From Kofleriaceae bacterium (GTDB taxonomy: Bacteria > Myxococcota_A > Polyangia > Haliangiales > Haliangiaceae), in NCBI GenBank assembly GCA_018057825.1, contig JAGPCY010000033.1, positions 1 to 64,000 of the forward strand: a stretch of DNA of 64,000 nucleotides. Reading direction: 5' to 3'. The notes beneath the pieces were generated by a model, which was not told the origin of the DNA, did not search any database, and worked only from the letters and a program-made list of their open reading frames with translations. Shown here piece by piece: positions 1-64,000 of this stretch. The number at the start of each line of letters is the position of its first letter. The first letter of the stretch is position 1. The position numbers were made by a program, and so were the translations under genes.

Positions 1-145
1 CGACCGCGACCGCCACCGCTTCCGCGATGGCGGCCTAGGAATCGTGGCCGGATCCGGCCGGAAACGGCCGGTCGACGCACCTAACCAGCCGAAACTACAC
101 GCTCACGAAGATACGGTGACAAACCTCCCCAGAGAATACAGGAAC
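1..145. other. Intergenic edge with a GAAA-capped hairpin
   Basis: No gene is supported here. Positions 54-71 form a perfect 7-bp stem (CCGGCCG / CGGCCGG) capped by GAAA, a stable GNRA-type tetraloop. No T-run follows on either strand, so it is not a clear intrinsic terminator. It lies just downstream of the stop of the minus-strand lipoprotein gene and may protect or end that transcript. Confidence 0.3.
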
Positions 146-3130
146 TCAGTTCCCGATCCGCTGCGGCGTCGAGTTCTTCGACAGCGACTCCGAGGCGCCG
201 GTGAGCGCGTCGGGCGTGATCGCGACGTCGAGCTCGCTGCCGCTGACCGAGCCGTGGCACGAGCCGCAGACCGCGTCGAACAGCTCCTCGCGGATGCCGA
301 GCGAGATCGTCTCGCCGGGCGCGAGCTGGTGCTCCTCGCCCATGTTGACGAGCACGTTGCCCGAGCCGTCGCGCAGCTCGAGCACGACGCCGACGCCGGC
401 CGGGGCGTTGAAGCGCACCGAGCCGTCGTCGGCCAGCCGGGCCCGGCCGGCCTCGACCCGGTTCTCGTAGACCCCGTTGGCCTGATTGCCGCTGGTGGTG
501 CCGGCCGGCGGCGGCACCTCGGCGTAGGCGACGAGCTGGGTGGCGCTGCGGAAGTTCTCGACCGGCCGTCCGCGGCGCAGGTTGCCGGTGAGCAGCGTGA
601 ACACCATCGGCGCGTCGGGCATGTGGACCACGGCGCGACCATCGGCGGCCAGCGCCGGATCGACCGCGCCGCCGAACACCAGCTGACGCCGGTTGTAGTA
701 GGGCTTGCGCGGCGCGGTCCGGATCGCCAGCACGCCGTCGACCTGGGCACCGGCGCCGCCGATCAAGGTCGTGCGCGCGCCGGTGTGCGGATCGATGGCC
801 ACCAGATCCCAGTCGAGGGAGGTCACCGTGCCGAGATCGCCGGTGGTCGCGGCGTAGGCGACCAGGATCCGGCCGTCGGGCAGGCCGACCGGGCCGCGGT
901 AGGCGCCGCTGGTCGCCGAGCCGACCCGACCGGTGGCCGCCGGGTCGGGGAAGCTCGCCGACCGCAGGTAGCCCGGGTCGCCGCGACCGGCCTCGAAGGT
1001 GCCGATGCTGCGGTTGAAGATCGCGAGGGTGCCGGCGCCGCCGCGCGCGCCGGCGTCCGAGGCGATGAACAAGAGGTTGCCGTTGTAGTCCTCGCGGATG
1101 TCGGTCGCCTGGTCGTAACCGATCGAGTCGTTGGCGGCCATCGGGTTGGCAGGATCGGCGTAGGGCGAGCGCCGCCGCTGGGCCAGGAGCGGGTGGTAGT
1201 CGGTCAGGTCCCAGTTGAGGCGGCGACCGGCGAGCTGATACAGCGCCCCCGAGGCCTTCTCGGTGGTCATGATCAGCCGACCCTCGCGCAAGACGTTGGG
1301 GTTGAGCTCCGAGTTGGTGAGGAAGGTGAGCTGCTGGAGGCCGGTGCCGTCGGGCGCCATGCGCCACAGGTCCGAGGCCGGCAGGAACAGCTTGCGGCTG
1401 CGCACCGGGCCGGTCCCGCCGCCGGCGTGGTTGCCACCGCGGGTCGACGCGAACACGATCGTCGAGCCGTCGGGGCCCCAGACCGGATCGAAGTTGTGGA
1501 TCTTGATCCCGTTGACGTCGGGCTGCGCCGGCGTCACCCGCCGACAGCCGCTTCCGTCGACGTTCACCACCCAGACGCCGAGCGGATCGGCGGCGCCAGC
1601 GCGGGCCGCGAAGGCGATCGTGGTGCCGTCGTGACGGACCGCCGGGGCCGAGACGTCGGCGGTCGACGGATCGAGGCCGGCGCAACCGCCGAGCAGCGAG
1701 GTCGAGCCGCCGACCCCGGTGATGCGGCCGAAGGCGCCCAGGGTGGCCGGCGCGACCCGCAGATCGCTGCCGCCCTGGTAGGTGTCGAACTCCAGCGGCC
1801 CGGCGACGTGGTTGGCGCTGCGCTGGACGTAGACCAGCGGCACCGTCGAGCCCGCGGTCAGGGCCTGGAGCTCACCATTCGCCACGCGAGCCGCGCGCTC
1901 GATGTCGACCCACTCCTGCAGGGTACAGAACGGGGTCGCGGTCGCGGGGTCGAAGACCGCCGGGCAGGCCGCGGGATCGGCCGCGCCGAGGAGCGGCCCA
2001 CCGCGGTGTGGGATGCCGCCGCCGTCGGGCAGGATGACCTTGGCCACCGCGCGGCCACGGCGGGCGTCGGGGACCTCGAAGGCCATGAACTCCGACAGGA
2101 GGGTCTCGTAGTTCTTCTCGAGCGTGATCGACGAGACGAAGCCGTGGGTGCCGGGCCGCATCTTGAAGTCGTTGCCGGCCGCCGGGCTGTGGCAGGCGGA
2201 GAAGCCGCAGCCGCGCGCGAAGAGCATCGGCTGGACGTGATCGCGGAAGAACTCCTTGGCCGGATCGCCGTCGCCGAAGGTCCGCGGCCCCACCGCCTCG
2301 GCGAAGGCCCGGAGCTTGCCGTAGTCGGTGTCGTTGCCGCCGCGATCGGGGAAGCGATCGCCGCCGGTGTGCGGACCACCGCCCGCGCCGGCGGCCAGCG
2401 GGATCCGCAGGATCTGCGACTCATCGACCGGGTTGTCGACGAAGGCCCAGGTCTGGGCGAAGTTGAAGGCCCGCTGCTCCGGGGTGTCACCGCAGCTGAT
2501 GAAGAAGTCGGACTGCGGCGCGCCGTGGCAGTTGCCGCTGTTGCAGGTCTCGAGGACTGGCGCGACGTCGGCGTCGAAGCGCGCCCGGTTGGCGACGTAG
2601 ACCGGGTCGGTCGCGAAGGCGACCGGGTCGAAGGACGCCGGCACGAGCGACGTGCACGGCTCACCGCTCTCGCGCGCCGGCGACGGCGGTCGCAGGCCGT
2701 TCTCGGTCGCGCCGTTCTCGGTCCACGACAGGAGCGTGAGGTAGGCCTCCGAGCCGACCTGGAAGATGCCGCCGCCAGCGTGGGGCACCATGACGTCGCG
2801 GAACTCGTCGCCGTAGGCCATCTGGAGCTGCCCGGCGCCGACCGCCTTGATCAGGAGCAATGGCACCGGGTAGTTGCCGAACGGCACCAGCACGTCGCGC
2901 CGCTTCTGCAGCGCCTCGAAGCTGGTGACATCGAGGTTGCCGGCCGCGAAGTCGAACGGATCGTCGGGGTTGGTGCTGTGGCAACCGCTGGTGTTGCCCG
3001 AGCACGACGCGATGAGCAGCGGCTCGATCGTCCGTTCGTAGTACGTGCGGCCGGGAGGAGGATCCCCACCGCACGCCGCCGCCGCCGAAGCGATCGCAAA
3101 GACCAAGGTCGCCTGGGCACGCATGGACAT
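146..3130 (-). CDS. Beta-propeller (PD40) multi-haem-like lipoprotein, HzsA-related
   Basis: This 994-aa exported lipoprotein has a signal peptide ending in a lipobox at Cys20, so it should be anchored in the cell envelope. It carries four Cys/His clusters resembling c-type haem sites: CX6CH at 43-51, CX4CH at about 196 and about 308, and a standard CGSCH near 955. A WD40/PD40-like propeller occupies roughly residues 480-800 (repeats such as SAPAVRHDGTTIAFAARAG and PVWGPDGSTIVFAST). The layout of propeller plus cytochrome resembles the HzsA-related family. The first three motifs have longer spacing than CXXCH, so haem attachment there is uncertain. The start is supported by GGAG 7 nt upstream. 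It is the last gene of a three-gene minus-strand group whose first gene has the same general architecture. Function is inferred as envelope electron transfer or an oxidoreductase. Confidence 0.8.
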   Translation of the reverse strand: MSMRAQATLVFAIASAAAACGGDPPPGRTYYERTIEPLLIASCSGNTSGCHSTNPDDPFDFAAGNLDVTSFEALQKRRDVLVPFGNYPVPLLLIKAVGAGQLQMAYGDEFRDVMVPHAGGGIFQVGSEAYLTLLSWTENGATENGLRPPSPARESGEPCTSLVPASFDPVAFATDPVYVANRARFDADVAPVLETCNSGNCHGAPQSDFFISCGDTPEQRAFNFAQTWAFVDNPVDESQILRIPLAAGAGGGPHTGGDRFPDRGGNDTDYGKLRAFAEAVGPRTFGDGDPAKEFFRDHVQPMLFARGCGFSACHSPAAGNDFKMRPGTHGFVSSITLEKNYETLLSEFMAFEVPDARRGRAVAKVILPDGGGIPHRGGPLLGAADPAACPAVFDPATATPFCTLQEWVDIERAARVANGELQALTAGSTVPLVYVQRSANHVAGPLEFDTYQGGSDLRVAPATLGAFGRITGVGGSTSLLGGCAGLDPSTADVSAPAVRHDGTTIAFAARAGAADPLGVWVVNVDGSGCRRVTPAQPDVNGIKIHNFDPVWGPDGSTIVFASTRGGNHAGGGTGPVRSRKLFLPASDLWRMAPDGTGLQQLTFLTNSELNPNVLREGRLIMTTEKASGALYQLAGRRLNWDLTDYHPLLAQRRRSPYADPANPMAANDSIGYDQATDIREDYNGNLLFIASDAGARGGAGTLAIFNRSIGTFEAGRGDPGYLRSASFPDPAATGRVGSATSGAYRGPVGLPDGRILVAYAATTGDLGTVTSLDWDLVAIDPHTGARTTLIGGAGAQVDGVLAIRTAPRKPYYNRRQLVFGGAVDPALAADGRAVVHMPDAPMVFTLLTGNLRRGRPVENFRSATQLVAYAEVPPPAGTTSGNQANGVYENRVEAGRARLADDGSVRFNAPAGVGVVLELRDGSGNVLVNMGEEHQLAPGETISLGIREELFDAVCGSCHGSVSGSELDVAITPDALTGASESLSKNSTPQRIGN

Positions 3131-3242
3131 CAGTCTACTCCAGGAAGTCCAACCGGCGTCGTCGACGAACTTCGCCGCGACACCGAAAACGCGGACACGC
3201 CGCGGGTGCGGCGTGCGACGAGATGACGCGATCGTCGACCGA

Positions 3243-4088
3243 TCACCGGAGCGCGGTCAGGGCCGCCTTCGCCGTCGAGCGCACCAGCGGCGACGGGTCG
3301 GTGGTCGCGGCGGTCAGCGCGGCGCGCGACGCGGCGTCGCCGAGCTGGCCGAGGGCCCAGGCGGCGTTGCGGCGGGCGTTGGCGTCGGCGTCGCCGGCCA
3401 GCACGGCCTCGAGGCCAGCACGGCCGCTGCGGTCGCGCTCGCCGCCGATCACGCCGGCGGCGGCGGCCCGGACCCGGGCGTCGGCGTCGGTCAGGAGCGC
3501 GACCACCGGAGCGGCGTCGCTCACGTCGCGCAGGCGCGGCCAGGCGTCGAGGGCGGTCAGGCGCACCGAGGCGTCGGCGTCGCCGAGGCCGGTGGTCACG
3601 CCGGCGCGGCCGGCCGGGTGGCCGATCATGCCCAGGGCGCGGACCGCCGCCAGGCGGGCGTCGGCCGACAGCGAGGTGCGACCGGCGGCGGCGGTGAGCG
3701 CCGACACCGCGCCCGGGTGCATGAAGGCGCCCAGGAGGTCAGCGCCGTTGCGGGCCAGGCGGCTGTCCGAGCCGGCCAGGTCGGTGGTGGCGCGGGCCGC
3801 CAGCTCGACCTTGAGCTTGGCGCGACGCGCGAACCACCAGCCCGCGACCTCGCGGACCTCGTAGCGGTCGTCGTCGAGCAGGTCCATGACGACCGGCACG
3901 CAGCGGTCGCAGGTCAGGCGCTCGGCGCGCTCGACCTCGGCGATGATGGCGTCGACCGAGCCGGTCGCCTTGGCGTTCATGATGCGCTCGGCCGAGCCGC
4001 CGCGGCCGGCGTCGGCGGTGCCGGTGACGCCGACCAGCGCGAGGGCGCCAGCGACGACGAAGGTGACGAAGCGGAGTTGGTTCTTCAT
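3243..4088 (-). CDS. Secreted HEAT-repeat protein
   Basis: The protein has 281 aa. I chose the ATG at 4088 because GGAGG lies 9 nt upstream and the protein then opens with a clean signal peptide (MKNQLRFVTFVVAGALALVG, cut near ADA-G). An in-frame ATG 48 nt upstream is less likely. The mature protein is a run of roughly six alpha-helical HEAT/PBS-lyase-type repeats (for example LAAVRALGMIGHPAGRAGV and RRNAAWALGQLGDAASRAAL). Repeats of this type act as protein-binding scaffolds. There is one CDRC pair near residue 60 and no enzyme motif. It lies between two propeller-cytochrome lipoprotein genes on the same strand, 44 nt after the first and 112 nt before the second. A scaffold role for those proteins in the periplasm is plausible but inferred. 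Confidence 0.85.
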   Translation of the reverse strand: MKNQLRFVTFVVAGALALVGVTGTADAGRGGSAERIMNAKATGSVDAIIAEVERAERLTCDRCVPVVMDLLDDDRYEVREVAGWWFARRAKLKVELAARATTDLAGSDSRLARNGADLLGAFMHPGAVSALTAAAGRTSLSADARLAAVRALGMIGHPAGRAGVTTGLGDADASVRLTALDAWPRLRDVSDAAPVVALLTDADARVRAAAAGVIGGERDRSGRAGLEAVLAGDADANARRNAAWALGQLGDAASRAALTAATTDPSPLVRSTAKAALTALR

Positions 4089-4132
4089 GATGACGGTCCT
4101 CCGAAGCGAGGGACGTTGAGGGTGGCGAGGGT

Positions 4133-6328
4133 TCACAGCGCGTTCGGGGCGTTTAGGCGCGAGTAGAACTGGCCGCCGTTGTCCGCCATCATGACCAGGA
4201 GGTAGTACTCGTCGGCCGTCAGCTCGACGCCGAGGTCGCGGGCGTGGGCGGCGCCGGGGAAGGCGCGGGTGCCCATGTCGACCTGCGGGAACTGCTGCGG
4301 CGGGTTCAGCTTCTGGATGAGCAGCGAGTCCTTGGCGTTGCCGGGCTCGATGTAGGTCTTCAGATCGCCGACCACGACCAGGTCGGCGCGCTCGAGGTCG
4401 CGCATGCTCGGGCCGATGAGCGACAGGTGCGAGGCCGAGTAGCCCGACAACATCTCGTCACCGACGCCGTAGGTGGCCGGGCCGCCGCGCAGGTCGAAGG
4501 TCCAGGTGAAGGTGGCGCCGGTCATCGGGTCGCTGATGGTCCACGTCGGGTTGGCCGGGCCCGGGGTGCCGTTGTGGCAGCTCACGCACTTGGCGTCGAG
4601 GATGGGCTGCAGCGCGAGATCCCACGGGATATCGACCGTCTCGTTCCGGGTGAACGCCGCCGACTTGCGCTGGCTACGCGGGGTCGCGTCGCGCAGCCGC
4701 ACCGGGCCGCGGCCGATGGCCTGGGTCACGCCGGGCTGGATGACGGTGGTCTCGGTCCGGTTCTCGTGGCAGCCGCCGCAGAAGCGCTGCTCGCCAGGAC
4801 CACCCGAGAACCACACCGGCTCGTTGACCAGGGCCATGCCGAACTTGTCGATGGCCTGGACGTGGACCGGGACGTTGGCCGGGATGAGCGCGGCCCACGA
4901 GCCGTCGGCCTCGACCGGCGCGACGCCCAGGACGGCGGCGCCCTCGTGCTCGGTCAGGCCGAAGTCACGCGGGATGCCCTCCTCGGTCGAGAAGCCCTCG
5001 ATGACGCGGACGCCGTAGACCGAGCCCGGCGCCATCGTGGCGACCGACGAGCGGTAGACGTCCATCGAGCCGATGAGGGTGGCGTTCTGATCGAACTGGT
5101 GGCGACCGACGGCCGGGATGACCGGCGGCGCGGTGCGGCCGGCCAGGGGCCGAGCCATGATGTCCCAGCGCTCCGGGTCGTCGAACAGCGGCCGGCGCGC
5201 GCGGGCCTTCGAGTCGTAGACGAAGAGGCCGAACTGGGCGTTCTTGCCCGCCGCGGCCAGCGTCCCCGACTCGACGGTGCCGTCGGACCAGCTCACGAGC
5301 AGGGTCGGCTGATCGGCGGCGTCGAGGGGGAAGGCGTCGTAGTAGCGGCCGATCGTGTTCGACGACGGCTCGCGACCGAGCGGCACGTTGGGGGTCAGGA
5401 TGCGGGCCTCGGCGGTCGCCTCCGACATGTCCTTGTCGGCGCGGACCTCGCCGTCGACGGTCGACGCGGTGCCCAGGCGGATGTCGAGGATCGTGCCCGA
5501 CTGCACCGTGCGGTCGCGCGACGAGCCGATCGCCACGAAGCGACCGGGGGAGACCTCGCGGGCCTTGTAGTAGGAGTTGGTGACCCCGGTCGACTCCTTG
5601 CCGAACGCCTCGCGCATCGTCGACATGTCGGGGTTGACGAACATGAGGTGGCCCGAGTTCATGTCGCCCAGGTGGTCCCACTGGGTCATGACCACGCGAC
5701 CGTCGGAGGCCAGCGTCGGGAACAGGCGGTGCGACAGGTTGCGCGGGCCGAGTACCTCGTTGGTGCCGTCGCGGTTCATCACGCCGAGCTGCAGGGTCTC
5801 GCCGCGCTCGTACTCGTCGCGGTGCTGGGGCGCGCCGGCCTCGACCACCTTGTTGGTGGTGAACATGATCTTGTCGCCCGGGAGGAAGATCGGGCTCATG
5901 TAGTCGTGGTTCGGGTCGGTCGCGAGCTGCTCGACCGCGCCGGTCTCGAGGTGCAGGATGAACAGGCCGTAGCGCTGGCCGCTGGTCAGCCGACCCGAGA
6001 ACAGGATCTCGCCCTTGGCCGGGGTGGCCTGGGCGTCGAACGACAGGTCGTAGCTCTGGATGTCGATGTCCGCGAACTCGGCACCGGCCTGGGCGCAGCA
6101 CAGCTCCTCGAGCTTGCCGTCCGCGGTCGGCGGCGACAGCTTCACCAGCCGCCCGCCCGGCTGGTACGAGCGGTACTGGAAGATGTCACCCATGTCGTTG
6201 CGGGGGGTGCGCTGCAGGAAGACGATGGCGTCCACGCGGTCCAGGGGACCGGTGGTGTCGTCACCGCCGCAGGCAGCGGCGCCCAGTAGCGCAACCGAAA
6301 GCGCGATACCAGTGGGGATACGGTTCAC
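4133..6328 (-). CDS. HzsA-like propeller/cytochrome c lipoprotein
   Basis: A 731-aa lipoprotein beginning at GTG 6328. The start is set by a perfect AGGAGG at 6335-6340 with 6-nt spacing, preferred over the ATG at 6343 that overlaps the ribosome site. The signal peptide ends at LGAAAC. The N-terminal two thirds contain PD40-type propeller blades (MSPIFLPGDKIMFTTN and similar). The C-terminal third has two canonical haem motifs, CGGCH near residue 516 and CVSCH near residue 581. The order of propeller, CXXCH, CXXCH matches the hydrazine-synthase-alpha-related (HzsA-like) family of envelope proteins. No anammox gene accompanies it, so hydrazine synthesis is not implied. It probably leads a transcript with the HEAT protein and the second propeller lipoprotein. 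The substrate is unknown. Confidence 0.85.
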   Translation of the reverse strand: MNRIPTGIALSVALLGAAACGGDDTTGPLDRVDAIVFLQRTPRNDMGDIFQYRSYQPGGRLVKLSPPTADGKLEELCCAQAGAEFADIDIQSYDLSFDAQATPAKGEILFSGRLTSGQRYGLFILHLETGAVEQLATDPNHDYMSPIFLPGDKIMFTTNKVVEAGAPQHRDEYERGETLQLGVMNRDGTNEVLGPRNLSHRLFPTLASDGRVVMTQWDHLGDMNSGHLMFVNPDMSTMREAFGKESTGVTNSYYKAREVSPGRFVAIGSSRDRTVQSGTILDIRLGTASTVDGEVRADKDMSEATAEARILTPNVPLGREPSSNTIGRYYDAFPLDAADQPTLLVSWSDGTVESGTLAAAGKNAQFGLFVYDSKARARRPLFDDPERWDIMARPLAGRTAPPVIPAVGRHQFDQNATLIGSMDVYRSSVATMAPGSVYGVRVIEGFSTEEGIPRDFGLTEHEGAAVLGVAPVEADGSWAALIPANVPVHVQAIDKFGMALVNEPVWFSGGPGEQRFCGGCHENRTETTVIQPGVTQAIGRGPVRLRDATPRSQRKSAAFTRNETVDIPWDLALQPILDAKCVSCHNGTPGPANPTWTISDPMTGATFTWTFDLRGGPATYGVGDEMLSGYSASHLSLIGPSMRDLERADLVVVGDLKTYIEPGNAKDSLLIQKLNPPQQFPQVDMGTRAFPGAAHARDLGVELTADEYYLLVMMADNGGQFYSRLNAPNAL

Positions 6329-6334
6329 GGCGAG

Positions 6335-6340
6335 CCTCCT
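6335..6340 (-). promoter_or_regulatory. Ribosome binding site fixing a GTG start
   Basis: The minus-strand sequence AGGAGG lies 6 nt before GTG 6328. It overlaps the codons just after an upstream in-frame ATG (6343), which would be a poor start, so it decides the N-terminus of the HzsA-like lipoprotein. Confidence 0.8.
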
Positions 6341-6424
6341 CATGGTCGGCGAGAAGAGCAAGCACCGCGCCAGATCTAACCCCACAGAATCACATCCGCG
6401 GGGCCGCCGAGAAGGAGGTTCGCT

Positions 6425-6460
6425 GCCCCCGACCGCGCCCGGGAGGGGGCGGCAACCCCC
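6425..6460 (-). terminator. Competing G/C hairpins after the sigma-factor gene
   Basis: Just past the sigma-factor stop, the minus strand has GGGGG-TTGCC-GCCCCC and then a further GGGGGC, so the central C-block can pair with either neighbour. There is no T-run. It may be a weak or Rho-assisted 3' end. It lies between the sigma gene and the start of the HzsA-like operon, whose promoter must also be in this 142-bp gap. Confidence 0.3.
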
Positions 6461-6470
6461 GACGTGTTAC

Positions 6471-7076
6471 CTACACCAGCCCACGTTCAGCGGCGAGGGC
6501 GCGGAGCTCGGCCTTCAGCCGCTCGAAGCGCTTGCGGAGGGCGGCGGCGTGCTGGTCGGGGGTGCGGCCGTCGCCGGCGCCTATGGCGATCGCGATGTCG
6601 CGCCACGCCAGCTTGCGATCGATCCGCAGGATCAGGAGCTCGTGATCCTCGGGCGCGAGCTGATCGCGGAGCTGGCGCAGGCCGTCTTTGACCTCGGTGC
6701 GCAGGAACTGGACCGTGGCCGAACGGATCTGCTCGGCCCGATCGAGCACCTCGGGCGCGACCTCGAGCGGGACCAGGCGACGCGCCGCCGGCGAGCGCTT
6801 GAGGCGAAACAGCGCGTGGCGGGCCAGGGCGTAGGACCAGGTCCGCAGCGAGGCGTCCCAGCGAAACGCCGGCAGGCCCTTGCACAGATCCTCGCAGAAG
6901 GTCGCGAAGGCCTCGGCGGCCAGATCGTCGTCGCGGGCGATCGCGTGGAGGTACGCCGCGAGCTCGCCGCCGTACAGCTCGATCGCGGCGGCGGCGGCGG
7001 TCCGGAGATCCCCGGCCCGCACCGCGTCGCGAACCGGCGCCTCGCGGCGGGCGCGGACGTCATCGTCGTCGGCCAC
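6471..7076 (-). CDS. RNA polymerase sigma factor, ECF/sigma-70-like
   Basis: This 201-aa cytoplasmic protein has a region-2-like helix bundle (AYLHAIARDDDLAAEAFATF, then FRWDASLRTWSYALARHALF, the WLY/R-type core contact motif) and a C-terminal region-4-like helix-turn-helix (LAPEDHELLILRIDRKLAWRDIAIAI...). Overall it matches small sigma-70 family factors, although region 4 is longer than usual (GAGDGRTPDQHAAALRKRFERLKAEL). The start is GTG 7076, the first in-frame start after the kinase stop, 8 nt downstream of that gene. No anti-sigma gene is adjacent. The upstream kinase-TPR protein is the likely control partner, a pairing common in myxobacteria. Its target promoters cannot be told from the sequence. 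Confidence 0.85.
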   Translation of the reverse strand: MADDDDVRARREAPVRDAVRAGDLRTAAAAAIELYGGELAAYLHAIARDDDLAAEAFATFCEDLCKGLPAFRWDASLRTWSYALARHALFRLKRSPAARRLVPLEVAPEVLDRAEQIRSATVQFLRTEVKDGLRQLRDQLAPEDHELLILRIDRKLAWRDIAIAIGAGDGRTPDQHAAALRKRFERLKAELRALAAERGLV

Positions 7077-7084
7077 GGCGCATG

Positions 7085-10000
7085 CTACTGCAAGCGGGCC
7101 GCGAGCGCATCGATCGCCGCGAGCTGGCGCGCGAACACCTCGGGGTAGGCGGCGAAGTGGCTCCGGGCCGCGGCCAGGAGCTGGCGCGACTCGTCGGCGC
7201 GCGTGCCGGCGGCCAGGTTGGCGCGGGCGACCTCGATCGCGAGATCGTGGACGCCCTGCCCGCCCCCGGCCTCGGCCATCGCCAGGCCGCGCCGGGCGGC
7301 GTCGGCGCCCACCGCGAGGTCGCCGCGCCGGGTCGCGACCTCGGCGATCAGCCGCAGCGCGTAGATGTGGCGGACCGAGCCGGGCAAGTGCTCGGCGTAC
7401 ACCGCCAGGGCGCGCTCGCCGTAGCGGCCGGCGTCCGCGAGGTCGTCGGCCAGGAGGTGGGCGGTGCCGAGGTTGAACAAGGTGTCCGCGAGATCGGGAT
7501 GGCGGGGGCCCAGGGCCCGCTCCTCGATCGGCAAGGCCCGGCTGAGCACCTCGACCGCCTCGCGGTAGCGCCGCTGCTTCATCGCCACCACCGCCTGATT
7601 GGCGTCGCACTTGGCGACGTCGGGGTGGTTGGGGCCCAGGCTCTTGGCCAGGATCTCGCGGGCGGCGCGGAAGTTGGCGACCGCCTGGTCCTGGGCGGTG
7701 CGCTCGTCGGTGAAGACCACGCCGAGGTTGAGGAGCGCGTAGGCGCGGTCGAGGAGATCCTCCCCGGGGTGGGCGTCGAGCTGGCGCTGCGCCTCGCGCG
7801 CCAACGCCAGCGCGTCGGCGGAGCGATCGGCCTCGGCCAGGCTCATCGCCAGGTCGGCGCGCATGAGGGCGCAGGTCGCGTGGGCGGCGCCGAGCGAGCG
7901 ATCGCAGCGCGCGACCGCGTCCTCGCCGTGGGCCACCGCCTGCGCGAGGTCGCCGACCCCGGCGTGGCTCGCCGCCAGGCTCTGCTCGAAGGTGGCGATC
8001 GCGAACTCGTCCTCGTCGGGCGACACCAGCGACCGGGCCCGCGTCGCGTAGGCCAGCGCGGCGGCGCCGTCGCCGCGCGCATCGGCGGCAGCGGCCAGCG
8101 CGCCAAGGACCCGGACCACCCCGCCGGCGCCGCGCCGCAGATCGCGCTCGATCGCCGCGCCGGCGGCGCGCAGCCACGGCTCGACCGCGCGGGCGTCACC
8201 CTGGAGATCGCCGATGACCTGGATGAGCCCCGCCAAGGCCGGCAGGTAGATCGCAGCATCGTCGAGGGCCTGGCCGGCGTAGTAGGCGTCAGAGTAGAAG
8301 CCGATCGCCGCCGGAAAGTCGCCGCGCGCCGAGGCGATCTCGCCGCGCAGCCGAGTGAGCATCGCGGCGTTCTGGCGATCGTCGGCCGCCGCTGGCGCCA
8401 GCGCACCGACCGCGACCTCGGCGGCGGCGACCCGGCCGATCGCGAGATCGACCGCGGCCAGCTCGAGGCCCGCGCGGATCGCCGCCGCGGCCGGCGCCGG
8501 CGGCGCCGGGTTCGCGGCCAGGGCGACCGAGTCGACGCAGTCGCGGGCCGCGGGCGCCGCGCGCAGGCGGCGCAGGTACTGCTGCGGGCTGTCGCGGGCC
8601 AGGTCGGCGTCGTCGACGATGCGGGCGGTGACCTGAGCCCGATAGCGCAGGCACGCCACGCTGCGCTCGTACAGCTCCGGCGGCAAGATGCGATCGATCC
8701 GCGCCGCGCGGCAGGCCGCGTCGGCGGTCAGACGGAGGCGGTGCGCCAGGGCGCCAACCGCCCGCGTCCCCGCGTCGCCGACCGCCGCGTCGACCCGGGC
8801 CACCAGCGCCGCGGGCAGCTCGCGATCGACAAGCGCGCTGGCGTCGCGACACGGGTCGGGCGCGGCCCGGGGCCACGCCCACCAGGTGGCGACCGCGATC
8901 GCCGCGGCGGCGCCGGCCGCGCCGATCCGACGCCGACGCTGCCCGACCGCACGATCGAGCGCGCGCAGGAACTGGTCGAGGTCGCGGAAGCGGTCGGCCG
9001 GCGCCACGGCCAGCGCGCGGCGCAAGACCCGACCGACCGCTGGCGGCACCGAACCGCGCGGCGGCCACGGCGGCCCCGCGCGGACCGCGTCCTCGAGGGA
9101 CCGCGTGGTCTTGCCGGCGTGCGGGCGCTGGCCGTAGAGCGCCTCCCAGATCACCACCGCGAGGGCGAACTGATCGGCGCGGACGTCGGCCTTGCCGAGG
9201 AACTGCTCGGGTGCCATGTAGGCCGGCGTGCCGACCGCGGCCCCGGTGCGCGTGAGGCGGTCCGACAGGACGTCCTTGCGCCCCGCGCCAGATCGCGAGC
9301 CGCTGACCGGCGTCGGCGTCGGGCTGGCCCCGTCCACGCCGCCGAGCGTCGGACCGTCGGGATCGAAGGCGACCACCGGCACGCCGTCGCCGACCTCGGC
9401 GCGCTCGTCGCCCTGGGCCCGGGCCAGCCCGAAGTCGGCGACCTTGGGCACGCCGGCCTCGGTCAGGAGCACGTTCTCCGGCTTGAAGTCGCGATGCACC
9501 AACCCGGCGGCGTGGGCGGCGGCCAGGCCCTGCCCGGCGGCCCGACAGCGCGCCAGCGCCTCGCGCCACGGCCGACGCGCGGCCTTGAGCCAGCTCCGCA
9601 AGGTGCCACCGGCCAGGTACTCCATCGCCACGAAGACGTCGTCGCCGTGGCGCCCGACGGCGTGGACGGTGACGACGTGCGGATGGGACAGCCGCGCCAT
9701 CGCGGTGGCCTCGCGCTGCAGGCGATCGAGGCCGGCGCCGGCGTGGTGCAGCTTGACCGCGACCGGGCGATCGAGCGCGGTGTCGTGGGCCAGGTAGACC
9801 ACGCCCATGCCGCCGGCGCCGAGCCGACGCTCGATGCGGAAGGTCTCCCCGACGATCGTCCCCGGGGCGAGCTCGGGCTCGGTCGGCGCGGAGGGGGTCG
9901 CGGCCAACGCGGCGAGCAACGGGTCGAGGGCGCTGGCCGAGCCGGCGCTGTCGAGCAACGCCGTCGACTGCTCGGGATCGACCGCGGCGTCGCCGACCCG

Positions 10001-10132
10001 CTGGGGTGACGACGGCGCGACCGGCTCCTCGGGGCCCGGGGACGGCGGGCTGGGCTCGCGGCCCTCGGGGTGGCCCACGCCGCGAGTATCGCACGGGGCT
10101 CCGAGGCCGCGGGGCACGGCGCCGCGGTTCAT
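7085..10132 (-). CDS. Membrane Ser/Thr protein kinase with C-terminal TPRs
   Basis: The protein has 1015 aa. Residues 1-90 are a Pro/Ser-rich tail. The Hanks-type kinase domain spans about 96-395: glycine loop GAGGMG at 105-110, catalytic Lys127 (VAVK), HRDFKPEN at 213-220, DFG at 233-235 and APE at 307-309. All catalytic residues are present. The segment between DFG and APE is about 72 residues, roughly double the usual length, because of a Pro/Ser/Thr/Gly-rich insertion. One membrane segment follows (about 403-420). Then come some 590 residues of helical tetratricopeptide-type repeats (for example [25 protein letters not shown]), presumably extracytoplasmic. The ATG overlaps the mutS stop (ATGA), indicating coupling. 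The next gene is a sigma factor, so a stimulus-sensing kinase controlling that factor is the simplest reading. Confidence 0.93.
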
Positions 10133-12840
10133 CGCACCAGGTCGCGCAGCTCGGCCAGCGCGGTCAGCGCCTCGAGCGGCGTCATCCGATCCGGATCGAG
10201 GGCGCGCAGGCGCTCGACCGCTTGCTCGCGGCGCGGATCGGGCGGCGGCGTGACCGCGGCCAGGAGCGAGAGCTGCCCCGGCGGCCGGGCCGCGAGCCGG
10301 CGCCCGGTCGGCAGCGCGCCGCCATCGCCCTCGAGCCGGGCCAGGATCTCGCGGGCCCGCGCGATCACCGAGCGCGGCAGCCCGGCCAGCCGGGCGACGT
10401 CGATGCCGTAGCTCTTCGAGGCGGCGCCGGCGACGATCCGCCGCACGAACACGACCTCACCGGCCTCCTCGCGCACCATCGCCGACACGTTGGCGACCCG
10501 CGGGCGATCGTCGGCCAGGGCGACCAGCTCGTGGTAGTGGGTCGCGAACAAGGTCCGCGCGCCGATCGCGTCGTGCAGGTACTCGGCGACCGCCCACGCG
10601 ATCGACACGCCGTCGAAGGTCGCGGTGCCACGGCCGACCTCGTCGAGGATCACCAGCGACCGTCGGGTGGCGTGGCGCAAGATCGCGGCGGTCTCGCGCA
10701 TCTCGACCATGAAGGTCGAGTCGCCGCGCGCCAGGTTGTCGGTCGCGCCGACCCGGGTGAAGACCCGATCGCACACGCCGATCTGCGCCGCCGCCGCCGG
10801 CACGAAGCTGCCGATCTGCGCCAGGATCACGATGTGCGCGACCTGGCGCATGAAGGTCGACTTGCCAGCCATGTTGGGCCCGGTCACCAGGACGAGCTGC
10901 TCGCGATCAGCGTCGAGGCGCGCGTCGTTGGGCACGAAGGTCCCGGCCGGGGTCAGGGCCTCGACCACCGGGTGACGCCCGTCTTTCAGGTCGAGGACCA
11001 CGCCGTCGTCGACGGTGGGCCGGCGCCACCCGCCCCGCACCGCCACCTCGGCCAGGCTGGCGCACACGTCGAGCTGGGCGACCGCGGCGCCCGCAGCCAA
11101 CAGCTCGGCGCAGCGCTCGGCGGCGGCCGCCGACAGCGCGCGATGGAGCTCGGCCTCGCGTTGGGCCAAGGTGTCCTGGGCCGCCAGCACCTTGGCCTCG
11201 AGCTCGGCCAGCTCGCGGGTCACGAAGCGCTCGCCGCCGGCGATGGTCTGCTTGCGCAGGTAGTCGTCGGGCACCCGGCCGAGCTGACTCTTGGTGATCT
11301 CGATGTAGTAGCCGAAGACCCGGTTGTAGCGGACCTTCAGGCTGGCGATGCCGGTGCGATCGCGCTCGCGGGCCTCGATCGCGGCGATCGCGTCCTTGCC
11401 GCCGTCGGCCAGTCCGCGGCACTCGTCGATGATCGCGTCGAAGCCCGGGCGCAGGAAGCCGCCGTCCTTGACCGCCGCCGCCGGCTGCTCGATCAGGGCG
11501 GCGTCGAGCTGCGCCGCCAGGGCGGCCAAGGTCGGGGTCGCGACCGGGCGCAGGTCGAGGAGGCCTGGCCGGCCATCGAGCTGCGCGGTCGGCGCCACCA
11601 GGGCCGCCAAGCCCGGCAGGGCCAGGAGCGTGTCGCGCATGCGGCCGAGGTCGCGGGGCCCGGCGACCCCGAGCGCGGCCCGCCCCGCCAGGCGCTCGAG
11701 ATCGGCGATCGCGCGGAGCACCCGCCGGACCTCGGCGCGCAGCTCGCCGGCGGCGAACAGCTCGGCGACGGCGTCGGCGCGGTCGCCGATCGCCGCCAGG
11801 TCGGTCAGCGGATACAGGAGCCACCGACGCAAGAGCCGGGCGCCGGGCGCGGTCACGGTCTCGTCGAGGACCTCGAGCAACGAGCCGGAGCGCTTGCCGC
11901 CGACCAGGGTCGCGCACAGCTCGAGGTTCGCGATCGCGGCCTCGTCGAGGACCATGGTCGCGGCCGGATCGTAGAGCGCCAGGCGAGCGACCGGCAGCGC
12001 GCCGGCCGGCTGGGTGGCGCGGGCGTAGGCCAGGACCGCGGCCGCGGCGGCGATCGCGGTCGGTCGGGTCGCGGTCCAGGTCTCGATCGGCTCGGCCACC
12101 GCGGCCGCCAGGAGCGCGCGCGCGTCGTCGAGGCCGGGCATCGGCGCGGCGCCCCAGGTGGCGCGGTAGCGCCGGATCGGCGTGTCGGGCCCGAGCGGCC
12201 CACCGTCGGCCAGCGCGGCGGCGTCGGCGATGACCTCGCGCGGCCCGACCCGGGCCAGCTCATCGGCGACCGCGGCGGCGTCGGCCAGCTCGGTGGCGCG
12301 GAACTCGCCGGTCGAGGCGTCGAGGTAGGCCAGGCCCCAGCGCGGCGTCGGCTCGGGCGCCGGCGCGGCCCGGCCGCGACCACCGCGCGTCGTCGGCGGC
12401 GCCGGCGTCGGCGCGGCGGTGCCGAGGACCAGCGCGGCGACGTAGCGCGCGGCCTTGGGGTCGAGGGCCTCCTCGTCGACCACCACGCCGGGCGTGACGA
12501 TGCGGACGACGTCGCGGCGGACCAGGCCCTTGGCCAGCTTCGGATCCTCGACCTGCTCGCAGATCACCACCTTGTGGCCGAGTTCGGTCAGCTTGGCGAC
12601 GTAGCCGCGGGCGGCGTGATGCGGCACGCCGCACATCGGCACCGCGTCGATCTTGCCCTTGTCGCGGGTCGTCAGCGTGAGGTCGAGGAGCCCGGCCGCG
12701 ATCACCGCGTCCTCGAAGAACATCTCGTAGAAGTCCCCGAGCCGGAAGAACACGATCGCGTCGGGGTGGCGCTCCTTGATCTCGAGGAACTGCCGCATGA
12801 GCGGCGTGTTGGCCGGCGAGACAGTCGACGAGCGAGCCAC
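10129..12840 (-). CDS. mutS: DNA mismatch repair protein MutS
   Basis: The protein has 903 aa, the normal MutS1 length. Near the N-terminus is the mismatch-reading Phe-x-Glu motif (GDFYEMF, F37/E39). The C-terminal ABC-type ATPase has Walker A GPNMAGKS near residue 653 and the Walker B/D-loop segment [16 protein letters not shown]. It binds mismatches and recruits MutL during post-replicative repair. The start is GTG at 12840, needed to keep the canonical N-terminus ([16 protein letters not shown]); no strong ribosome site is visible. It is followed by the kinase-sigma pair through a 4-nt ATGA overlap, an unusual partner for a repair gene. A SPOR protein gene lies 111 nt upstream on the same strand. 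Confidence 0.98.
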
Positions 12841-12951
12841 GACCCGCGCTTGTAGCCCACGCCCCCGCCTACCAGCAACCGGATCGCGCTCACCTCGACC
12901 CGGTCGCGCGGGCCGCGTCGTCGACGGCGGCGCCGTGGCGCGCGGCCGGCG

Positions 12952-13731
12952 CTACAGCCGGATCACGTAGGCGATCTTCGGGATCTTCTTCTCGAACTCG
13001 GCCTTGGCCGCGACCGCGTCCTCGTAGCTCGGATAGCTGCCGACGCGGACGCGGAAGTAGGTCTTGCCGTCGACCTCGCCCGACGTGACGTAGGCGGGAT
13101 AGCCCGCCGCCTTGACGGTGGCGAGGAACGAGTCGGCCTCGCCGCGGTCCTGGAACGCCGAGAGCTGGAGCGTGAACTTGCCCTTGCCCGCCGGCTTGTC
13201 GTCGGGCGTCGTGGCCGGCTGGTCGCTGGCCTTGGGCTTGTCCTCGACCTTGGGCTTGTCCTCGACCTTGGGCTTGTCCTCGACCTTGGGCTTGTCCTCG
13301 ACCTTGGGCTTGTCCTCGACCTTGGGCTTGTCCTCGACCTTGACCGCCGGCTCGGCCGCCTTGGTGGTCGCCTTGTCCTTGGCGTCGGCCGCGGCTTGGT
13401 CGGCGGCCTTGGCCTTGTCACGGGCCGCGAGCTGGGCGATGCGCTGATCGACCGCGGCCGCCGGCGCGCCGCCGCCCCCCAGGGCGCTCGGATAGGTCAG
13501 GCCACCGGCGCCGCCCATCTTGTCGAGGGCGGCCAGAGGGTCGCGCGCCGCCGAGGTCCCGGCGGTCTTGTCGACGTGGCCGCGGGCCTCGAGGCGCCGT
13601 CCGACCATGACGCCGAGCACGAACACCAGGCACGCCACGACCGCGCCGCCAAAGAACAGGTAGAAGATCTGGCGCCCGTCGAGGCTGACCTCGATCTTGT
13701 CCTTGTACAGCTCAGCGTCGGTTCCAGCCAT
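12952..13731 (-). CDS. Inner-membrane SPOR-domain protein with VEDKPK repeats
   Basis: This 259-aa protein has a short cytoplasmic N-terminus, one membrane helix at about 24-44 ([23 protein letters not shown]) and an Ala/Lys-rich linker. The linker contains six perfect VEDKPK repeats. The C-terminus is a SPOR domain of about 75 residues ([19 protein letters not shown] ... [25 protein letters not shown]). SPOR domains bind glycan strands lacking stem peptides, so the protein should localise to septal peptidoglycan as FtsN/DedD-type proteins do. Overall charge and layout fit a cell-division accessory protein. GGAG lies 9 nt before the ATG. It precedes mutS on the same strand. Confidence 0.92.
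13231..13339. repeat. 18-bp in-frame tandem repeat, six copies
   Basis: About six near-perfect copies of an 18-bp unit encode VEDKPK within the linker of the SPOR protein. The copies are almost identical at DNA level, so the array is young or kept uniform by slippage, and linker length may differ between strains. Confidence 0.9.
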
Positions 13732-13797
13732 CGGGGGATGCTCCTACCCCGACGCTTGCCCAGGCGCCAGCCGCGGGCAAGTTTTGGGCGCCCGCGA

Positions 13798-16700
13798 TCA
13801 GCGGACGTGGAGCGCGCCCGAGATCCCGCTGGCCTCGACCCGCAGGAGCTGCCCGCGCAGGTTCGGGGTGCTCGAGTCGAAGTCGTCGATGTCGCCGGCG
13901 TCGACGATCCACACCGACTCGTCGGGGCCGCGCACGACGTTGGCGGGCTGCACCACGCCCTCGCCACCGGCCACCACCGACAGGAAGCCCGACTCGACCC
14001 GGAAGCCGAGGACCATGCCGGTCGACAAGACCGGGATGGCGCCTAGACCGCCCGCGCGATCGCCGCGGCACATCGCGTCGCCGGGGTAGGTCAGGTCGAC
14101 CATGCGCACCCGCATGAGCGGGTTGTCGAAGCGGACCGCGGTCGTGGTGCGGGTCGCCACGCGCGGGGTCGCGCTGGCCAGCGTGCAGGTCCCGGCGACG
14201 TAGTCGGGGACCTCTTCGCTGTGCTCCACGGTCTCGGTGCAAGGGTTGGGCGACAGGGCGGTGCCGCTCGGGCCGGCGCACGGCGGCGCGGTCAACGGTA
14301 CGCGCCCGACCAAAAGCGGGCTCGCCGTCGGGTCCTTGACGCAGCGACCGTCGGGGGCGGCCACGATCGGGTGCAGGTAGCCGGTGCGCGAGCCGATCGC
14401 CACCAGGGCGTCGGCGGCCCGCAGGTCGTAGCGCTGGAGGCCGGCGACGCACGACGGCGACGGCACGACGCCCTCGAGGCAGCGGCCCCCGCGGCACAGG
14501 TTGCCGGCGGCGCAGTCGTCGTCGGCCTGGCAGGTCCGCACGCAGCGGTTGCCCAAGGTCGGGCGGTACGGATCGGCCTCGCAGGTATAGGTCGCGGTCG
14601 GCGCCGCGGTGGTGTCATCGATCGGGTGCGCGTCGGAGCTCAGGCGCGCCTCGAAGGTCGCCAGGGTCTGGCACTGCTCGGTCGAGGTGCAGCCGCCGAC
14701 CGGGGTGGTCCGCAGCTCGCTCTTGCGCTCGCGCAGCGCCAGCCGGCCGGCGAAGGCCTCCTGGACGGCGAAGCGCCGGGTCGAGATCAGGTAGTCGCGG
14801 CACAGCCCGGCCAGGATGTTGGCCTCGGCCTCCGGCAGGCAGGCCCCAGTCGAGACCTGGGAGTCGGGGTGCAGGTAGCAGATCTGGCCGGCGCCACACT
14901 GGCTGTTGCCGCGGGTCGGGTCGCAGCCGCGCATCGTGACGATGTCGTTGACCTCGACGCCCGCGCCGCAGAAGGGCCGCGAGCCATCGACCAGCGAGAT
15001 GCCGCCGCCGCCGACGTCGAGCGTCCCGGCCCGGACCTGTGGACCATCGACGGCGCTCGAGCCGTCGACCGCGTCGCGCGACAGCACGCCTTGCCAGGTG
15101 AAGGTCCAGTCCTCGGTCGACGACAGCGCGTGCCAGTCGGGAAAGCTCTCGACCTGACGCACCGGATCGGCCGAGAACGCCAGGTCGGTCACCAGCGCCG
15201 TGCCGTCGTCGCCGGTACACACCGACTGCCGGATCGCCGGCAACATGTACGACTTGCGACCGGCGAGCTGCGACGACGCGAAGGAGCGCGCCGGGGGCTC
15301 GTCGGTGCGCGGACCGCCGCCGAGCCCGGCCGCGGTCGCGACCAGGGGCTGCTCGGCCTCGCAGGCGCGGAACGATGGCTGCCCGTTCGACGGCGGCGTC
15401 ACGAAGGTGACCTCGCGATCCGGGACGCCATCGCGCAGCGCGTGGGGCACCGCCGAGGTCACGATCGCGCTCAGCGGATCCTGGCTCGACGCGGTGTCGG
15501 CGTAGTTGTCGTCGTCGATGTTGATGACCACGGTGAAGCCGGTCGACAGCGCGACGTAGGCGAAGTGGCCACCGAGGAGGAACGGGCTCGGCGCGGTGCC
15601 GCTGGCGCGCTCGCCGACCGCGCGTCCCACCGTGACCGCGACCGGCCGGGCCGCGCTGGCGAAGTGGATGCCCGGACCGGTCGCGCCAGCCCGCCGCGGC
15701 GGCGTCGACGGCCCGCCGACCTCGACGCAGATCAGCTTGGTCTCGTCGCGCTCGGCGGTCAGGTAGCGCGGATCGCCCTGGGTCTCGCACTCGCGATCGT
15801 CGACCAGCACCTCGGCGACCCGGACCGTGCCGTCGGTCGCGACCGCGTAGACGAACTGCGCCTCGGTGCCGGCGTCGCCGTCGTTGGGCCCGGTCGTGCC
15901 GCCCATCGTGATCTGGCGCGTCACGGCGATGTCGGTGACGCCGACCTCGCCCTCCAGATCGATCGTCTTCACGGTCGCCGGCCGGCCGCTGGCGTCGAGG
16001 TCGACCACCGTCACGGCCGGCCGGTTGGCCAGGCCGATGGCCAGGGTCTGGGTGCCGGCGCGATCGTCGCGCACCAGATCGAGGGTGACCGGGCGCGCGC
16101 CATCGATCAGCGGATCGCGGGTCGCGCCACACTGGCGCGGGCAGGCCAGGTCAGCGCCGCCCAGGACGGCGGTGCCATCGTCGGAGAAGCGGATCGAGGC
16201 GACCACCGCGCCGGTCGCGGCGTCGACCGCCGCCACCGCGTGGCAGTCGGGATAGGCGAGATAGTGGATGCCGACCGGGGTGGCCGGACAGGCGACCCCG
16301 ACCGGGCTGGCCAGATCGGCCGCGACCATCGCCGCCGGCCGGGCCAGGAGCGGGCCCGAGGCGACGGTGACGGGCAGCGCGTCGACCACCGCGCCGTCGC
16401 GCTCGGGGATCGCGGCGATGTCGATGACCGACAGGTCGCAGGTCCCGGCGTTGGCGGTGAGGACGTGGCAGCCAGCGGTGTCGGTGGCGATCGCCACCGG
16501 GTTGGTCCCGACCACCAGGGCGTTCTGGCCCGGGATCAGCGGATCGCTATCGTCGACGGCGAAGCTGCCCTCGACGTAGCCGCGGTCGGCGTCGCTGTCG
16601 GCCGGTCCGCGGACCCGGGCGCTGACCACGGTCATGGTGCCGCTGGTCGGCTGGATCGCGAACGCGTACCAGAACACCGCGCTGTTGGGGATCTCGCCCT

Positions 16701-16977
16701 GGCCGTTGGGCACGTAGGTCGACGACGGGTCCTCGGTGAGATCGGGTCCGCCGAAGGCCCGGCCAGCGCAGGCCGACAGCGGCTGCGGCGACGACTGGAT
16801 CTCGTCCGTCGGATCGGGGGTGCCGTTGTCGCCCAGCAGGCGGAGCCGGCCGTAGCAGCCGAACGCCAGGTCGACCGGGCGATCGAAGCTGCGCTGGACG
16901 GTGGCCTGGCTGCTGGTGTCGCCGCAGGCGGCCCCGGCCGCGACCGCGACGAAGAGCGTGAGCAGGCGCCGGTTCAC
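13798..16977 (-). CDS. Large secreted Cys-containing lipoprotein, function unknown
   Basis: The protein has 1059 aa. It starts at GTG 16977 with GGAGG 6 nt upstream and overlaps the preceding gene's stop (GTGA). The signal peptide and lipobox (VAAGAAC) make it an envelope lipoprotein. The N-terminal half has propeller-like strands (DLAFGCYGRLRLL, VAIATDTAGCHVLTANAG, TVVDLDASGRP). The C-terminal half has Cys-rich motifs of the myxobacterial type (CQADDDCAAGNLCRGGRCLEG, QCGAGQICYLHP), which are probably disulfide-bonded. No catalytic motif is recognised. It is coupled to the upstream propeller lipoprotein (16974-18269), so the two likely act together at the cell surface. The role is unknown. 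Confidence 0.8.
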   Translation of the reverse strand: MNRRLLTLFVAVAAGAACGDTSSQATVQRSFDRPVDLAFGCYGRLRLLGDNGTPDPTDEIQSSPQPLSACAGRAFGGPDLTEDPSSTYVPNGQGEIPNSAVFWYAFAIQPTSGTMTVVSARVRGPADSDADRGYVEGSFAVDDSDPLIPGQNALVVGTNPVAIATDTAGCHVLTANAGTCDLSVIDIAAIPERDGAVVDALPVTVASGPLLARPAAMVAADLASPVGVACPATPVGIHYLAYPDCHAVAAVDAATGAVVASIRFSDDGTAVLGGADLACPRQCGATRDPLIDGARPVTLDLVRDDRAGTQTLAIGLANRPAVTVVDLDASGRPATVKTIDLEGEVGVTDIAVTRQITMGGTTGPNDGDAGTEAQFVYAVATDGTVRVAEVLVDDRECETQGDPRYLTAERDETKLICVEVGGPSTPPRRAGATGPGIHFASAARPVAVTVGRAVGERASGTAPSPFLLGGHFAYVALSTGFTVVINIDDDNYADTASSQDPLSAIVTSAVPHALRDGVPDREVTFVTPPSNGQPSFRACEAEQPLVATAAGLGGGPRTDEPPARSFASSQLAGRKSYMLPAIRQSVCTGDDGTALVTDLAFSADPVRQVESFPDWHALSSTEDWTFTWQGVLSRDAVDGSSAVDGPQVRAGTLDVGGGGISLVDGSRPFCGAGVEVNDIVTMRGCDPTRGNSQCGAGQICYLHPDSQVSTGACLPEAEANILAGLCRDYLISTRRFAVQEAFAGRLALRERKSELRTTPVGGCTSTEQCQTLATFEARLSSDAHPIDDTTAAPTATYTCEADPYRPTLGNRCVRTCQADDDCAAGNLCRGGRCLEGVVPSPSCVAGLQRYDLRAADALVAIGSRTGYLHPIVAAPDGRCVKDPTASPLLVGRVPLTAPPCAGPSGTALSPNPCTETVEHSEEVPDYVAGTCTLASATPRVATRTTTAVRFDNPLMRVRMVDLTYPGDAMCRGDRAGGLGAIPVLSTGMVLGFRVESGFLSVVAGGEGVVQPANVVRGPDESVWIVDAGDIDDFDSSTPNLRGQLLRVEASGISGALHVR

Positions 16978-18269
16978 GACGGACCTCCGATGCGCAGGAC
17001 CACCCGGTGCAGGTGCGAGGAGGTCGGATCGACGTCGACCACCGCCACCGAGTTATCGAGGAAGTTGGCGACCAGCACCAGGCGCCGACTCGGCACCGCG
17101 GCGATCGCGATCGGGCCCCGGCCGACCAGGGCGGTGGTGTCGACGGCGCCGCCGGCGCGGGGATCGACGACGTAGAGCGAGCCATCGCCGTAGCAGGTGA
17201 CGTAGGCGCGCTCGCCCAGGCCGCTGTCGAGGGCGGTGACCGCGCTGGCCTGGCGACAGATGTCGGTGTTGGCGATCAGCCGGTTGCGCGGCACGCCGGT
17301 AGCGTCGAGGCTGGTGTCGAGCTGCTGCAGCGCCGGCGGGCTGCGGTTGATCATGAGGGCGCGATCGCCGCCGTCGCGGAAGACCACGCCGCGCGAGTCG
17401 GCGCCGGTGCCCCCCACCCCGCTGCCGCCGCCGATGCCGTTCTGCGAGAAGAAGCCGCCGCCGACCAGCAACGGCGCGGCGTCGGCCTGGCGCGCCACCG
17501 ACATCAGGAACACCCGGTCGTCGGCGCGGCTCTGCACGTACAGCAGGTTGTCGGGGCCGGACACCCGGCCGGCGATCGCCGACATCCCGGCCGAGATGCC
17601 GACCGTGACCGCGTCGGCCAAGACCGGCGCGCCGTCGGGCGGCGAGTCGACCAAGGACACGATCCCCTGGCTGAAGTGCGCGACCGCGGCGAACTGCGCG
17701 AGGGAGTCGACGTAGATCGCGTAGGGCTCGACCGGCAGGTCGTCGTCGTCGCGCACGGTGACCAGGCGGTGCTCGTCGTCGCACAGGGCGAAGCCCTGAT
17801 CGTCGCTGCACAGAAGCCGGCGGCTCGTCGGGTCCCAGTCCATCCAGGTGATCGACGGGTCGCCGCGCACCGGCACCAGGAGGCGGAGGCGGCCGGAGCC
17901 CAGGTCCTGGACCCCGATCGCGCTGGCGAAGTTGCCGATGCGCACGCCGGCGGCGTCGATCAGGAAGTCGGCCTCGGCGCAGTCGAGGGTCTCGGGCTGG
18001 TTGGCGTCGGCGGCGCAGCCCGGCGGCACGGTGCGGCTGGTGGTCCAGGCCGCGACCACCTGCTCGACCACCGCCAGGTCGACGACCTGGATCGAGCCGG
18101 AGTCGTAGGTCAGATCCGAGTTCCCCGACACCACGAAGGCGACCGAGTCATCGGGGCTGACCGCGACCGCGGTCGGAAAGAACAGCGTGTCGGGGTCCGG
18201 GCGGACCTCGGACTCGGCGGCGGTACAGGCCGCACAGGCAGCCACGGCGGCGAGCCAACGGAGGGACAT
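16974..18269 (-). CDS. YVTN-like beta-propeller lipoprotein
   Basis: The protein has 431 aa. I placed the start at ATG 18269 because it gives a signal peptide and lipobox (MSLRWLAAVAACAAC). The upstream open frame overlaps the ppdK end region and lacks support. The mature part shows YVTN-type propeller blades: TAVAVSPDDSVAFVVSG, GSIQVVDLAVVEQ and near the end VANFLDNSVAVVDVDP. Such propellers usually bind proteins or ligands rather than catalyse. The stop overlaps the start of the 1059-aa lipoprotein by 4 nt, so the two are co-translated. It lies 74 nt from ppdK on the same strand. The biological role is unknown. Confidence 0.8.
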   Translation of the reverse strand: MSLRWLAAVAACAACTAAESEVRPDPDTLFFPTAVAVSPDDSVAFVVSGNSDLTYDSGSIQVVDLAVVEQVVAAWTTSRTVPPGCAADANQPETLDCAEADFLIDAAGVRIGNFASAIGVQDLGSGRLRLLVPVRGDPSITWMDWDPTSRRLLCSDDQGFALCDDEHRLVTVRDDDDLPVEPYAIYVDSLAQFAAVAHFSQGIVSLVDSPPDGAPVLADAVTVGISAGMSAIAGRVSGPDNLLYVQSRADDRVFLMSVARQADAAPLLVGGGFFSQNGIGGGSGVGGTGADSRGVVFRDGGDRALMINRSPPALQQLDTSLDATGVPRNRLIANTDICRQASAVTALDSGLGERAYVTCYGDGSLYVVDPRAGGAVDTTALVGRGPIAIAAVPSRRLVLVANFLDNSVAVVDVDPTSSHLHRVVLRIGGPS

Positions 18270-18343
18270 GGCAGGGCGATTGGACCGGCGGGCCGGCCCC
18301 GGGGTTGCCTGCCGGCCAGCGGCCGGCGTCGGGTCGATCACGA

Positions 18344-24202
<5,859 letters not shown>

Positions 24203-24206
24203 GGGG

Positions 24207-24228
24207 CGGTCCCGAGGGCGCGGGACCG
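24207..24228 (-). promoter_or_regulatory. Hairpin directly before the glyQ start
   Basis: The minus strand reads CGGTCCCG, a 6-nt loop, then CGGGACCG, an 8-bp perfect stem ending 4 nt before the glyQ ATG. In mRNA it would cover the ribosome landing site. As DNA it is a symmetric operator-like site. Either use would control glyQ-glyS-ppdK. The structure is seen; the role is inferred. Confidence 0.45.
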
Positions 24229-24275
24229 TACCGCGCGACCCCTGCCGGTGCAAGCACCTAACCCCTTGCGATCTC

Positions 24276-24304
24276 TTGACGATCGGCCAACAGGTGGGTA
24301 GGTT
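24276..24304 (+). promoter_or_regulatory. Putative sigma-70-type promoter, leaderless
   Basis: TTGACG, a 17-nt spacer, then TAGGTT. The -10 box ends 6 nt before the ATG at 24311, so transcription would begin at or within a base or two of the start codon. This predicts a leaderless mRNA for the PPC lipoprotein, consistent with the absence of a Shine-Dalgarno sequence. Confidence 0.5.
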
Positions 24305-24310
24305 TGGCGG

Positions 24311-24829
24311 ATGCTCAGGGGAGCCATCTTGCGGGTCGCCCGCGCCGGCGTGCTCGCGGCGGCGACCGGTGCCACCGGCTGCTCGCTGGTGCTCGATTTC
24401 GATCAACCGGCCGACGCAGCGCCCCCCGATGCGCCGGTCTCGGTCGAGCAGTGCGCGGCCCACGAGCCCAACGATCAGCCCGGCATGGCCACGTCTTGGG
24501 TCGGGGTCGATCTGGCCGGCGCGATCTGCGGCAACGGCGACGTCGACCTGTTCGCGATCACCCTGGTGGCGGGTCAGTCGGTCATGGCCAACATCACCTT
24601 CCAGAACCGCGGCGGCTCCGGCGACCTCGACCTGCGGCTCTTGACCGCCGACGGCGGCAGCGTCCTCGACGAGTCGCGCGGGTCGTCGGACACCGAGACC
24701 GTGATGTGCCCCGGTGGCGCGCCGTGCCCGGCGATCACCGGCGGGACGTACCTCATCGAGGTCCGCGGCTTCATGCCCGCGGTGCAGTCGGCGTACAGCC
24801 TGCATATCGAAACACCGCCGGTGCCTTAG
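24311..24829 (+). CDS. PPC-domain lipoprotein
   Basis: The protein has 172 aa, with a signal peptide and lipobox (TGATGC, Cys near residue 24). It then has an Asp/Ala/Pro-rich spacer and one bacterial pre-peptidase C-terminal-like (PPC) beta-sandwich: [56 protein letters not shown] domains usually accompany secreted proteases as a removable or binding module. Here the domain stands alone on a lipid anchor, so a binding role at the surface is more likely than catalysis. It is divergent from glyQ with 108 nt between. The stop is followed 6 nt later by a double hairpin belonging to a repeated element. Confidence 0.85.
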
Positions 24830-24835
24830 GGCCTT

Positions 24836-24884
24836 GGGAGGGTTTTTCGAAAAAACCCTCCCCCCATTCGCGTAGCGAATGGGG
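24836..24884 (+). terminator. Double hairpin after the PPC lipoprotein gene
   Basis: Hairpin 1 (24836-24862) pairs GGGAGGG with CCCTCCC around a T5/A6 core. Hairpin 2 (24862-24884) pairs CCCCATTCGC with GCGAATGGGG around GTA. The pair starts 6 nt after the stop codon and likely ends or stabilises the transcript. It is the terminal part of the repeated element. Confidence 0.55.
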
Positions 24885-25018
24885 CCCCCCTCCCATAACG
24901 TCCGGATCGCGGGAGGGTCGTCGGTGATCTCGACGGTGGTGGTGGCGCGTGAGCGTCGAGGTTCAGCCGCTGTCTGCATGCACCTCCGAGGGTGGTGACC
25001 ACCGGCAAGACCCTCCCT
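24836..25018 (-). mobile_element. MITE-like intergenic element, copy A
   Basis: About 183 bp bounded by inverted ends: GGGAGGGTTTTT at 24836-24847 and AAGACCCTCCC at 25008-25018. The reverse complement aligns with copy B at 28864-29039 in the same order: GGGAGGGTCTTG, a GCAGACAGCSGCTGAAC block, a GGGAGGGGGCCCC block, hairpin, terminal hairpin. There is no coding capacity and no clear target duplication. The hairpin end abuts the stop codon of the PPC lipoprotein gene. Confidence 0.6.
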
Positions 25019-25029
25019 CGTGACGGCCG

Positions 25030-25140
<111 letters not shown>

Positions 25141-25154
25141 CCGCCCGCGGGCCC

Positions 25155-25198
25155 GAAAACGACGCGAGCGGAGCCGGGTGAGGCTCCGCTCGTCGTTT
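25155..25198 (-). terminator. Intrinsic terminator of the nusA-infB-rpsO operon
   Basis: A 17-bp stem: GAGCGGAGCC pairs with GGCTCCGCTC around a GGGTGA-type loop, extended by AAACGAC/GTCGTTT after a 2-nt bulge. On the minus strand it runs into TTTT. It lies 20 nt beyond the rpsO stop. Confidence 0.85.
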
Positions 25199-25218
25199 GG
25201 GTCGCGTCGGCGCGGCGG

Positions 25219-25488
25219 CTAGCGGCGCAGGCTGAGCGACTCGATCAGCTTCTTGTAGCGCTCGACGTCCTTGCGCTTCAGGTAGTCGAGGAGGCTGCGG
25301 CGCTGACCGACCATCTTCAGGAGACCACGGCGCGAGTGGTGGTCCTTGTGGTTGGTCTTCAGGTGCTCGGTCAGGTGCGAGATGCGCTCCGAGAGGAGCG
25401 CGACCTGGACCTCAGGGGACCCAGTGTCGCTCTCGTGCTGCTTGTACTTGCTGATCGTCTCTTGCTTGCGGATGGTCGAAACCGACAT
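25219..25488 (-). CDS. rpsO: 30S ribosomal protein S15
   Basis: The protein has 89 aa, the standard S15 length. It carries the family signature from [23 protein letters not shown] through [25 protein letters not shown]. It binds the central domain of 16S rRNA early in 30S assembly. The minus-strand start has GAGG 5 nt upstream. It is the last gene of the operon, 30 nt after truB. In many bacteria pnp follows rpsO; here an intrinsic terminator and a convergent gene follow instead. Confidence 0.99.
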
Positions 25489-25518
25489 GTTTGCCTCGTC
25501 GCCGACGCGCGCGTCCGG

Positions 25519-26496
25519 TCACTCCGGACCCGCCTCGTGGCCATGGGGGTTGGGCGGCGGAGATTGCGGCACCCGGGCGGCGGCGTCAAGCCCCATCCAG
25601 GGGTAGGTCAACACCCGGTGGAGGAAGGTGCGCCCGGCCCGACGCTCCGCGACCGCCAGGGTCTCGCCGCGGGTCGATACGAGCTGGAACCGCTGGCCCT
25701 CGACCATGCCCTCGGCGTAGCGGGCCAGCCGCAGCTCGTGGCCGTTCACCACGTCGATCACCGCAGCGTCGTGGACCTCGACCGGCGGCAGGCCCAGGGC
25801 GGAGGCGATCGGAACCAGGCGCGCCGCCGCCGTCGCGCGATCGACATCGGCCAGCGGCAGCGCGTCGGCGACCGCGAAGGCACCGCTGGCGGTCCGACGC
25901 AGGCCGGTCATCACGGCTCCGACCCCGAGGCGCTCGCCCAGGTCGCGGACCAGGGCCCGCACGTACGTCCCCTTGCTGCAGGCGACGTCGAGGGTCACCC
26001 GCGGGCCGCTCACCGCGACCACCGTCAGCTCGTCGATCCGCACCGGCCGCGGCGCGCGATCGATCTCCACGCCCTCGCGCGCCAGGGCGTGGAGCCGACG
26101 GCCGCCGACCTTGATCGCCGAGTGCATCGGCGGGACCTGGAGCTGCTCGCCGCGCAGGCTGGCCACCGCCGCGTCGAGGGCCTCCGCATCGATCCGCTCG
26201 ACCTCCGCGCGGCGCGCGACCTCGCCCTCGCTGTCGTGGGTCGGAGAGACCAGGCCGAGCTCGCAGTCGCACCGGTAGCGCTTGTCCTCGCCCAGGAGCC
26301 ACTGCGCGATCTTCGTCGCCTGGCCGAGGCAGATCGGCAACACGCCGGTAGCGAGAGGATCGAGCGTGCCGGTGTGCCCGGCCGAGCGCACGCCGAGCCG
26401 CAGCCGCACCCGGGTCACGACGTCTTGCGACGACACCCCGGTCGGCTTGTCGACCACCAGCACGCCGTGAAGGTGGTCAGGACGACGTCGACCCAT
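25519..26496 (-). CDS. truB: tRNA pseudouridine-55 synthase
   Basis: The protein has 325 aa. The conserved opening GVLVVDKPTGVSSQDVV is followed by the catalytic motif GHTGTLDPLATGVL with nucleophile Asp46. It makes pseudouridine 55 in the T-loop of tRNAs. KRYRCDCELG and the RNA-binding segment CSKGTYVRALVRDLGERLG also fit, and the C-terminal PUA-like part completes the family length. It lies in canonical position before rpsO but is separated from rbfA by an inserted cytochrome gene, 12 nt upstream of truB. Confidence 0.98.
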   Translation of the reverse strand: MGRRRPDHLHGVLVVDKPTGVSSQDVVTRVRLRLGVRSAGHTGTLDPLATGVLPICLGQATKIAQWLLGEDKRYRCDCELGLVSPTHDSEGEVARRAEVERIDAEALDAAVASLRGEQLQVPPMHSAIKVGGRRLHALAREGVEIDRAPRPVRIDELTVVAVSGPRVTLDVACSKGTYVRALVRDLGERLGVGAVMTGLRRTASGAFAVADALPLADVDRATAAARLVPIASALGLPPVEVHDAAVIDVVNGHELRLARYAEGMVEGQRFQLVSTRGETLAVAERRAGRTFLHRVLTYPWMGLDAAARVPQSPPPNPHGHEAGPE

Positions 26497-26508
26497 GGAC
26501 AGTCCGCG

Positions 26509-27561
26509 TCACGGCAATGCGGCGATCCAAGCCCGAACCTCCTCACTTCCGGTTGGATCGACCACTTCACGGCCGATGGGCGGCATGCGGATGCCAGTGG
26601 TCGCAGTGAGCCTCTCGAAGAGGTGACTCGTCGCCGCGGAGCCGGGGGCCACGAGAGTCAGCGTGTTGTTCAGACCACTCGGGCGCCCAACCGTGGTCCG
26701 ATACGGCGCCGTCGCGGACCAGGCACCAGCGGCCAACTCGGAGACCGCCAGCCGAAGCTCGATGCGGCCCGGGACCCCAACGAGTACCGAACCCGCCGAC
26801 CGATCGTTGTGGCAGTTGCCGCAATTGACGTGGAGGTAGCCGATGCCGGCCTGGGCGACCGGATCGGCGGGCAGCGGGAAGTAGGTGCCGGCGACCGGGT
26901 TGGTCGGCGGCGCGGTCAGGCGACCGTCCGCGACCAGCCGGCCGAGGTTCATGACCTGCGGATCGGCCGAGGGGACGTCGAGGAGGAGCGCCGAGAAGCT
27001 GACGACGACCGACGGGATGCGCTGGGCGTCGTGGCACTGCCGGCAACCGGAGCGGCTGGGGATGTCGTTGTGGCCGGGATCGTCGACGACCCCGCCGGGC
27101 ACCGCGACCGCGTCGCCGCCCATCCACTGGAACGACACCGCGTACCAGTCGTCGAAGGTCGCGCCCGGCCCGGTCTTCTCGAGGTAGCGGGTCTCGATCT
27201 TCTGGCCGTCGCGGACGAACTCCTTCCAGATCTTGGTCCCCATCGGGAACTGCCAGTGATCCATGTCGGAGGTGTCGATCTGGCTGCCGGGCGGCAAGAA
27301 GATCCACCGGCGCTTCGCGGCCTCGTCGCTCCACAGCTGCCAGCGCGGCATGTACTCGGCGACGCCCGGCGCGATCGTGCCGGCGCCGATGTCGCTGTAC
27401 AGGCCGGTCTGCGACAGCATCGTCGGCGGGCCCGAGGCGTCGATCGACGCGTCGATCGGCGGCGGCGGCGCGTCAGCGGCGTCGGTCGGGACAGCTTCGT
27501 CACCACCACACGCGGCGACGGCGGCGGCGATCAGGGCTACGCGGAGCTTGGGCAGGCGCAC
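26509..27561 (-). CDS. Diheme cytochrome c lipoprotein, SO2930-like
   Basis: A 350-aa lipoprotein (lipobox AAVAAC) starting at GTG 27561, followed by an Asp/Ala/Pro-rich spacer. Two canonical haem motifs occur, CRQCH near residue 173 and CGNCH near residue 247. The region SQTGLYSDI...EYMPRWQLWSDEAAKRRWIFLPPGSQID resembles the SO_2930/HNE_0200-type diheme cytochrome family. Methionines near the C-terminus (RMPPIGREV) could be axial ligands. It probably transfers electrons at the envelope. It lies within the nusA-infB operon between rbfA (36 nt away) and truB (12 nt), the only envelope gene there. Why it sits in a translation operon is unclear; recent insertion is inferred. Confidence 0.82.
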   Translation of the reverse strand: MRLPKLRVALIAAAVAACGGDEAVPTDAADAPPPPIDASIDASGPPTMLSQTGLYSDIGAGTIAPGVAEYMPRWQLWSDEAAKRRWIFLPPGSQIDTSDMDHWQFPMGTKIWKEFVRDGQKIETRYLEKTGPGATFDDWYAVSFQWMGGDAVAVPGGVVDDPGHNDIPSRSGCRQCHDAQRIPSVVVSFSALLLDVPSADPQVMNLGRLVADGRLTAPPTNPVAGTYFPLPADPVAQAGIGYLHVNCGNCHNDRSAGSVLVGVPGRIELRLAVSELAAGAWSATAPYRTTVGRPSGLNNTLTLVAPGSAATSHLFERLTATTGIRMPPIGREVVDPTGSEEVRAWIAALP

Positions 27562-27597
27562 GGCGGCATCCTAACACCGGCCTCGCCCCCTGCGCGA

Positions 27598-28110
27598 TCA
27601 GTCGCCGCGGTCCGCGGCGTCGGTCACGGCACCCTCGGCCGAGCTATCCGCCGCGTCGTCGGCCGCGTCAGCCGCGTCGACCGCGTCGTCGGCCGCGTCG
27701 GGCGCGACGACCGCTTCCTCGACTACATCGGCGCCGCCGAGCGGACCGGTGCGACCAACCGCCGCGGCCTTGGCGACGTCCTCGCGCACGACGTCGGTCA
27801 ACCGCAGCGACATCTCGGCCGAGCGATCGTGGACGAAGCGCAGCTCGGGAGGCCGGCCGAGCTGAAGGCGACGCGCCAGCGGCCCGCGCAGGAAGCCGGC
27901 GGCCGCCGTCAGCCCGGCGATCACCTTGTCGGCCGTGCGGTCGTCGCCGTAGATGGAGACGAAGACGTGGGCGACCTGGAAGTCGGGGCTGCACTCGACG
28001 CGCGCGACCCCGACCAGGCCGGCGGCGGTGACCCGCGGGTCCTTGACCTCGCGGATCAGGGCGGACAGTTCATCACGCAGGGCGTGTTCGACGCGGTCTT
28101 TTCTGCTCAT
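27598..28110 (-). CDS. rbfA: Ribosome-binding factor A
   Basis: The protein has 170 aa from ATG 28110, which overlaps the ylxP stop (ATGA) and matches the family opening MSRKDRVEHALRDELSALI. The KH-like core (KDPRVTAAGLVGVARVECSPDFQVAHVFVS) is followed by PPELRFVHDRSAEMSLRL. RbfA binds the 5' end of 16S rRNA helix 1 in 30S maturation. The last 50 or so residues are an Asp/Ala-rich acidic tail (for example DAADDAVDAADAADDAADSS) that goes beyond the usual 115-130 aa. The tail is low complexity and lineage-specific, and its role is unknown. Confidence 0.95.
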   Translation of the reverse strand: MSRKDRVEHALRDELSALIREVKDPRVTAAGLVGVARVECSPDFQVAHVFVSIYGDDRTADKVIAGLTAAAGFLRGPLARRLQLGRPPELRFVHDRSAEMSLRLTDVVREDVAKAAAVGRTGPLGGADVVEEAVVAPDAADDAVDAADAADDAADSSAEGAVTDAADRGD

Positions 28111-28499
28111 GGCGATCCGCCTTCCTCGCGCCACGCCGCCGGGATCCAGGCGGCGTCGGCGTCAGCGTCCTCGGGTTTGCCGTACGGCTCGGCGGCGGCG
28201 AACCAGTCCTCGCCGAACCCGAGCACCTCGTGCCGGACCGCGGCGACCTCGCCACCGTCGGCCTGCGCGCACAGCGCCACCACCCGCCGCACCGCCGCCA
28301 GCGCCTCCTCGCGATCGTGGCCGACCACGGCGAAGGCCAGGTCGGCGCGCTGCCAGGTGTCTGCGCCCCCGACCTCGCGGATCGTCACGCCGCAGCTCTC
28401 GGCCACGCGATCGCGCAGCCGGCGCACCACCGCGCGCTTGTCCTTGAGCGAGTGGCTCTGCACCACCCGCAAGGTCAATCGACAGACTCCGACGAACAT
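28107..28499 (-). CDS. ylxP: DUF503 family protein (YlxP-like)
   Basis: The protein has 130 aa from ATG 28499, which gives the family opening MFVGVCRLTLRVVQSHSLKDKR. DUF503 proteins are small alpha/beta proteins usually encoded between infB and rbfA, as here, and are tied to ribosome assembly in Bacillus. The core is about 95 aa. The C-terminal extension (GFGEDWFAAAEPYGKPEDADADAAWIPAAW) is additional. The stop overlaps the rbfA start. The 546-nt gap to infB upstream is far larger than expected for this operon and is filled by repeats. Confidence 0.88.
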   Translation of the reverse strand: MFVGVCRLTLRVVQSHSLKDKRAVVRRLRDRVAESCGVTIREVGGADTWQRADLAFAVVGHDREEALAAVRRVVALCAQADGGEVAAVRHEVLGFGEDWFAAAEPYGKPEDADADAAWIPAAWREEGGSP

Positions 28500-28569
28500 C
28501 GCGGTGCGAGCCGTACCAGGACGCCGCCCCGGTGGCAATGCCCGCCGCCCCGCCACGATCGGCGCGGCC

Positions 28570-28697
<128 letters not shown>

Positions 28698-28863
28698 CTG
28701 CTGCGACGCGGCCGTGTGGGCACCTCCGAGCGTACGTCCGATGCTCGCTCGTCGTGTAGCTGACTACACTCCTCGCTGCGCTTCGGGCGTGCGCCCGGAT
28801 CTGCCTCACACGTCCGCGTCTCGCGACGGCATTCCAACCGTTCGCTGCGCTCGCGAATGCTGG

Positions 28864-29039
28864 GGGAGGGTCTTGTCCGAGGTCACCCGCACTCCCCGCA
28901 GAAGCAGACAGCCGCTGAACGCCGGCGGGCGCGCGTCACCGAAGTGGTCGCGCGCCGCACCGGTCCCACGAACCAGGTCGGATCGTTTTGGGAGGGGGCC
29001 CCAGCGAATGCTGGGGGAGGGTCTTTTCGAAAGACCCTC
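28864..29039 (+). mobile_element. MITE-like intergenic element, copy B, with infB 3' hairpins
   Basis: About 176 bp with left end GGGAGGGTCTT (28864) and right end AAGACCCTC (29031-29039), an inverted pair. It matches copy A reversed. At its right end are hairpin CCCCAGC-GAAT-GCTGGGG (28999-29016) and hairpin GAGGGTCTTT/AAAGACCCTC (29017-29039). The latter ends 6 nt from the infB stop, so on the minus strand the element begins with two hairpins right after infB. Confidence 0.6.
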
Positions 29040-29045
29040 TCAGAA

Positions 29046-32042
<2,997 letters not shown>

Positions 32043-32540
32043 CTAGGCTCCGTGGGCTCCGTGACGATGGGACAGGTCGGTCGAGTCGAGGGGGGTAGTG
32101 CCTGGGTGGGCAGTGCCTGGGATCGTGTCCGCGTCGGACGCAGGCGGCACAGCCGAGGCTGTAGCGGGGGCGGTCGTGGCTGTCGGGGGGCTCGCCAGGG
32201 TTGCAGCGGTTTCTACTGCGAACCGGGCGCGGTTACCAGCCGGCGCGGCCCCGGACGCTCCGGCGGCGATCGCGTCGAGATCCGCCCGGCTGACCGAGCG
32301 CTTGAACGCCCGGGCCAGGCCGCCCTTGCCGGCGGCGGCCAAGCAGGCCGCCGCGCGATGGACGTAGGCGCCCCGCCCCGCCAACCGCCGACGAGGATCG
32401 GCCACCAGCCGGTCGCCAGCGACGGCGATGCGCAGGAGGTCGGCCTGGGGCGCGACCGTCCGGCACCCGACGCAGGTGCGCGCCGGGCCGTCCTTGGGCT
32501 GATTTGGGCCGTCCGTGGGCTGATGGGAGGTGGCGTTCAC
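32043..32540 (-). CDS. ylxR: YlxR/DUF448 RNA-binding protein
   Basis: The protein has 165 aa, starting at GTG 32540, 8 nt after nusA. The DUF448 core is at about 20-100: [35 protein letters not shown] and ARAFKRSVS. It is a small nucleic-acid-binding fold, possibly Cys-assisted, reported as a nucleoid-associated or RNase P-interacting regulator in other bacteria. The C-terminal 65 or so residues are Ala/Thr/Pro-rich and low complexity, unlike the usual 90-100-aa protein. It lies in its standard place between nusA and infB. Confidence 0.9.
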
Positions 32541-32548
32541 GATCAGGG

Positions 32549-34117
<1,569 letters not shown>

Positions 34118-34173
34118 GAGATTCTCCGTCGTGCGTTCGCGTGCGTGCGGGTTGCGCGGGGTTGGCGCGAGGG

Positions 34174-34902
34174 TCAGCGGTGGGGGGCCTTGCCGGGGCC
34201 CCTGGCCTTGCCAGGTTGGCTGGGCTTGCCAGGTTGGTTGGGCTTGCCGGGCCGGCTGGGAACAGCGGGGTGGCCGGGCTTGCCGGGGCGTGCCTCGGGG
34301 TCGGCCGCGGTCCGGACCTGGCCGCGGCCACCCTTCATGACCGCCTCCCAGTCCGGGACGATCTTGGCGACGTCGACGTCGGCGATCGGGAAGCGCCAGG
34401 GCTGGCCGTCGACGATGATCCGGGCCAGGGCGTGGGTCGGGTCACCGTCGACCTCGACCCCGTCGAGGAGGCCGCGGAAGTTCTTGCGCTCGCTGCCTTG
34501 GGCGGTCGGCACGCCGCGCTCGAGGGTCACGCGGATCTCGGCGCCGACGAAGCGCTGGAAGTGGGCGACCGTGACCAGCGGGCGGTCGATGCCGGGCGAC
34601 GACACCTCGAGGCTGTAGGCCTGGGGGATCGGGTCGGCGACGTCGAGGGCCGCCGACAGCTCGCGCGAGATCCGCTCGCAATCGTTGAGATCGACCAAGT
34701 CGGGCGTCATCCCGTCGGGCCCCGGCACGCGGTCGGCCGGCACCTGGGCCGGATCGACGTCGATCGACACCCGCAAGACCCACCCACCCTGCTCGAGGGT
34801 GAAGCGGACGTCGACGAGGTCGTAGCCGGCGTGGCGGCACAACGGCTCGGCGAGGGTCCAGATCCGGTGGCGGATCGTGGCGGGGCTGGCGGCGGTGGAC
34901 AT
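34174..34902 (-). CDS. rimP: Ribosome maturation factor RimP
   Basis: The protein has 242 aa. The RimP N-domain ([53 protein letters not shown]) and the motif [14 protein letters not shown] are clear. The C-terminal SH3-like domain follows ([22 protein letters not shown]). It assists early 30S assembly. The usual protein is about 150-180 aa. Here about 45 added residues form PGKP-type Lys/Pro/Gly repeats ([24 protein letters not shown]), a basic disordered tail that could bind rRNA. It is the first gene of the operon, 56 nt before nusA. Confidence 0.96.
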
Positions 34903-34981
34903 GGTGACGACGGCGGCTGAGGGTTGGGTGGCGGCGACCAGTAGGTCTGAGCGACGAGAGCTATGCGAAGAAACCTGAGCG

Positions 34982-35008
34982 AAAAAAAAGGTGGGCCTAG
35001 GCCCACCT
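34982..35008 (-). terminator. Intrinsic terminator upstream of rimP
   Basis: Perfect palindrome AGGTGGGCC-TA-GGCCCACCT followed on the minus strand by eight Ts, a textbook intrinsic terminator. It lies 80 nt before the rimP ATG and points toward rimP, with no minus-strand protein gene behind it (the nitrilase gene is on the other strand). It therefore ends either a small RNA of at most about 100 nt or an attenuated leader of the rimP-nusA-infB operon. I found no tRNA cloverleaf in 35009-35111. Confidence 0.8.
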
Positions 35009-35111
35009 CACGGAATCGCGAAGTGGCAGTCGATTACCACCGGGCCGCCAAAGTCGCAAGGGGGTTTGTCGGCCTGGCCCGACCGTGGCGCGGCCCGTGC
35101 TACCAACGGCC

Positions 35112-35978
35112 ATGGCCGACTCGATCCCCGTCGCCGCCGTGCAGATGTGCGCGACCGACGACCTCGCCCGCAACCTCGCGACCTGCCGCGCCCTCGCGGC
35201 CCGCGCCGCCGACGACGGCGCGCGGATCATCGTGCTGCCGGAGTGCTTCGCGTTCCTCGGCGGCCGCGAAGGCGACAAGCTCGCGGTGGCCGAGACCATC
35301 GACGACGCCCACCCGGGGCCGATCGTCGAGACCCTGCAGTCGATCGCGACCGAACACCGCGCGGTGGTGATCGGCGGCGGGCTGCCCGAGCGGGTCGCCG
35401 GCGACGATCGCCGCGCCTACAACACCGCGCTGGTGGTCGGGCCGGGGGGCGAGCTGGCGGCGCGCTACCGCAAGATCCACCTGTTCGATGTCGACATCCC
35501 CGGCGGCGCGACCCTACGCGAGTCGGACGCCACGGCGCCCGGCAACGCCGGCCTGGTCGTGCGAGCCTTCGGTCTCTCGCTGGGCGTGACGATCTGTTAC
35601 GACGTACGCTTCCCCGAGCTGTATCGGCGGCTGTGGCGCGCCGGGGCCGACGTGCTCCTGGTGCCGGCGGCGTTCACCGCGCACACCGGAGCGGCCCACT
35701 GGCACCTGCTCTTGCGCGCCCGCGCGATCGAGAACCAGGCCTACGTGGTGGCGGCGGCGCAGACCGGTCAGCACAACGCGCATCGCGCGTCCTACGGCCA
35801 CGCCATGGTGATCGATCCGTGGGGCACGGTGCTGGCCGAGCAGGCCGAGGGCGACGGGGTCGCCGTGGCGGCGGTCGATCCGGCGCTGATCGCGCGGATC
35901 CGCCGCAACATGCCGTGCGCGCTCCACGCGGTGACCGCCGACGAGCCGGTCGACGTCGCGGTGGTCGAGCTGGCCTGA
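35112..35978 (+). CDS. Nitrilase-superfamily amidase, Nit1-like
   Basis: The protein has 288 aa. ATG 35112 gives the family opening SIPVAAVQMCATDDLARNL; the ATG 27 nt upstream is less likely. The catalytic triad is visible: Glu44 (LPECF), Lys121 (RKIHLFD) and Cys162 (ICYDVRFPELYR). The CYDVRFPELYR form and the RKIHLFDVDIPGG segment match deaminated-glutathione amidase/omega-amidase (Nit1/Nit2, NitFhit) enzymes. These hydrolyse the amide of deaminated glutathione or alpha-ketoglutaramate as metabolite repair. Which substrate applies here is not decidable. It is a stand-alone gene, divergent from the rimP operon and convergent with the next small gene, 13 nt apart. Confidence 0.93.
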   Translation: MADSIPVAAVQMCATDDLARNLATCRALAARAADDGARIIVLPECFAFLGGREGDKLAVAETIDDAHPGPIVETLQSIATEHRAVVIGGGLPERVAGDDRRAYNTALVVGPGGELAARYRKIHLFDVDIPGGATLRESDATAPGNAGLVVRAFGLSLGVTICYDVRFPELYRRLWRAGADVLLVPAAFTAHTGAAHWHLLLRARAIENQAYVVAAAQTGQHNAHRASYGHAMVIDPWGTVLAEQAEGDGVAVAAVDPALIARIRRNMPCALHAVTADEPVDVAVVELA

Positions 35979-35991
35979 GCCGCGCCGCGGG

Positions 35992-36354
35992 TCAGGGCGC
36001 GGCGTCGCGGGTGTCGCTGGCGTCGACGGGGCCGGCGTCGCCCGCCGCGATCCCGCGGGCCGCGGCGATCGCGGCCTCGAGCTCGGCGGGGGTCATGTCG
36101 GTCCGCAGGTGCACGCCGACCGGGGCCGCGGTCGCGCCCGGGTCGATGGCCCCGGCGTCGCCGACGCCGGCGTCGGTGCCGTCGAAGCTGAGCACGAACT
36201 TCGACAGCGAGTCCGCGCACGGCCGCTGCAGGACCAGGAGCGCGACCAGCGCGGTCGCGACCATCGCGATCCGCACCAGCTCCGGCACCGACAGCTTGAA
36301 GGTGCCGCCGCGCGGCAAGCGCGGAGCGTCGTCGTCGGCGGGGCGGCGGGCCAC
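35992..36354 (-). CDS. Single-pass membrane protein, function unknown
   Basis: The protein has 120 aa. A polar, basic N-terminus of about 25 residues is followed by one hydrophobic helix at about 28-45 (IAMVATALVALLVLQRP). An Asp/Gly/Ala-rich outer part has one Cys near 47 and a short helix (MTPAELEAAIAAARG). It has no known domain. It is the last gene after the peptide-permease genes on the same strand, but a strong hairpin at 36377-36400 separates it from them. It ends 13 nt from the convergent amidase gene. The real-gene call rests on sensible start, length, a coherent membrane segment and lack of overlap. Confidence 0.6.
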   Translation of the reverse strand: MARRPADDDAPRLPRGGTFKLSVPELVRIAMVATALVALLVLQRPCADSLSKFVLSFDGTDAGVGDAGAIDPGATAAPVGVHLRTDMTPAELEAAIAAARGIAAGDAGPVDASDTRDAAP

Positions 36355-36376
36355 GCCGCTTCCTACCGCGAACCAG

Positions 36377-36400
36377 CGGTCGGTGCCAGCGCACCGACCG
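36377..36400 (-). terminator. Hairpin between the permease gene and the small membrane gene
   Basis: Perfect 9-bp stem CGGTCGGTG / CACCGACCG with a 6-nt loop, 27 nt beyond the stop of the dppC-like gene. No T-run follows on the minus strand. It may be a partial terminator or an RNA-stabilising hairpin. Confidence 0.45.
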
Positions 36401-36426
36401 GTTTGAGATGCCTGCTGCGACGGCGT

Positions 36427-37320
36427 TCAAGCCCTTCGGTGCGCCAGCGCCAGGGCGAACAGCGCGGCGGCGGTCGCGGTCGCGCAGGCCCCGGCCGGGA
36501 TCGCGAGCCACCAGCGCAGTTCGTGCTGGGTGGCCTGGGCCAGGAGCTCGCCCCAGGTCGGGGTCGGCGGCGCCAGGCCGACGCCGAGGAAGGCCAGCGC
36601 CGCCTCGGACAGGACCGCGGTCGCCGCGGTCAGCGCGGCGGCCACGCCGAGGGTCGGGAGCGCGGCCGGCGCGCGATGGCGGAGGAGGATGCGCGCGGGT
36701 CGGGCGCCGAGGGCGCGCGCGGCGAGGACGTAGGGCGATCGCGCGGTCGACGCGAGCTGCGCGGCGATCAGGCGGCCGGTGTCGGCGGCGCGCGGCACCG
36801 CGATCAGCGCGGCCAGGACCAGCGGGCTGCGGGCGCCGACCAGCGCGCCGGCGGCGATCGCGACCAGGAGCGCCGGAGCCGCGGCGATCGCGTCGACGGC
36901 GGCCAGCCCGACGCCAGCCGCGGCGCGCGGCGCGCTGGCGATCGCCAGGCCGAGGGCGAGGCCGACCGCGGTCGCCAGGGCCGCGGCCAGCGCGGCCAGG
37001 CCGAGCGACGCCCGCGCTCCGTGGAGCAGGCGCGCCGCGACGTCGCGGCCGCGGTCGTCGGTGCCGAGCCAGTGGCGCGCCGACGGCGGCGCCAGCGGCG
37101 CGAGCACGCCGCGGTCGCGGACCGCGCCGGGCGCCGGCAGCGGCGGCCACAGTGCCCAGTCCTCGGGGCCCATCGTCGCGGCCTGCGCCGCGCTCGGCCG
37201 CCAGGTCAGCGCGCCGTCGAGGGACGCCGCGATCGGACGATCGCCGGCCAGGAGCGGCGCGGCGATCGCGAGGAGCGCAGCCAGCGCGAGCCAGGCCCAG
37301 GCGAGGCGGCGGGCGATCAT
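36427..37320 (-). CDS. Peptide-type ABC permease, DppC/OppC-like
   Basis: This 297-aa inner-membrane protein has about five or six helices. The N-terminal extracytoplasmic part contains the DppC-type motif HWLGTDDRGRDVAARLLHGARASL. The cytoplasmic EAA loop (YVLAARALGARPARILLRHRAPAALP) contacts the ATPase. The ending is SEAALAFLGVGLAPPTPTWGELLAQA, typical of the OppC family. ATG 37320 overlaps the dppB-like stop (ATGA). It works with the upstream permease as a heterodimer to import peptides or related solutes supplied by the binding lipoproteins. No dppD/F-type ATPase gene is found in the window, so ATPases must be encoded elsewhere, or the system is incomplete. Confidence 0.88.
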   Translation of the reverse strand: MIARRLAWAWLALAALLAIAAPLLAGDRPIAASLDGALTWRPSAAQAATMGPEDWALWPPLPAPGAVRDRGVLAPLAPPSARHWLGTDDRGRDVAARLLHGARASLGLAALAAALATAVGLALGLAIASAPRAAAGVGLAAVDAIAAAPALLVAIAAGALVGARSPLVLAALIAVPRAADTGRLIAAQLASTARSPYVLAARALGARPARILLRHRAPAALPTLGVAAALTAATAVLSEAALAFLGVGLAPPTPTWGELLAQATQHELRWWLAIPAGACATATAAALFALALAHRRA

Positions 37321-38237
37321 CCCGCCTCGTCGTCGGCGCGCGCCGCGACCGCGAGCTGCGCCACCCCGGCGGCGGCGGCGACCAGCGCGGCGCAGGCCGC
37401 GGCCAGGGTCAGGACCACCGGCGCGTCGCCGACGGCGGCGGCCGCGACCAGGGTCCGGCCGGCGCCCGGCAGGGCCAGCGCGCGCTCGACGACGGCGCTG
37501 GCGGCCAGCGTGAACCCGAGGGTCGAGCCGACCAGCGGCGCCAGCCCCGGCGCGACCAGGCGCGCGGCGTGGTGGACGTGCCAGCGTCGGCGCGACGCGC
37601 CGCGCGCGGCGATCGCGACCGCCAGCGGGCTGCGATCGAGGTCGGCCACGGCCCGACCGACGTGCAGCGCGATCGCGGCCGCCGGCGCGGCGGCGAGGAT
37701 CGCGATGGCGGCGGTCGAGGTCAGGGCCACCTGGGGCGCGGTCGCCAGGGCCAGGACGCACCACCACACCGTCGGGACCGCGACCGCGATCGCCGCGGCC
37801 GTGGCCACCGCCGCGCCGCCGCGGCGTCGGCGCGCCGCCGCGAGCGGGACCGCGGCGCCGATCGCGATCGCGAGGGCGGCGGCCAGGGTCGCGCGGATCA
37901 CGGTCGCGCCGGCGCCCGCGCGGGCCACCTGGCCGGCGGGCCGGCGATCGCGCCACGACGGCCCCGGCGTCACGGTCGCCGCGCCGAGCATCGCTCGCCC
38001 CCAGCGCGCCGACGCGGTGGCGGCCAGCCCGAGCTCGCGGGCGACCGCCGCCTCGACCGCGGCCCGGGCCCCGCGATCCGGTCCGTCCTCGGGCGGTAGC
38101 CGGGCGGCCGCTCGCGCCGCCTGGCGCGCCGGCGGGTCGCGACCGAGCTCGACGAGGCCCCAGCCCAGCGCCCAGGTCGCGAGCCAGGCCACGGCGATGC
38201 GGGTCGCCAGGCCAACCGCCGCCCGCGCCGCGGTCAT
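37317..38237 (-). CDS. Peptide-type ABC permease, DppB/OppB-like
   Basis: This 306-aa membrane protein starts at ATG 38237, which overlaps the stop of the binding-protein gene (ATGA). An upstream in-frame ATG at 38261 would overlap more and is less likely. An N-terminal helix is followed by a periplasmic segment (LGRDPPARQAARAAARLPPEDG). Then come about five helices and an EAA-type loop (AIAARGASRRRWHVHHAARLVAPGLAPLVG). The FTLAASAVVERALALPGAGRTLVAAA segment is the DppB-type ending. Sequence drift from the family is larger than in the DppC-like partner: it is extremely Ala-rich and the classic RTARAKGL loop is diverged. Pairing and gene order support the call. Confidence 0.82.
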   Translation of the reverse strand: MTAARAAVGLATRIAVAWLATWALGWGLVELGRDPPARQAARAAARLPPEDGPDRGARAAVEAAVARELGLAATASARWGRAMLGAATVTPGPSWRDRRPAGQVARAGAGATVIRATLAAALAIAIGAAVPLAAARRRRGGAAVATAAAIAVAVPTVWWCVLALATAPQVALTSTAAIAILAAAPAAAIALHVGRAVADLDRSPLAVAIAARGASRRRWHVHHAARLVAPGLAPLVGSTLGFTLAASAVVERALALPGAGRTLVAAAAVGDAPVVLTLAAACAALVAAAAGVAQLAVAARADDEAG

Positions 38238-39784
38238 CGCCGCGCTCGCCACAACCGCCATAGCGACGGCGTCGGTCCTCGGTCGACGGCGCCGCCGACG
38301 TCGGCGGCGATCACCGCGGCCCGGGTGTCGACGGCGATGAACGCCATCGGCGCCAGCTCGGCGACCCGGCGATGGATCTGTCGGCCGAGCGCCTCCCGCG
38401 TCGCGGCGTCGGCGGCGGCGCGGCGGGCGACGAACAGCGCGTCGAGGGCCGGGTCGCGGAGCCCGGGCCACGCCGCGTCGGCCGGCGCGTCCGACGACAA
38501 CCGCGACGCCGGATCGACCTCGGGCCCCGCCGACAGCGAGGTGATCGCGACGTCGAAGTCCCCGGCGGCCAAGCGCGCCAGGAGCTCGGCGAAGGGCACG
38601 GCGGTGATCGTGAGGTCGAACCGCCCCGCGGCGTCGGCGGCCCAGATGTCGGCGAGGCGCGCGCTCACCGTCGAGCCGGCCGGCACCAGCACCGTCAGCG
38701 GCGCGCCGCCACGTCCCCCGCCGGGCGCGAAGGCGGGCGCGATCACCGTCGGATCGTAGGCTGGATCGTCGGGTAGCCATGGCCCGGTGACGAGCTCGGC
38801 GCCGCCCAGGACGGCGCGCGCCAGCCCGGGGCGATCGAGGGTCGCGGTCAGCGCGCGGCGACTCGCCGGCGAGGCGAGCGCGGGGCGTCGGCAGTTGTAG
38901 ACCGCGACCAGCATCGCCGGCTCGCGGTAACGCAGCCGGGCCAGGCCGGGGTGGGCCGCGGTCGCCGCCACCGCCTCGGCGATCGGGACCTGGAGCGCGA
39001 CCTCGAGCTGCCCGGCGGCCAGGCGGCGCAGGGCGTCGGCGCGATCGGCCACCGGCACGAAGTGGAGGCGCTCGGACGCGCCTGCGCGGGCCGCGCCCTC
39101 GACCCGGCGCAGCTCGACGCGGGTGCCGCGCTCCCAGGCCGCGACCGCGTACGGACCGGTCCCGATCGGCGCCGTCGCCAGGGCCGGCGCGCCCAGCGCA
39201 TCGGCCGGCACGATCGGCACGAGCGCCAGATCGTGCAGGCGCTCGGGACGCGCCGCGGCGACCTCGACGACCACCGCGCCATCGGGAGTCGCGGCGATCG
39301 CGGTGGCGTCGTCGAGCACGCCGGCCAGCGGCCCGGGCGCGTGGCCGCGACCGCGGCTGGCCTCGAGGCTGGCGACCACGTCGGCCGGGGTCACCGGCCG
39401 CCCATCGGAGAACCGGCGCCGCGGGTCGAGGGTGAACCGCAAGCGACGGCCATCGTCGCCGACCTCCCAGCGCGCGGCCACGCAGGGCGTGACCGCCCCG
39501 CCCGGCTCGAGGCAAACCAGGCCCTCGACGACCAGGGACAGGACCCGGCGCGATGCGCCGTCGAGACTGGCGAAGGGATCGAGGCTGGCCGGCTCGGCCT
39601 CGAGGGCGACCCGCAGCGTGGCCTCCGGCGCCGGCGTCCCGGGCGGCTCGGCGGTCCGCCAGCCGCGATCGGTGGGCGCGACCGCGGCGCTGGCCCCCAC
39701 CGGCGCGGGCGCTTCGCGCGGTCCGCGCTCGAAGCACGCAGCGGCGAGCCCTACCACCAGCGCGATCGCCGGGCGCCACGACAT
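38234..39784 (-). CDS. Solute-binding lipoprotein, family 5 (peptide type), gene 1
   Basis: The protein has 516 aa. A signal peptide with lipobox (GLAAAC, Cys about 17) and a Pro/Ala-rich linker are followed by an SBP family 5 fold: LRVALEAEPASLDPFASLDGASRRVLSLVVEGLV, the family segment RLRFTLDPRRRFSDGRPVTPADVVASLEA, and the late FDVAITSLSAGPEVDP region. It captures peptides or other solutes outside the inner membrane for the DppBC-like permeases encoded immediately downstream with ATGA coupling. A second, divergent SBP gene lies just upstream, separated by a hexanucleotide array that occupies this gene's whole leader. Ligand type cannot be told. Confidence 0.9.
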   Translation of the reverse strand: MSWRPAIALVVGLAAACFERGPREAPAPVGASAAVAPTDRGWRTAEPPGTPAPEATLRVALEAEPASLDPFASLDGASRRVLSLVVEGLVCLEPGGAVTPCVAARWEVGDDGRRLRFTLDPRRRFSDGRPVTPADVVASLEASRGRGHAPGPLAGVLDDATAIAATPDGAVVVEVAAARPERLHDLALVPIVPADALGAPALATAPIGTGPYAVAAWERGTRVELRRVEGAARAGASERLHFVPVADRADALRRLAAGQLEVALQVPIAEAVAATAAHPGLARLRYREPAMLVAVYNCRRPALASPASRRALTATLDRPGLARAVLGGAELVTGPWLPDDPAYDPTVIAPAFAPGGGRGGAPLTVLVPAGSTVSARLADIWAADAAGRFDLTITAVPFAELLARLAAGDFDVAITSLSAGPEVDPASRLSSDAPADAAWPGLRDPALDALFVARRAAADAATREALGRQIHRRVAELAPMAFIAVDTRAAVIAADVGGAVDRGPTPSLWRLWRARR

Positions 39785-39800
39785 GGTCGCGAGTCTAGCC

Positions 39801-40012
39801 CGTCTCGGAATCGGACTCGCTGTCGGGATCGGCCTCGGTCTCGGTCTCGGCCTCGGTCTCGGTCTCGGCCTCGGTCTCGGTCTCCGCCTCGTCCTCCGCC
39901 TCGGTCTCGGTCTCCGTCTCGGCCTCGGCCTCGGTCTCGGTCTCCGCCTCGGCCTCCGCCTCGGTCTCGGTCTCCGTCTCGGCCTCGGCCTCGGCCTCCG
40001 CCTCGTCCGTCT
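39801..40012. repeat. Hexanucleotide array 3
   Basis: About 212 bp of CTCGGT/CTCGGC/CTCCGC hexamers, the longest array, with degenerate units at its left end. It fills the gap between the stop of SBP gene 2 and the ATG of SBP gene 1, ending 17 nt before the latter. On the minus strand it reads as an open Glu-Thr/Glu-Ala stretch, but this is outside both genes. Confidence 0.92.
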
Positions 40013-41719
40013 CTACGGCGCGCCGGGCTCGCCGTCGGGCGCGAGCGACAGCGCCGCGACGTCGAACCAGCCGTCCCACACGACCAGCCCTTGGACGCGG
40101 CGATGGACCAGCCCTTGCGGCGCGGCCGCGACGATGCCGGCGATCGGCTGCTCCTCGGCGAGGGCGGCCGCGAGCTGGCCGATCAGCGGCCCGCGCGACG
40201 CCGGCTCCCACACCGCGGTCAACGCCGCCAGCGCCTGATCGACCCGCCGCGATGAGAACCGCCCGAAGTTGTCGGCGCCACCGGTGCCGACCAGCCGCGA
40301 GAGATCGGTGTCGACCGGGCCGGCCCACTCGAGGAACGCCAGGTTGACCTGGCCGTCGCGCAGGCGATTGCGCAAGACCGCGTCGGTCCCGAGCCGGACC
40401 TCGAGGGCGATCCCGGCGCGGCGCAGGCCGTCGAGGGCGCGGGCGACGTCGGGGTTGGGCTTGCCGTCGGCCGCCTCGAGGGCGAGGACCTCGAGCCGCA
40501 GGCCCTGTCCGCCGCGCTCGCGCACGCCGTCGCCGTCGCGATCGATCCACCCGGCCTCGTCGAGCCACCGGCCCGCGGCCGCCGGGTCGAGGGGCGGCGG
40601 CGCCGGCGCCGGACCATCGCCCGGACCGCCCGGCCAGATCGGCCCGGCGATCGGGCGCGTCAGGCCGTCGTCGACGTCAGCGGCGATCGCCGCGCGATCG
40701 ATGAGCGAGGACAGCGCGCGCCGGACCCGCGCGTCGTCGGTCGGCGCGACCGCCGCGCCGAAGAGCGCGTAGCGGAACCGCGGCGGCGCCAGCTCGAGGG
40801 CGCGGAAGGTCGAGGCCAGGCCCGGCGCGGTCGGCTGCTCGGGCCAGTGCTCGGGCGCCAGCGACGGCACGATGTCGATCTCGCCGCGCTTGGCCGCCAT
40901 CAGCGCCGCGGCGGCGTCGGGCTGGTAGACGTACTCGAGGTCGGCGATCGCCGGCGGCCCGCCGCGGTAGGCGTCCCACCGCGTGGCGCGGATGAGGCCG
41001 TCCTCGGTCGACGCGATCTTGAAGGGCCCCGAGCCGATCAGCCGGCCGCCGCCGCCGAGATCGTCGTGATAGTGCTGGTACGGCACGATCGGGATCTCGG
41101 CCAAGCCGCGCAGGAACCAGCCGTCGGGCTGGCGCAGCCGGACCCGCACCGTGCGCGGGTTGACCAGCTCGACGGTCTCGACCGACGCCAGGTACGGCCG
41201 CAGGTGATCGATCCGGCGGTCCGGGTTCCGGACGGTGTCGAGGGTGAACTGGACGTCGACCGAGGTCACCGGCCGACCGTCGTGCCACCGCGCGTCGGGA
41301 TCGAGCTCGATGATGAGCTCGGTGGCCTGGAGCTGGATGCGCCACGAGCGGGCCAGGGCCGGCTGATACGAGCCCAGCCCGGTGCCGGCGCCACCCGGCG
41401 GCGGCCGGTAGCGGAGCAGCGGCTCGAACACCGGGCCGACCAGGATCCGGCGGCTCCACACCGACGGCGCGGTCAGCGGGTGCAGCGTGCGCGGCGCGGC
41501 GTCGACGTGGATGCGGAGGGTGTGGCCGCGGCGCTCGCGCACCTGGCGATCGTCTTGGCGCTTGCCGAGGGCCGCCGAGCGCGGCGACCGCTCGGCGATC
41601 ACCAGCGGGTCGGGGGCGTGGCGCCAGGGCTTCACCCGGGGCGGCGCGCCGTCGCAGGCGGCGACCGCGAGCGCGACGACGACGAGGCGCCGGCCAGCTT
41701 GAGGGGGCAATGGGCTCAT
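40013..41719 (-). CDS. Solute-binding lipoprotein, family 5 (peptide type), gene 2
   Basis: The protein has 568 aa, starting at ATG 41719 with a signal peptide and lipobox (ALAVAAC). The SBP-5 signature region includes TLRIHVDAAPRTLHPLTAPSVWSRRI, DPDARWHDGRPVTSVDVQFTLDTVRNPDR and YHDDLGGGGRLIGSGPFKI. Near residue 440 a DRDGDGVRERGG calcium-like loop follows the WLDEAGWID motif usual in this family. It binds peptides or similar ligands and would feed the DppBC-like permeases. The two SBPs are far apart in sequence, suggesting different ligands. The start lies only 16 nt from the start of the divergent lipoprotein gene. Confidence 0.9.
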   Translation of the reverse strand: MSPLPPQAGRRLVVVALAVAACDGAPPRVKPWRHAPDPLVIAERSPRSAALGKRQDDRQVRERRGHTLRIHVDAAPRTLHPLTAPSVWSRRILVGPVFEPLLRYRPPPGGAGTGLGSYQPALARSWRIQLQATELIIELDPDARWHDGRPVTSVDVQFTLDTVRNPDRRIDHLRPYLASVETVELVNPRTVRVRLRQPDGWFLRGLAEIPIVPYQHYHDDLGGGGRLIGSGPFKIASTEDGLIRATRWDAYRGGPPAIADLEYVYQPDAAAALMAAKRGEIDIVPSLAPEHWPEQPTAPGLASTFRALELAPPRFRYALFGAAVAPTDDARVRRALSSLIDRAAIAADVDDGLTRPIAGPIWPGGPGDGPAPAPPPLDPAAAGRWLDEAGWIDRDGDGVRERGGQGLRLEVLALEAADGKPNPDVARALDGLRRAGIALEVRLGTDAVLRNRLRDGQVNLAFLEWAGPVDTDLSRLVGTGGADNFGRFSSRRVDQALAALTAVWEPASRGPLIGQLAAALAEEQPIAGIVAAAPQGLVHRRVQGLVVWDGWFDVAALSLAPDGEPGAP

Positions 41720-41734
41720 GTTATGACGCCGGCC

Positions 41735-42427
41735 ATGGCGAACTCGCGCGCGCACGCGCTCGGATCTCTCGGCGCGGCCTTGATCGTGTCCACCATGTCG
41801 GTTGCGCTCGGTGGATGCAAGGGCGACCAGCTCAAAGGCCCGGCCGCCGAGGTGCAGCAGGGCAAGATCAAGGTGACGGTGCCTGCGGTGCCCGCCTTCG
41901 AGGTGCCGAAGCCCAACCCCGACGGTTCGCACACCATCAAGGAGATGCGGGTCCAGGGTCAGAAGTACCTGAAGACCGACATCTCGGTCCGCGGCTACGT
42001 GGTCTGGGCCTACGACTGCAAGACCGCCATCCGTCAGCCGAACGAGGACGACGCCGCGGTGCAGAAGCGCATCGACACCGATCCGACCCTGTGCCGCCGG
42101 CCGGCCTTCTACCTGAGCGATCAGCCCAAGGGCGCCGTCGAGCGCGCGCTGTGGGTGGTCGAGGTGCCGCGGCCGCCGAGCGAGGCCGAGAAGAAGAACC
42201 TGCCCAAGGAAGAGATCAAGGCGTGGCCGGCGGTGCCGCCCTACGCGGTCGACGACGAGGTCGTCGTGACCGGCACCTGGTCGACCACCTCGCCCCACGG
42301 CGAGAACAACACCGAGGGCCTGCTGATCTACCGCAGCATGAAGAACGTGACCCAGAACTGGGAGTCGCCGCCGCCCGACCCCAACGCCCTGCCGCCCGCG
42401 ACCGTCGCGCCGCCCGGCGTGCGTTAG
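41735..42427 (+). CDS. Lipoprotein of unknown function
   Basis: A 230-aa lipoprotein with the signal peptide MANSRAHALGSLGAALIVS and lipobox VALGGC. The ATG at 41723 is an alternative start. The mature part has a conserved-looking beta-rich domain (TVPAVPAFEVPKPNPDGSHT, YLKTDISVRGYVVWAYDCKTA, DDEVVVTGTWSTTSPHGENNTEGLLIYR). That domain may be an OB-like fold, given the repeated 'convert value/attach label' strands, but I do not recognise a family. The tail is Pro-rich. GGC-anchored and Cys-poor, it probably faces the periplasm. It is divergent from SBP gene 2 and its 3' end borders a tandem repeat. Confidence 0.8.
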   Translation: MANSRAHALGSLGAALIVSTMSVALGGCKGDQLKGPAAEVQQGKIKVTVPAVPAFEVPKPNPDGSHTIKEMRVQGQKYLKTDISVRGYVVWAYDCKTAIRQPNEDDAAVQKRIDTDPTLCRRPAFYLSDQPKGAVERALWVVEVPRPPSEAEKKNLPKEEIKAWPAVPPYAVDDEVVVTGTWSTTSPHGENNTEGLLIYRSMKNVTQNWESPPPDPNALPPATVAPPGVR

Positions 42428-42434
42428 TACCTCT

Positions 42435-42775
42435 GAACCCGGTGCGTGGCTCGCGAGGGCGGTGAACGTGTGAACTTCCTGAACCCGGTGCGCGGCGCGC
42501 GAGGGCGGTGGTTTCTACCGGGCGGGTGTCCGGAACCCCCGGCGTGTGAACTTCCTGAACCCGGTGCGTGGGGCGCGAGGGCGGTGGTTTCTACCGGGCG
42601 GGTATCCGGAACCCCCGGCGTGTGGATCACAGAACCCGGTGCTTGGGGCGCGAGGGCGGTGGTCTCTACCGGGCGGGTATCCGCAACCCCCGGCGTGTGG
42701 ATTCCAGAACCCGGTGCGTAGGGCGCGAGGGCGGTGAACGTGTGAACTCCGGAACGCGGTGCGTGAGGCGCCAGG
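42435..42775. repeat. Modular tandem repeat, 75-bp and 46-bp units
   Basis: Six units each start with the same core of about 30 bp (GAACCCGGTGCGTGGGGCGC and on). Units 2-4 (42481, 42557, 42632) are 75-76 bp with a 45-bp tail that includes TTTCTACCGGGCGGGTATCC. Units 1 and 5 (42435, 42707) are about 46 bp with a short tail AACGTGTGAACTYC. Unit 6 is truncated at the DUF4340 stop. The array fills the convergent gap between the lipoprotein and DUF4340 genes. It is open in several frames as 25-codon repeats but has no ribosome site, so I do not call a protein. Confidence 0.88.
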
Positions 42776-44356
42776 TCAGCGGAGGGGGGCGAGGAGCGCG
42801 GCGCAGGTGGCGGCGGAGACGTGGGCGGCGCCGAGGCGATCGAGGGCGAGCCAGCAGCCGGTGGGATCGCGGGCGCCGAGGGCGAGGTCGAGGGGCGGCT
42901 GGTGATCGAGGTCGATGCGGAGACGACGGCGGACGGGGCCGAGCTGCGTGAGGGGCGCCCAGCGGTCGGCTGCGAGGGTGGCGAGGAGCCCGGGCAGCGC
43001 GGCGGCGGCGGCGGTGGCCGGGCGACCGTCGGGGGTCTGCCACTCGCCGAGGACGGCGCCGCGCACGACCGCGCCCGCGGCGACGCCGGTGGCGGTGATC
43101 GCGGCGACGGTCGTCGGATCGAGGCGCAGGAGCTGACGCGCACGCAGCTCGACGCCGATCGACAAGGCGCCGGCCGCAACGGGCGCGAGGGCCAGGGCGA
43201 TCGGCTCTCCGGCGCGCGCGATCGCGCCGGCGCTGACCCGCCACGCCGTGACCGCACCGTCGTCGTCGGTGATCGTCCAGGCGGCGCCCAGATCGTCGAC
43301 GGGGGTGCGCGGCCGAGGCGTGGCCGGAGCGGCCAGCGCGGCGAGGAGCGCGGCGACCCGGTCGGGGTCGGCGTCGTAGCGCGCGCCGGCGTCGTCGATC
43401 ACCCAGCCGCCGCCTTGCTTGGACAAGGTGGCGCCGCCGGCGACGGCGATCGAGGCGATCGCGCCGTCGGGCCAAGGCGCCCGAGCGATCGCGTCGGCGC
43501 TGGCGGCGCGGCGCGCCGCCGCCCACACCTGCTCGAGGGCCGCGGCCGCGACGCAGCCGGCGCCGATCGAGGTGGTGACCGCGACCGCCTCGGGTCGCCC
43601 GGGGCATGGCCCCACGGCGGTGAGCTCGCGGCTCGGACCGCCGGCCAGGACCCGCACGGTCGCGGCGCCGCTGGGATCGGTCGGCGGCGGCGTGAAGGCG
43701 ACCAGCCGCAGCTCGGCCAGGGCCGCGAGGAGCTCGGCGCGCACGGTGGGCTCGAGGTGGACGCGGCCCCCGCCACCGTCGACCCGCGCGAGGCGCGCGC
43801 CGGCGAGCACCAGGTCGACCGCCGGGCCGTGGATCTCGATCCCGATCGCCGACGTCCCTGTGGGCACGATCGCGGCGTCGCGCAGCGCGTCGGGCTCGCG
43901 GTCGAGGGCCCGCCCGACCCAGGCCGGCGCCAGCGCCGCGCGACCATCGCCCAGGCCGATCCACACCTGACCGCTGGCCGGCAGCTCCTCGCCGAGGACG
44001 AGATGGTAGCGGGCGCCGGCCTCGATCTCGACCTCGGCGCGAGGCGCGGCGATGGTCCGACGCCGCACCTGATCGGCGCGCGCCGCCGCCACCGCCGACA
44101 CCAGATCGCGGACCGCGCGCGCATCGCCCAGCCCGGGCGCCGGGCCGCGCACCCGGGCCACGCCATCGATCAGCTCGAGCTCGATCGCGCGGTCGCCGCG
44201 CCGCACGGTCACCCGCGTGACCGCGTCGAAGCGCAGGCCTGGGGCCAGCGGCGACCGCGCGATCGTCGCCGGCGTCGGATCGGTGGCGACCACCAGGGCC
44301 GCCAGCGCGAGGACCACCGCGGTCAGGATCGCCGTCGACCAGGCCTCGCTCGTCAC
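42776..44356 (-). CDS. DUF4340-type membrane protein of the Gld-like ABC exporter
   Basis: The protein has 526 aa. GTG 44356 overlaps the permease stop (GTGA). One N-terminal membrane helix (AWSTAILTAVVLALAALVV) is followed by a large extracytoplasmic part with two or three repeated beta-rich segments (FDAVTRVTVRRGDRAIELELIDGVARV; WPDGAIASIAVAGGATLSKQGGGWVIDD). These have the pattern of DUF4340 proteins, which are regularly encoded beside ABC-2 permease and GldG-type genes. The function is unknown; a periplasmic partner of the exporter is the usual reading. It is the last gene of the group. Confidence 0.8.
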   Translation of the reverse strand: MTSEAWSTAILTAVVLALAALVVATDPTPATIARSPLAPGLRFDAVTRVTVRRGDRAIELELIDGVARVRGPAPGLGDARAVRDLVSAVAAARADQVRRRTIAAPRAEVEIEAGARYHLVLGEELPASGQVWIGLGDGRAALAPAWVGRALDREPDALRDAAIVPTGTSAIGIEIHGPAVDLVLAGARLARVDGGGGRVHLEPTVRAELLAALAELRLVAFTPPPTDPSGAATVRVLAGGPSRELTAVGPCPGRPEAVAVTTSIGAGCVAAAALEQVWAAARRAASADAIARAPWPDGAIASIAVAGGATLSKQGGGWVIDDAGARYDADPDRVAALLAALAAPATPRPRTPVDDLGAAWTITDDDGAVTAWRVSAGAIARAGEPIALALAPVAAGALSIGVELRARQLLRLDPTTVAAITATGVAAGAVVRGAVLGEWQTPDGRPATAAAAALPGLLATLAADRWAPLTQLGPVRRRLRIDLDHQPPLDLALGARDPTGCWLALDRLGAAHVSAATCAALLAPLR

Positions 44357-46443
44357 GGCCGCGGCCTCCGGGCCAGGGCCGCCAGGAGGGCCACCAGCGC
44401 CAGCGGCAGGCCGACCACCGCCAGGCCGGCGATGGCCCGACGCTCCGACGCGGTCAGCGCCAGGCGGAGCTGATCGCCGCCCTTGGCCGGCACCGCGACC
44501 TCGGGCTGCCGGCCGATGAGCCACGCCACCGCCCGCGCGGCCAGAAGCTCGGTGCCGGGATCGCCGGCCAGCGCGCCGGTCACCACCGCGACCCGACCGG
44601 CTCCGCGGGCCGCGACCGCCGCCACCGCCAGCGGCGCCGCCAGCGCCGGGCCATCGTCGACCCGGGCCTGGGGCGAGGCCAGGACCAGCGCCTGGGCGGG
44701 CGACGCCACGCGCAGCGGGCGCGCGCCGCGCCACACGGTGACGCGCCGAACGCGAAAACCGTCCGTGATCGGATGTTCCTGGTAACCGTCGGTGACGCGA
44801 AACCCATCGAAACCGTCGATCGCGCCAGAAGGGTCGATCACCCAGCCGGGCGCCAGACCGAGGCCCCAGCCGGCCAGCATCGCGTCGACGCCCGTGGTCG
44901 ATGGGCCGTCGTCGCCGACCGCGACCACCAGCGCCCCGCCGGCCCCCAGGTAGGCGTCGAGGCCGGCCTGGGCCGGCGCCGGCCAGGCCGTGCGCGCCGC
45001 GATCACCGCGACCGCCGAGCAGCGCGCCGGGATCGCGGCCGGATCGACCAGCGGCTCGATGGCGACGCCGTCCTCGGCCAGCCGGGCCCAGACGCCGGCC
45101 CAGGCCGCCGGTCGTTCGCCGGCCCCGGTGGCGGTGCACACCACGCGAGGCGCGTCGTCGCCGAGCTCGATCAAGGCCCGCGCCAGGGCCTGCTCGATCG
45201 CGATCCGGGTGAAGGCCGGCGCGGCGATCGCGTCGCGCCCGACCTCGGCCAGATCGAGGAGGCCAACGACGCGGCGGCGGGCGCCGCGGGTCACGATCAC
45301 CGCGCCGCCCCGCGCCAGCTCGCGCTCCTCGAGGACCGCGGCGGCCGCGGCGTCGGTCAGGGTCGCGGCGTCGCGCGGCGCCCACCGCCGCACCGAGAGC
45401 CCGGGCTGGCGTCGGGCCATCATCGTCAGGACCCGCTCGACCTCGGCGTACAGCGGCGCCAGACGATCGATCGCCGGCGGCACGATCGTGACGGCGACCG
45501 GCGCGGTCAGCCGATCGAGGGCGCGCGCGGTGTCGCGGTCGAGGTGGTTGCGACCGGCCCGGCTCACATCCCACGGCTCGTGGGCGCGCTCGGCCAGGAC
45601 CGCGGCCAGGGCCGCCGCGATCACCAGGAGCGCGCCGCGCCACAACCCGAGCGCGGTCCGCCCGGCCCGACGTCGCCCGCGACCGACCGCGGCCGCGGCG
45701 ATCGCCAGGGCCCCGACGGTCAGCCCGCCCAGCCACACCAGGTGCGCCGGCGCGATCGCGCCGCGCGCCAGGGCCATCGCGATCGCCCGCGGACCGTAGC
45801 GCTCGACGGCGTGGGCCAAGGACGGGTGATCGCGCGGCAAGGTCGGCCACAGCGCGCCGAGCTCACCGACGATGAGCCAGAGCATGAGCACCGCGAACCC
45901 GGCCATGGTCGCGGCCAGGCCGTGACGGACGGCGGCCCCGGCGGCCACCGCGATCGCCAGCGCGGTCGCGCCCAGGACCAGACCGCCGAGGTAGCCAGCG
46001 ACCACCGGGCCGGGGTCGAGCGCACCGGAGCCCGGGGCCCAGGCCGAAAGGGCGACGGCGTAGAACACCGTCGGCAGCCACGCGATCGCGTACAGCGCCA
46101 CCCCGCCGAGCCAGACCCCGACCAGCGCCGCGCCCTCGCCGATCGGCGCGCTGACCAAGGCCTCCCACGCCCCGGTGCGTCGATCCTCGGCGGCGCGCGC
46201 GGCGATCGCGGCGATCGCGGTGAGCTGGATCGCCCAGCCCAAGAGGGTCCCGGCGAAGTGTCCCTCGAGGGCCGCGCCGACCGGCGCCGGCCGCGACGGA
46301 TCGGACAGCACCGCGACCAGGGTCGCGAACGACACGCCCTGGAGCACCAGGAAGCCGGCCACGGTCAGCCACGCGATCGGCGAGCGCACCGCGATCGCGA
46401 GCTGCATCCGCGCCACCCGGGCGATCGCGACGATCGTGCTCAC
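44353..46443 (-). CDS. ABC-2 permease fused to GldG-like auxiliary domain
   Basis: The protein has 696 aa, starting at GTG 46443, which overlaps the ATPase stop. Residues of about 1-270 form the ABC-2/GldF-type permease with six helices (for example LGWAIQLTAIAAIAARAAEDRRTGAWEALVSAPIGEGAALVG, the family motif on cytoplasmic loop 1). A further helix near 272-290 leads into a GldG/ABC_transp_aux-like domain of about 390 residues (NHLDRDTARALDRLTAPVAVTIV; SSTTGVDAMLAGWGLGLAPGWVIDP). A C-terminal helix completes it. Elsewhere the permease and GldG part are usually separate proteins, so this is a fusion. The exporter's cargo is unknown; gliding is possible in a myxobacterium but not shown. Confidence 0.85.
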   Translation of the reverse strand: MSTIVAIARVARMQLAIAVRSPIAWLTVAGFLVLQGVSFATLVAVLSDPSRPAPVGAALEGHFAGTLLGWAIQLTAIAAIAARAAEDRRTGAWEALVSAPIGEGAALVGVWLGGVALYAIAWLPTVFYAVALSAWAPGSGALDPGPVVAGYLGGLVLGATALAIAVAAGAAVRHGLAATMAGFAVLMLWLIVGELGALWPTLPRDHPSLAHAVERYGPRAIAMALARGAIAPAHLVWLGGLTVGALAIAAAAVGRGRRRAGRTALGLWRGALLVIAAALAAVLAERAHEPWDVSRAGRNHLDRDTARALDRLTAPVAVTIVPPAIDRLAPLYAEVERVLTMMARRQPGLSVRRWAPRDAATLTDAAAAAVLEERELARGGAVIVTRGARRRVVGLLDLAEVGRDAIAAPAFTRIAIEQALARALIELGDDAPRVVCTATGAGERPAAWAGVWARLAEDGVAIEPLVDPAAIPARCSAVAVIAARTAWPAPAQAGLDAYLGAGGALVVAVGDDGPSTTGVDAMLAGWGLGLAPGWVIDPSGAIDGFDGFRVTDGYQEHPITDGFRVRRVTVWRGARPLRVASPAQALVLASPQARVDDGPALAAPLAVAAVAARGAGRVAVVTGALAGDPGTELLAARAVAWLIGRQPEVAVPAKGGDQLRLALTASERRAIAGLAVVGLPLALVALLAALARRPRP

Positions 46444-47165
46444 GCGGCCCCCGCCAGCGCGGTCACGCAGCGCGCCAGCGAGGCGTCGGCCCCCTGCCCG
46501 GCCGCCGCCCGCACCGCGGCCAGGTCCCCCGCCACCGCGACCCGGCCGTCGACGAGGACCGCGACGCGATCGGCGATCGCCTCGACGTCGGCCAGCTCAT
46601 GACTCACCCACAGGACCGCGCGCCGGCCGCGACCCGCGGCCAGCCGGGCCCGCACCGCCGCGCGCTCCGCCTCGTCGAGCCCGGCGGCCGGCTCGTCGAG
46701 CAAGAGCACCGGCGGCGCGCCGAGCCCGGCCTCGCACCACGCCACTCGCTGACGCTGGCCCTTCGACAGCGCGGCGATCGGCTCGCGCGCGCGATCGGTC
46801 AGGCCGACCTCGGCCAGCGCGCCGTCGAGGTCGACCCGGCCCAGGCCGCGCAGCCGCGCCCGCAGCGCCAGGTACTGCCGGACCCCGAGCTCGGGCGGCA
46901 GCGGCGCGCCCTCGACCAGGTAACCGCGGTGGGCGGCGGCCCGGCGCGGCGCGGTCGCCACGTCGACGCCGCCGATCGCGACCGAGCCCCGATCGGCGTC
47001 GAGGAAGCCGGCGGCGATCCGCAGCAAGGTCGACTTGCCGGCGCCGTTGGGCCCGACCAGCGCGCACAGCTCGCCCGGCGCCACCGTCAGCGCGACACCG
47101 TCGAGGGCCACCCGGCGCCCGAAACGTCGGCGGAGGTCGACGGCCACGATCGCCGGCGCGGCCAT
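46440..47165 (-). CDS. ABC transporter ATPase (GldA-like)
   Basis: This 241-aa cytoplasmic ATPase has Walker A GPNGAGKS near residue 38, the Q-loop region, signature LSKGQRQR, Walker B VLLLDEPAAGLD and H-loop SHELADVE. All catalytic elements are intact. It is of the ABC-2 exporter class and powers the permease-GldG fusion encoded next with a GTGA overlap. The start ATG 47165 shares one nucleotide with the histidine kinase stop (TGATG), so kinase and exporter are coupled. Confidence 0.93.
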   Translation of the reverse strand: MAAPAIVAVDLRRRFGRRVALDGVALTVAPGELCALVGPNGAGKSTLLRIAAGFLDADRGSVAIGGVDVATAPRRAAAHRGYLVEGAPLPPELGVRQYLALRARLRGLGRVDLDGALAEVGLTDRAREPIAALSKGQRQRVAWCEAGLGAPPVLLLDEPAAGLDEAERAAVRARLAAGRGRRAVLWVSHELADVEAIADRVAVLVDGRVAVAGDLAAVRAAAGQGADASLARCVTALAGAA

Positions 47166-49027
47166 CAGCGGGCCGGCGCGAACTCGCCGGTCCGCGTGCT
47201 CCGGTGCGGCAGCCGGATCGTGAAGGTGGTCCCGGTCGCGCCGGTCTCGCACCCGATCGTCCCGCCGTGGTCGTCGACGATCTTCTTGACGATCGCCAGG
47301 CCCAGGCCGGTGCCCTCCTTGCGGCCGGAGGCGAACAGCTCGAACAACCGGCCGCGCAGCGCCAGCGGCACGCCGGGGCCATCGTCGGCGGTCTCGATCA
47401 CCAGGGCGCCGCCGTCGAGGCGCGTGCGGACCCAGAAGTGGCCGCCCTGCTCCATCGCGTCGGCGCTGTTGCGGGCCAGGTTGTGCAGCACGCGCAGGAG
47501 CTTGTGCTCGTCGAAGTAGGCCACGCCGTCGTAGCCCAGCTCGACCTCGACCGCGATCGGCCGGCCGGCGAAGGCCTGGCGGAGCTGGGCCACCGCCTCC
47601 TCGACGAACTTGTGCAGGTAGACCCGGCGCACCATCAGCTCGCGATCGCCGCGGGCGAACTGCAGGACCTCGCGGGTCATGCCGCTCATCAGGTCGAACT
47701 GCCGCAGGATGTTCTCGACGTAGCGCTCGCGCTGGGCGGCGTCGTCGCATCCGGCCATGAGCTGGGCGTAGCCCGAGATCACGGTCATCGGCGTCTTGAG
47801 ATCGTGGAGCACGCCGGCCATCAGGCGCCCGATCGACGCCAGGCGATCTTGATCGCGGCTCTCGTCGCGGCTGCGGGCAAGGCTTATCGCCGCGCCGATC
47901 TGCCCGGCCACCAGGACCAGGAGCTTGAGATCGGCGTCGCCGAACTCGCCGCCCTGCTTGTCGAGGATCTCGACGCCGCCGACCACCCGGTCGCCGTCGA
48001 CCACCGGCGCCGCCATGAGCGTCCGCGAGGCCACGCCGTGGTCGCGCGCGAAGCCGGCGGCGTGGCGCGGATCGGCGGCGACCTGGTTGGCGATCACCGG
48101 CTCGCGCTTGGCCACCGCCCAGCCGAGGAGCCCCTGGCCCAGCTCGATGCGCGCGCCGTGCAGCCGCTCGGCCGCCGGGCCCAGGACCGTGCGCAGCTCG
48201 AGGGCGTCGCCAGCCGAGGTCAGGAGCGCGATCGAGCCGGCCTCGGCGCCGAGCAGCTCGACGGCGCGCCCGAGGATCCGGACCAGCGAGGTGTCGAGAT
48301 CGCCGGCTGCCGACAGCTCCTTCTCGACCTCATAGAGGATGTTGAGCTCGCGCGAGCGGGCCTCGAGGAGCGCGGTGGTCTGGGCCAGCTCGGCGTTCTT
48401 GGCCAGGACCGACAGGTACAGCTTGGAGTTGTCGATCACCACCGCGGCCTGGCTGGCCAGGGCCAGGAGCAGGTCCTCGTCGTCGTGGGAGAAGGCCGAG
48501 AACAAGGACAGACTGGCGCTGATGTCGGGGTCGGCCCGGCCGGCGGGATCGAGGGCGCGCTTGTTCAAGACCTGGACCACGCCGACCACCGCGCCGGCAC
48601 GGTTGCGCATCGGCACGCACAGGATCGAGCGGGTCCGGTAGCCCGAGCGCTGATCGACCGCGGGCTGGAACCGCGCGTCGCGGTAGGCGTCGGGGATGTT
48701 GACCACCTTGCCCGAGGCCGCGACCCAGCCGGCCACGCCCTCGCCGACCTGCAGGCGGATGTTGAGCGTGTCCTTGCCCTGCACCACCTTCGACCACAGC
48801 TCGCGGCCGTCCTCCGACAGCAGGTACAAGGTCGAACGATCGGCGTCCATCAGCTCGGTGACCTTGTCGATCAACAAGCGCAGGAGCTGATCGAGCTCGG
48901 TCGTGCTCGACAGCGCCGCGCCGACCTCGGTCACCAGCTCGAGCTTCTTGCGCTCGCGCAGGAGCGCGGTCGCCAGCGCCGCCGGATTCGGCGGCGCCGC
49001 CGCGTCGGTCGCGGACGGGGACGTCAT
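47165..49027 (-). CDS. Soluble GAF-GAF histidine kinase
   Basis: The protein has 620 aa with no membrane segment. GAF domain 1 is at about 30-200 ([25 protein letters not shown]), joined by a coiled helix to GAF domain 2 at about 220-370 ([28 protein letters not shown]). HisKA at about 385-450 has the phospho-acceptor motif [16 protein letters not shown]. The HATPase at about 490-605 has N box [11 protein letters not shown]1 DDGPGVP and G2 [11 protein letters not shown]. It senses a small ligand through GAF domains and autophosphorylates. No response regulator is adjacent. It is coupled to the Gld-like exporter ATPase by TGATG. I took ATG 49027 as the start; an ATG 18 nt upstream is an alternative. 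Confidence 0.95.
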
Positions 49028-49064
49028 GACCGCGCGATGGTACACGACGCGGCGCGGCCCGCGG

Positions 49065-50318
49065 TCACTCGAGATCGCGGCGGCGCAGATCGTCCTCGTC
49101 GAGACCGGCGGCGTGGCCCAGCTCGTGGCGCAGCGTGCGCTCGATCTGCGCCGACAGCTCGGCCCGGGTCCGGACCGCGCGGGCCAGGTTCAGGCGGTAC
49201 AGCACGATCGCCCGCGGCGGCGGCGCCTCGCCCGGCTCGGCGTCGACCCCGAGCGGCAGCCCGCGATACAGGCCGAGGATGGTCGGCGGAAACGGCGGGT
49301 CGGCGGCCGCCAGGTCGGCCGGATCGGGGCGGTCGGCGATCGCGATCGGCACCTGGGCGGCGCGGGCCCGGTCGTCGGGCGGCAGCGCCGCCACGGCGCG
49401 CTCGATCTCGGCGGCCATCTCGTCGGCGGTGATCGCCACCGGCGGCGGGAACTCGTCGGGGGCCAGGGCCCGGGCGCGGGCGAAGTGCTGCTCGGCGACC
49501 GCCAGCTCGCCGAGCTGCTCGCGGGCCAGGCCCAGCATGTGGTGGGCGTAGGGCTCGTCGGGCCGGGCCTCGAGGACCCGGGCCAGCTCGGCGGCGGCCT
49601 CGGCCGCCCGCCCGAGGTTGAACAGCGCCACCCCGTGCTCGTGGCGGGCGTCGATCAAGGTGCGATCGAGGGCGAGCGCGGCAGCGGCGTGCTCGGCGGC
49701 CTCGTCCGACCGACCCAGGTCGTTGGCGGCCTGGGCCTGGAGCAACGCCAGCTCGGCGCGCAGATCGGCGGCGCCCCGACGGCGGGCCGCGGCTCGGGCG
49801 GCGCCGCGGCGGGCCAGCTCGAGACCGAGGGCGGTAGTGTCCCGACTCTTGTCGGCGACCCCGTTGATGTAGAAGTCGGCGACCGCGCGCAGGGTCTCGG
49901 GGTCCTCGGGGTCGAGGGCCAGCGCCAGGTCGTAGGCGATCGCGGCCTCGCGATCGCGACCGGCCCCGGCCAGGGCTGCGCCGCGCAGGTGGTGGGCCTC
50001 GATCGCCCGCGGCGCGCGATCGGCGGCCATGTCGGCGCAGGTGAAGGCGTCGGCCCAGGCGCCCGCCGTCAGATGCCGGCCGGCCTCGTCGAGCAAGGCG
50101 TCGAGAGCGCGATCGGTCTGGACCGCCAGGGTGGCGGCGGCGGCGCAGGTGCCCAGGAGCGGCGTCGCCGGCGGCGGGGCGCCACGATCGGCGGCCGGCG
50201 CGGGCGACGGGACCACGGCCGGCGGTGGCGGCGACGGAGCGGGAGGCGCGGCGCGGTCGCCACCACAGCCCAGCGCGCACAGCGCCGCGACCGACCACGC
50301 GGGGGCCCGAAGGTTCAC
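49065..50318 (-). CDS. TPR lipoprotein with C-terminal zincin
   Basis: The protein has 417 aa, starting at GTG 50318. A signal peptide and lipobox (ALCALGC) are followed by a Pro-rich linker at about 20-55 and five to six TPRs at about 85-270 (AIEAHHLRGAALAGAGRDREAAIAYDLALAL; PYAHHMLGLAREQLGELAVAEQHFARA). A C-terminal compact metallopeptidase of the Zincin_1 type ends in RTLRHELGHAAGLDEDDL. The HEXXH motif is HELGH, near residue 400, and the acidic DEDDL after it is typical. These small zincins usually stand alone in the cytoplasm; here one is fused to TPRs on a lipid anchor in the envelope. The target is unknown. It lies 28 nt after polA and 37 nt before the histidine kinase gene. Confidence 0.87.
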   Translation of the reverse strand: MNLRAPAWSVAALCALGCGGDRAAPPAPSPPPPAVVPSPAPAADRGAPPPATPLLGTCAAAATLAVQTDRALDALLDEAGRHLTAGAWADAFTCADMAADRAPRAIEAHHLRGAALAGAGRDREAAIAYDLALALDPEDPETLRAVADFYINGVADKSRDTTALGLELARRGAARAAARRRGAADLRAELALLQAQAANDLGRSDEAAEHAAAALALDRTLIDARHEHGVALFNLGRAAEAAAELARVLEARPDEPYAHHMLGLAREQLGELAVAEQHFARARALAPDEFPPPVAITADEMAAEIERAVAALPPDDRARAAQVPIAIADRPDPADLAAADPPFPPTILGLYRGLPLGVDAEPGEAPPPRAIVLYRLNLARAVRTRAELSAQIERTLRHELGHAAGLDEDDLRRRDLE

Positions 50319-50346
50319 GGCGCCAGCATAGCGCGCGGCCGCGCGG

Positions 50347-53067
50347 TTAGCAGTCGGCCCAGGACCGCGCGATGCCGAGGTCGACCTCGAGCGGCACGTC
50401 GAGGGCGTAGGCCGCCGACATCTCCTCCTTCACGATCTCGCCGATCGCCTCGGCGCGATCGGGGTCGACCTCGAACACCAGCTCGTCGTGGACCGTGAGC
50501 AACATCGCCGCCGGCAGGCGATCGCGCTCGATCCGCCGCGCGCACGCCAGCATCGCCCGCTTGAGGATGTCGGCGCCGGCGCCCTGCAGCGGCGTGTTCT
50601 GCGCCACCCGCTCGCCGGCCCGCCGCGCCACCGGGCTCTTCGAGGCCAGCTCGGGGATGGGCCGCCAGCGCCCGAGCAAGGTGCGCGCGCCTCCCGCGGC
50701 CTTGGCCTCGGCCACGAGCTGATCCATGAACCGCCGCACCGTCGGCAGCCGCGCGAAGTAGCGGTCGATGTAGTCCTTGGCGTCGCGCTTGGGGATGTCG
50801 AGAGCGCGGGCCAGGCCGAAGTCCGACTGGCCGTAGATCAGGCCGTAGTTGACCGCCTTGGCGATGCGGCGCTCCTTGGCGGTGATCTGCGCCAGCGGCA
50901 GCTCGAGCACCTCGGCCGCGGTCTGGGCATGGACGTCGACGCCGTCGCGGAAGGCCTTGACCAGCACCGGATCGCCCGACAGGTGGGCCATGATCCGCAG
51001 CTCGATCTGCGAGTAGTCGGCGGCCAGGAGCACCTTGCCCGGGGCGGCGACGAAGCCGCGGCGGATCGCCCGGCCGACCTCGGTGCGGATCGGGATGTTC
51101 TGCAGGTTGGGATCCTGCGACGAGATCCGGCCGGTCGCCGCGACCACCTGGTTGAACAGCGTGTGCAAGCGCCCGGTCTTGGGGTGGACCAGGGGCGGCA
51201 GCGCGTCGAGGTACGTGCCGCGCAGCTTGGTCAGCTCGCGGTGCTCGAGGATCGGCCGGATGATCGGGTGGACGTCGATCAGGCTCTCGAGGACGTCGTG
51301 GTCCACCGAGTACCCGGTCTTGGTCTTCTTCATGCGATCGCTCTCGAGCCCGAGGGTCTCGAACAACAGGTGCGCGAGCTGCTTGGGCGAGCCCAGGTTG
51401 ACCCCGGCGCCGCCGGCCTCGGCGACCTGCGCCTCGAGGGTCGCGATCTGCTGACCGACCTCGGCCGACATGCGCGCGAAGTGCGGGCCGTCGATGCAGA
51501 TGCCGGTGCGCTCGACCTCGACGAGGAGCTGGGCGATCGGCAGCTCGAGGTCGCGGTACAGGCCGTCGAGCCCGCGCTGGGTCAGGCCGGCCGCCAGCCG
51601 CGGGGCCGCCGCCAGCCCGATCGCCGCCGCGGCGCCGACCCAGGCCGCGGCCTCGACCGGCGCGCTGGCCTCGAAGGAGCCGGCCCGACCGACCGCGGCG
51701 CTGTAGCTCGGCACGGTCAGGCCGATCGCCGCGGCGACCGCGTCGACCGTCGACGGCGCGCTGGCGTCGAGGAGAAAGCGGGCCAGCATCGGATCGTCGA
51801 CCACCCCGGCCAGCGCCCAGCCGCGGCCGCGCAGGCAGCGCTCGGCGTGCTTGCAGTCGTGGACGACCTTGGCCACCGCCGGGTCGGCCAGGAGCGCCAC
51901 CAGCGGCGCCAGCGCGGCGTCCGACGGCGGCGGCCCGGCGGCCAGCGAGCGATGGGCCAGCGGCACGTAGCCCGGCGCGGCGTCGGGCGGCGCCAGCGCG
52001 AGCCCGACCACGACCGCGCGATCGAAGCGGCCGACGGTCTCGACCGCCAGGCCGCAGCGCCCGGCCGCGCGGACCGCGGCGCACAGCGCGGCGATCGCGG
52101 CGGCGTCGTCCGCCACCGTCGGCGCCGGGCCCAGGCCCGCCACCGGCTCGATCGTCACCGGCGCCGCCGGCGCGCCGCTCGCGCTCGGCGTGCGATCGAT
52201 CTTCTCGATCAGGTTGCCGAACTCGAGCTCGGTGAAGATCGCGCGCAGGGCGTCGTGGTCCCACGGCTTGGCCCGCAGGTCATCGACCGCCATCGGCAGC
52301 GCCACCGCGCGATCGAGCTCGACCAGGCGGCGCGAGATCCGCAGGCGCTCGACCTGGGCCGGATCGCCGAGCGGGTGCTTGCCGCGGACCTTGGGGTTGG
52401 CCGCGATCAGCGCCTCGAGATCGGGGTAGGTGTTGACCAGCTCAGCCGCGGTCTTGTCGCCGACGCCGGCCACCCCCGGGATGTTGTCGCTGGTGTCGCC
52501 GCGCAGGGCGAGGAAGTCGGCGACCCGCTCGGGCGGCACGCCGAACTTCTCGATCACCGCGTCGCGGGTGTAGGTCTGGGCGCGCATCGCGTCGATGACC
52601 GCGGTGTGCTCGCCGACGAGCTGCATCAAGTCCTTGTCGGCCGAGTAGATCGTGCAGTCCCAGCCGCGGCCAGCGGCGGCGGTGGCCAGGGTGGCGACCA
52701 CGTCGTCGGCCTCGACCCCGGGGATGGCGAGGACCGGCCAGCCCAGGGCGGCGACCAGCGGCGCGAACCGCGGCATCTGGATCGCGAGGTCCTCGGGGGC
52801 CGGCGGTCGGTTGGCCTTGTACTCGGGATAGATCTCGGTGCGGAAGTTCTTGCGGCCGGCGTCGAACACCACCGCGATCCGCTCGGGGCCGACGTCCTCG
52901 CGCAGGCGCAGGAGCATGCGCGCGAACACGTACAGCGCGCCGGTCGGCATGCCGTCCTTGGTCGACAGCCGGACCTCGCGTCGCTCGCTGCGCGATGACG
53001 CGTTCATCAGGCCGAAGTGGGCCCGGAAGATGTAACCGTGGCCGTCGACGACGTGGAGGCGCTCCAT
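50347..53067 (-). CDS. polA: DNA polymerase I
   Basis: The protein has 906 aa. The N-terminal 5'-3' exonuclease (HVVDGHGYIFRAHFGL; EADDVVATLA; SADKDLMQLV) and C-terminal family A polymerase (RISSQDPNLQNIPIRTEVGR; ADYSQIELRIMAH; VHDELVFEV) are intact. It functions in Okazaki fragment maturation and repair. The central 3'-5' exonuclease domain is present but lacks its catalytic acids: the DxE motif reads AVET near residue 343, the second motif reads CKHAE where NLKYD is expected, and the last Tyr-Asp motif is missing. Proofreading is therefore predicted absent, as in Taq polymerase. It follows the BtuF-like gene by 11 nt. Confidence 0.97.
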   Translation of the reverse strand: MERLHVVDGHGYIFRAHFGLMNASSRSERREVRLSTKDGMPTGALYVFARMLLRLREDVGPERIAVVFDAGRKNFRTEIYPEYKANRPPAPEDLAIQMPRFAPLVAALGWPVLAIPGVEADDVVATLATAAAGRGWDCTIYSADKDLMQLVGEHTAVIDAMRAQTYTRDAVIEKFGVPPERVADFLALRGDTSDNIPGVAGVGDKTAAELVNTYPDLEALIAANPKVRGKHPLGDPAQVERLRISRRLVELDRAVALPMAVDDLRAKPWDHDALRAIFTELEFGNLIEKIDRTPSASGAPAAPVTIEPVAGLGPAPTVADDAAAIAALCAAVRAAGRCGLAVETVGRFDRAVVVGLALAPPDAAPGYVPLAHRSLAAGPPPSDAALAPLVALLADPAVAKVVHDCKHAERCLRGRGWALAGVVDDPMLARFLLDASAPSTVDAVAAAIGLTVPSYSAAVGRAGSFEASAPVEAAAWVGAAAAIGLAAAPRLAAGLTQRGLDGLYRDLELPIAQLLVEVERTGICIDGPHFARMSAEVGQQIATLEAQVAEAGGAGVNLGSPKQLAHLLFETLGLESDRMKKTKTGYSVDHDVLESLIDVHPIIRPILEHRELTKLRGTYLDALPPLVHPKTGRLHTLFNQVVAATGRISSQDPNLQNIPIRTEVGRAIRRGFVAAPGKVLLAADYSQIELRIMAHLSGDPVLVKAFRDGVDVHAQTAAEVLELPLAQITAKERRIAKAVNYGLIYGQSDFGLARALDIPKRDAKDYIDRYFARLPTVRRFMDQLVAEAKAAGGARTLLGRWRPIPELASKSPVARRAGERVAQNTPLQGAGADILKRAMLACARRIERDRLPAAMLLTVHDELVFEVDPDRAEAIGEIVKEEMSAAYALDVPLEVDLGIARSWADC

Positions 53068-53078
53068 CGCGCGCGACC

Positions 53079-53924
53079 CTACCAGGCCGCGGCGGTCGCG
53101 CGCAGCCGCGGCAGCGCCTCGATGGTCCAGGCCCCGTACCAGAACAGATCGCGGCCGCTGACGTCGACCTGCGCGACCCCGGGCAGGGCCGCGGCCAGGG
53201 CCGCGCGATCGTCGGCCCCGAAGGCGTGGGGCTCGTCGGCCAGGACCACCAGGTCGGGCTGGCGGGCCGCGACCTCGGCGAAGCTGACCCGCGGGTAGCG
53301 CTGATCGCGGCCGGCGGGATCGGCGGCGGCGGCCTTGCCCAGATCGGCGGCCAGCGGATAGAGGCGCAGCCGATCGTCGAAGGCGTTGCCGATGCCGACC
53401 GCGGCCAGGACGTCGGCGCCGAAGGTGTCGGCGTTCATCGTCATGAGCGGATCCATCCAGATCGGCGCGAAGGCCCGGCGGCGCGGCGGTGGCGGCGACG
53501 CGGCCCCCAGCGCGTAGCCGGCGCGGATGAGCGCCACCACCTCGGGGTCGCGCTGGACCTCGAGCAGCCGCGCCAGCCGCGCGACGTGGGCCACGGCGTC
53601 GCCGACCCGGCGCGGCATCGACACCAGGACCGGGACCCGCTCGGCCAGGCGCTCGAGGGCGCCGCGGGTGTTCTCCTCCTGGTTGGCGATCACCAGCTCG
53701 GGGCCGAGCGCCAGGACCGCGTCGACGTCGACGTCCTTGGTGCCCCCGACGACCTCGGCAGCGGCCACCGCCGGCACGTCACAGTAGGAGGTGCGGCCGA
53801 CCACCCGCTCGGCGCAACCCAGCGCGCACAGGGTATAGGTGTCGCTCGGCACCAGGGACACCACCCGGCGCGGGGCGCGCAAGAGGCACACGTCACGGCC
53901 CAGATCGTCCTTTACGCGCTGCAT
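53079..53924 (-). CDS. BtuF/TroA-like metal-receptor protein
   Basis: The protein has 281 aa from ATG 53924. It has a helical-backbone metal receptor fold: RRVVSLVPSDTYTLCALGCAERVVGRTSYCDVP, GTKDVDVDAVLALGPELVIANQEENTR, and late FAEVAARQPDLVVLADEPHAFG. This resembles cobalamin/iron-siderophore binding proteins (BtuF, FhuD). There is no signal peptide, however: it starts MQRVKDDLGRDVCLLRAP. A cytoplasmic member of the family or a mis-set start are both possible, but no plausible longer start exists. It has no BtuC/D neighbour and lies directly before polA. The ligand is unknown. Confidence 0.8.
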   Translation of the reverse strand: MQRVKDDLGRDVCLLRAPRRVVSLVPSDTYTLCALGCAERVVGRTSYCDVPAVAAAEVVGGTKDVDVDAVLALGPELVIANQEENTRGALERLAERVPVLVSMPRRVGDAVAHVARLARLLEVQRDPEVVALIRAGYALGAASPPPPRRRAFAPIWMDPLMTMNADTFGADVLAAVGIGNAFDDRLRLYPLAADLGKAAAADPAGRDQRYPRVSFAEVAARQPDLVVLADEPHAFGADDRAALAAALPGVAQVDVSGRDLFWYGAWTIEALPRLRATAAAW

Positions 53925-53996
53925 CGCCGCGACCTTGCCCGCGGCGATGGCCCGAGGCAAGCGCCGCGCCGGCCGCGATCGAGTAGGCTCCCGGCG

Positions 53997-54425
53997 ATGG
54001 CCAAGGCCCCGCGCCCCGCCCCCGCCGACGCCCTGCCGATCGACGTCAAGCCCCAGGAGCTGGCCCAGCGCCTGGCCGATCCCGAGTTCCGCGCCCGCAT
54101 CGAGCAGGCGGTGCAGCAGCTCCCGGCCGACAAGGCCGCCGAGCTGGTCGCGCTCCTCGAGGCCAGCATCCGCCGACGACGGATCGAGATGTGGGGCTAC
54201 ATCGCGGCCGCGATCGTCATGCTGGTCGGGATGGTGTTCGCGCTGTATCTCTACGGCCGGGCCGGCGGCGATAGCTTCGTCGGCTGGGTGTTCCTCCTGC
54301 CGCTCGGGCTGGCCGGGCTGACGATGATGCTGGTGGCGCGCTGGGCCCGCGCCGCCGACGCCGCCAGCCGGACCCAGCGGGCGGCCCTGCGGGCGAGCGG
54401 CGACGATCGACCGCGCCCGCGGTGA
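53997..54425 (+). CDS. Small two-helix membrane protein
   Basis: The protein has 142 aa. An Ala/Pro-rich polar N-terminus with a helical segment (AQRLADPEFRARIEQAVQQLPADKAAELVALLEASIRRRR) is followed by two membrane helices (IAAAIVMLVGMVFALYLYG and WVFLLPLGLAGLTMMLVA) and a basic tail. No known domain. It is divergent from the BtuF-like gene and 26 nt before the first sugar dehydrogenase gene on the same strand. The hypothetical product may serve an envelope function with its neighbours, but nothing in the sequence says so. Confidence 0.65.
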   Translation: MAKAPRPAPADALPIDVKPQELAQRLADPEFRARIEQAVQQLPADKAAELVALLEASIRRRRIEMWGYIAAAIVMLVGMVFALYLYGRAGGDSFVGWVFLLPLGLAGLTMMLVARWARAADAASRTQRAALRASGDDRPRPR

Positions 54426-54451
54426 CCGGCCGGCGTATAGTGCCGGCCCAT

Positions 54452-55693
54452 ATGCGTCGCCTCGCCCTCGCGCTCGCCCTGTTCTCGCCGCTCGCGGCGT
54501 GCAAGGACTCGCCAAAGTTCACCCCAGTCGATGCCGACGAGTCCGACGGACCGCCGGGGCCGATCGACGGCCCGACCGCGGACACCCTGCCTGCGACCTG
54601 CACCCCGCGCGCGGGCACCAACGTCGCCCTCGGCCCGGCGATCGCGGGCTTCGACGCGCCGGTCGGCCTGACCGCCCCGCCCGACGACCCCCGGATCTTC
54701 GTGGTCGAGCAAAGCGGCGCGATCCGCGTCATCAAGAACGGCGCGCTCCTGCCGACGCCCTTCATCGACCTGAGCGGCCCGGTCCTGGCCGGCGGCGAGC
54801 GCGGCCTGCTCGGCCTGGCCTTCCATCCGCAGTTCGCCACCAACGGCCGCTTCTACGTCAACTTCACCCGCGACCCCGACGGCGCGACCGTGATCGGCGA
54901 GTACACCGCGCCGGCCGGCAGCGACGTCGCGACCCCGGGCAGCTTCCGCGAGGTCCTGCGCATCCCGCAGCCGTTCTCGAACCACAACGCCGGCTGGCTG
55001 ACCTTCGGGCCCGACGGCAAGTTGTACATCGCGATGGGCGACGGCGGCTCGGGCGGCGACCCCGGCGATCGCGCCCAGAACGATCGCGAGCTGCTCGGCA
55101 AGATGCTGCGCATCGACGTCGACACCCGCACCGGCAGCAAGGGCTACGGCATCCCGGCCGACAACCCGTTCGCGTCGAGCCCCGACGGCACCAACGACCC
55201 GCGCCCCGAGATCTGGGGCAAGGGCCTGCGCAACCCGTTCCGGTTCTCCTTCGACCGCGGCACCGGCGATCTCTACATCGGCGACGTCGGCCAGAACGCG
55301 TGGGAGGAGGTCAACGCCCACGCCAACACCGCCGGGGTCAACTGGGGCTGGGATGACCGCGAGGGCGCCAACTGCTTCGAGCCGACCTCGGGCTGCCTGA
55401 CCGCCAACCGGACCGACCCGGTCGTGCAGCACTCGGCCGGCAGCGGCTGGCGTTCCGTGATCGGCGGCGAGGTCTACCGCGGCACCTGCTTCCCCGACCT
55501 GGTCGGCCAGTACTTCTACGGCGACTACAGCCAGGGCGGCCTGTGGGCGTTCCGCCTGGTCGGCGGCGTGGCGCAAAACGATCGTCAGGTCATCGCCTCG
55601 GTCGGCTCGATCACCCACGTCGCCGCCGACGCCCGCGGCGAGCTGTACGTCGTGACCCACGACGGGCGGGTCCGGCCGATCATCATCCCGTGA
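54452..55693 (+). CDS. PQQ-type sugar dehydrogenase lipoprotein, gene 1
   Basis: The protein has 413 aa. ATG 54452 gives a signal peptide and lipobox (SPLAAC, about Cys16). The six-bladed propeller of the soluble glucose/aldose sugar dehydrogenase family (GSDH/YliI) is clear: PVGLTAPPDDPRIFVVEQSG, ERGLLGLAFHPQFATNGRFYV, NHNAGWLTFGPDGKLYIAMGDGGSGGDP, PEIWGKGLRNPFRFSFDR, WGWDDREGANC. The catalytic-type His is in SNHNAG. It would oxidise aldoses in the periplasm with PQQ, or be an adhesive relative with no cofactor. A -10-like TATAGT lies 11 nt before the start. It overlaps the second copy by 4 nt. Confidence 0.92.
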   Translation: MRRLALALALFSPLAACKDSPKFTPVDADESDGPPGPIDGPTADTLPATCTPRAGTNVALGPAIAGFDAPVGLTAPPDDPRIFVVEQSGAIRVIKNGALLPTPFIDLSGPVLAGGERGLLGLAFHPQFATNGRFYVNFTRDPDGATVIGEYTAPAGSDVATPGSFREVLRIPQPFSNHNAGWLTFGPDGKLYIAMGDGGSGGDPGDRAQNDRELLGKMLRIDVDTRTGSKGYGIPADNPFASSPDGTNDPRPEIWGKGLRNPFRFSFDRGTGDLYIGDVGQNAWEEVNAHANTAGVNWGWDDREGANCFEPTSGCLTANRTDPVVQHSAGSGWRSVIGGEVYRGTCFPDLVGQYFYGDYSQGGLWAFRLVGGVAQNDRQVIASVGSITHVAADARGELYVVTHDGRVRPIIIP

Positions 55694-56913
55694 TCGCTCG
55701 CGCTGGCGCCGTGGCGGTGGCGGTCGCGCTGGGCGGCTGCGGCGGCGGTGGCGCCCGGCACGACGCTGCACCGGCGATCGACGCCAGCGTCGACGCCGCC
55801 ATGGCCGCGTGTGACCCGCGCCTCGGCGAGCGGATCGAGCTAGTGCCGGTGGCGACCGGGTTGGATCGCCCGGTCGGCGTCACCGGCCCGGTGGGCGATC
55901 GCCGCATCGTCGTGGTCGAGCAGGGTGGCCTCCTGCGCCTGATCGACGACGCCGGCCTGGCCGAGGCGCCCTACCTCGATCTGCGCGCCGCGGTGATCGC
56001 CGAGGGTGAGCGGGGCCTCCTCGGCCTGGCGTTTCATCCGCGGTTCGGGGCCAACGGCCGGCTGTTCGTCAACTTCACCCGCGCCCCCGACGGCGCGACC
56101 GTGATCGCCGAGCTGACCGCGGATCCCGCGGCGACCACCGTCGACGCCGCGACCCGGCGCGACCTCTTGGTGATCGAGCAGCCGTTCCCGCAGCACAACG
56201 GCGGCGGGCTCGAGTTTGGCCCCGACGGTTACCTCTACGTCGCGACCGGCGACGGCGGCTCGGGCGGCGACCCGTTCGGCAACGGCCAGCGCCTGACCAC
56301 TCACCTGGGCAAGGTCCTGCGCCTCGACGTCGACGGCGCCGACGGCGCCCGGCCCTACCGCATCCCGGCCGACAATCCCTTCGCGACCAGCCCCGACGGC
56401 CCCGACGATCCGCGACCAGAGATCTGGCACTGGGGCCTGCGCAACCCGTGGCGATTCACGTTCGATCGCGCGACCGGCGATCTGTACCTGGGCGATGTCG
56501 GCCAGGGCCGCTACGAAGAGATCGACTACACGCCGCACCGACCGGCCGTGAACTGGGGCTGGGACGATCGCGAGGGCGCGCACTGCTTCACCCCGCCGTC
56601 GACCGGGTGCGCGACCGCCGACCGCACCGATCCGATCCTCGAGCGCGACCACACGACCACGGGGTGGACCTCGATCATCGGCGGTCAGGTCTACCGGGGG
56701 CGCTGCTTCCCCGGCCTGGTCGGCCGCTACTTCTTCGGCGACTTCACCGCCCGCGCGCTGTGGTCGACCCGGGTGGTCGGCGGGGTCGCGACCGAGGAGC
56801 GCGCCGAGGTCGCCGAGGCCGGGCGGATCACCGCGATCCACGCCGATGGCGTCGATGAGCTGTACATCACGACCTACGAGGGCGTGCTGGCCCGGATCGA
56901 GGCTCGGCCATGA
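55690..56913 (+). CDS. PQQ-type sugar dehydrogenase lipoprotein, gene 2
   Basis: The protein has 407 aa. GTG 55690 overlaps the stop of gene 1 (GTGA). A signal peptide and lipobox (ALGGC) are followed by an Asp/Ala-rich spacer and the same propeller, in register: FVVEQ-type strand RIVVVEQGG, ERGLLGLAFHPRFGANGRLFV, QHNGGGLEFGPDGYLYVATGDGGSGGDP, PEIWHWGLRNPWRFTFDR, WGWDDREGAHCF. Catalytic-type His (PQHNGG) is retained. It is clearly a paralogue of gene 1 by tandem duplication but has diverged strongly, so different substrates are plausible. It is followed by an alpha/beta hydrolase gene via ATGA. Confidence 0.92.
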   Translation: MIARAGAVAVAVALGGCGGGGARHDAAPAIDASVDAAMAACDPRLGERIELVPVATGLDRPVGVTGPVGDRRIVVVEQGGLLRLIDDAGLAEAPYLDLRAAVIAEGERGLLGLAFHPRFGANGRLFVNFTRAPDGATVIAELTADPAATTVDAATRRDLLVIEQPFPQHNGGGLEFGPDGYLYVATGDGGSGGDPFGNGQRLTTHLGKVLRLDVDGADGARPYRIPADNPFATSPDGPDDPRPEIWHWGLRNPWRFTFDRATGDLYLGDVGQGRYEEIDYTPHRPAVNWGWDDREGAHCFTPPSTGCATADRTDPILERDHTTTGWTSIIGGQVYRGRCFPGLVGRYFFGDFTARALWSTRVVGGVATEERAEVAEAGRITAIHADGVDELYITTYEGVLARIEARP

Positions 56914-57812
56914 CCGCACCGCGCCACCGCCACCTGGCCCTGCCGACCGGCCTCACCTACCACTGCCTCGAGTGGGGCCAGGCCGCGGCCGGCGATGGGC
57001 TGGGCCCGGAGGCCGGCCGGCGCACGGTGGTCCTGGTCCACGGCTTCCTCGACCTGGCCTGGGGCTGGGCCGAGGTCGCGACCCGCCTGGCCGAGCGCTA
57101 CCACGTGATCGCGCCGGATCTGCGCGGTCACGGCGACTCCGACTGGATCGGCGCCGGTGGCTATTACCACTTCTTTGACTATGTCGCCGATCTCGACGCC
57201 GTCATCGCGCGGCTGGCGGGGCCGCGCCTGGCCGTGGTCGGCCACTCGATGGGCGGCACGATCACCGCCTACTGGGCCGGCGTCCGGCCGACGCGGGCGG
57301 ACGCGGTCGTGCTGCTCGAGGGGCTGGGCCCACCGGAGTCGACGGCGGCGTTGCCGGCTCGGGCCGCCGGTTGGATCGACGGCTGGGCCGGGACCCGACG
57401 GGTCGGCCGGCCGCTGCCGACGGTGGAGGCGGCCGCGGAGCGACTGCGCCGCCACGATCCGCAGCTCGGGCTCGACGCGGCGCTGACCTTGGCCGGCCAC
57501 GGCACCCGCGCCGTCGAGGGCGGCGTGGTCTGGAAGCACGACCCGCTGCACGCCACGTTCGGGCCCTACCCGTTCGCGGTCGAGGCTGCGGCGCAGTACT
57601 GGCGCGCGGTCGCGGCGCCGGTGCTCTATGTGGATGGCGACGCCTCGCGCCTGCGCTTGGCCGAGGCCGAGCTGGCGCGGCGGCTGGCCTGCTTCCCGCG
57701 GGCGCGACGGCAGACCTTGCCCGGGGTCGGCCACATGATGATGCGCCACGATCCGGCGGCGGTGGCGGCGGCGATCGTCGAGCACCTCGACGGCGTCGAC
57801 GCCAAGGACTGA
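56910..57812 (+). CDS. Alpha/beta-fold hydrolase
   Basis: This 300-aa cytoplasmic protein has the oxyanion turn VHGFLD, DLRGHGDS, nucleophile elbow GHSMGG (Ser near residue 114) and catalytic His in GVGHMMMRHD (about 275). The acid is likely the Asp in YVDGDAS. The lid region between about 130 and 220 is typical size. It resembles esterases, lactonases and haloalkane-type hydrolases, which cannot be separated by eye. ATGA coupling to the second sugar dehydrogenase suggests a lactonase-like job on the lactone made by sugar oxidation. That is attractive but inferred. A hexanucleotide array starts at the next base after its stop. Confidence 0.9.
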   Translation: MTAPRHRHLALPTGLTYHCLEWGQAAAGDGLGPEAGRRTVVLVHGFLDLAWGWAEVATRLAERYHVIAPDLRGHGDSDWIGAGGYYHFFDYVADLDAVIARLAGPRLAVVGHSMGGTITAYWAGVRPTRADAVVLLEGLGPPESTAALPARAAGWIDGWAGTRRVGRPLPTVEAAAERLRRHDPQLGLDAALTLAGHGTRAVEGGVVWKHDPLHATFGPYPFAVEAAAQYWRAVAAPVLYVDGDASRLRLAEAELARRLACFPRARRQTLPGVGHMMMRHDPAAVAAAIVEHLDGVDAKD

Positions 57813-57988
57813 GGCGGAGACCGAGGCCGAGGCGGCGGCCGAGACCGAGGCCGAGACCGAGACCGAGACCGAGGCCGAGACCGAGGCCGAGACCGAGGCC
57901 GAGACCGAGACCGAGGCGGAGACCGAGACCGAGGCCGAGGCCGAGACCGAGGCGGAGACCGAGGCGGAGACCGAGGCCGAGGCCGAGG
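57813..57988. repeat. Hexanucleotide array 4, filling a stop-to-stop gap
   Basis: About 29 hexamers of GAGACC, GAGGCC and GAGGCG. The array begins at the first base after the alpha/beta hydrolase stop and ends at the last base before the holA stop, so the whole 176-bp convergent gap is repeat. No other terminator is visible between these genes. Confidence 0.93.
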
Positions 57989-59038
57989 CTAGCCGCCGGC
58001 GCGGATGAGCGCGGTGGCCAGGCGCTCGAGGAGGATCCGCTCGCCCAGGCCGCGACCGAGGGTCTTCTGCGCCGCGCCGGTGGCGGCGGCCTCGGTCGCC
58101 AGGACCGCGCCGGGATCCGGCAGGCCCTTCATCGCCCAGTCGGCGGCGGCCACCAGCTCGACGGCGCGGGCCAGGGCCGCCGGGCGGTAGCGCCGGGCCT
58201 GGGCGGTCAGGCGATCGACGACGAAGGGCGGCACGCCGAGGCGGGTCGGCAGGTCGCGCGGCCCGACGCCCTCGGCGCGGGCGACGTGGACCAGCTCGAG
58301 CTGGCGCAGGTGGCGCCCGAGCATCGACAAGACGCCGATCGCGCTCTGGCGCTGCTCGGTCAACGAGCCGACCGCGGCCAGGGCCGCCGGCAGATCGCCG
58401 GCGCCGATCGCGTCGGTCAGCTCGAACACCGAGCGCTCGCGGGTGTCGGCCACCAGATCGTCGACGTCGTCGACCGCCACCGGCCGGTCGCCAGCGTAGA
58501 GCGCGAGCTGCTCGATGGTCAGCGCCAGGCGCGACAGATCGCCGCCGACCGCGTCGGCCAGGCGCGCGATCGCCGCGGGCTCGAGGCGGATCCCGCGGGC
58601 GTCGGCCTCGGCCTTGATCCAGCCGTCGACCCGCTTGGGCGCGACCAGCTCGTGGATGACGCCGCGCTTGCTGGCGGCGGCGTAGAACTTGAGGCGCTTG
58701 TCGAGCTTGGAGGTGATCGCGAACAGGACCGTCGACGGCGACGGCGCCGACAGATACGGGATGAGCCCGGCCAGCTCGTCGGCCGAGACCAGCGCGAGAT
58801 CGCGGACCAGGACCATCCGCTTGGCCCCCATCATCGGCAGGGTCTGGCACGCGTTGACGATCCGAGTCGCGGTCGACTTGCCCTCGAGGACGTCGTAGTT
58901 CCAGGCCCGCATCGCCGGCGGCATCGCGGCGTCGCGCACCGCGGCGAGGGCGCGATCGATGAGGATCGGATGGTCGGACGCGACCACGTAGATCGGCGCG
59001 AGCTTGCCGGCGGCGACGGCGGCGATGAGATCGCTCAC
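57989..59038 (-). CDS. holA: DNA polymerase III delta subunit
   Basis: The protein has 349 aa, starting at GTG 59038. The delta fold reads KLAPIYVVASDHPILIDRALAAVR, WNYDVLEGKSTATRIVNACQTLPMMGAKRMVLVRD, and SPSTVLFAITSKLDKRLKFYAAASKRG. The later helical region DAVGGDLSRLALTIEQLALYAGDR and RSVFELTDAIGAGDLPAALAAV also fits. Delta opens the sliding clamp within the clamp loader. It stands alone, as is common. Its 3' end touches hexanucleotide array 4, and it is divergent from the amidohydrolase gene. Confidence 0.95.
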   Translation of the reverse strand: MSDLIAAVAAGKLAPIYVVASDHPILIDRALAAVRDAAMPPAMRAWNYDVLEGKSTATRIVNACQTLPMMGAKRMVLVRDLALVSADELAGLIPYLSAPSPSTVLFAITSKLDKRLKFYAAASKRGVIHELVAPKRVDGWIKAEADARGIRLEPAAIARLADAVGGDLSRLALTIEQLALYAGDRPVAVDDVDDLVADTRERSVFELTDAIGAGDLPAALAAVGSLTEQRQSAIGVLSMLGRHLRQLELVHVARAEGVGPRDLPTRLGVPPFVVDRLTAQARRYRPAALARAVELVAAADWAMKGLPDPGAVLATEAAATGAAQKTLGRGLGERILLERLATALIRAGG

Positions 59039-59093
59039 CGGCGCAGGCTACACCGGCTTGCGCGCCGCGGGGGTTCCGTGGTCGGTTGCCGCC

Positions 59094-60428
59094 ATGGCTA
59101 CTCTGTACCGAGCCGATCGCGCGGTGGTCGGCGGCGTCGCCCGCGGCCCGACCGCGATCCTCGAGGACGGCGGCGCGATCGTCGCGATCGGCGCGCCGGC
59201 CGAGGTGGCGGCCGATCCGCGGGCCGCCGGCGCGACGATCATCGACTGGCCGCGGTGCGCGATCACGCCCGGCACCGTCAACAGCCACAACCACAGCTTC
59301 CAGTCGCTCCTGCGCGGCATCGGCGACGATCTGCCGTTTTTGGTCTGGCGCGAGCGCGCGCTGTACCGCTACTCGCCGCGGCTCGACGCCGAGGGCATGC
59401 ACACCGCGGCGCTGTTCGCGTTCGGCGAGATGCTGCTCCACGGGGTCACCACGGTCTGCGACTTCTACTACCTGAACGCCGGCGGCAACGACCACGCGAG
59501 CGCCACGATCGAGGCGGCCCGGGCCCTGGGCATGCGGATCGTCCTGGCCCGCTGCTTCTACGACTGGGACGGTGCCCCGGCCAGCTATCGCGAGTCGATC
59601 CCGACCGCGATCGCCAACTTCACCGCGCTTCACCGCCGCTACCACGATCGCGACCGCTACCTGGTCGCGATCCAGCCGGCGCCCCACAGCCAGCACGGCG
59701 CGACCCCGGCGATGATCGAGGCTGGCGCCGGCTGCGCCAAGGACGCCGGCGTGCCGTGGCACATCCACCTGGCCGAGGAGGCCTACCAGGTCGAGCAGTC
59801 GCTGACCCGGTTCGGCCAGCGGCCGCTCCACGCGGTGGCCGCCCTCGACGTCGACCTGGCGACCGCCAACGTGGTCCACGCCTGCTGGTTCGACGCCGGT
59901 GAGCGCGCGCTCCTGGCCGAGCGCGGCGGTCGCCTGGCCTACTGCCCTGGCTCGAACATGTTCCTGGGCGACGGCATCACCGACGTCGTCGATCTGCGGG
60001 CCCGCGGCGTCACGATCGGCCTGGGCACCGACGGCGGCTGCTCCAACAACCGGGTCAGCGTGTTCGATGAGATGCGGGCCTGCGCGCTCCTGCAGAAGGT
60101 GGCGCGCACCGACGGCCAGGCCATCGCCGCCGAGGACGTGTGGGCGATGGGCACGACCGGCGGCGCCGCGCTCCTCGACCTCCCGGTCGGCGACCTGGCG
60201 GTCGGCCTCCGCTGCGACCTGGTCGCGGTCGACCTCGACGATCCGTCGCTGTGGCCCGAGGGGCCGCTGGCCAAGAACCTGGTCTACGCGCTGTCGCCTC
60301 GCGCCATCCGGCACGTCGTGGTAGATGGACGGCAGGTCGTGACCGACGGCCGGCTGACCCAGGTCGAGCTCGCCGCGATCCGCGCCCGCGTCACCTCTCT
60401 CACCCATGACTGGTCTTCCACGCCATGA
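59094..60428 (+). CDS. Amidohydrolase/deaminase of the MTA/SAH-deaminase class
   Basis: The protein has 444 aa from ATG 59094. The upstream open frame lacks a start with support and overlaps holA. It has a metal-dependent TIM-barrel: HxH at 65-67 (NSHNHSFQ), later HIHLAEE, VVHACWF and GTDGGCSNN, the four metal/catalytic positions. The FLVWRERALYRYSPRL segment recalls formiminoglutamate deiminase (HutF), while other parts fit MTA/SAH or related nucleoside deaminases. The substrate is therefore open; deamination of a purine-like or imine compound is the safest statement. The last gene pair downstream is coupled by ATGA. Confidence 0.85.
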   Translation: MATLYRADRAVVGGVARGPTAILEDGGAIVAIGAPAEVAADPRAAGATIIDWPRCAITPGTVNSHNHSFQSLLRGIGDDLPFLVWRERALYRYSPRLDAEGMHTAALFAFGEMLLHGVTTVCDFYYLNAGGNDHASATIEAARALGMRIVLARCFYDWDGAPASYRESIPTAIANFTALHRRYHDRDRYLVAIQPAPHSQHGATPAMIEAGAGCAKDAGVPWHIHLAEEAYQVEQSLTRFGQRPLHAVAALDVDLATANVVHACWFDAGERALLAERGGRLAYCPGSNMFLGDGITDVVDLRARGVTIGLGTDGGCSNNRVSVFDEMRACALLQKVARTDGQAIAAEDVWAMGTTGGAALLDLPVGDLAVGLRCDLVAVDLDDPSLWPEGPLAKNLVYALSPRAIRHVVVDGRQVVTDGRLTQVELAAIRARVTSLTHDWSSTP

Positions 60429-60889
60429 CCGCCACGCCTGATCCGGCCACCGCCCCGGGCGAGCGCGTCGCCGTCGAGCTGATCCACGCCCGCGATCAGC
60501 ACCTGCGGTGGATCCTGGTCGGCTTGATCGTCGGCGGCCTATGCGTGGCCCGGCTCGGCACCCTGGGCCAGGGCGTGGGCGTGGGCCTCATCGCCCTGGG
60601 CGTGTGGAACGCCTGGCGCTTCGCGATGACCTTCCGCCACCCCCCCGGCACGCTGGTGATCGACGGCGACGTCGTCGTCCTGCCGCGCGGGCTGTGCCGC
60701 GGTCAGCCGCACAAGCTGCAGCGCGACGAGGTCCGCGCGGTCTACTTCCTGCGGCGCGCGGTGCCGTGGACCCAGGCCGCGCCGGTGCTGGTGATCGAGG
60801 CTGGCGGCCAGGCCTTCGCGTATCCGCGCGACTGGTTCGGCAGCGAGTCGGACCAACGCCGAATCCTCGACGAGCTCAAGCCGGCGTGA
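60425..60889 (+). CDS. Small membrane protein, PH-like fold possible
   Basis: The protein has 154 aa, with two adjacent hydrophobic segments (LRWILVGLIVGGLCVARLG; GVGVGLIALGVWNAWRFAM). A beta-rich domain follows (GTLVIDGDVVVLPRGLCRGQPHKLQRDEVRAVYFL, VLVIEAGGQAFAYPRDWF) that resembles bacterial PH-like or YdbT-type modules. It is coupled at both ends: ATGA with the amidohydrolase and GTGA with the next gene. Function unknown. Confidence 0.7.
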   Translation: MTATPDPATAPGERVAVELIHARDQHLRWILVGLIVGGLCVARLGTLGQGVGVGLIALGVWNAWRFAMTFRHPPGTLVIDGDVVVLPRGLCRGQPHKLQRDEVRAVYFLRRAVPWTQAAPVLVIEAGGQAFAYPRDWFGSESDQRRILDELKPA

Positions 60890-61386
60890 GCCGACGAGTC
60901 GCGCGCTCGGGTCGGACGGCCCTCGGGCTCGCGCTCGCCCTCGCGCTGTCGGCGACCGCGGCCGCGGCGGTCGCGGAGCCCCTCGACCTCGGGCCGGCCC
61001 AGCTCACCCTCGACGCGGGGTGGACCGGGCCGACCGCCGCGCCGACCCGGGTGGTGCGCACCCGCGGCGACACCACCGTGGTCGCGGTCCGCTACGAGGT
61101 GCCCAACGTCGCCGCGTGGCGCGACTCGACCCGCGCGGACCACGTCGACGCGATCGCCGCCGGGTTCGCGATCGATGGCTGGACGATCGAGGACCAGGCG
61201 CTGACGCGGCTGGGCCGGGCCGCGGTGCCGACCCTCGACCTGACCTTGACCCGACGTGGACCGCGCGGGCGCGAGCGGGCCGCCGTCCGGGTGCTGCTGT
61301 TTCGCACCCTCACCTGGGTCGCGATCGCCGGCGGTGGCGACCGCCGCGCGGTCGAGGCGGCCGCGCGGGCCCTCAGCCCGGAGTGA
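60886..61386 (+). CDS. Secreted protein of unknown function
   Basis: The protein has 166 aa. GTG 60886 overlaps the previous stop (GTGA). A signal peptide (GRTALGLALALALSATAAAAVA) is followed by a soluble domain with repeated beta strands (LDLGPAQLTLDAGWTG, TTVVAVRYEVPNVAAW, TLDLTLTRRGPRGRERAAVRVLLFRTLTWVAIAGGG). No lipobox Cys. Not recognised as a known family. The last 14 nt overlap the 3' end of the convergent methyltransferase gene. It may function with the membrane protein before it. Confidence 0.65.
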   Translation: MSRRVARSGRTALGLALALALSATAAAAVAEPLDLGPAQLTLDAGWTGPTAAPTRVVRTRGDTTVVAVRYEVPNVAAWRDSTRADHVDAIAAGFAIDGWTIEDQALTRLGRAAVPTLDLTLTRRGPRGRERAAVRVLLFRTLTWVAIAGGGDRRAVEAAARALSPE

Positions 61387-62566
61387 ACAGCGCGACCAGC
61401 TCGACGTGGGCGGTCTGCGGCATGAGATCGAAGGGAGCGATCGCGCGGCAGCGATAGCCGGCGGCGCCCAGGCGTTCGCCATCGCGGGCGAAGGTCGCGG
61501 GGTCGCACGACACGTAGACGATGCGCGCCGGCGCGAACCCGGGCAGGCGATCGATCACGTCCTTGGCGCCAGCCCGCGGCGGATCGAGGACGATCGCCTC
61601 GAAGCGGGCGCGCGCCGCCGCCAGCGTGCCGACCACCCGCGCGGCCGGACCGACCTGGTAGCGCGCGCCGGTCGGCGGCCGCGCCGGCGCGACGACGTCG
61701 CTGGCGGTGACCGCGGCCCCGGCGGCGACCAGCGCACGGGTGAAGTTGCCGGCGCCCGCGTAGAGCTCGAGGACGGGTTGCCCCGGCGCGGCGGCGACCG
61801 CGGCGGTCACGGCGGCGACCAGCGCGGCGTTGCCGGCGGCGCCGGCCTGGGCGAAGGCATCGGCGGCCAGGACCAACCCTGGCTCGATCTCGACCGCGTC
61901 AGCCCCGGCGCTCCCGCCAGGCCAGGCCACGCCGATCAGGCCACCGCGACCGACCAGCGCCGCGGCCGCGATCGGCTCGACCGGCGCGGCGAACACCGCG
62001 TGGACACCGGCGACGCCGGCCAGGAGGTGGAGCTCGCCGGGGCCGCGGACCAACCCGTCGCGGACCGCGCGGATCGCGTCGAGCGCCGCGGTCAGCGCGG
62101 GCGCGAGCTGCGGACAAGCGGCGAGGTCGACGACGTCGTGGCGCCGCGGACCGCGCAGCCCGATCGCGGTGGCGGTGATGGCCAGGCGAGCGCGTCGGCG
62201 CCAGCCCCAGTCGGGCTCGGGGCAGGCCAGCGGCTCGAGGCGCGCGCCGGCCGCGATCAGGCGTCGGGTCGCGCCGGCGACGACCGCGTGCTTGGCGGCG
62301 CGCTGGGTCGGCTGATCGAGGTGGGCCCAGTCGCAGCCGCCGCAGGTGCGGGCCGCGAACAAGTGGCAGCGCGGCGCGATGCGCCCGGGCCCGGGCGTCA
62401 CAATCGCGACCAGCTCGCCGCGAGCCCAGCGCTCGTGGCGCTCGACGAGCTCGACCTCGAGCACGTCGCCGGGCGCCGCGGCCGCCACGAACACCGCGCG
62501 GCCGTCGGGATCGCGGCCGACCCCGTCGCCGCCGGCGGCCAGGGCGTGGATCGCGACCTCGGTCAT
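61373..62566 (-). CDS. RNA uridine-5-methyltransferase, RlmD/TrmA family
   Basis: The protein has 397 aa. The N-terminal TRAM-like barrel (MTEVAIHALAAGGDGVGRDPDGRAVFV) is followed by Fe-S cysteines C67, C75 and C78 (CHLFAARTCGGCDW), with the fourth Cys in the DLAACPQLAP segment. The Rossmann core has LELYAGAGNFT (SAM site). DPPRAG and the catalytic Cys motif YVSCDPATFARD are present. It makes m5U in rRNA or tRNA using SAM; RlmD (U1939 of 23S), RlmC and TrmA are candidates. The FeS cluster suggests the RlmD branch. It overlaps the SAM hydrolase gene by ATGA. Confidence 0.9.
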   Translation of the reverse strand: MTEVAIHALAAGGDGVGRDPDGRAVFVAAAAPGDVLEVELVERHERWARGELVAIVTPGPGRIAPRCHLFAARTCGGCDWAHLDQPTQRAAKHAVVAGATRRLIAAGARLEPLACPEPDWGWRRRARLAITATAIGLRGPRRHDVVDLAACPQLAPALTAALDAIRAVRDGLVRGPGELHLLAGVAGVHAVFAAPVEPIAAAALVGRGGLIGVAWPGGSAGADAVEIEPGLVLAADAFAQAGAAGNAALVAAVTAAVAAAPGQPVLELYAGAGNFTRALVAAGAAVTASDVVAPARPPTGARYQVGPAARVVGTLAAARARFEAIVLDPPRAGAKDVIDRLPGFAPARIVYVSCDPATFARDGERLGAAGYRCRAIAPFDLMPQTAHVELVALFTPG

Positions 62567-63303
62567 GGCGCCACCGCGATCGCCGCGCCCCGCGCCAGCC
62601 CCAGGCGATCGGCCGCCGAGCCGTCGCGGACCGCGACCTCGATCGTGCCGGCCGAGCCGCGGTAGGCGACCAGCGCGCCCGGCGCGACGTCGACATAGGT
62701 CGTGGCGAGGACCAGCTCATGACCGGCGATCGCGACGCCGCGCGCCGGCCCGGCCAGGTTCGAGATCAGGTTGCCCCAGCGATCGACGTGGACGATCACG
62801 CCCTGCCCACCTGCGGCGGCGGCAGGCCAGGGCAGCGCCCCGGCCGGACAGGTCGCCGGGCCGGCGAGGTGGATCGGTAGCCCCCGCGCCAGGGCCGCGG
62901 CCGCCGGCGCGAACACGTCGCGGCCGTGAAAGGTCGGCGCCGCGGTCGGCGACCGAAACGCGGTCGAGCGGATCGCGTAGGCGCCGTCGTGGTCGACCGC
63001 GACGTACGCCAAGACGCCGTTGTCGGGGCCGACGAAGACCTGGCCGCCGGCGGCGATCGCCAGCTCGGCGCGCGGGCCGCCGACCCCGGGATCGACGACG
63101 ACGACGTGGATCGTGCCGACGGGGAACTCGCGGGCCGCGGTCGCGAGCACCCAGGCGGCGTGCGCGACGTCGCCGCGCGGCACGCCGTGGGCGAGATCCA
63201 CCACCACCGCCTCGGGCGCCAGCCGCGCCAGCACGCCCTTCATCGCGCCGACGTAGCCGTCAGCGTCGCCGAAGTCGGTGGTCAAGGTGACCAGGGGCGG
63301 CAC
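62563..63303 (-). CDS. S-adenosylmethionine hydrolase, DUF62 family
   Basis: The protein has 246 aa from GTG 63303, which gives the family opening VPPLVTLTTDFGDADGYVGAMKGVL. The ATG 36 nt upstream is an alternative. It has the family motifs: DPGVGGPRAELAI, VGPDNGVLAY, TFHGRDVFAPAAAALARG, DRWGNLISN. SAM hydroxide adenosyltransferase of this family splits SAM to adenosine and methionine with water. It is coupled by ATGA to a SAM-dependent RNA methyltransferase, so it may tune local SAM. That is inference, since the family is often a housekeeping gene. An inverted repeat lies just upstream. Confidence 0.9.
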   Translation of the reverse strand: MPPLVTLTTDFGDADGYVGAMKGVLARLAPEAVVVDLAHGVPRGDVAHAAWVLATAAREFPVGTIHVVVVDPGVGGPRAELAIAAGGQVFVGPDNGVLAYVAVDHDGAYAIRSTAFRSPTAAPTFHGRDVFAPAAAALARGLPIHLAGPATCPAGALPWPAAAAGGQGVIVHVDRWGNLISNLAGPARGVAIAGHELVLATTYVDVAPGALVAYRGSAGTIEVAVRDGSAADRLGLARGAAIAVAP

Positions 63304-63320
63304 GGAGGCGACGCTATCAC

Positions 63321-63339
63321 ATGTCGACGATGTCGACAT
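63321..63339. promoter_or_regulatory. Paired GTCGAC palindromes in a divergent promoter region
   Basis: ATGTCGAC at 63321-63328 and the self-complementary ATGTCGACAT at 63330-63339 are 9 bp apart, about one helical turn. They lie between the divergent SAM hydrolase and HPF-like genes. This looks like a dimer-binding operator. No binding protein is identified. Confidence 0.35.
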
Positions 63340-63414
63340 ATCGTGTGCGTATTTGCGACTCGACGACACCATTGCGAGACCCCACGATGTCCCTATCAAC
63401 CTCGGGAGGTCCCC

Positions 63415-63744
63415 ATGAAGATCGCCATCCGCACCCACGACGTGACCCTGACCGAGGCCCTGCGCGCCCTGGTCACCCGCCGCCTGTCCTCGGCCTTCGA
63501 TCGCCTCGGCCCGACGGTCCGCGCGATCGACGTGACCCTGAGCGACGTCAACGGCCCACGCGGCGGGGTCGACAAGCACTGCCGCCTGCGGGTCCACAGC
63601 GACACCGCCGCCCCGGTGGTCGTGGTCGCGGTCGCGGCCGAACTCGAGGCCGCGATCACCGCCGCCGCCGAGCGCGCCGCCCGGGTCGTGGTCCGGACCC
63701 GCGTCCGTCAGCGCGGCTTCGCGCCGCTCGAGGCCGCGTCGTGA
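63415..63744 (+). CDS. Ribosome hibernation factor-like protein (HPF/RaiA family)
   Basis: The protein has 109 aa. GGGAGGT lies 4-5 nt before the start. A single HPF/YfiA-type fold: MKIAIRTHDVTLTEALRALVTRRLSSAFDRLGPTVRAIDVTLSDVNGPRGGVDKHCRLRV. The fold binds the 30S decoding site and reduces translation at rest. It is a short-type factor without the long C-terminal dimerising domain. It is coupled to the next gene by GTGA. Expression at slow growth is expected for the family but not shown here. Confidence 0.85.
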   Translation: MKIAIRTHDVTLTEALRALVTRRLSSAFDRLGPTVRAIDVTLSDVNGPRGGVDKHCRLRVHSDTAAPVVVVAVAAELEAAITAAAERAARVVVRTRVRQRGFAPLEAAS

Positions 63745-64000
63745 TCTTGTGCTGCCCGCGCTGCGGCGCCGATCTGCAGACCCAGTGGCGCGGCACGATC
63801 AAGGTGGCCGCGTGTGGCGCGTGCCAGGGTCCCTGGCTGGCCGCGACCGGCGGCCCCGCCGACCGCGCGCCGAGCACCGTCGCCGACCTCGACTTCGATG
63901 ACGACGACCTGACCTGGCCGCGCGGCCGCCGCGGCGACGAGGAGCCCGGGCCGCGCGGCGGCGAGCTGGCGCGACGCCGACCACCGTCGTGGCCCCAGGG
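63741..64000 (+). CDS. Zinc-ribbon protein, TFIIB-type, 3' end outside window
   Basis: GTG 63741 overlaps the HPF-like stop (GTGA). The first 86 residues are in view, then the window ends without a stop. The opening has a zinc ribbon with two Cys pairs, C5-x2-C8 and C25-x2-C28 (CPRCGADLQTQWRG..., ACGACQGPWL), the zf-TFIIB pattern. An acidic, low-complexity stretch follows (DFDDDDLTWPRGRRGDEEPG). Such proteins are usually small and uncharacterised. Coupling to the hibernation factor hints at a ribosome or transcription link, which is inference. Confidence 0.75.
   Translation, partial: MILCCPRCGADLQTQWRGTIKVAACGACQGPWLAATGGPADRAPSTVADLDFDDDDLTWPRGRRGDEEPGPRGGELARRRPPSWPQ

What the first reader, a model, noticed from the sequence alone, without database searches (positions are those of the whole stretch)
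146..6328. Two propeller/cytochrome lipoproteins with a HEAT scaffold, mixed haem motifs
Both large lipoproteins combine PD40 propellers with Cys/His clusters, like HzsA-related proteins. The 994-aa one has CX6CH and CX4CH sites besides a normal CXXCH. Unusual spacings are known in a few haem proteins and would be an unusual four-site chain. A secreted HEAT protein sits between them.
Basis: partly seen in the sequence, partly recalled or inferred. Interest (0 to 1): 0.5.

Follow-up and report, generated by a model that had tools for sequence, protein, structure and literature searches.

The report
Conserved HzsA-like cytochrome gene trio
Three neighbouring genes, kept together across a large group of myxobacteria, encode two membrane-anchored relatives of the haem protein that makes hydrazine in anammox bacteria plus a small helical repeat protein; they are probably a redox complex of unknown substrate, and one of them may hold haem through an unusually long loop.

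Summary
Confirmed and extended. The window holds an operon: 750-aa lipoprotein, secreted HEAT protein, 994-aa lipoprotein. Both lipoproteins are fold relatives of hydrazine synthase alpha (HzsA): Z 32.6 over 563 residues and Z 33.9 over 461 residues. The 750-aa protein has the HzsA layout: propeller, middle domain with haem alphaI, C-terminal haem alphaII. The 994-aa protein lacks alphaII and carries three cytochrome-like modules before the propeller, with CX6CH, CX4CH and CX4CH; its CXXCH is the alphaI site. In 18 loci from elsewhere in the class every motif, one candidate distal His per N-terminal module and a CXXC in the HEAT protein are kept; the first motif is CX6CH or CX8CH. The two lipoprotein genes co-occur in 86 of 212 class genomes, one HEAT-sized gap apart in 75 of 87 cases. 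CX2CH and CX4CH swap at equivalent sites in relatives, which favours haem binding. HzsA's Tyr591 and zinc Cys are absent, and no beta-gamma partner was seen nearby, so this is not a hydrazine synthase. Best reading: a roughly six-haem envelope redox complex, substrate unknown. No haem was measured. New variant of a known kind.

The parts
4133..6385 (-). HzsA-like lipoprotein 1 (750 aa as listed; likely start ATG at 6343): propeller, HZS_alpha middle domain, C-terminal cytochrome c
   Evidence: ORF; PF18582 52.4 bits; 5c2v_A E 1.5e-6, profile E 1.7e-15; fold Z 32.6 over 563 residues
5066..6241 (-). propeller of protein 1 (about residues 49-440)
   Evidence: strand pattern; fold match to HzsA and TolB propellers; boundaries approximate
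4763..4954 (-). HZS_alpha middle domain of protein 1 (478-541)
4766..4780 (-). CXXCH 536-540, haem alphaI-type site of protein 1
   Evidence: 33/33 A4 rows and 19/19 distant-set rows; aligned to the HzsA motif ending at His587
4574..4588 (-). CXXCH 600-604, haem alphaII-type site of protein 1
   Evidence: 30 of 33 A4 rows CX2CH, 3 CX4CH; aligned to the HzsA alphaII motif
4244..4246 (-). His714, candidate distal ligand of the alphaII-type haem
   Evidence: 28/29; 32/33 A4 rows and 19/19 distant-set rows, kept in the rows with CX4CH
3243..4136 (-). secreted HEAT-repeat protein (297 aa as listed; likely start ATG at 4088)
   Evidence: PF13646 E 9.2e-23; alphaRep/HEAT chains; signal peptide by eye
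3900..3911 (-). invariant CXXC (C76, C79) of the HEAT protein
   Evidence: 31/31, invariant in 35 rows, CXXC in 18/18 distant loci
146..3130 (-). HzsA-like lipoprotein 2 (994 aa): three cytochrome-like modules, propeller, HZS_alpha middle domain
   Evidence: ORF; fold Z 33.9 over 461 residues, 344-994 against HzsA 41-622
2978..3004 (-). module 1 motif CX6CH (43-51)
   Evidence: 40 CX6CH and 5 CX8CH of 47 rows, 2 unreadable
2780..2782 (-). His117, candidate distal ligand of module 1
   Evidence: 29/29; 19/19
2525..2545 (-). module 2 motif CX4CH (196-202)
   Evidence: 29/29; 19/19
2369..2371 (-). His254, candidate distal ligand of module 2
   Evidence: 29/29; 19/19
2189..2209 (-). module 3 motif CX4CH (308-314)
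   Evidence: 29/29; 19/19
2006..2008 (-). His375, candidate distal ligand of module 3
   Evidence: 29/29; 19/19
716..1846 (-). propeller of protein 2 (about residues 429-805)
   Evidence: strands; TolB-propeller matches; boundaries approximate
305..499 (-). HZS_alpha-like middle domain of protein 2 (878-942)
   Evidence: (19.3 bits, below cut-off); hhalign to the protein-1 middle domain 97.6%
254..268 (-). CXXCH 955-959, alphaI-type site of protein 2
   Evidence: 29/29; 19/19; aligned to the protein-1 alphaI motif

Best explanation
A three-gene operon for an envelope-anchored redox complex built from two paralogous HzsA-like lipoproteins and a periplasmic HEAT protein. Shown here (sequence, fold model, conservation): both lipoproteins have the HzsA propeller plus middle domain; protein 1 carries two CXXCH (alphaI and alphaII positions); protein 2 carries the alphaI-position CXXCH plus three homologous cytochrome-like modules with CX6/8CH, CX4CH and CX4CH, each with an invariant candidate distal His; the genes are co-inherited across the class. 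Inferred: all six sites bind haem c; the HxGG histidines give bis-His low-spin haems that pass electrons between an outside partner and the alphaI haems; the alphaI haem, without HzsA's Tyr ligand, is held by the CXXCH His and is either the catalytic or the terminal site; the HEAT protein docks the two lipoproteins and its CXXC is a redox or metal site. Substrate unknown, probably not hydrazine chemistry. My likelihoods: CX4CH sites bind haem about 0.85; the CX6/8CH site about 0.7; the three products form a complex about 0.7; the job is electron transfer or redox catalysis about 0.6.
For: Fold. Sequence homology to HzsA, carried mainly by the middle domain (other stretches weak singly; protein 2 as a profile E 1.7e-7). 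The two proteins are paralogues: (98.7%, 464 columns). Modules 1-3 homologous with motif and HxGG His in register (d1-d3 95.8%, d2-d3 96.2%, d1-d2 88.9%); a helix ends at or within three residues of each motif, as in class I cytochromes c (the comparison is recalled). Motif and His conservation. CX2CH/CX4CH swaps at the module-2 site (L138-L141 against L125 and L127-L137) and at the alphaII site in paralogues, and in 3 of 33 protein-1 rows, which keep His714. Covalent haem on a CX4CH motif shown by mass spectrometry in MmcA (PMC11024163, passages). Synteny: 34 of 49 loci with all three genes in order; 86 of 212 genomes with both lipoprotein genes, 75 of 87 adjacent with a median gap of 1,090 bp; HEAT gene found in all 18 distant loci examined. 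The genome encodes Cytochrom_C_asm (CcmF/CcmC-type) and CcmH proteins. One solo protein-2 copy (L112) starts 78 bp after a gene run that matches alternative complex III.
Against: No haem, complex or activity has been measured. Model confidence is lowest at several motif loops (in protein 1 also at 542-546, just after the alphaI motif) and no coordinates were available. hhalign of module 3 to the protein-1 alphaII domain is only 2.7%, and the module 1 and 2 matches to it cover about 20 residues around the motif. The 994-aa protein scores under the PF18582 cut-off. Solo protein-2 copies without the other two genes exist, so it does not always need them. In 10 of the 11 paralogues with CX4CH at alphaII the distal His is missing and a Cys stands nearby (L141 keeps a His), which weakens the swap argument at that site. 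In L138-L141, the CX2CH rows at the module-2 site, the nearby His is shifted by a column or two. Altering the Cys spacing is known to disturb Ccm attachment (PMC3601427, passage).
Confidence: 0.6

Rival explanations
1. The long-spaced CX4-8CH clusters are disulfide or metal (e.g. zinc) sites in remodelled, haem-free cytochrome-like modules; only the three CXXCH bind haem.
For: Site 1 is CX6 or CX8, never CX2 or CX4, in 45 readable A3 rows and 18 distant loci; low model confidence at some motif loops; no CX6CH or CX8CH haem site among the 25 of 28 papers listed; extra conserved Cys (C159, C213, C389, C402) show that disulfides are likely nearby.
Against: His after the second Cys and one candidate distal His in each module, both invariant; modules homologous to each other; CX2CH in place of CX4CH at the module-2 site in L138-L141; CX4CH is a proven haem c site elsewhere (PMC11024163).
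Confidence: 0.2
2. Haem is bound but is structural or sensory: the complex supports envelope assembly or senses redox or calcium state rather than transferring electrons, as TfcP does for PilY1 in Myxococcus xanthus.
For: TfcP is a myxobacterial cytochrome c judged unlikely to take part in electron transport (PMC8833165, passages); no other multi-CXXCH protein lies near 30 trio loci except one short frame; in the window, L063 and L072 a sigma-factor-like gene and a Ser/Thr kinase gene lie upstream.
Against: Six CXnCH sites, four of them with a candidate second His, suit electron transfer better than one sensor haem; one solo copy sits beside an alternative complex III gene run.
Confidence: 0.2
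3. It makes or uses hydrazine or hydroxylamine as HZS does, with a divergent active site.
For: Fold match to HzsA well above all other listed chains; solo protein-2 copies lie about 7 kb from a gamma/beta-gamma-like protein in L080 and 5 kb from an HDH/HAO-like octahaem protein in L112; others suggest a broader enzyme family with other substrates (PMC10732223, passages).
Against: No Tyr within five residues after the alphaI CXXCH in 33/33 and 19/19 protein-1 rows and 44/44 and 19/19 readable protein-2 rows; no Cys in 98-535 of the window's protein 1 for zinc; no other ORF with two or more CXXCH near 30 trios except one short frame; no match in the own genome to the beta-gamma-like protein, though that test had no positive control.
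Confidence: 0.07

Closest known systems
Hydrazine synthase alpha subunit (HzsA, PDB 5c2v chains A/D; NCBIfam NF052339, Pfam PF18582)
   Same: Propeller plus middle domain ending in the alphaI CXXCH; protein 1 also has the C-terminal alphaII cytochrome
   Different: No Tyr591, no zinc Cys in the window's protein 1 as far as tested, lipoprotein anchor, no beta-gamma genes seen nearby; protein 2 lacks alphaII and has three extra N-terminal modules; two paralogues per operon
HzsA homologues of clades I-III in Planctomycetota and Syntrophobacter (PMC12758564, section 7 and passages)
   Same: HZS_alpha proteins with a haem alphaI motif and without Tyr591; some lack alphaII
   Different: Those were chosen for co-located beta-gamma genes, with FG-GAP genes beside them; here the partners are a HEAT protein and a second alpha-like protein. 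The paper's main text has no match for 'myxococc'
CX3CH/CX4CH multihaem cytochromes (MmcA of Methanosarcina, PMC11024163, passages)
   Same: Covalent haem c on CX4CH
   Different: CX6CH and CX8CH are longer; no relation was tested
MccA/SirA sulfite reductases (CX15CH, dedicated haem lyase; PMC6976685, passages)
   Same: One haem site with a long Cys spacing
   Different: Spacing 15, not 6 or 8; whether a dedicated lyase serves the present protein was not tested beyond the Ccm matches
TfcP of Myxococcus xanthus (PMC8833165, passages)
   Same: Myxobacterial cytochrome c with unusual ligation
   Different: Small, single CXXCH, His/Cys ligation, acts on PilY1

Membership tests
HzsA (hydrazine synthase alpha) | Propeller plus HZS_alpha middle domain fold | tested here: met
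   Z 32.6 over 563 residues, rmsd 3.4 (protein 1), Z 33.9 over 461 residues, rmsd 3.1 (protein 2); next rows 24.2 and 27.0
HzsA (hydrazine synthase alpha) | Haem alphaI held by Tyr591, four residues after the CXXCH His | tested here: not met
   Column is T544 in protein 1; no Tyr within five residues after the motif in 33/33 A4 and 19/19 distant-set rows, and in 44/44 A3 and 19/19 distant-set rows of protein 2. Numbering from my count (chain index + 27)
HzsA (hydrazine synthase alpha) | Zinc ligand Cys303 | tested here: not met
   Window protein 1 has no Cys in 98-535; no Cys column reaches half of the A4 rows there; C96 and C97 are in 18 of 33 rows but lie early in the propeller. In the distant set 11 of 19 rows have Cys at column 213 and 11 of 19 at column 254, equivalence not established; protein 2 keeps C483 and C529, likewise. 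The paper says Cys303 is also missing in Scalinduaceae
HzsA (hydrazine synthase alpha) | C-terminal alphaII haem with distal His772 | tested here: inconclusive
   Protein 1: CXXCH aligned and His714 in 32/33 and 19/19 rows, but three columns off His772 by my count. Protein 2 has no such domain
HzsA (hydrazine synthase alpha) | NCBIfam equivalog cut-off NF052339 (800 bits) | tested here: not met
   50.3 and 23.4 bits
HZS complex | beta and gamma (or fused) subunit genes alongside | tested here: not met
   30 trio loci of 9.7 to 19.9 kb: no other ORF of 100 aa or more with two or more CXXCH except one 272-aa frame in L072. Copies elsewhere in the genome not excluded
Pfam PF18582 HZS_alpha proteins | Score over the curated cut-off of 26.6 bits | tested here: met
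   Protein 1, 52.4 bits
Pfam PF18582 HZS_alpha proteins | Same, for protein 2 | tested here: inconclusive
   19.3 bits in the window protein, some orthologues over the cut-off (e.g. G007, G311), 39 of 47 rows at E <= 0.01
c-type cytochrome modules (protein 2, 24-425) | Haem attachment motif with following His and a distal ligand | tested here: inconclusive
   Motif and candidate distal His invariant, spacing not canonical
c-type cytochrome modules (protein 2, 24-425) | Covalent haem | not testable with these tools
   needs protein chemistry
Geobacter CxxxxCH...CXXCH family (PF09698) | Score over the cut-off of 21.7 bits | tested here: not met
   15.3 bits, protein 1

The most novel reading that the evidence does not exclude
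A widespread respiratory or detoxifying enzyme of this myxobacterial class that reuses the HzsA scaffold as a heterodimer bridged by a redox-active (CXXC) HEAT protein, wired by three cytochrome modules, the first of which attaches haem through a CX6CH or CX8CH loop, a haem c attachment spacing that my paper search (those spellings only) did not find described.
Probability: 0.35. Interest if true: 0.7.

Novelty: new variant of a known kind. Interest (0 to 1): 0.5.

Why it matters
The papers I saw give HzsA-like proteins outside anammox no established function. Here is an operon with a fixed composition, present in about two fifths of the surveyed class genomes (86 of 212), including genomes held as a single contig, so gene removal in a cultured strain could show what the scaffold does without hydrazine chemistry. 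It also offers a natural test of how far apart the two haem-binding cysteines can lie for the Ccm machinery, with CX2, CX4, CX6 and CX8 loops in related modules.

Tried and rejected
Hydrazine synthase proper was rejected on Tyr591, the zinc Cys, the NCBIfam cut-off and the lack of neighbouring beta-gamma genes. The propeller-like lipoproteins further upstream in the window (13798-16977 and 16974-18485) were checked as beta-gamma candidates: no CXnCH in either and no useful match to the L080 protein, so dropped. The roughly 300-aa secreted protein downstream of the 994-aa gene in several relatives has no Pfam match in the three members scanned; in the own genome its relative lies on another contig, so it was not counted as part of the operon. 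The paper search for CX4CH with 'heme binding motif' and 'cytochrome' found nothing. VIA-align rows are dominated by propellers; the absence of cytochrome c rows for residues 24-425 of the 994-aa model says nothing. A family tree of HzsA-like proteins was not built, so the order of the duplication relative to anammox HzsA is not known. Neighbouring genes of the trio were scanned with Pfam only in part. One search counted only rows covering at least 75% of the query, at most 99% identical and distinct (29, 29 and 31 rows). L126, a cut paralogue, was left out of the first alignment.
Full report
OBSERVATION. The window begins at the start of contig C31, so whatever lies downstream of the 994-aa gene is cut off. 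The 994-aa protein has CX6CH (43), CX4CH (196 and 308) and CXXCH (955); the 750-aa protein has CXXCH at 536 and 600; the HEAT protein has exactly two Cys, as CXXC. Shuffling gives 0.027 such motifs on average for the 994-aa composition and never four in 20,000 trials.

WHAT THE PROTEINS ARE. Protein 1 (750 aa) passes the Pfam cut-off for the HzsA middle domain and matches HzsA in the PDB by sequence (E 1.5e-6; as a profile 1.7e-15, carried mainly by the middle domain). AlphaFold2 models from the window protein plus 32 and 46 orthologues reached mean pLDDT 80 and 83. Foldseek ranks HzsA first for both (E 4.7e-25 and 2.2e-20). VIA-align gives Z 32.6 over 563 residues, rmsd 3.4, for protein 1 (49-749 on 54-803: all domains) and Z 33.9 over 461 residues, rmsd 3.1, for protein 2 (344-994 on 41-622: propeller and middle domain, no alphaII). 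Profile comparison shows the two window proteins to be paralogues over propeller and middle domain, with the CXXCH of protein 2 on the alphaI CXXCH of protein 1. The HEAT protein matches ordinary HEAT/alphaRep solenoids.

THE UNUSUAL MOTIFS. The stretch 24-425 of protein 2 consists of three mutually homologous modules (hhalign 88.9 to 96.2%), aligned so that the CXnCH and a later HxGG histidine fall in register while the loop between the two Cys takes the gap. Each motif follows on a predicted helix, and a further helix lies near each module's end, as in class I cytochromes c (recalled). His117, His254 and His375 are kept in 29/29 near rows and 19/19 rows of the distant set, window included. 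In 45 readable rows of A3 the first motif is CX6CH 40 times and CX8CH 5 times; in 18 distant loci it is again CX6CH or CX8CH only, followed by CX4CH, CX4CH and CX2CH. In paralogues the module-2 site is CX4CH in L125 and L127-L137 but CX2CH in L138-L141, where a His lies a column or two from the aligned one. This interchange, with the mass-spectrometric proof of haem on CX4CH in MmcA (PMC11024163, passages), is my main reason to take the CX4CH sites as haem sites. For CX6/8CH the support is indirect: homology of module 1 to modules 2 and 3 and the invariant His pair. Against it: the model is poor at 45-49, 314-320 and 367-378; module 3 aligns to the alphaII domain with only 2.7%; and in 10 of the 11 CX4CH paralogues the alphaII distal His is replaced by a nearby Cys. 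A paper search for CX6CH and CX8CH spellings gave, among the 25 of 28 papers listed, no CX6CH and one CX8CH, in a plant chaperone paper (listing only); other spellings were not searched.

CONSERVATION OF THE SET. Of 49 loci from the genome-contig scan, 34 hold protein 1, HEAT and protein 2 in this order on one strand, 3 hold HEAT and protein 2 at the start of a contig, and 12 hold protein 2 only, five of them with 2 kb or more of upstream sequence. In 212 class genomes at least 90% complete, protein 1 was found in 87 and protein 2 in 87, of which one (G259) only through a weak paralogue row. Without the 12 weakest rows, 86 genomes hold both and one (G264, near a contig end) only protein 1; protein 2 follows protein 1 on the same strand in 75 of 87 cases with a gap of 879-2,159 bp, median 1,090 bp. 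In 11 of the other 12 the protein-2 rows used lie on other contigs; one of these (G256) has a dropped row right beside protein 1. The HEAT gene was found by profile in all 18 distant loci examined, each with a CXXC. The own genome has only these two PF18582 proteins; in the phylum 76 of 283 genomes match PF18582, in the 14 control genomes none. Co-occurrence counts do not correct for kinship.

HOW IT MAY WORK. Shown: lipobox-like Cys on both large proteins and a likely signal peptide on the HEAT protein (by eye), shared scaffold, conserved Cys and His, co-inheritance. Inferred: a membrane-anchored complex with up to six haems, in which the three modules of protein 2 and the alphaII domain of protein 1 exchange electrons with outside partners and the alphaI haems sit in the HZS_alpha domains. 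The alphaI site is not that of HZS: no Tyr follows the motif within five residues in 33/33 and 19/19 rows of protein 1 or 44/44 and 19/19 readable rows of protein 2, and the window's protein 1 has no Cys in 98-535 that could bind zinc, though 11 of 19 distant-set rows have a Cys at column 213 and 11 of 19 at column 254. HZS facts are from passages of PMC12758564 and PMC12607021. A hint at the partner: a solo protein-2 copy in L112 starts 78 bp after a gene run matching alternative complex III (molybdopterin/Fe-S protein, NrfD, ActD; the last gene of the run has no Pfam match), and the own genome holds a close relative of its NrfD subunit on another contig (60% identity, one TGA inside the matched frame). 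This is one of five solo copies looked at. The own genome has three Cytochrom_C_asm and two CcmH matches, so haem attachment machinery is present; whether it accepts a CX6CH loop is unknown.

COMPARISON WITH WHAT IS KNOWN. HzsA homologues outside anammox are described in PMC12758564 (section 7 and passages read), which finds key residues missing, and in PMC10732223 (passages), which supposes other substrates for the weakest relatives. The paired-alpha plus HEAT arrangement and the three-module extension were not mentioned in the parts I read; 'myxococc' has no match in the main text of PMC12758564, and a search for Myxococcota with hydrazine synthase listed 12 papers, none about such proteins by title (listing only). 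I therefore call it a new variant of a known kind. It works perhaps like a wired HzsA scaffold; it is not a member of the hydrazine synthases.

LIMITS. The named relatives are metagenome-assembled or uncultured records; several loci are cut by contig ends. E-values from hhalign on sub-alignments are uncalibrated. No coordinates of the models were available, so ligand geometry was not tested. Substrate, partners and haem content are open.

Noticed in passing
L112 3076-9881, 9959-12925 and 18122-19819: A solo protein-2 copy follows an alternative complex III gene run by 78 bp and precedes by 5 kb an eight-CXXCH protein that resembles hydrazine dehydrogenase/HAO (NF052343 E 4e-20, 71.7 bits against a cut-off of 900).
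   Followed up: partly
L080 2-2977: A 991-aa propeller-MauG protein with weak likeness to HZS gamma and the beta-gamma fusion (NF052341 E 5.6e-9, far below cut-off; 5c2v_C 6.9e-5) lies 7 kb from a solo protein-2 copy; no match in the own genome (no positive control).
   Followed up: partly
L125-L129, L131, L132, L134, L136, L137: Ten paralogues with CX4CH at the alphaII position lack the distal His and have a Cys nearby instead; possible His/Cys ligation or a disulfide. L141 has CX4CH and keeps a His.
   Followed up: no
window 6471-7100 and 7085-10132, minus strand: A sigma-70 region 2-like protein (below cut-off) and a Ser/Thr kinase with TPRs directly upstream of the trio; related genes also precede it in L063 and L072.
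   Followed up: no
window 26512-27570, minus strand: A frame of about 350 aa with two CXXCH and no Pfam match.
   Followed up: no
L063 15483-16364 and relatives; own genome C26:112883-113671: A conserved secreted protein of about 300 aa without Pfam match in three members scanned, often next to the 994-aa gene in relatives but on another contig in the own genome.
   Followed up: partly
distant protein-1 rows (L145-L162 set), columns 213 and 254 of the window protein: 11 of 19 rows of the distant set have a Cys at column 213 and 11 of 19 at column 254, both absent from the window protein; perhaps a propeller disulfide.
   Followed up: no
own genome C16:305072-307408: Cytochrom_C_asm and CcmH matches in one 943-aa open frame, which looks like a CcmF-CcmH fusion.
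   Followed up: no
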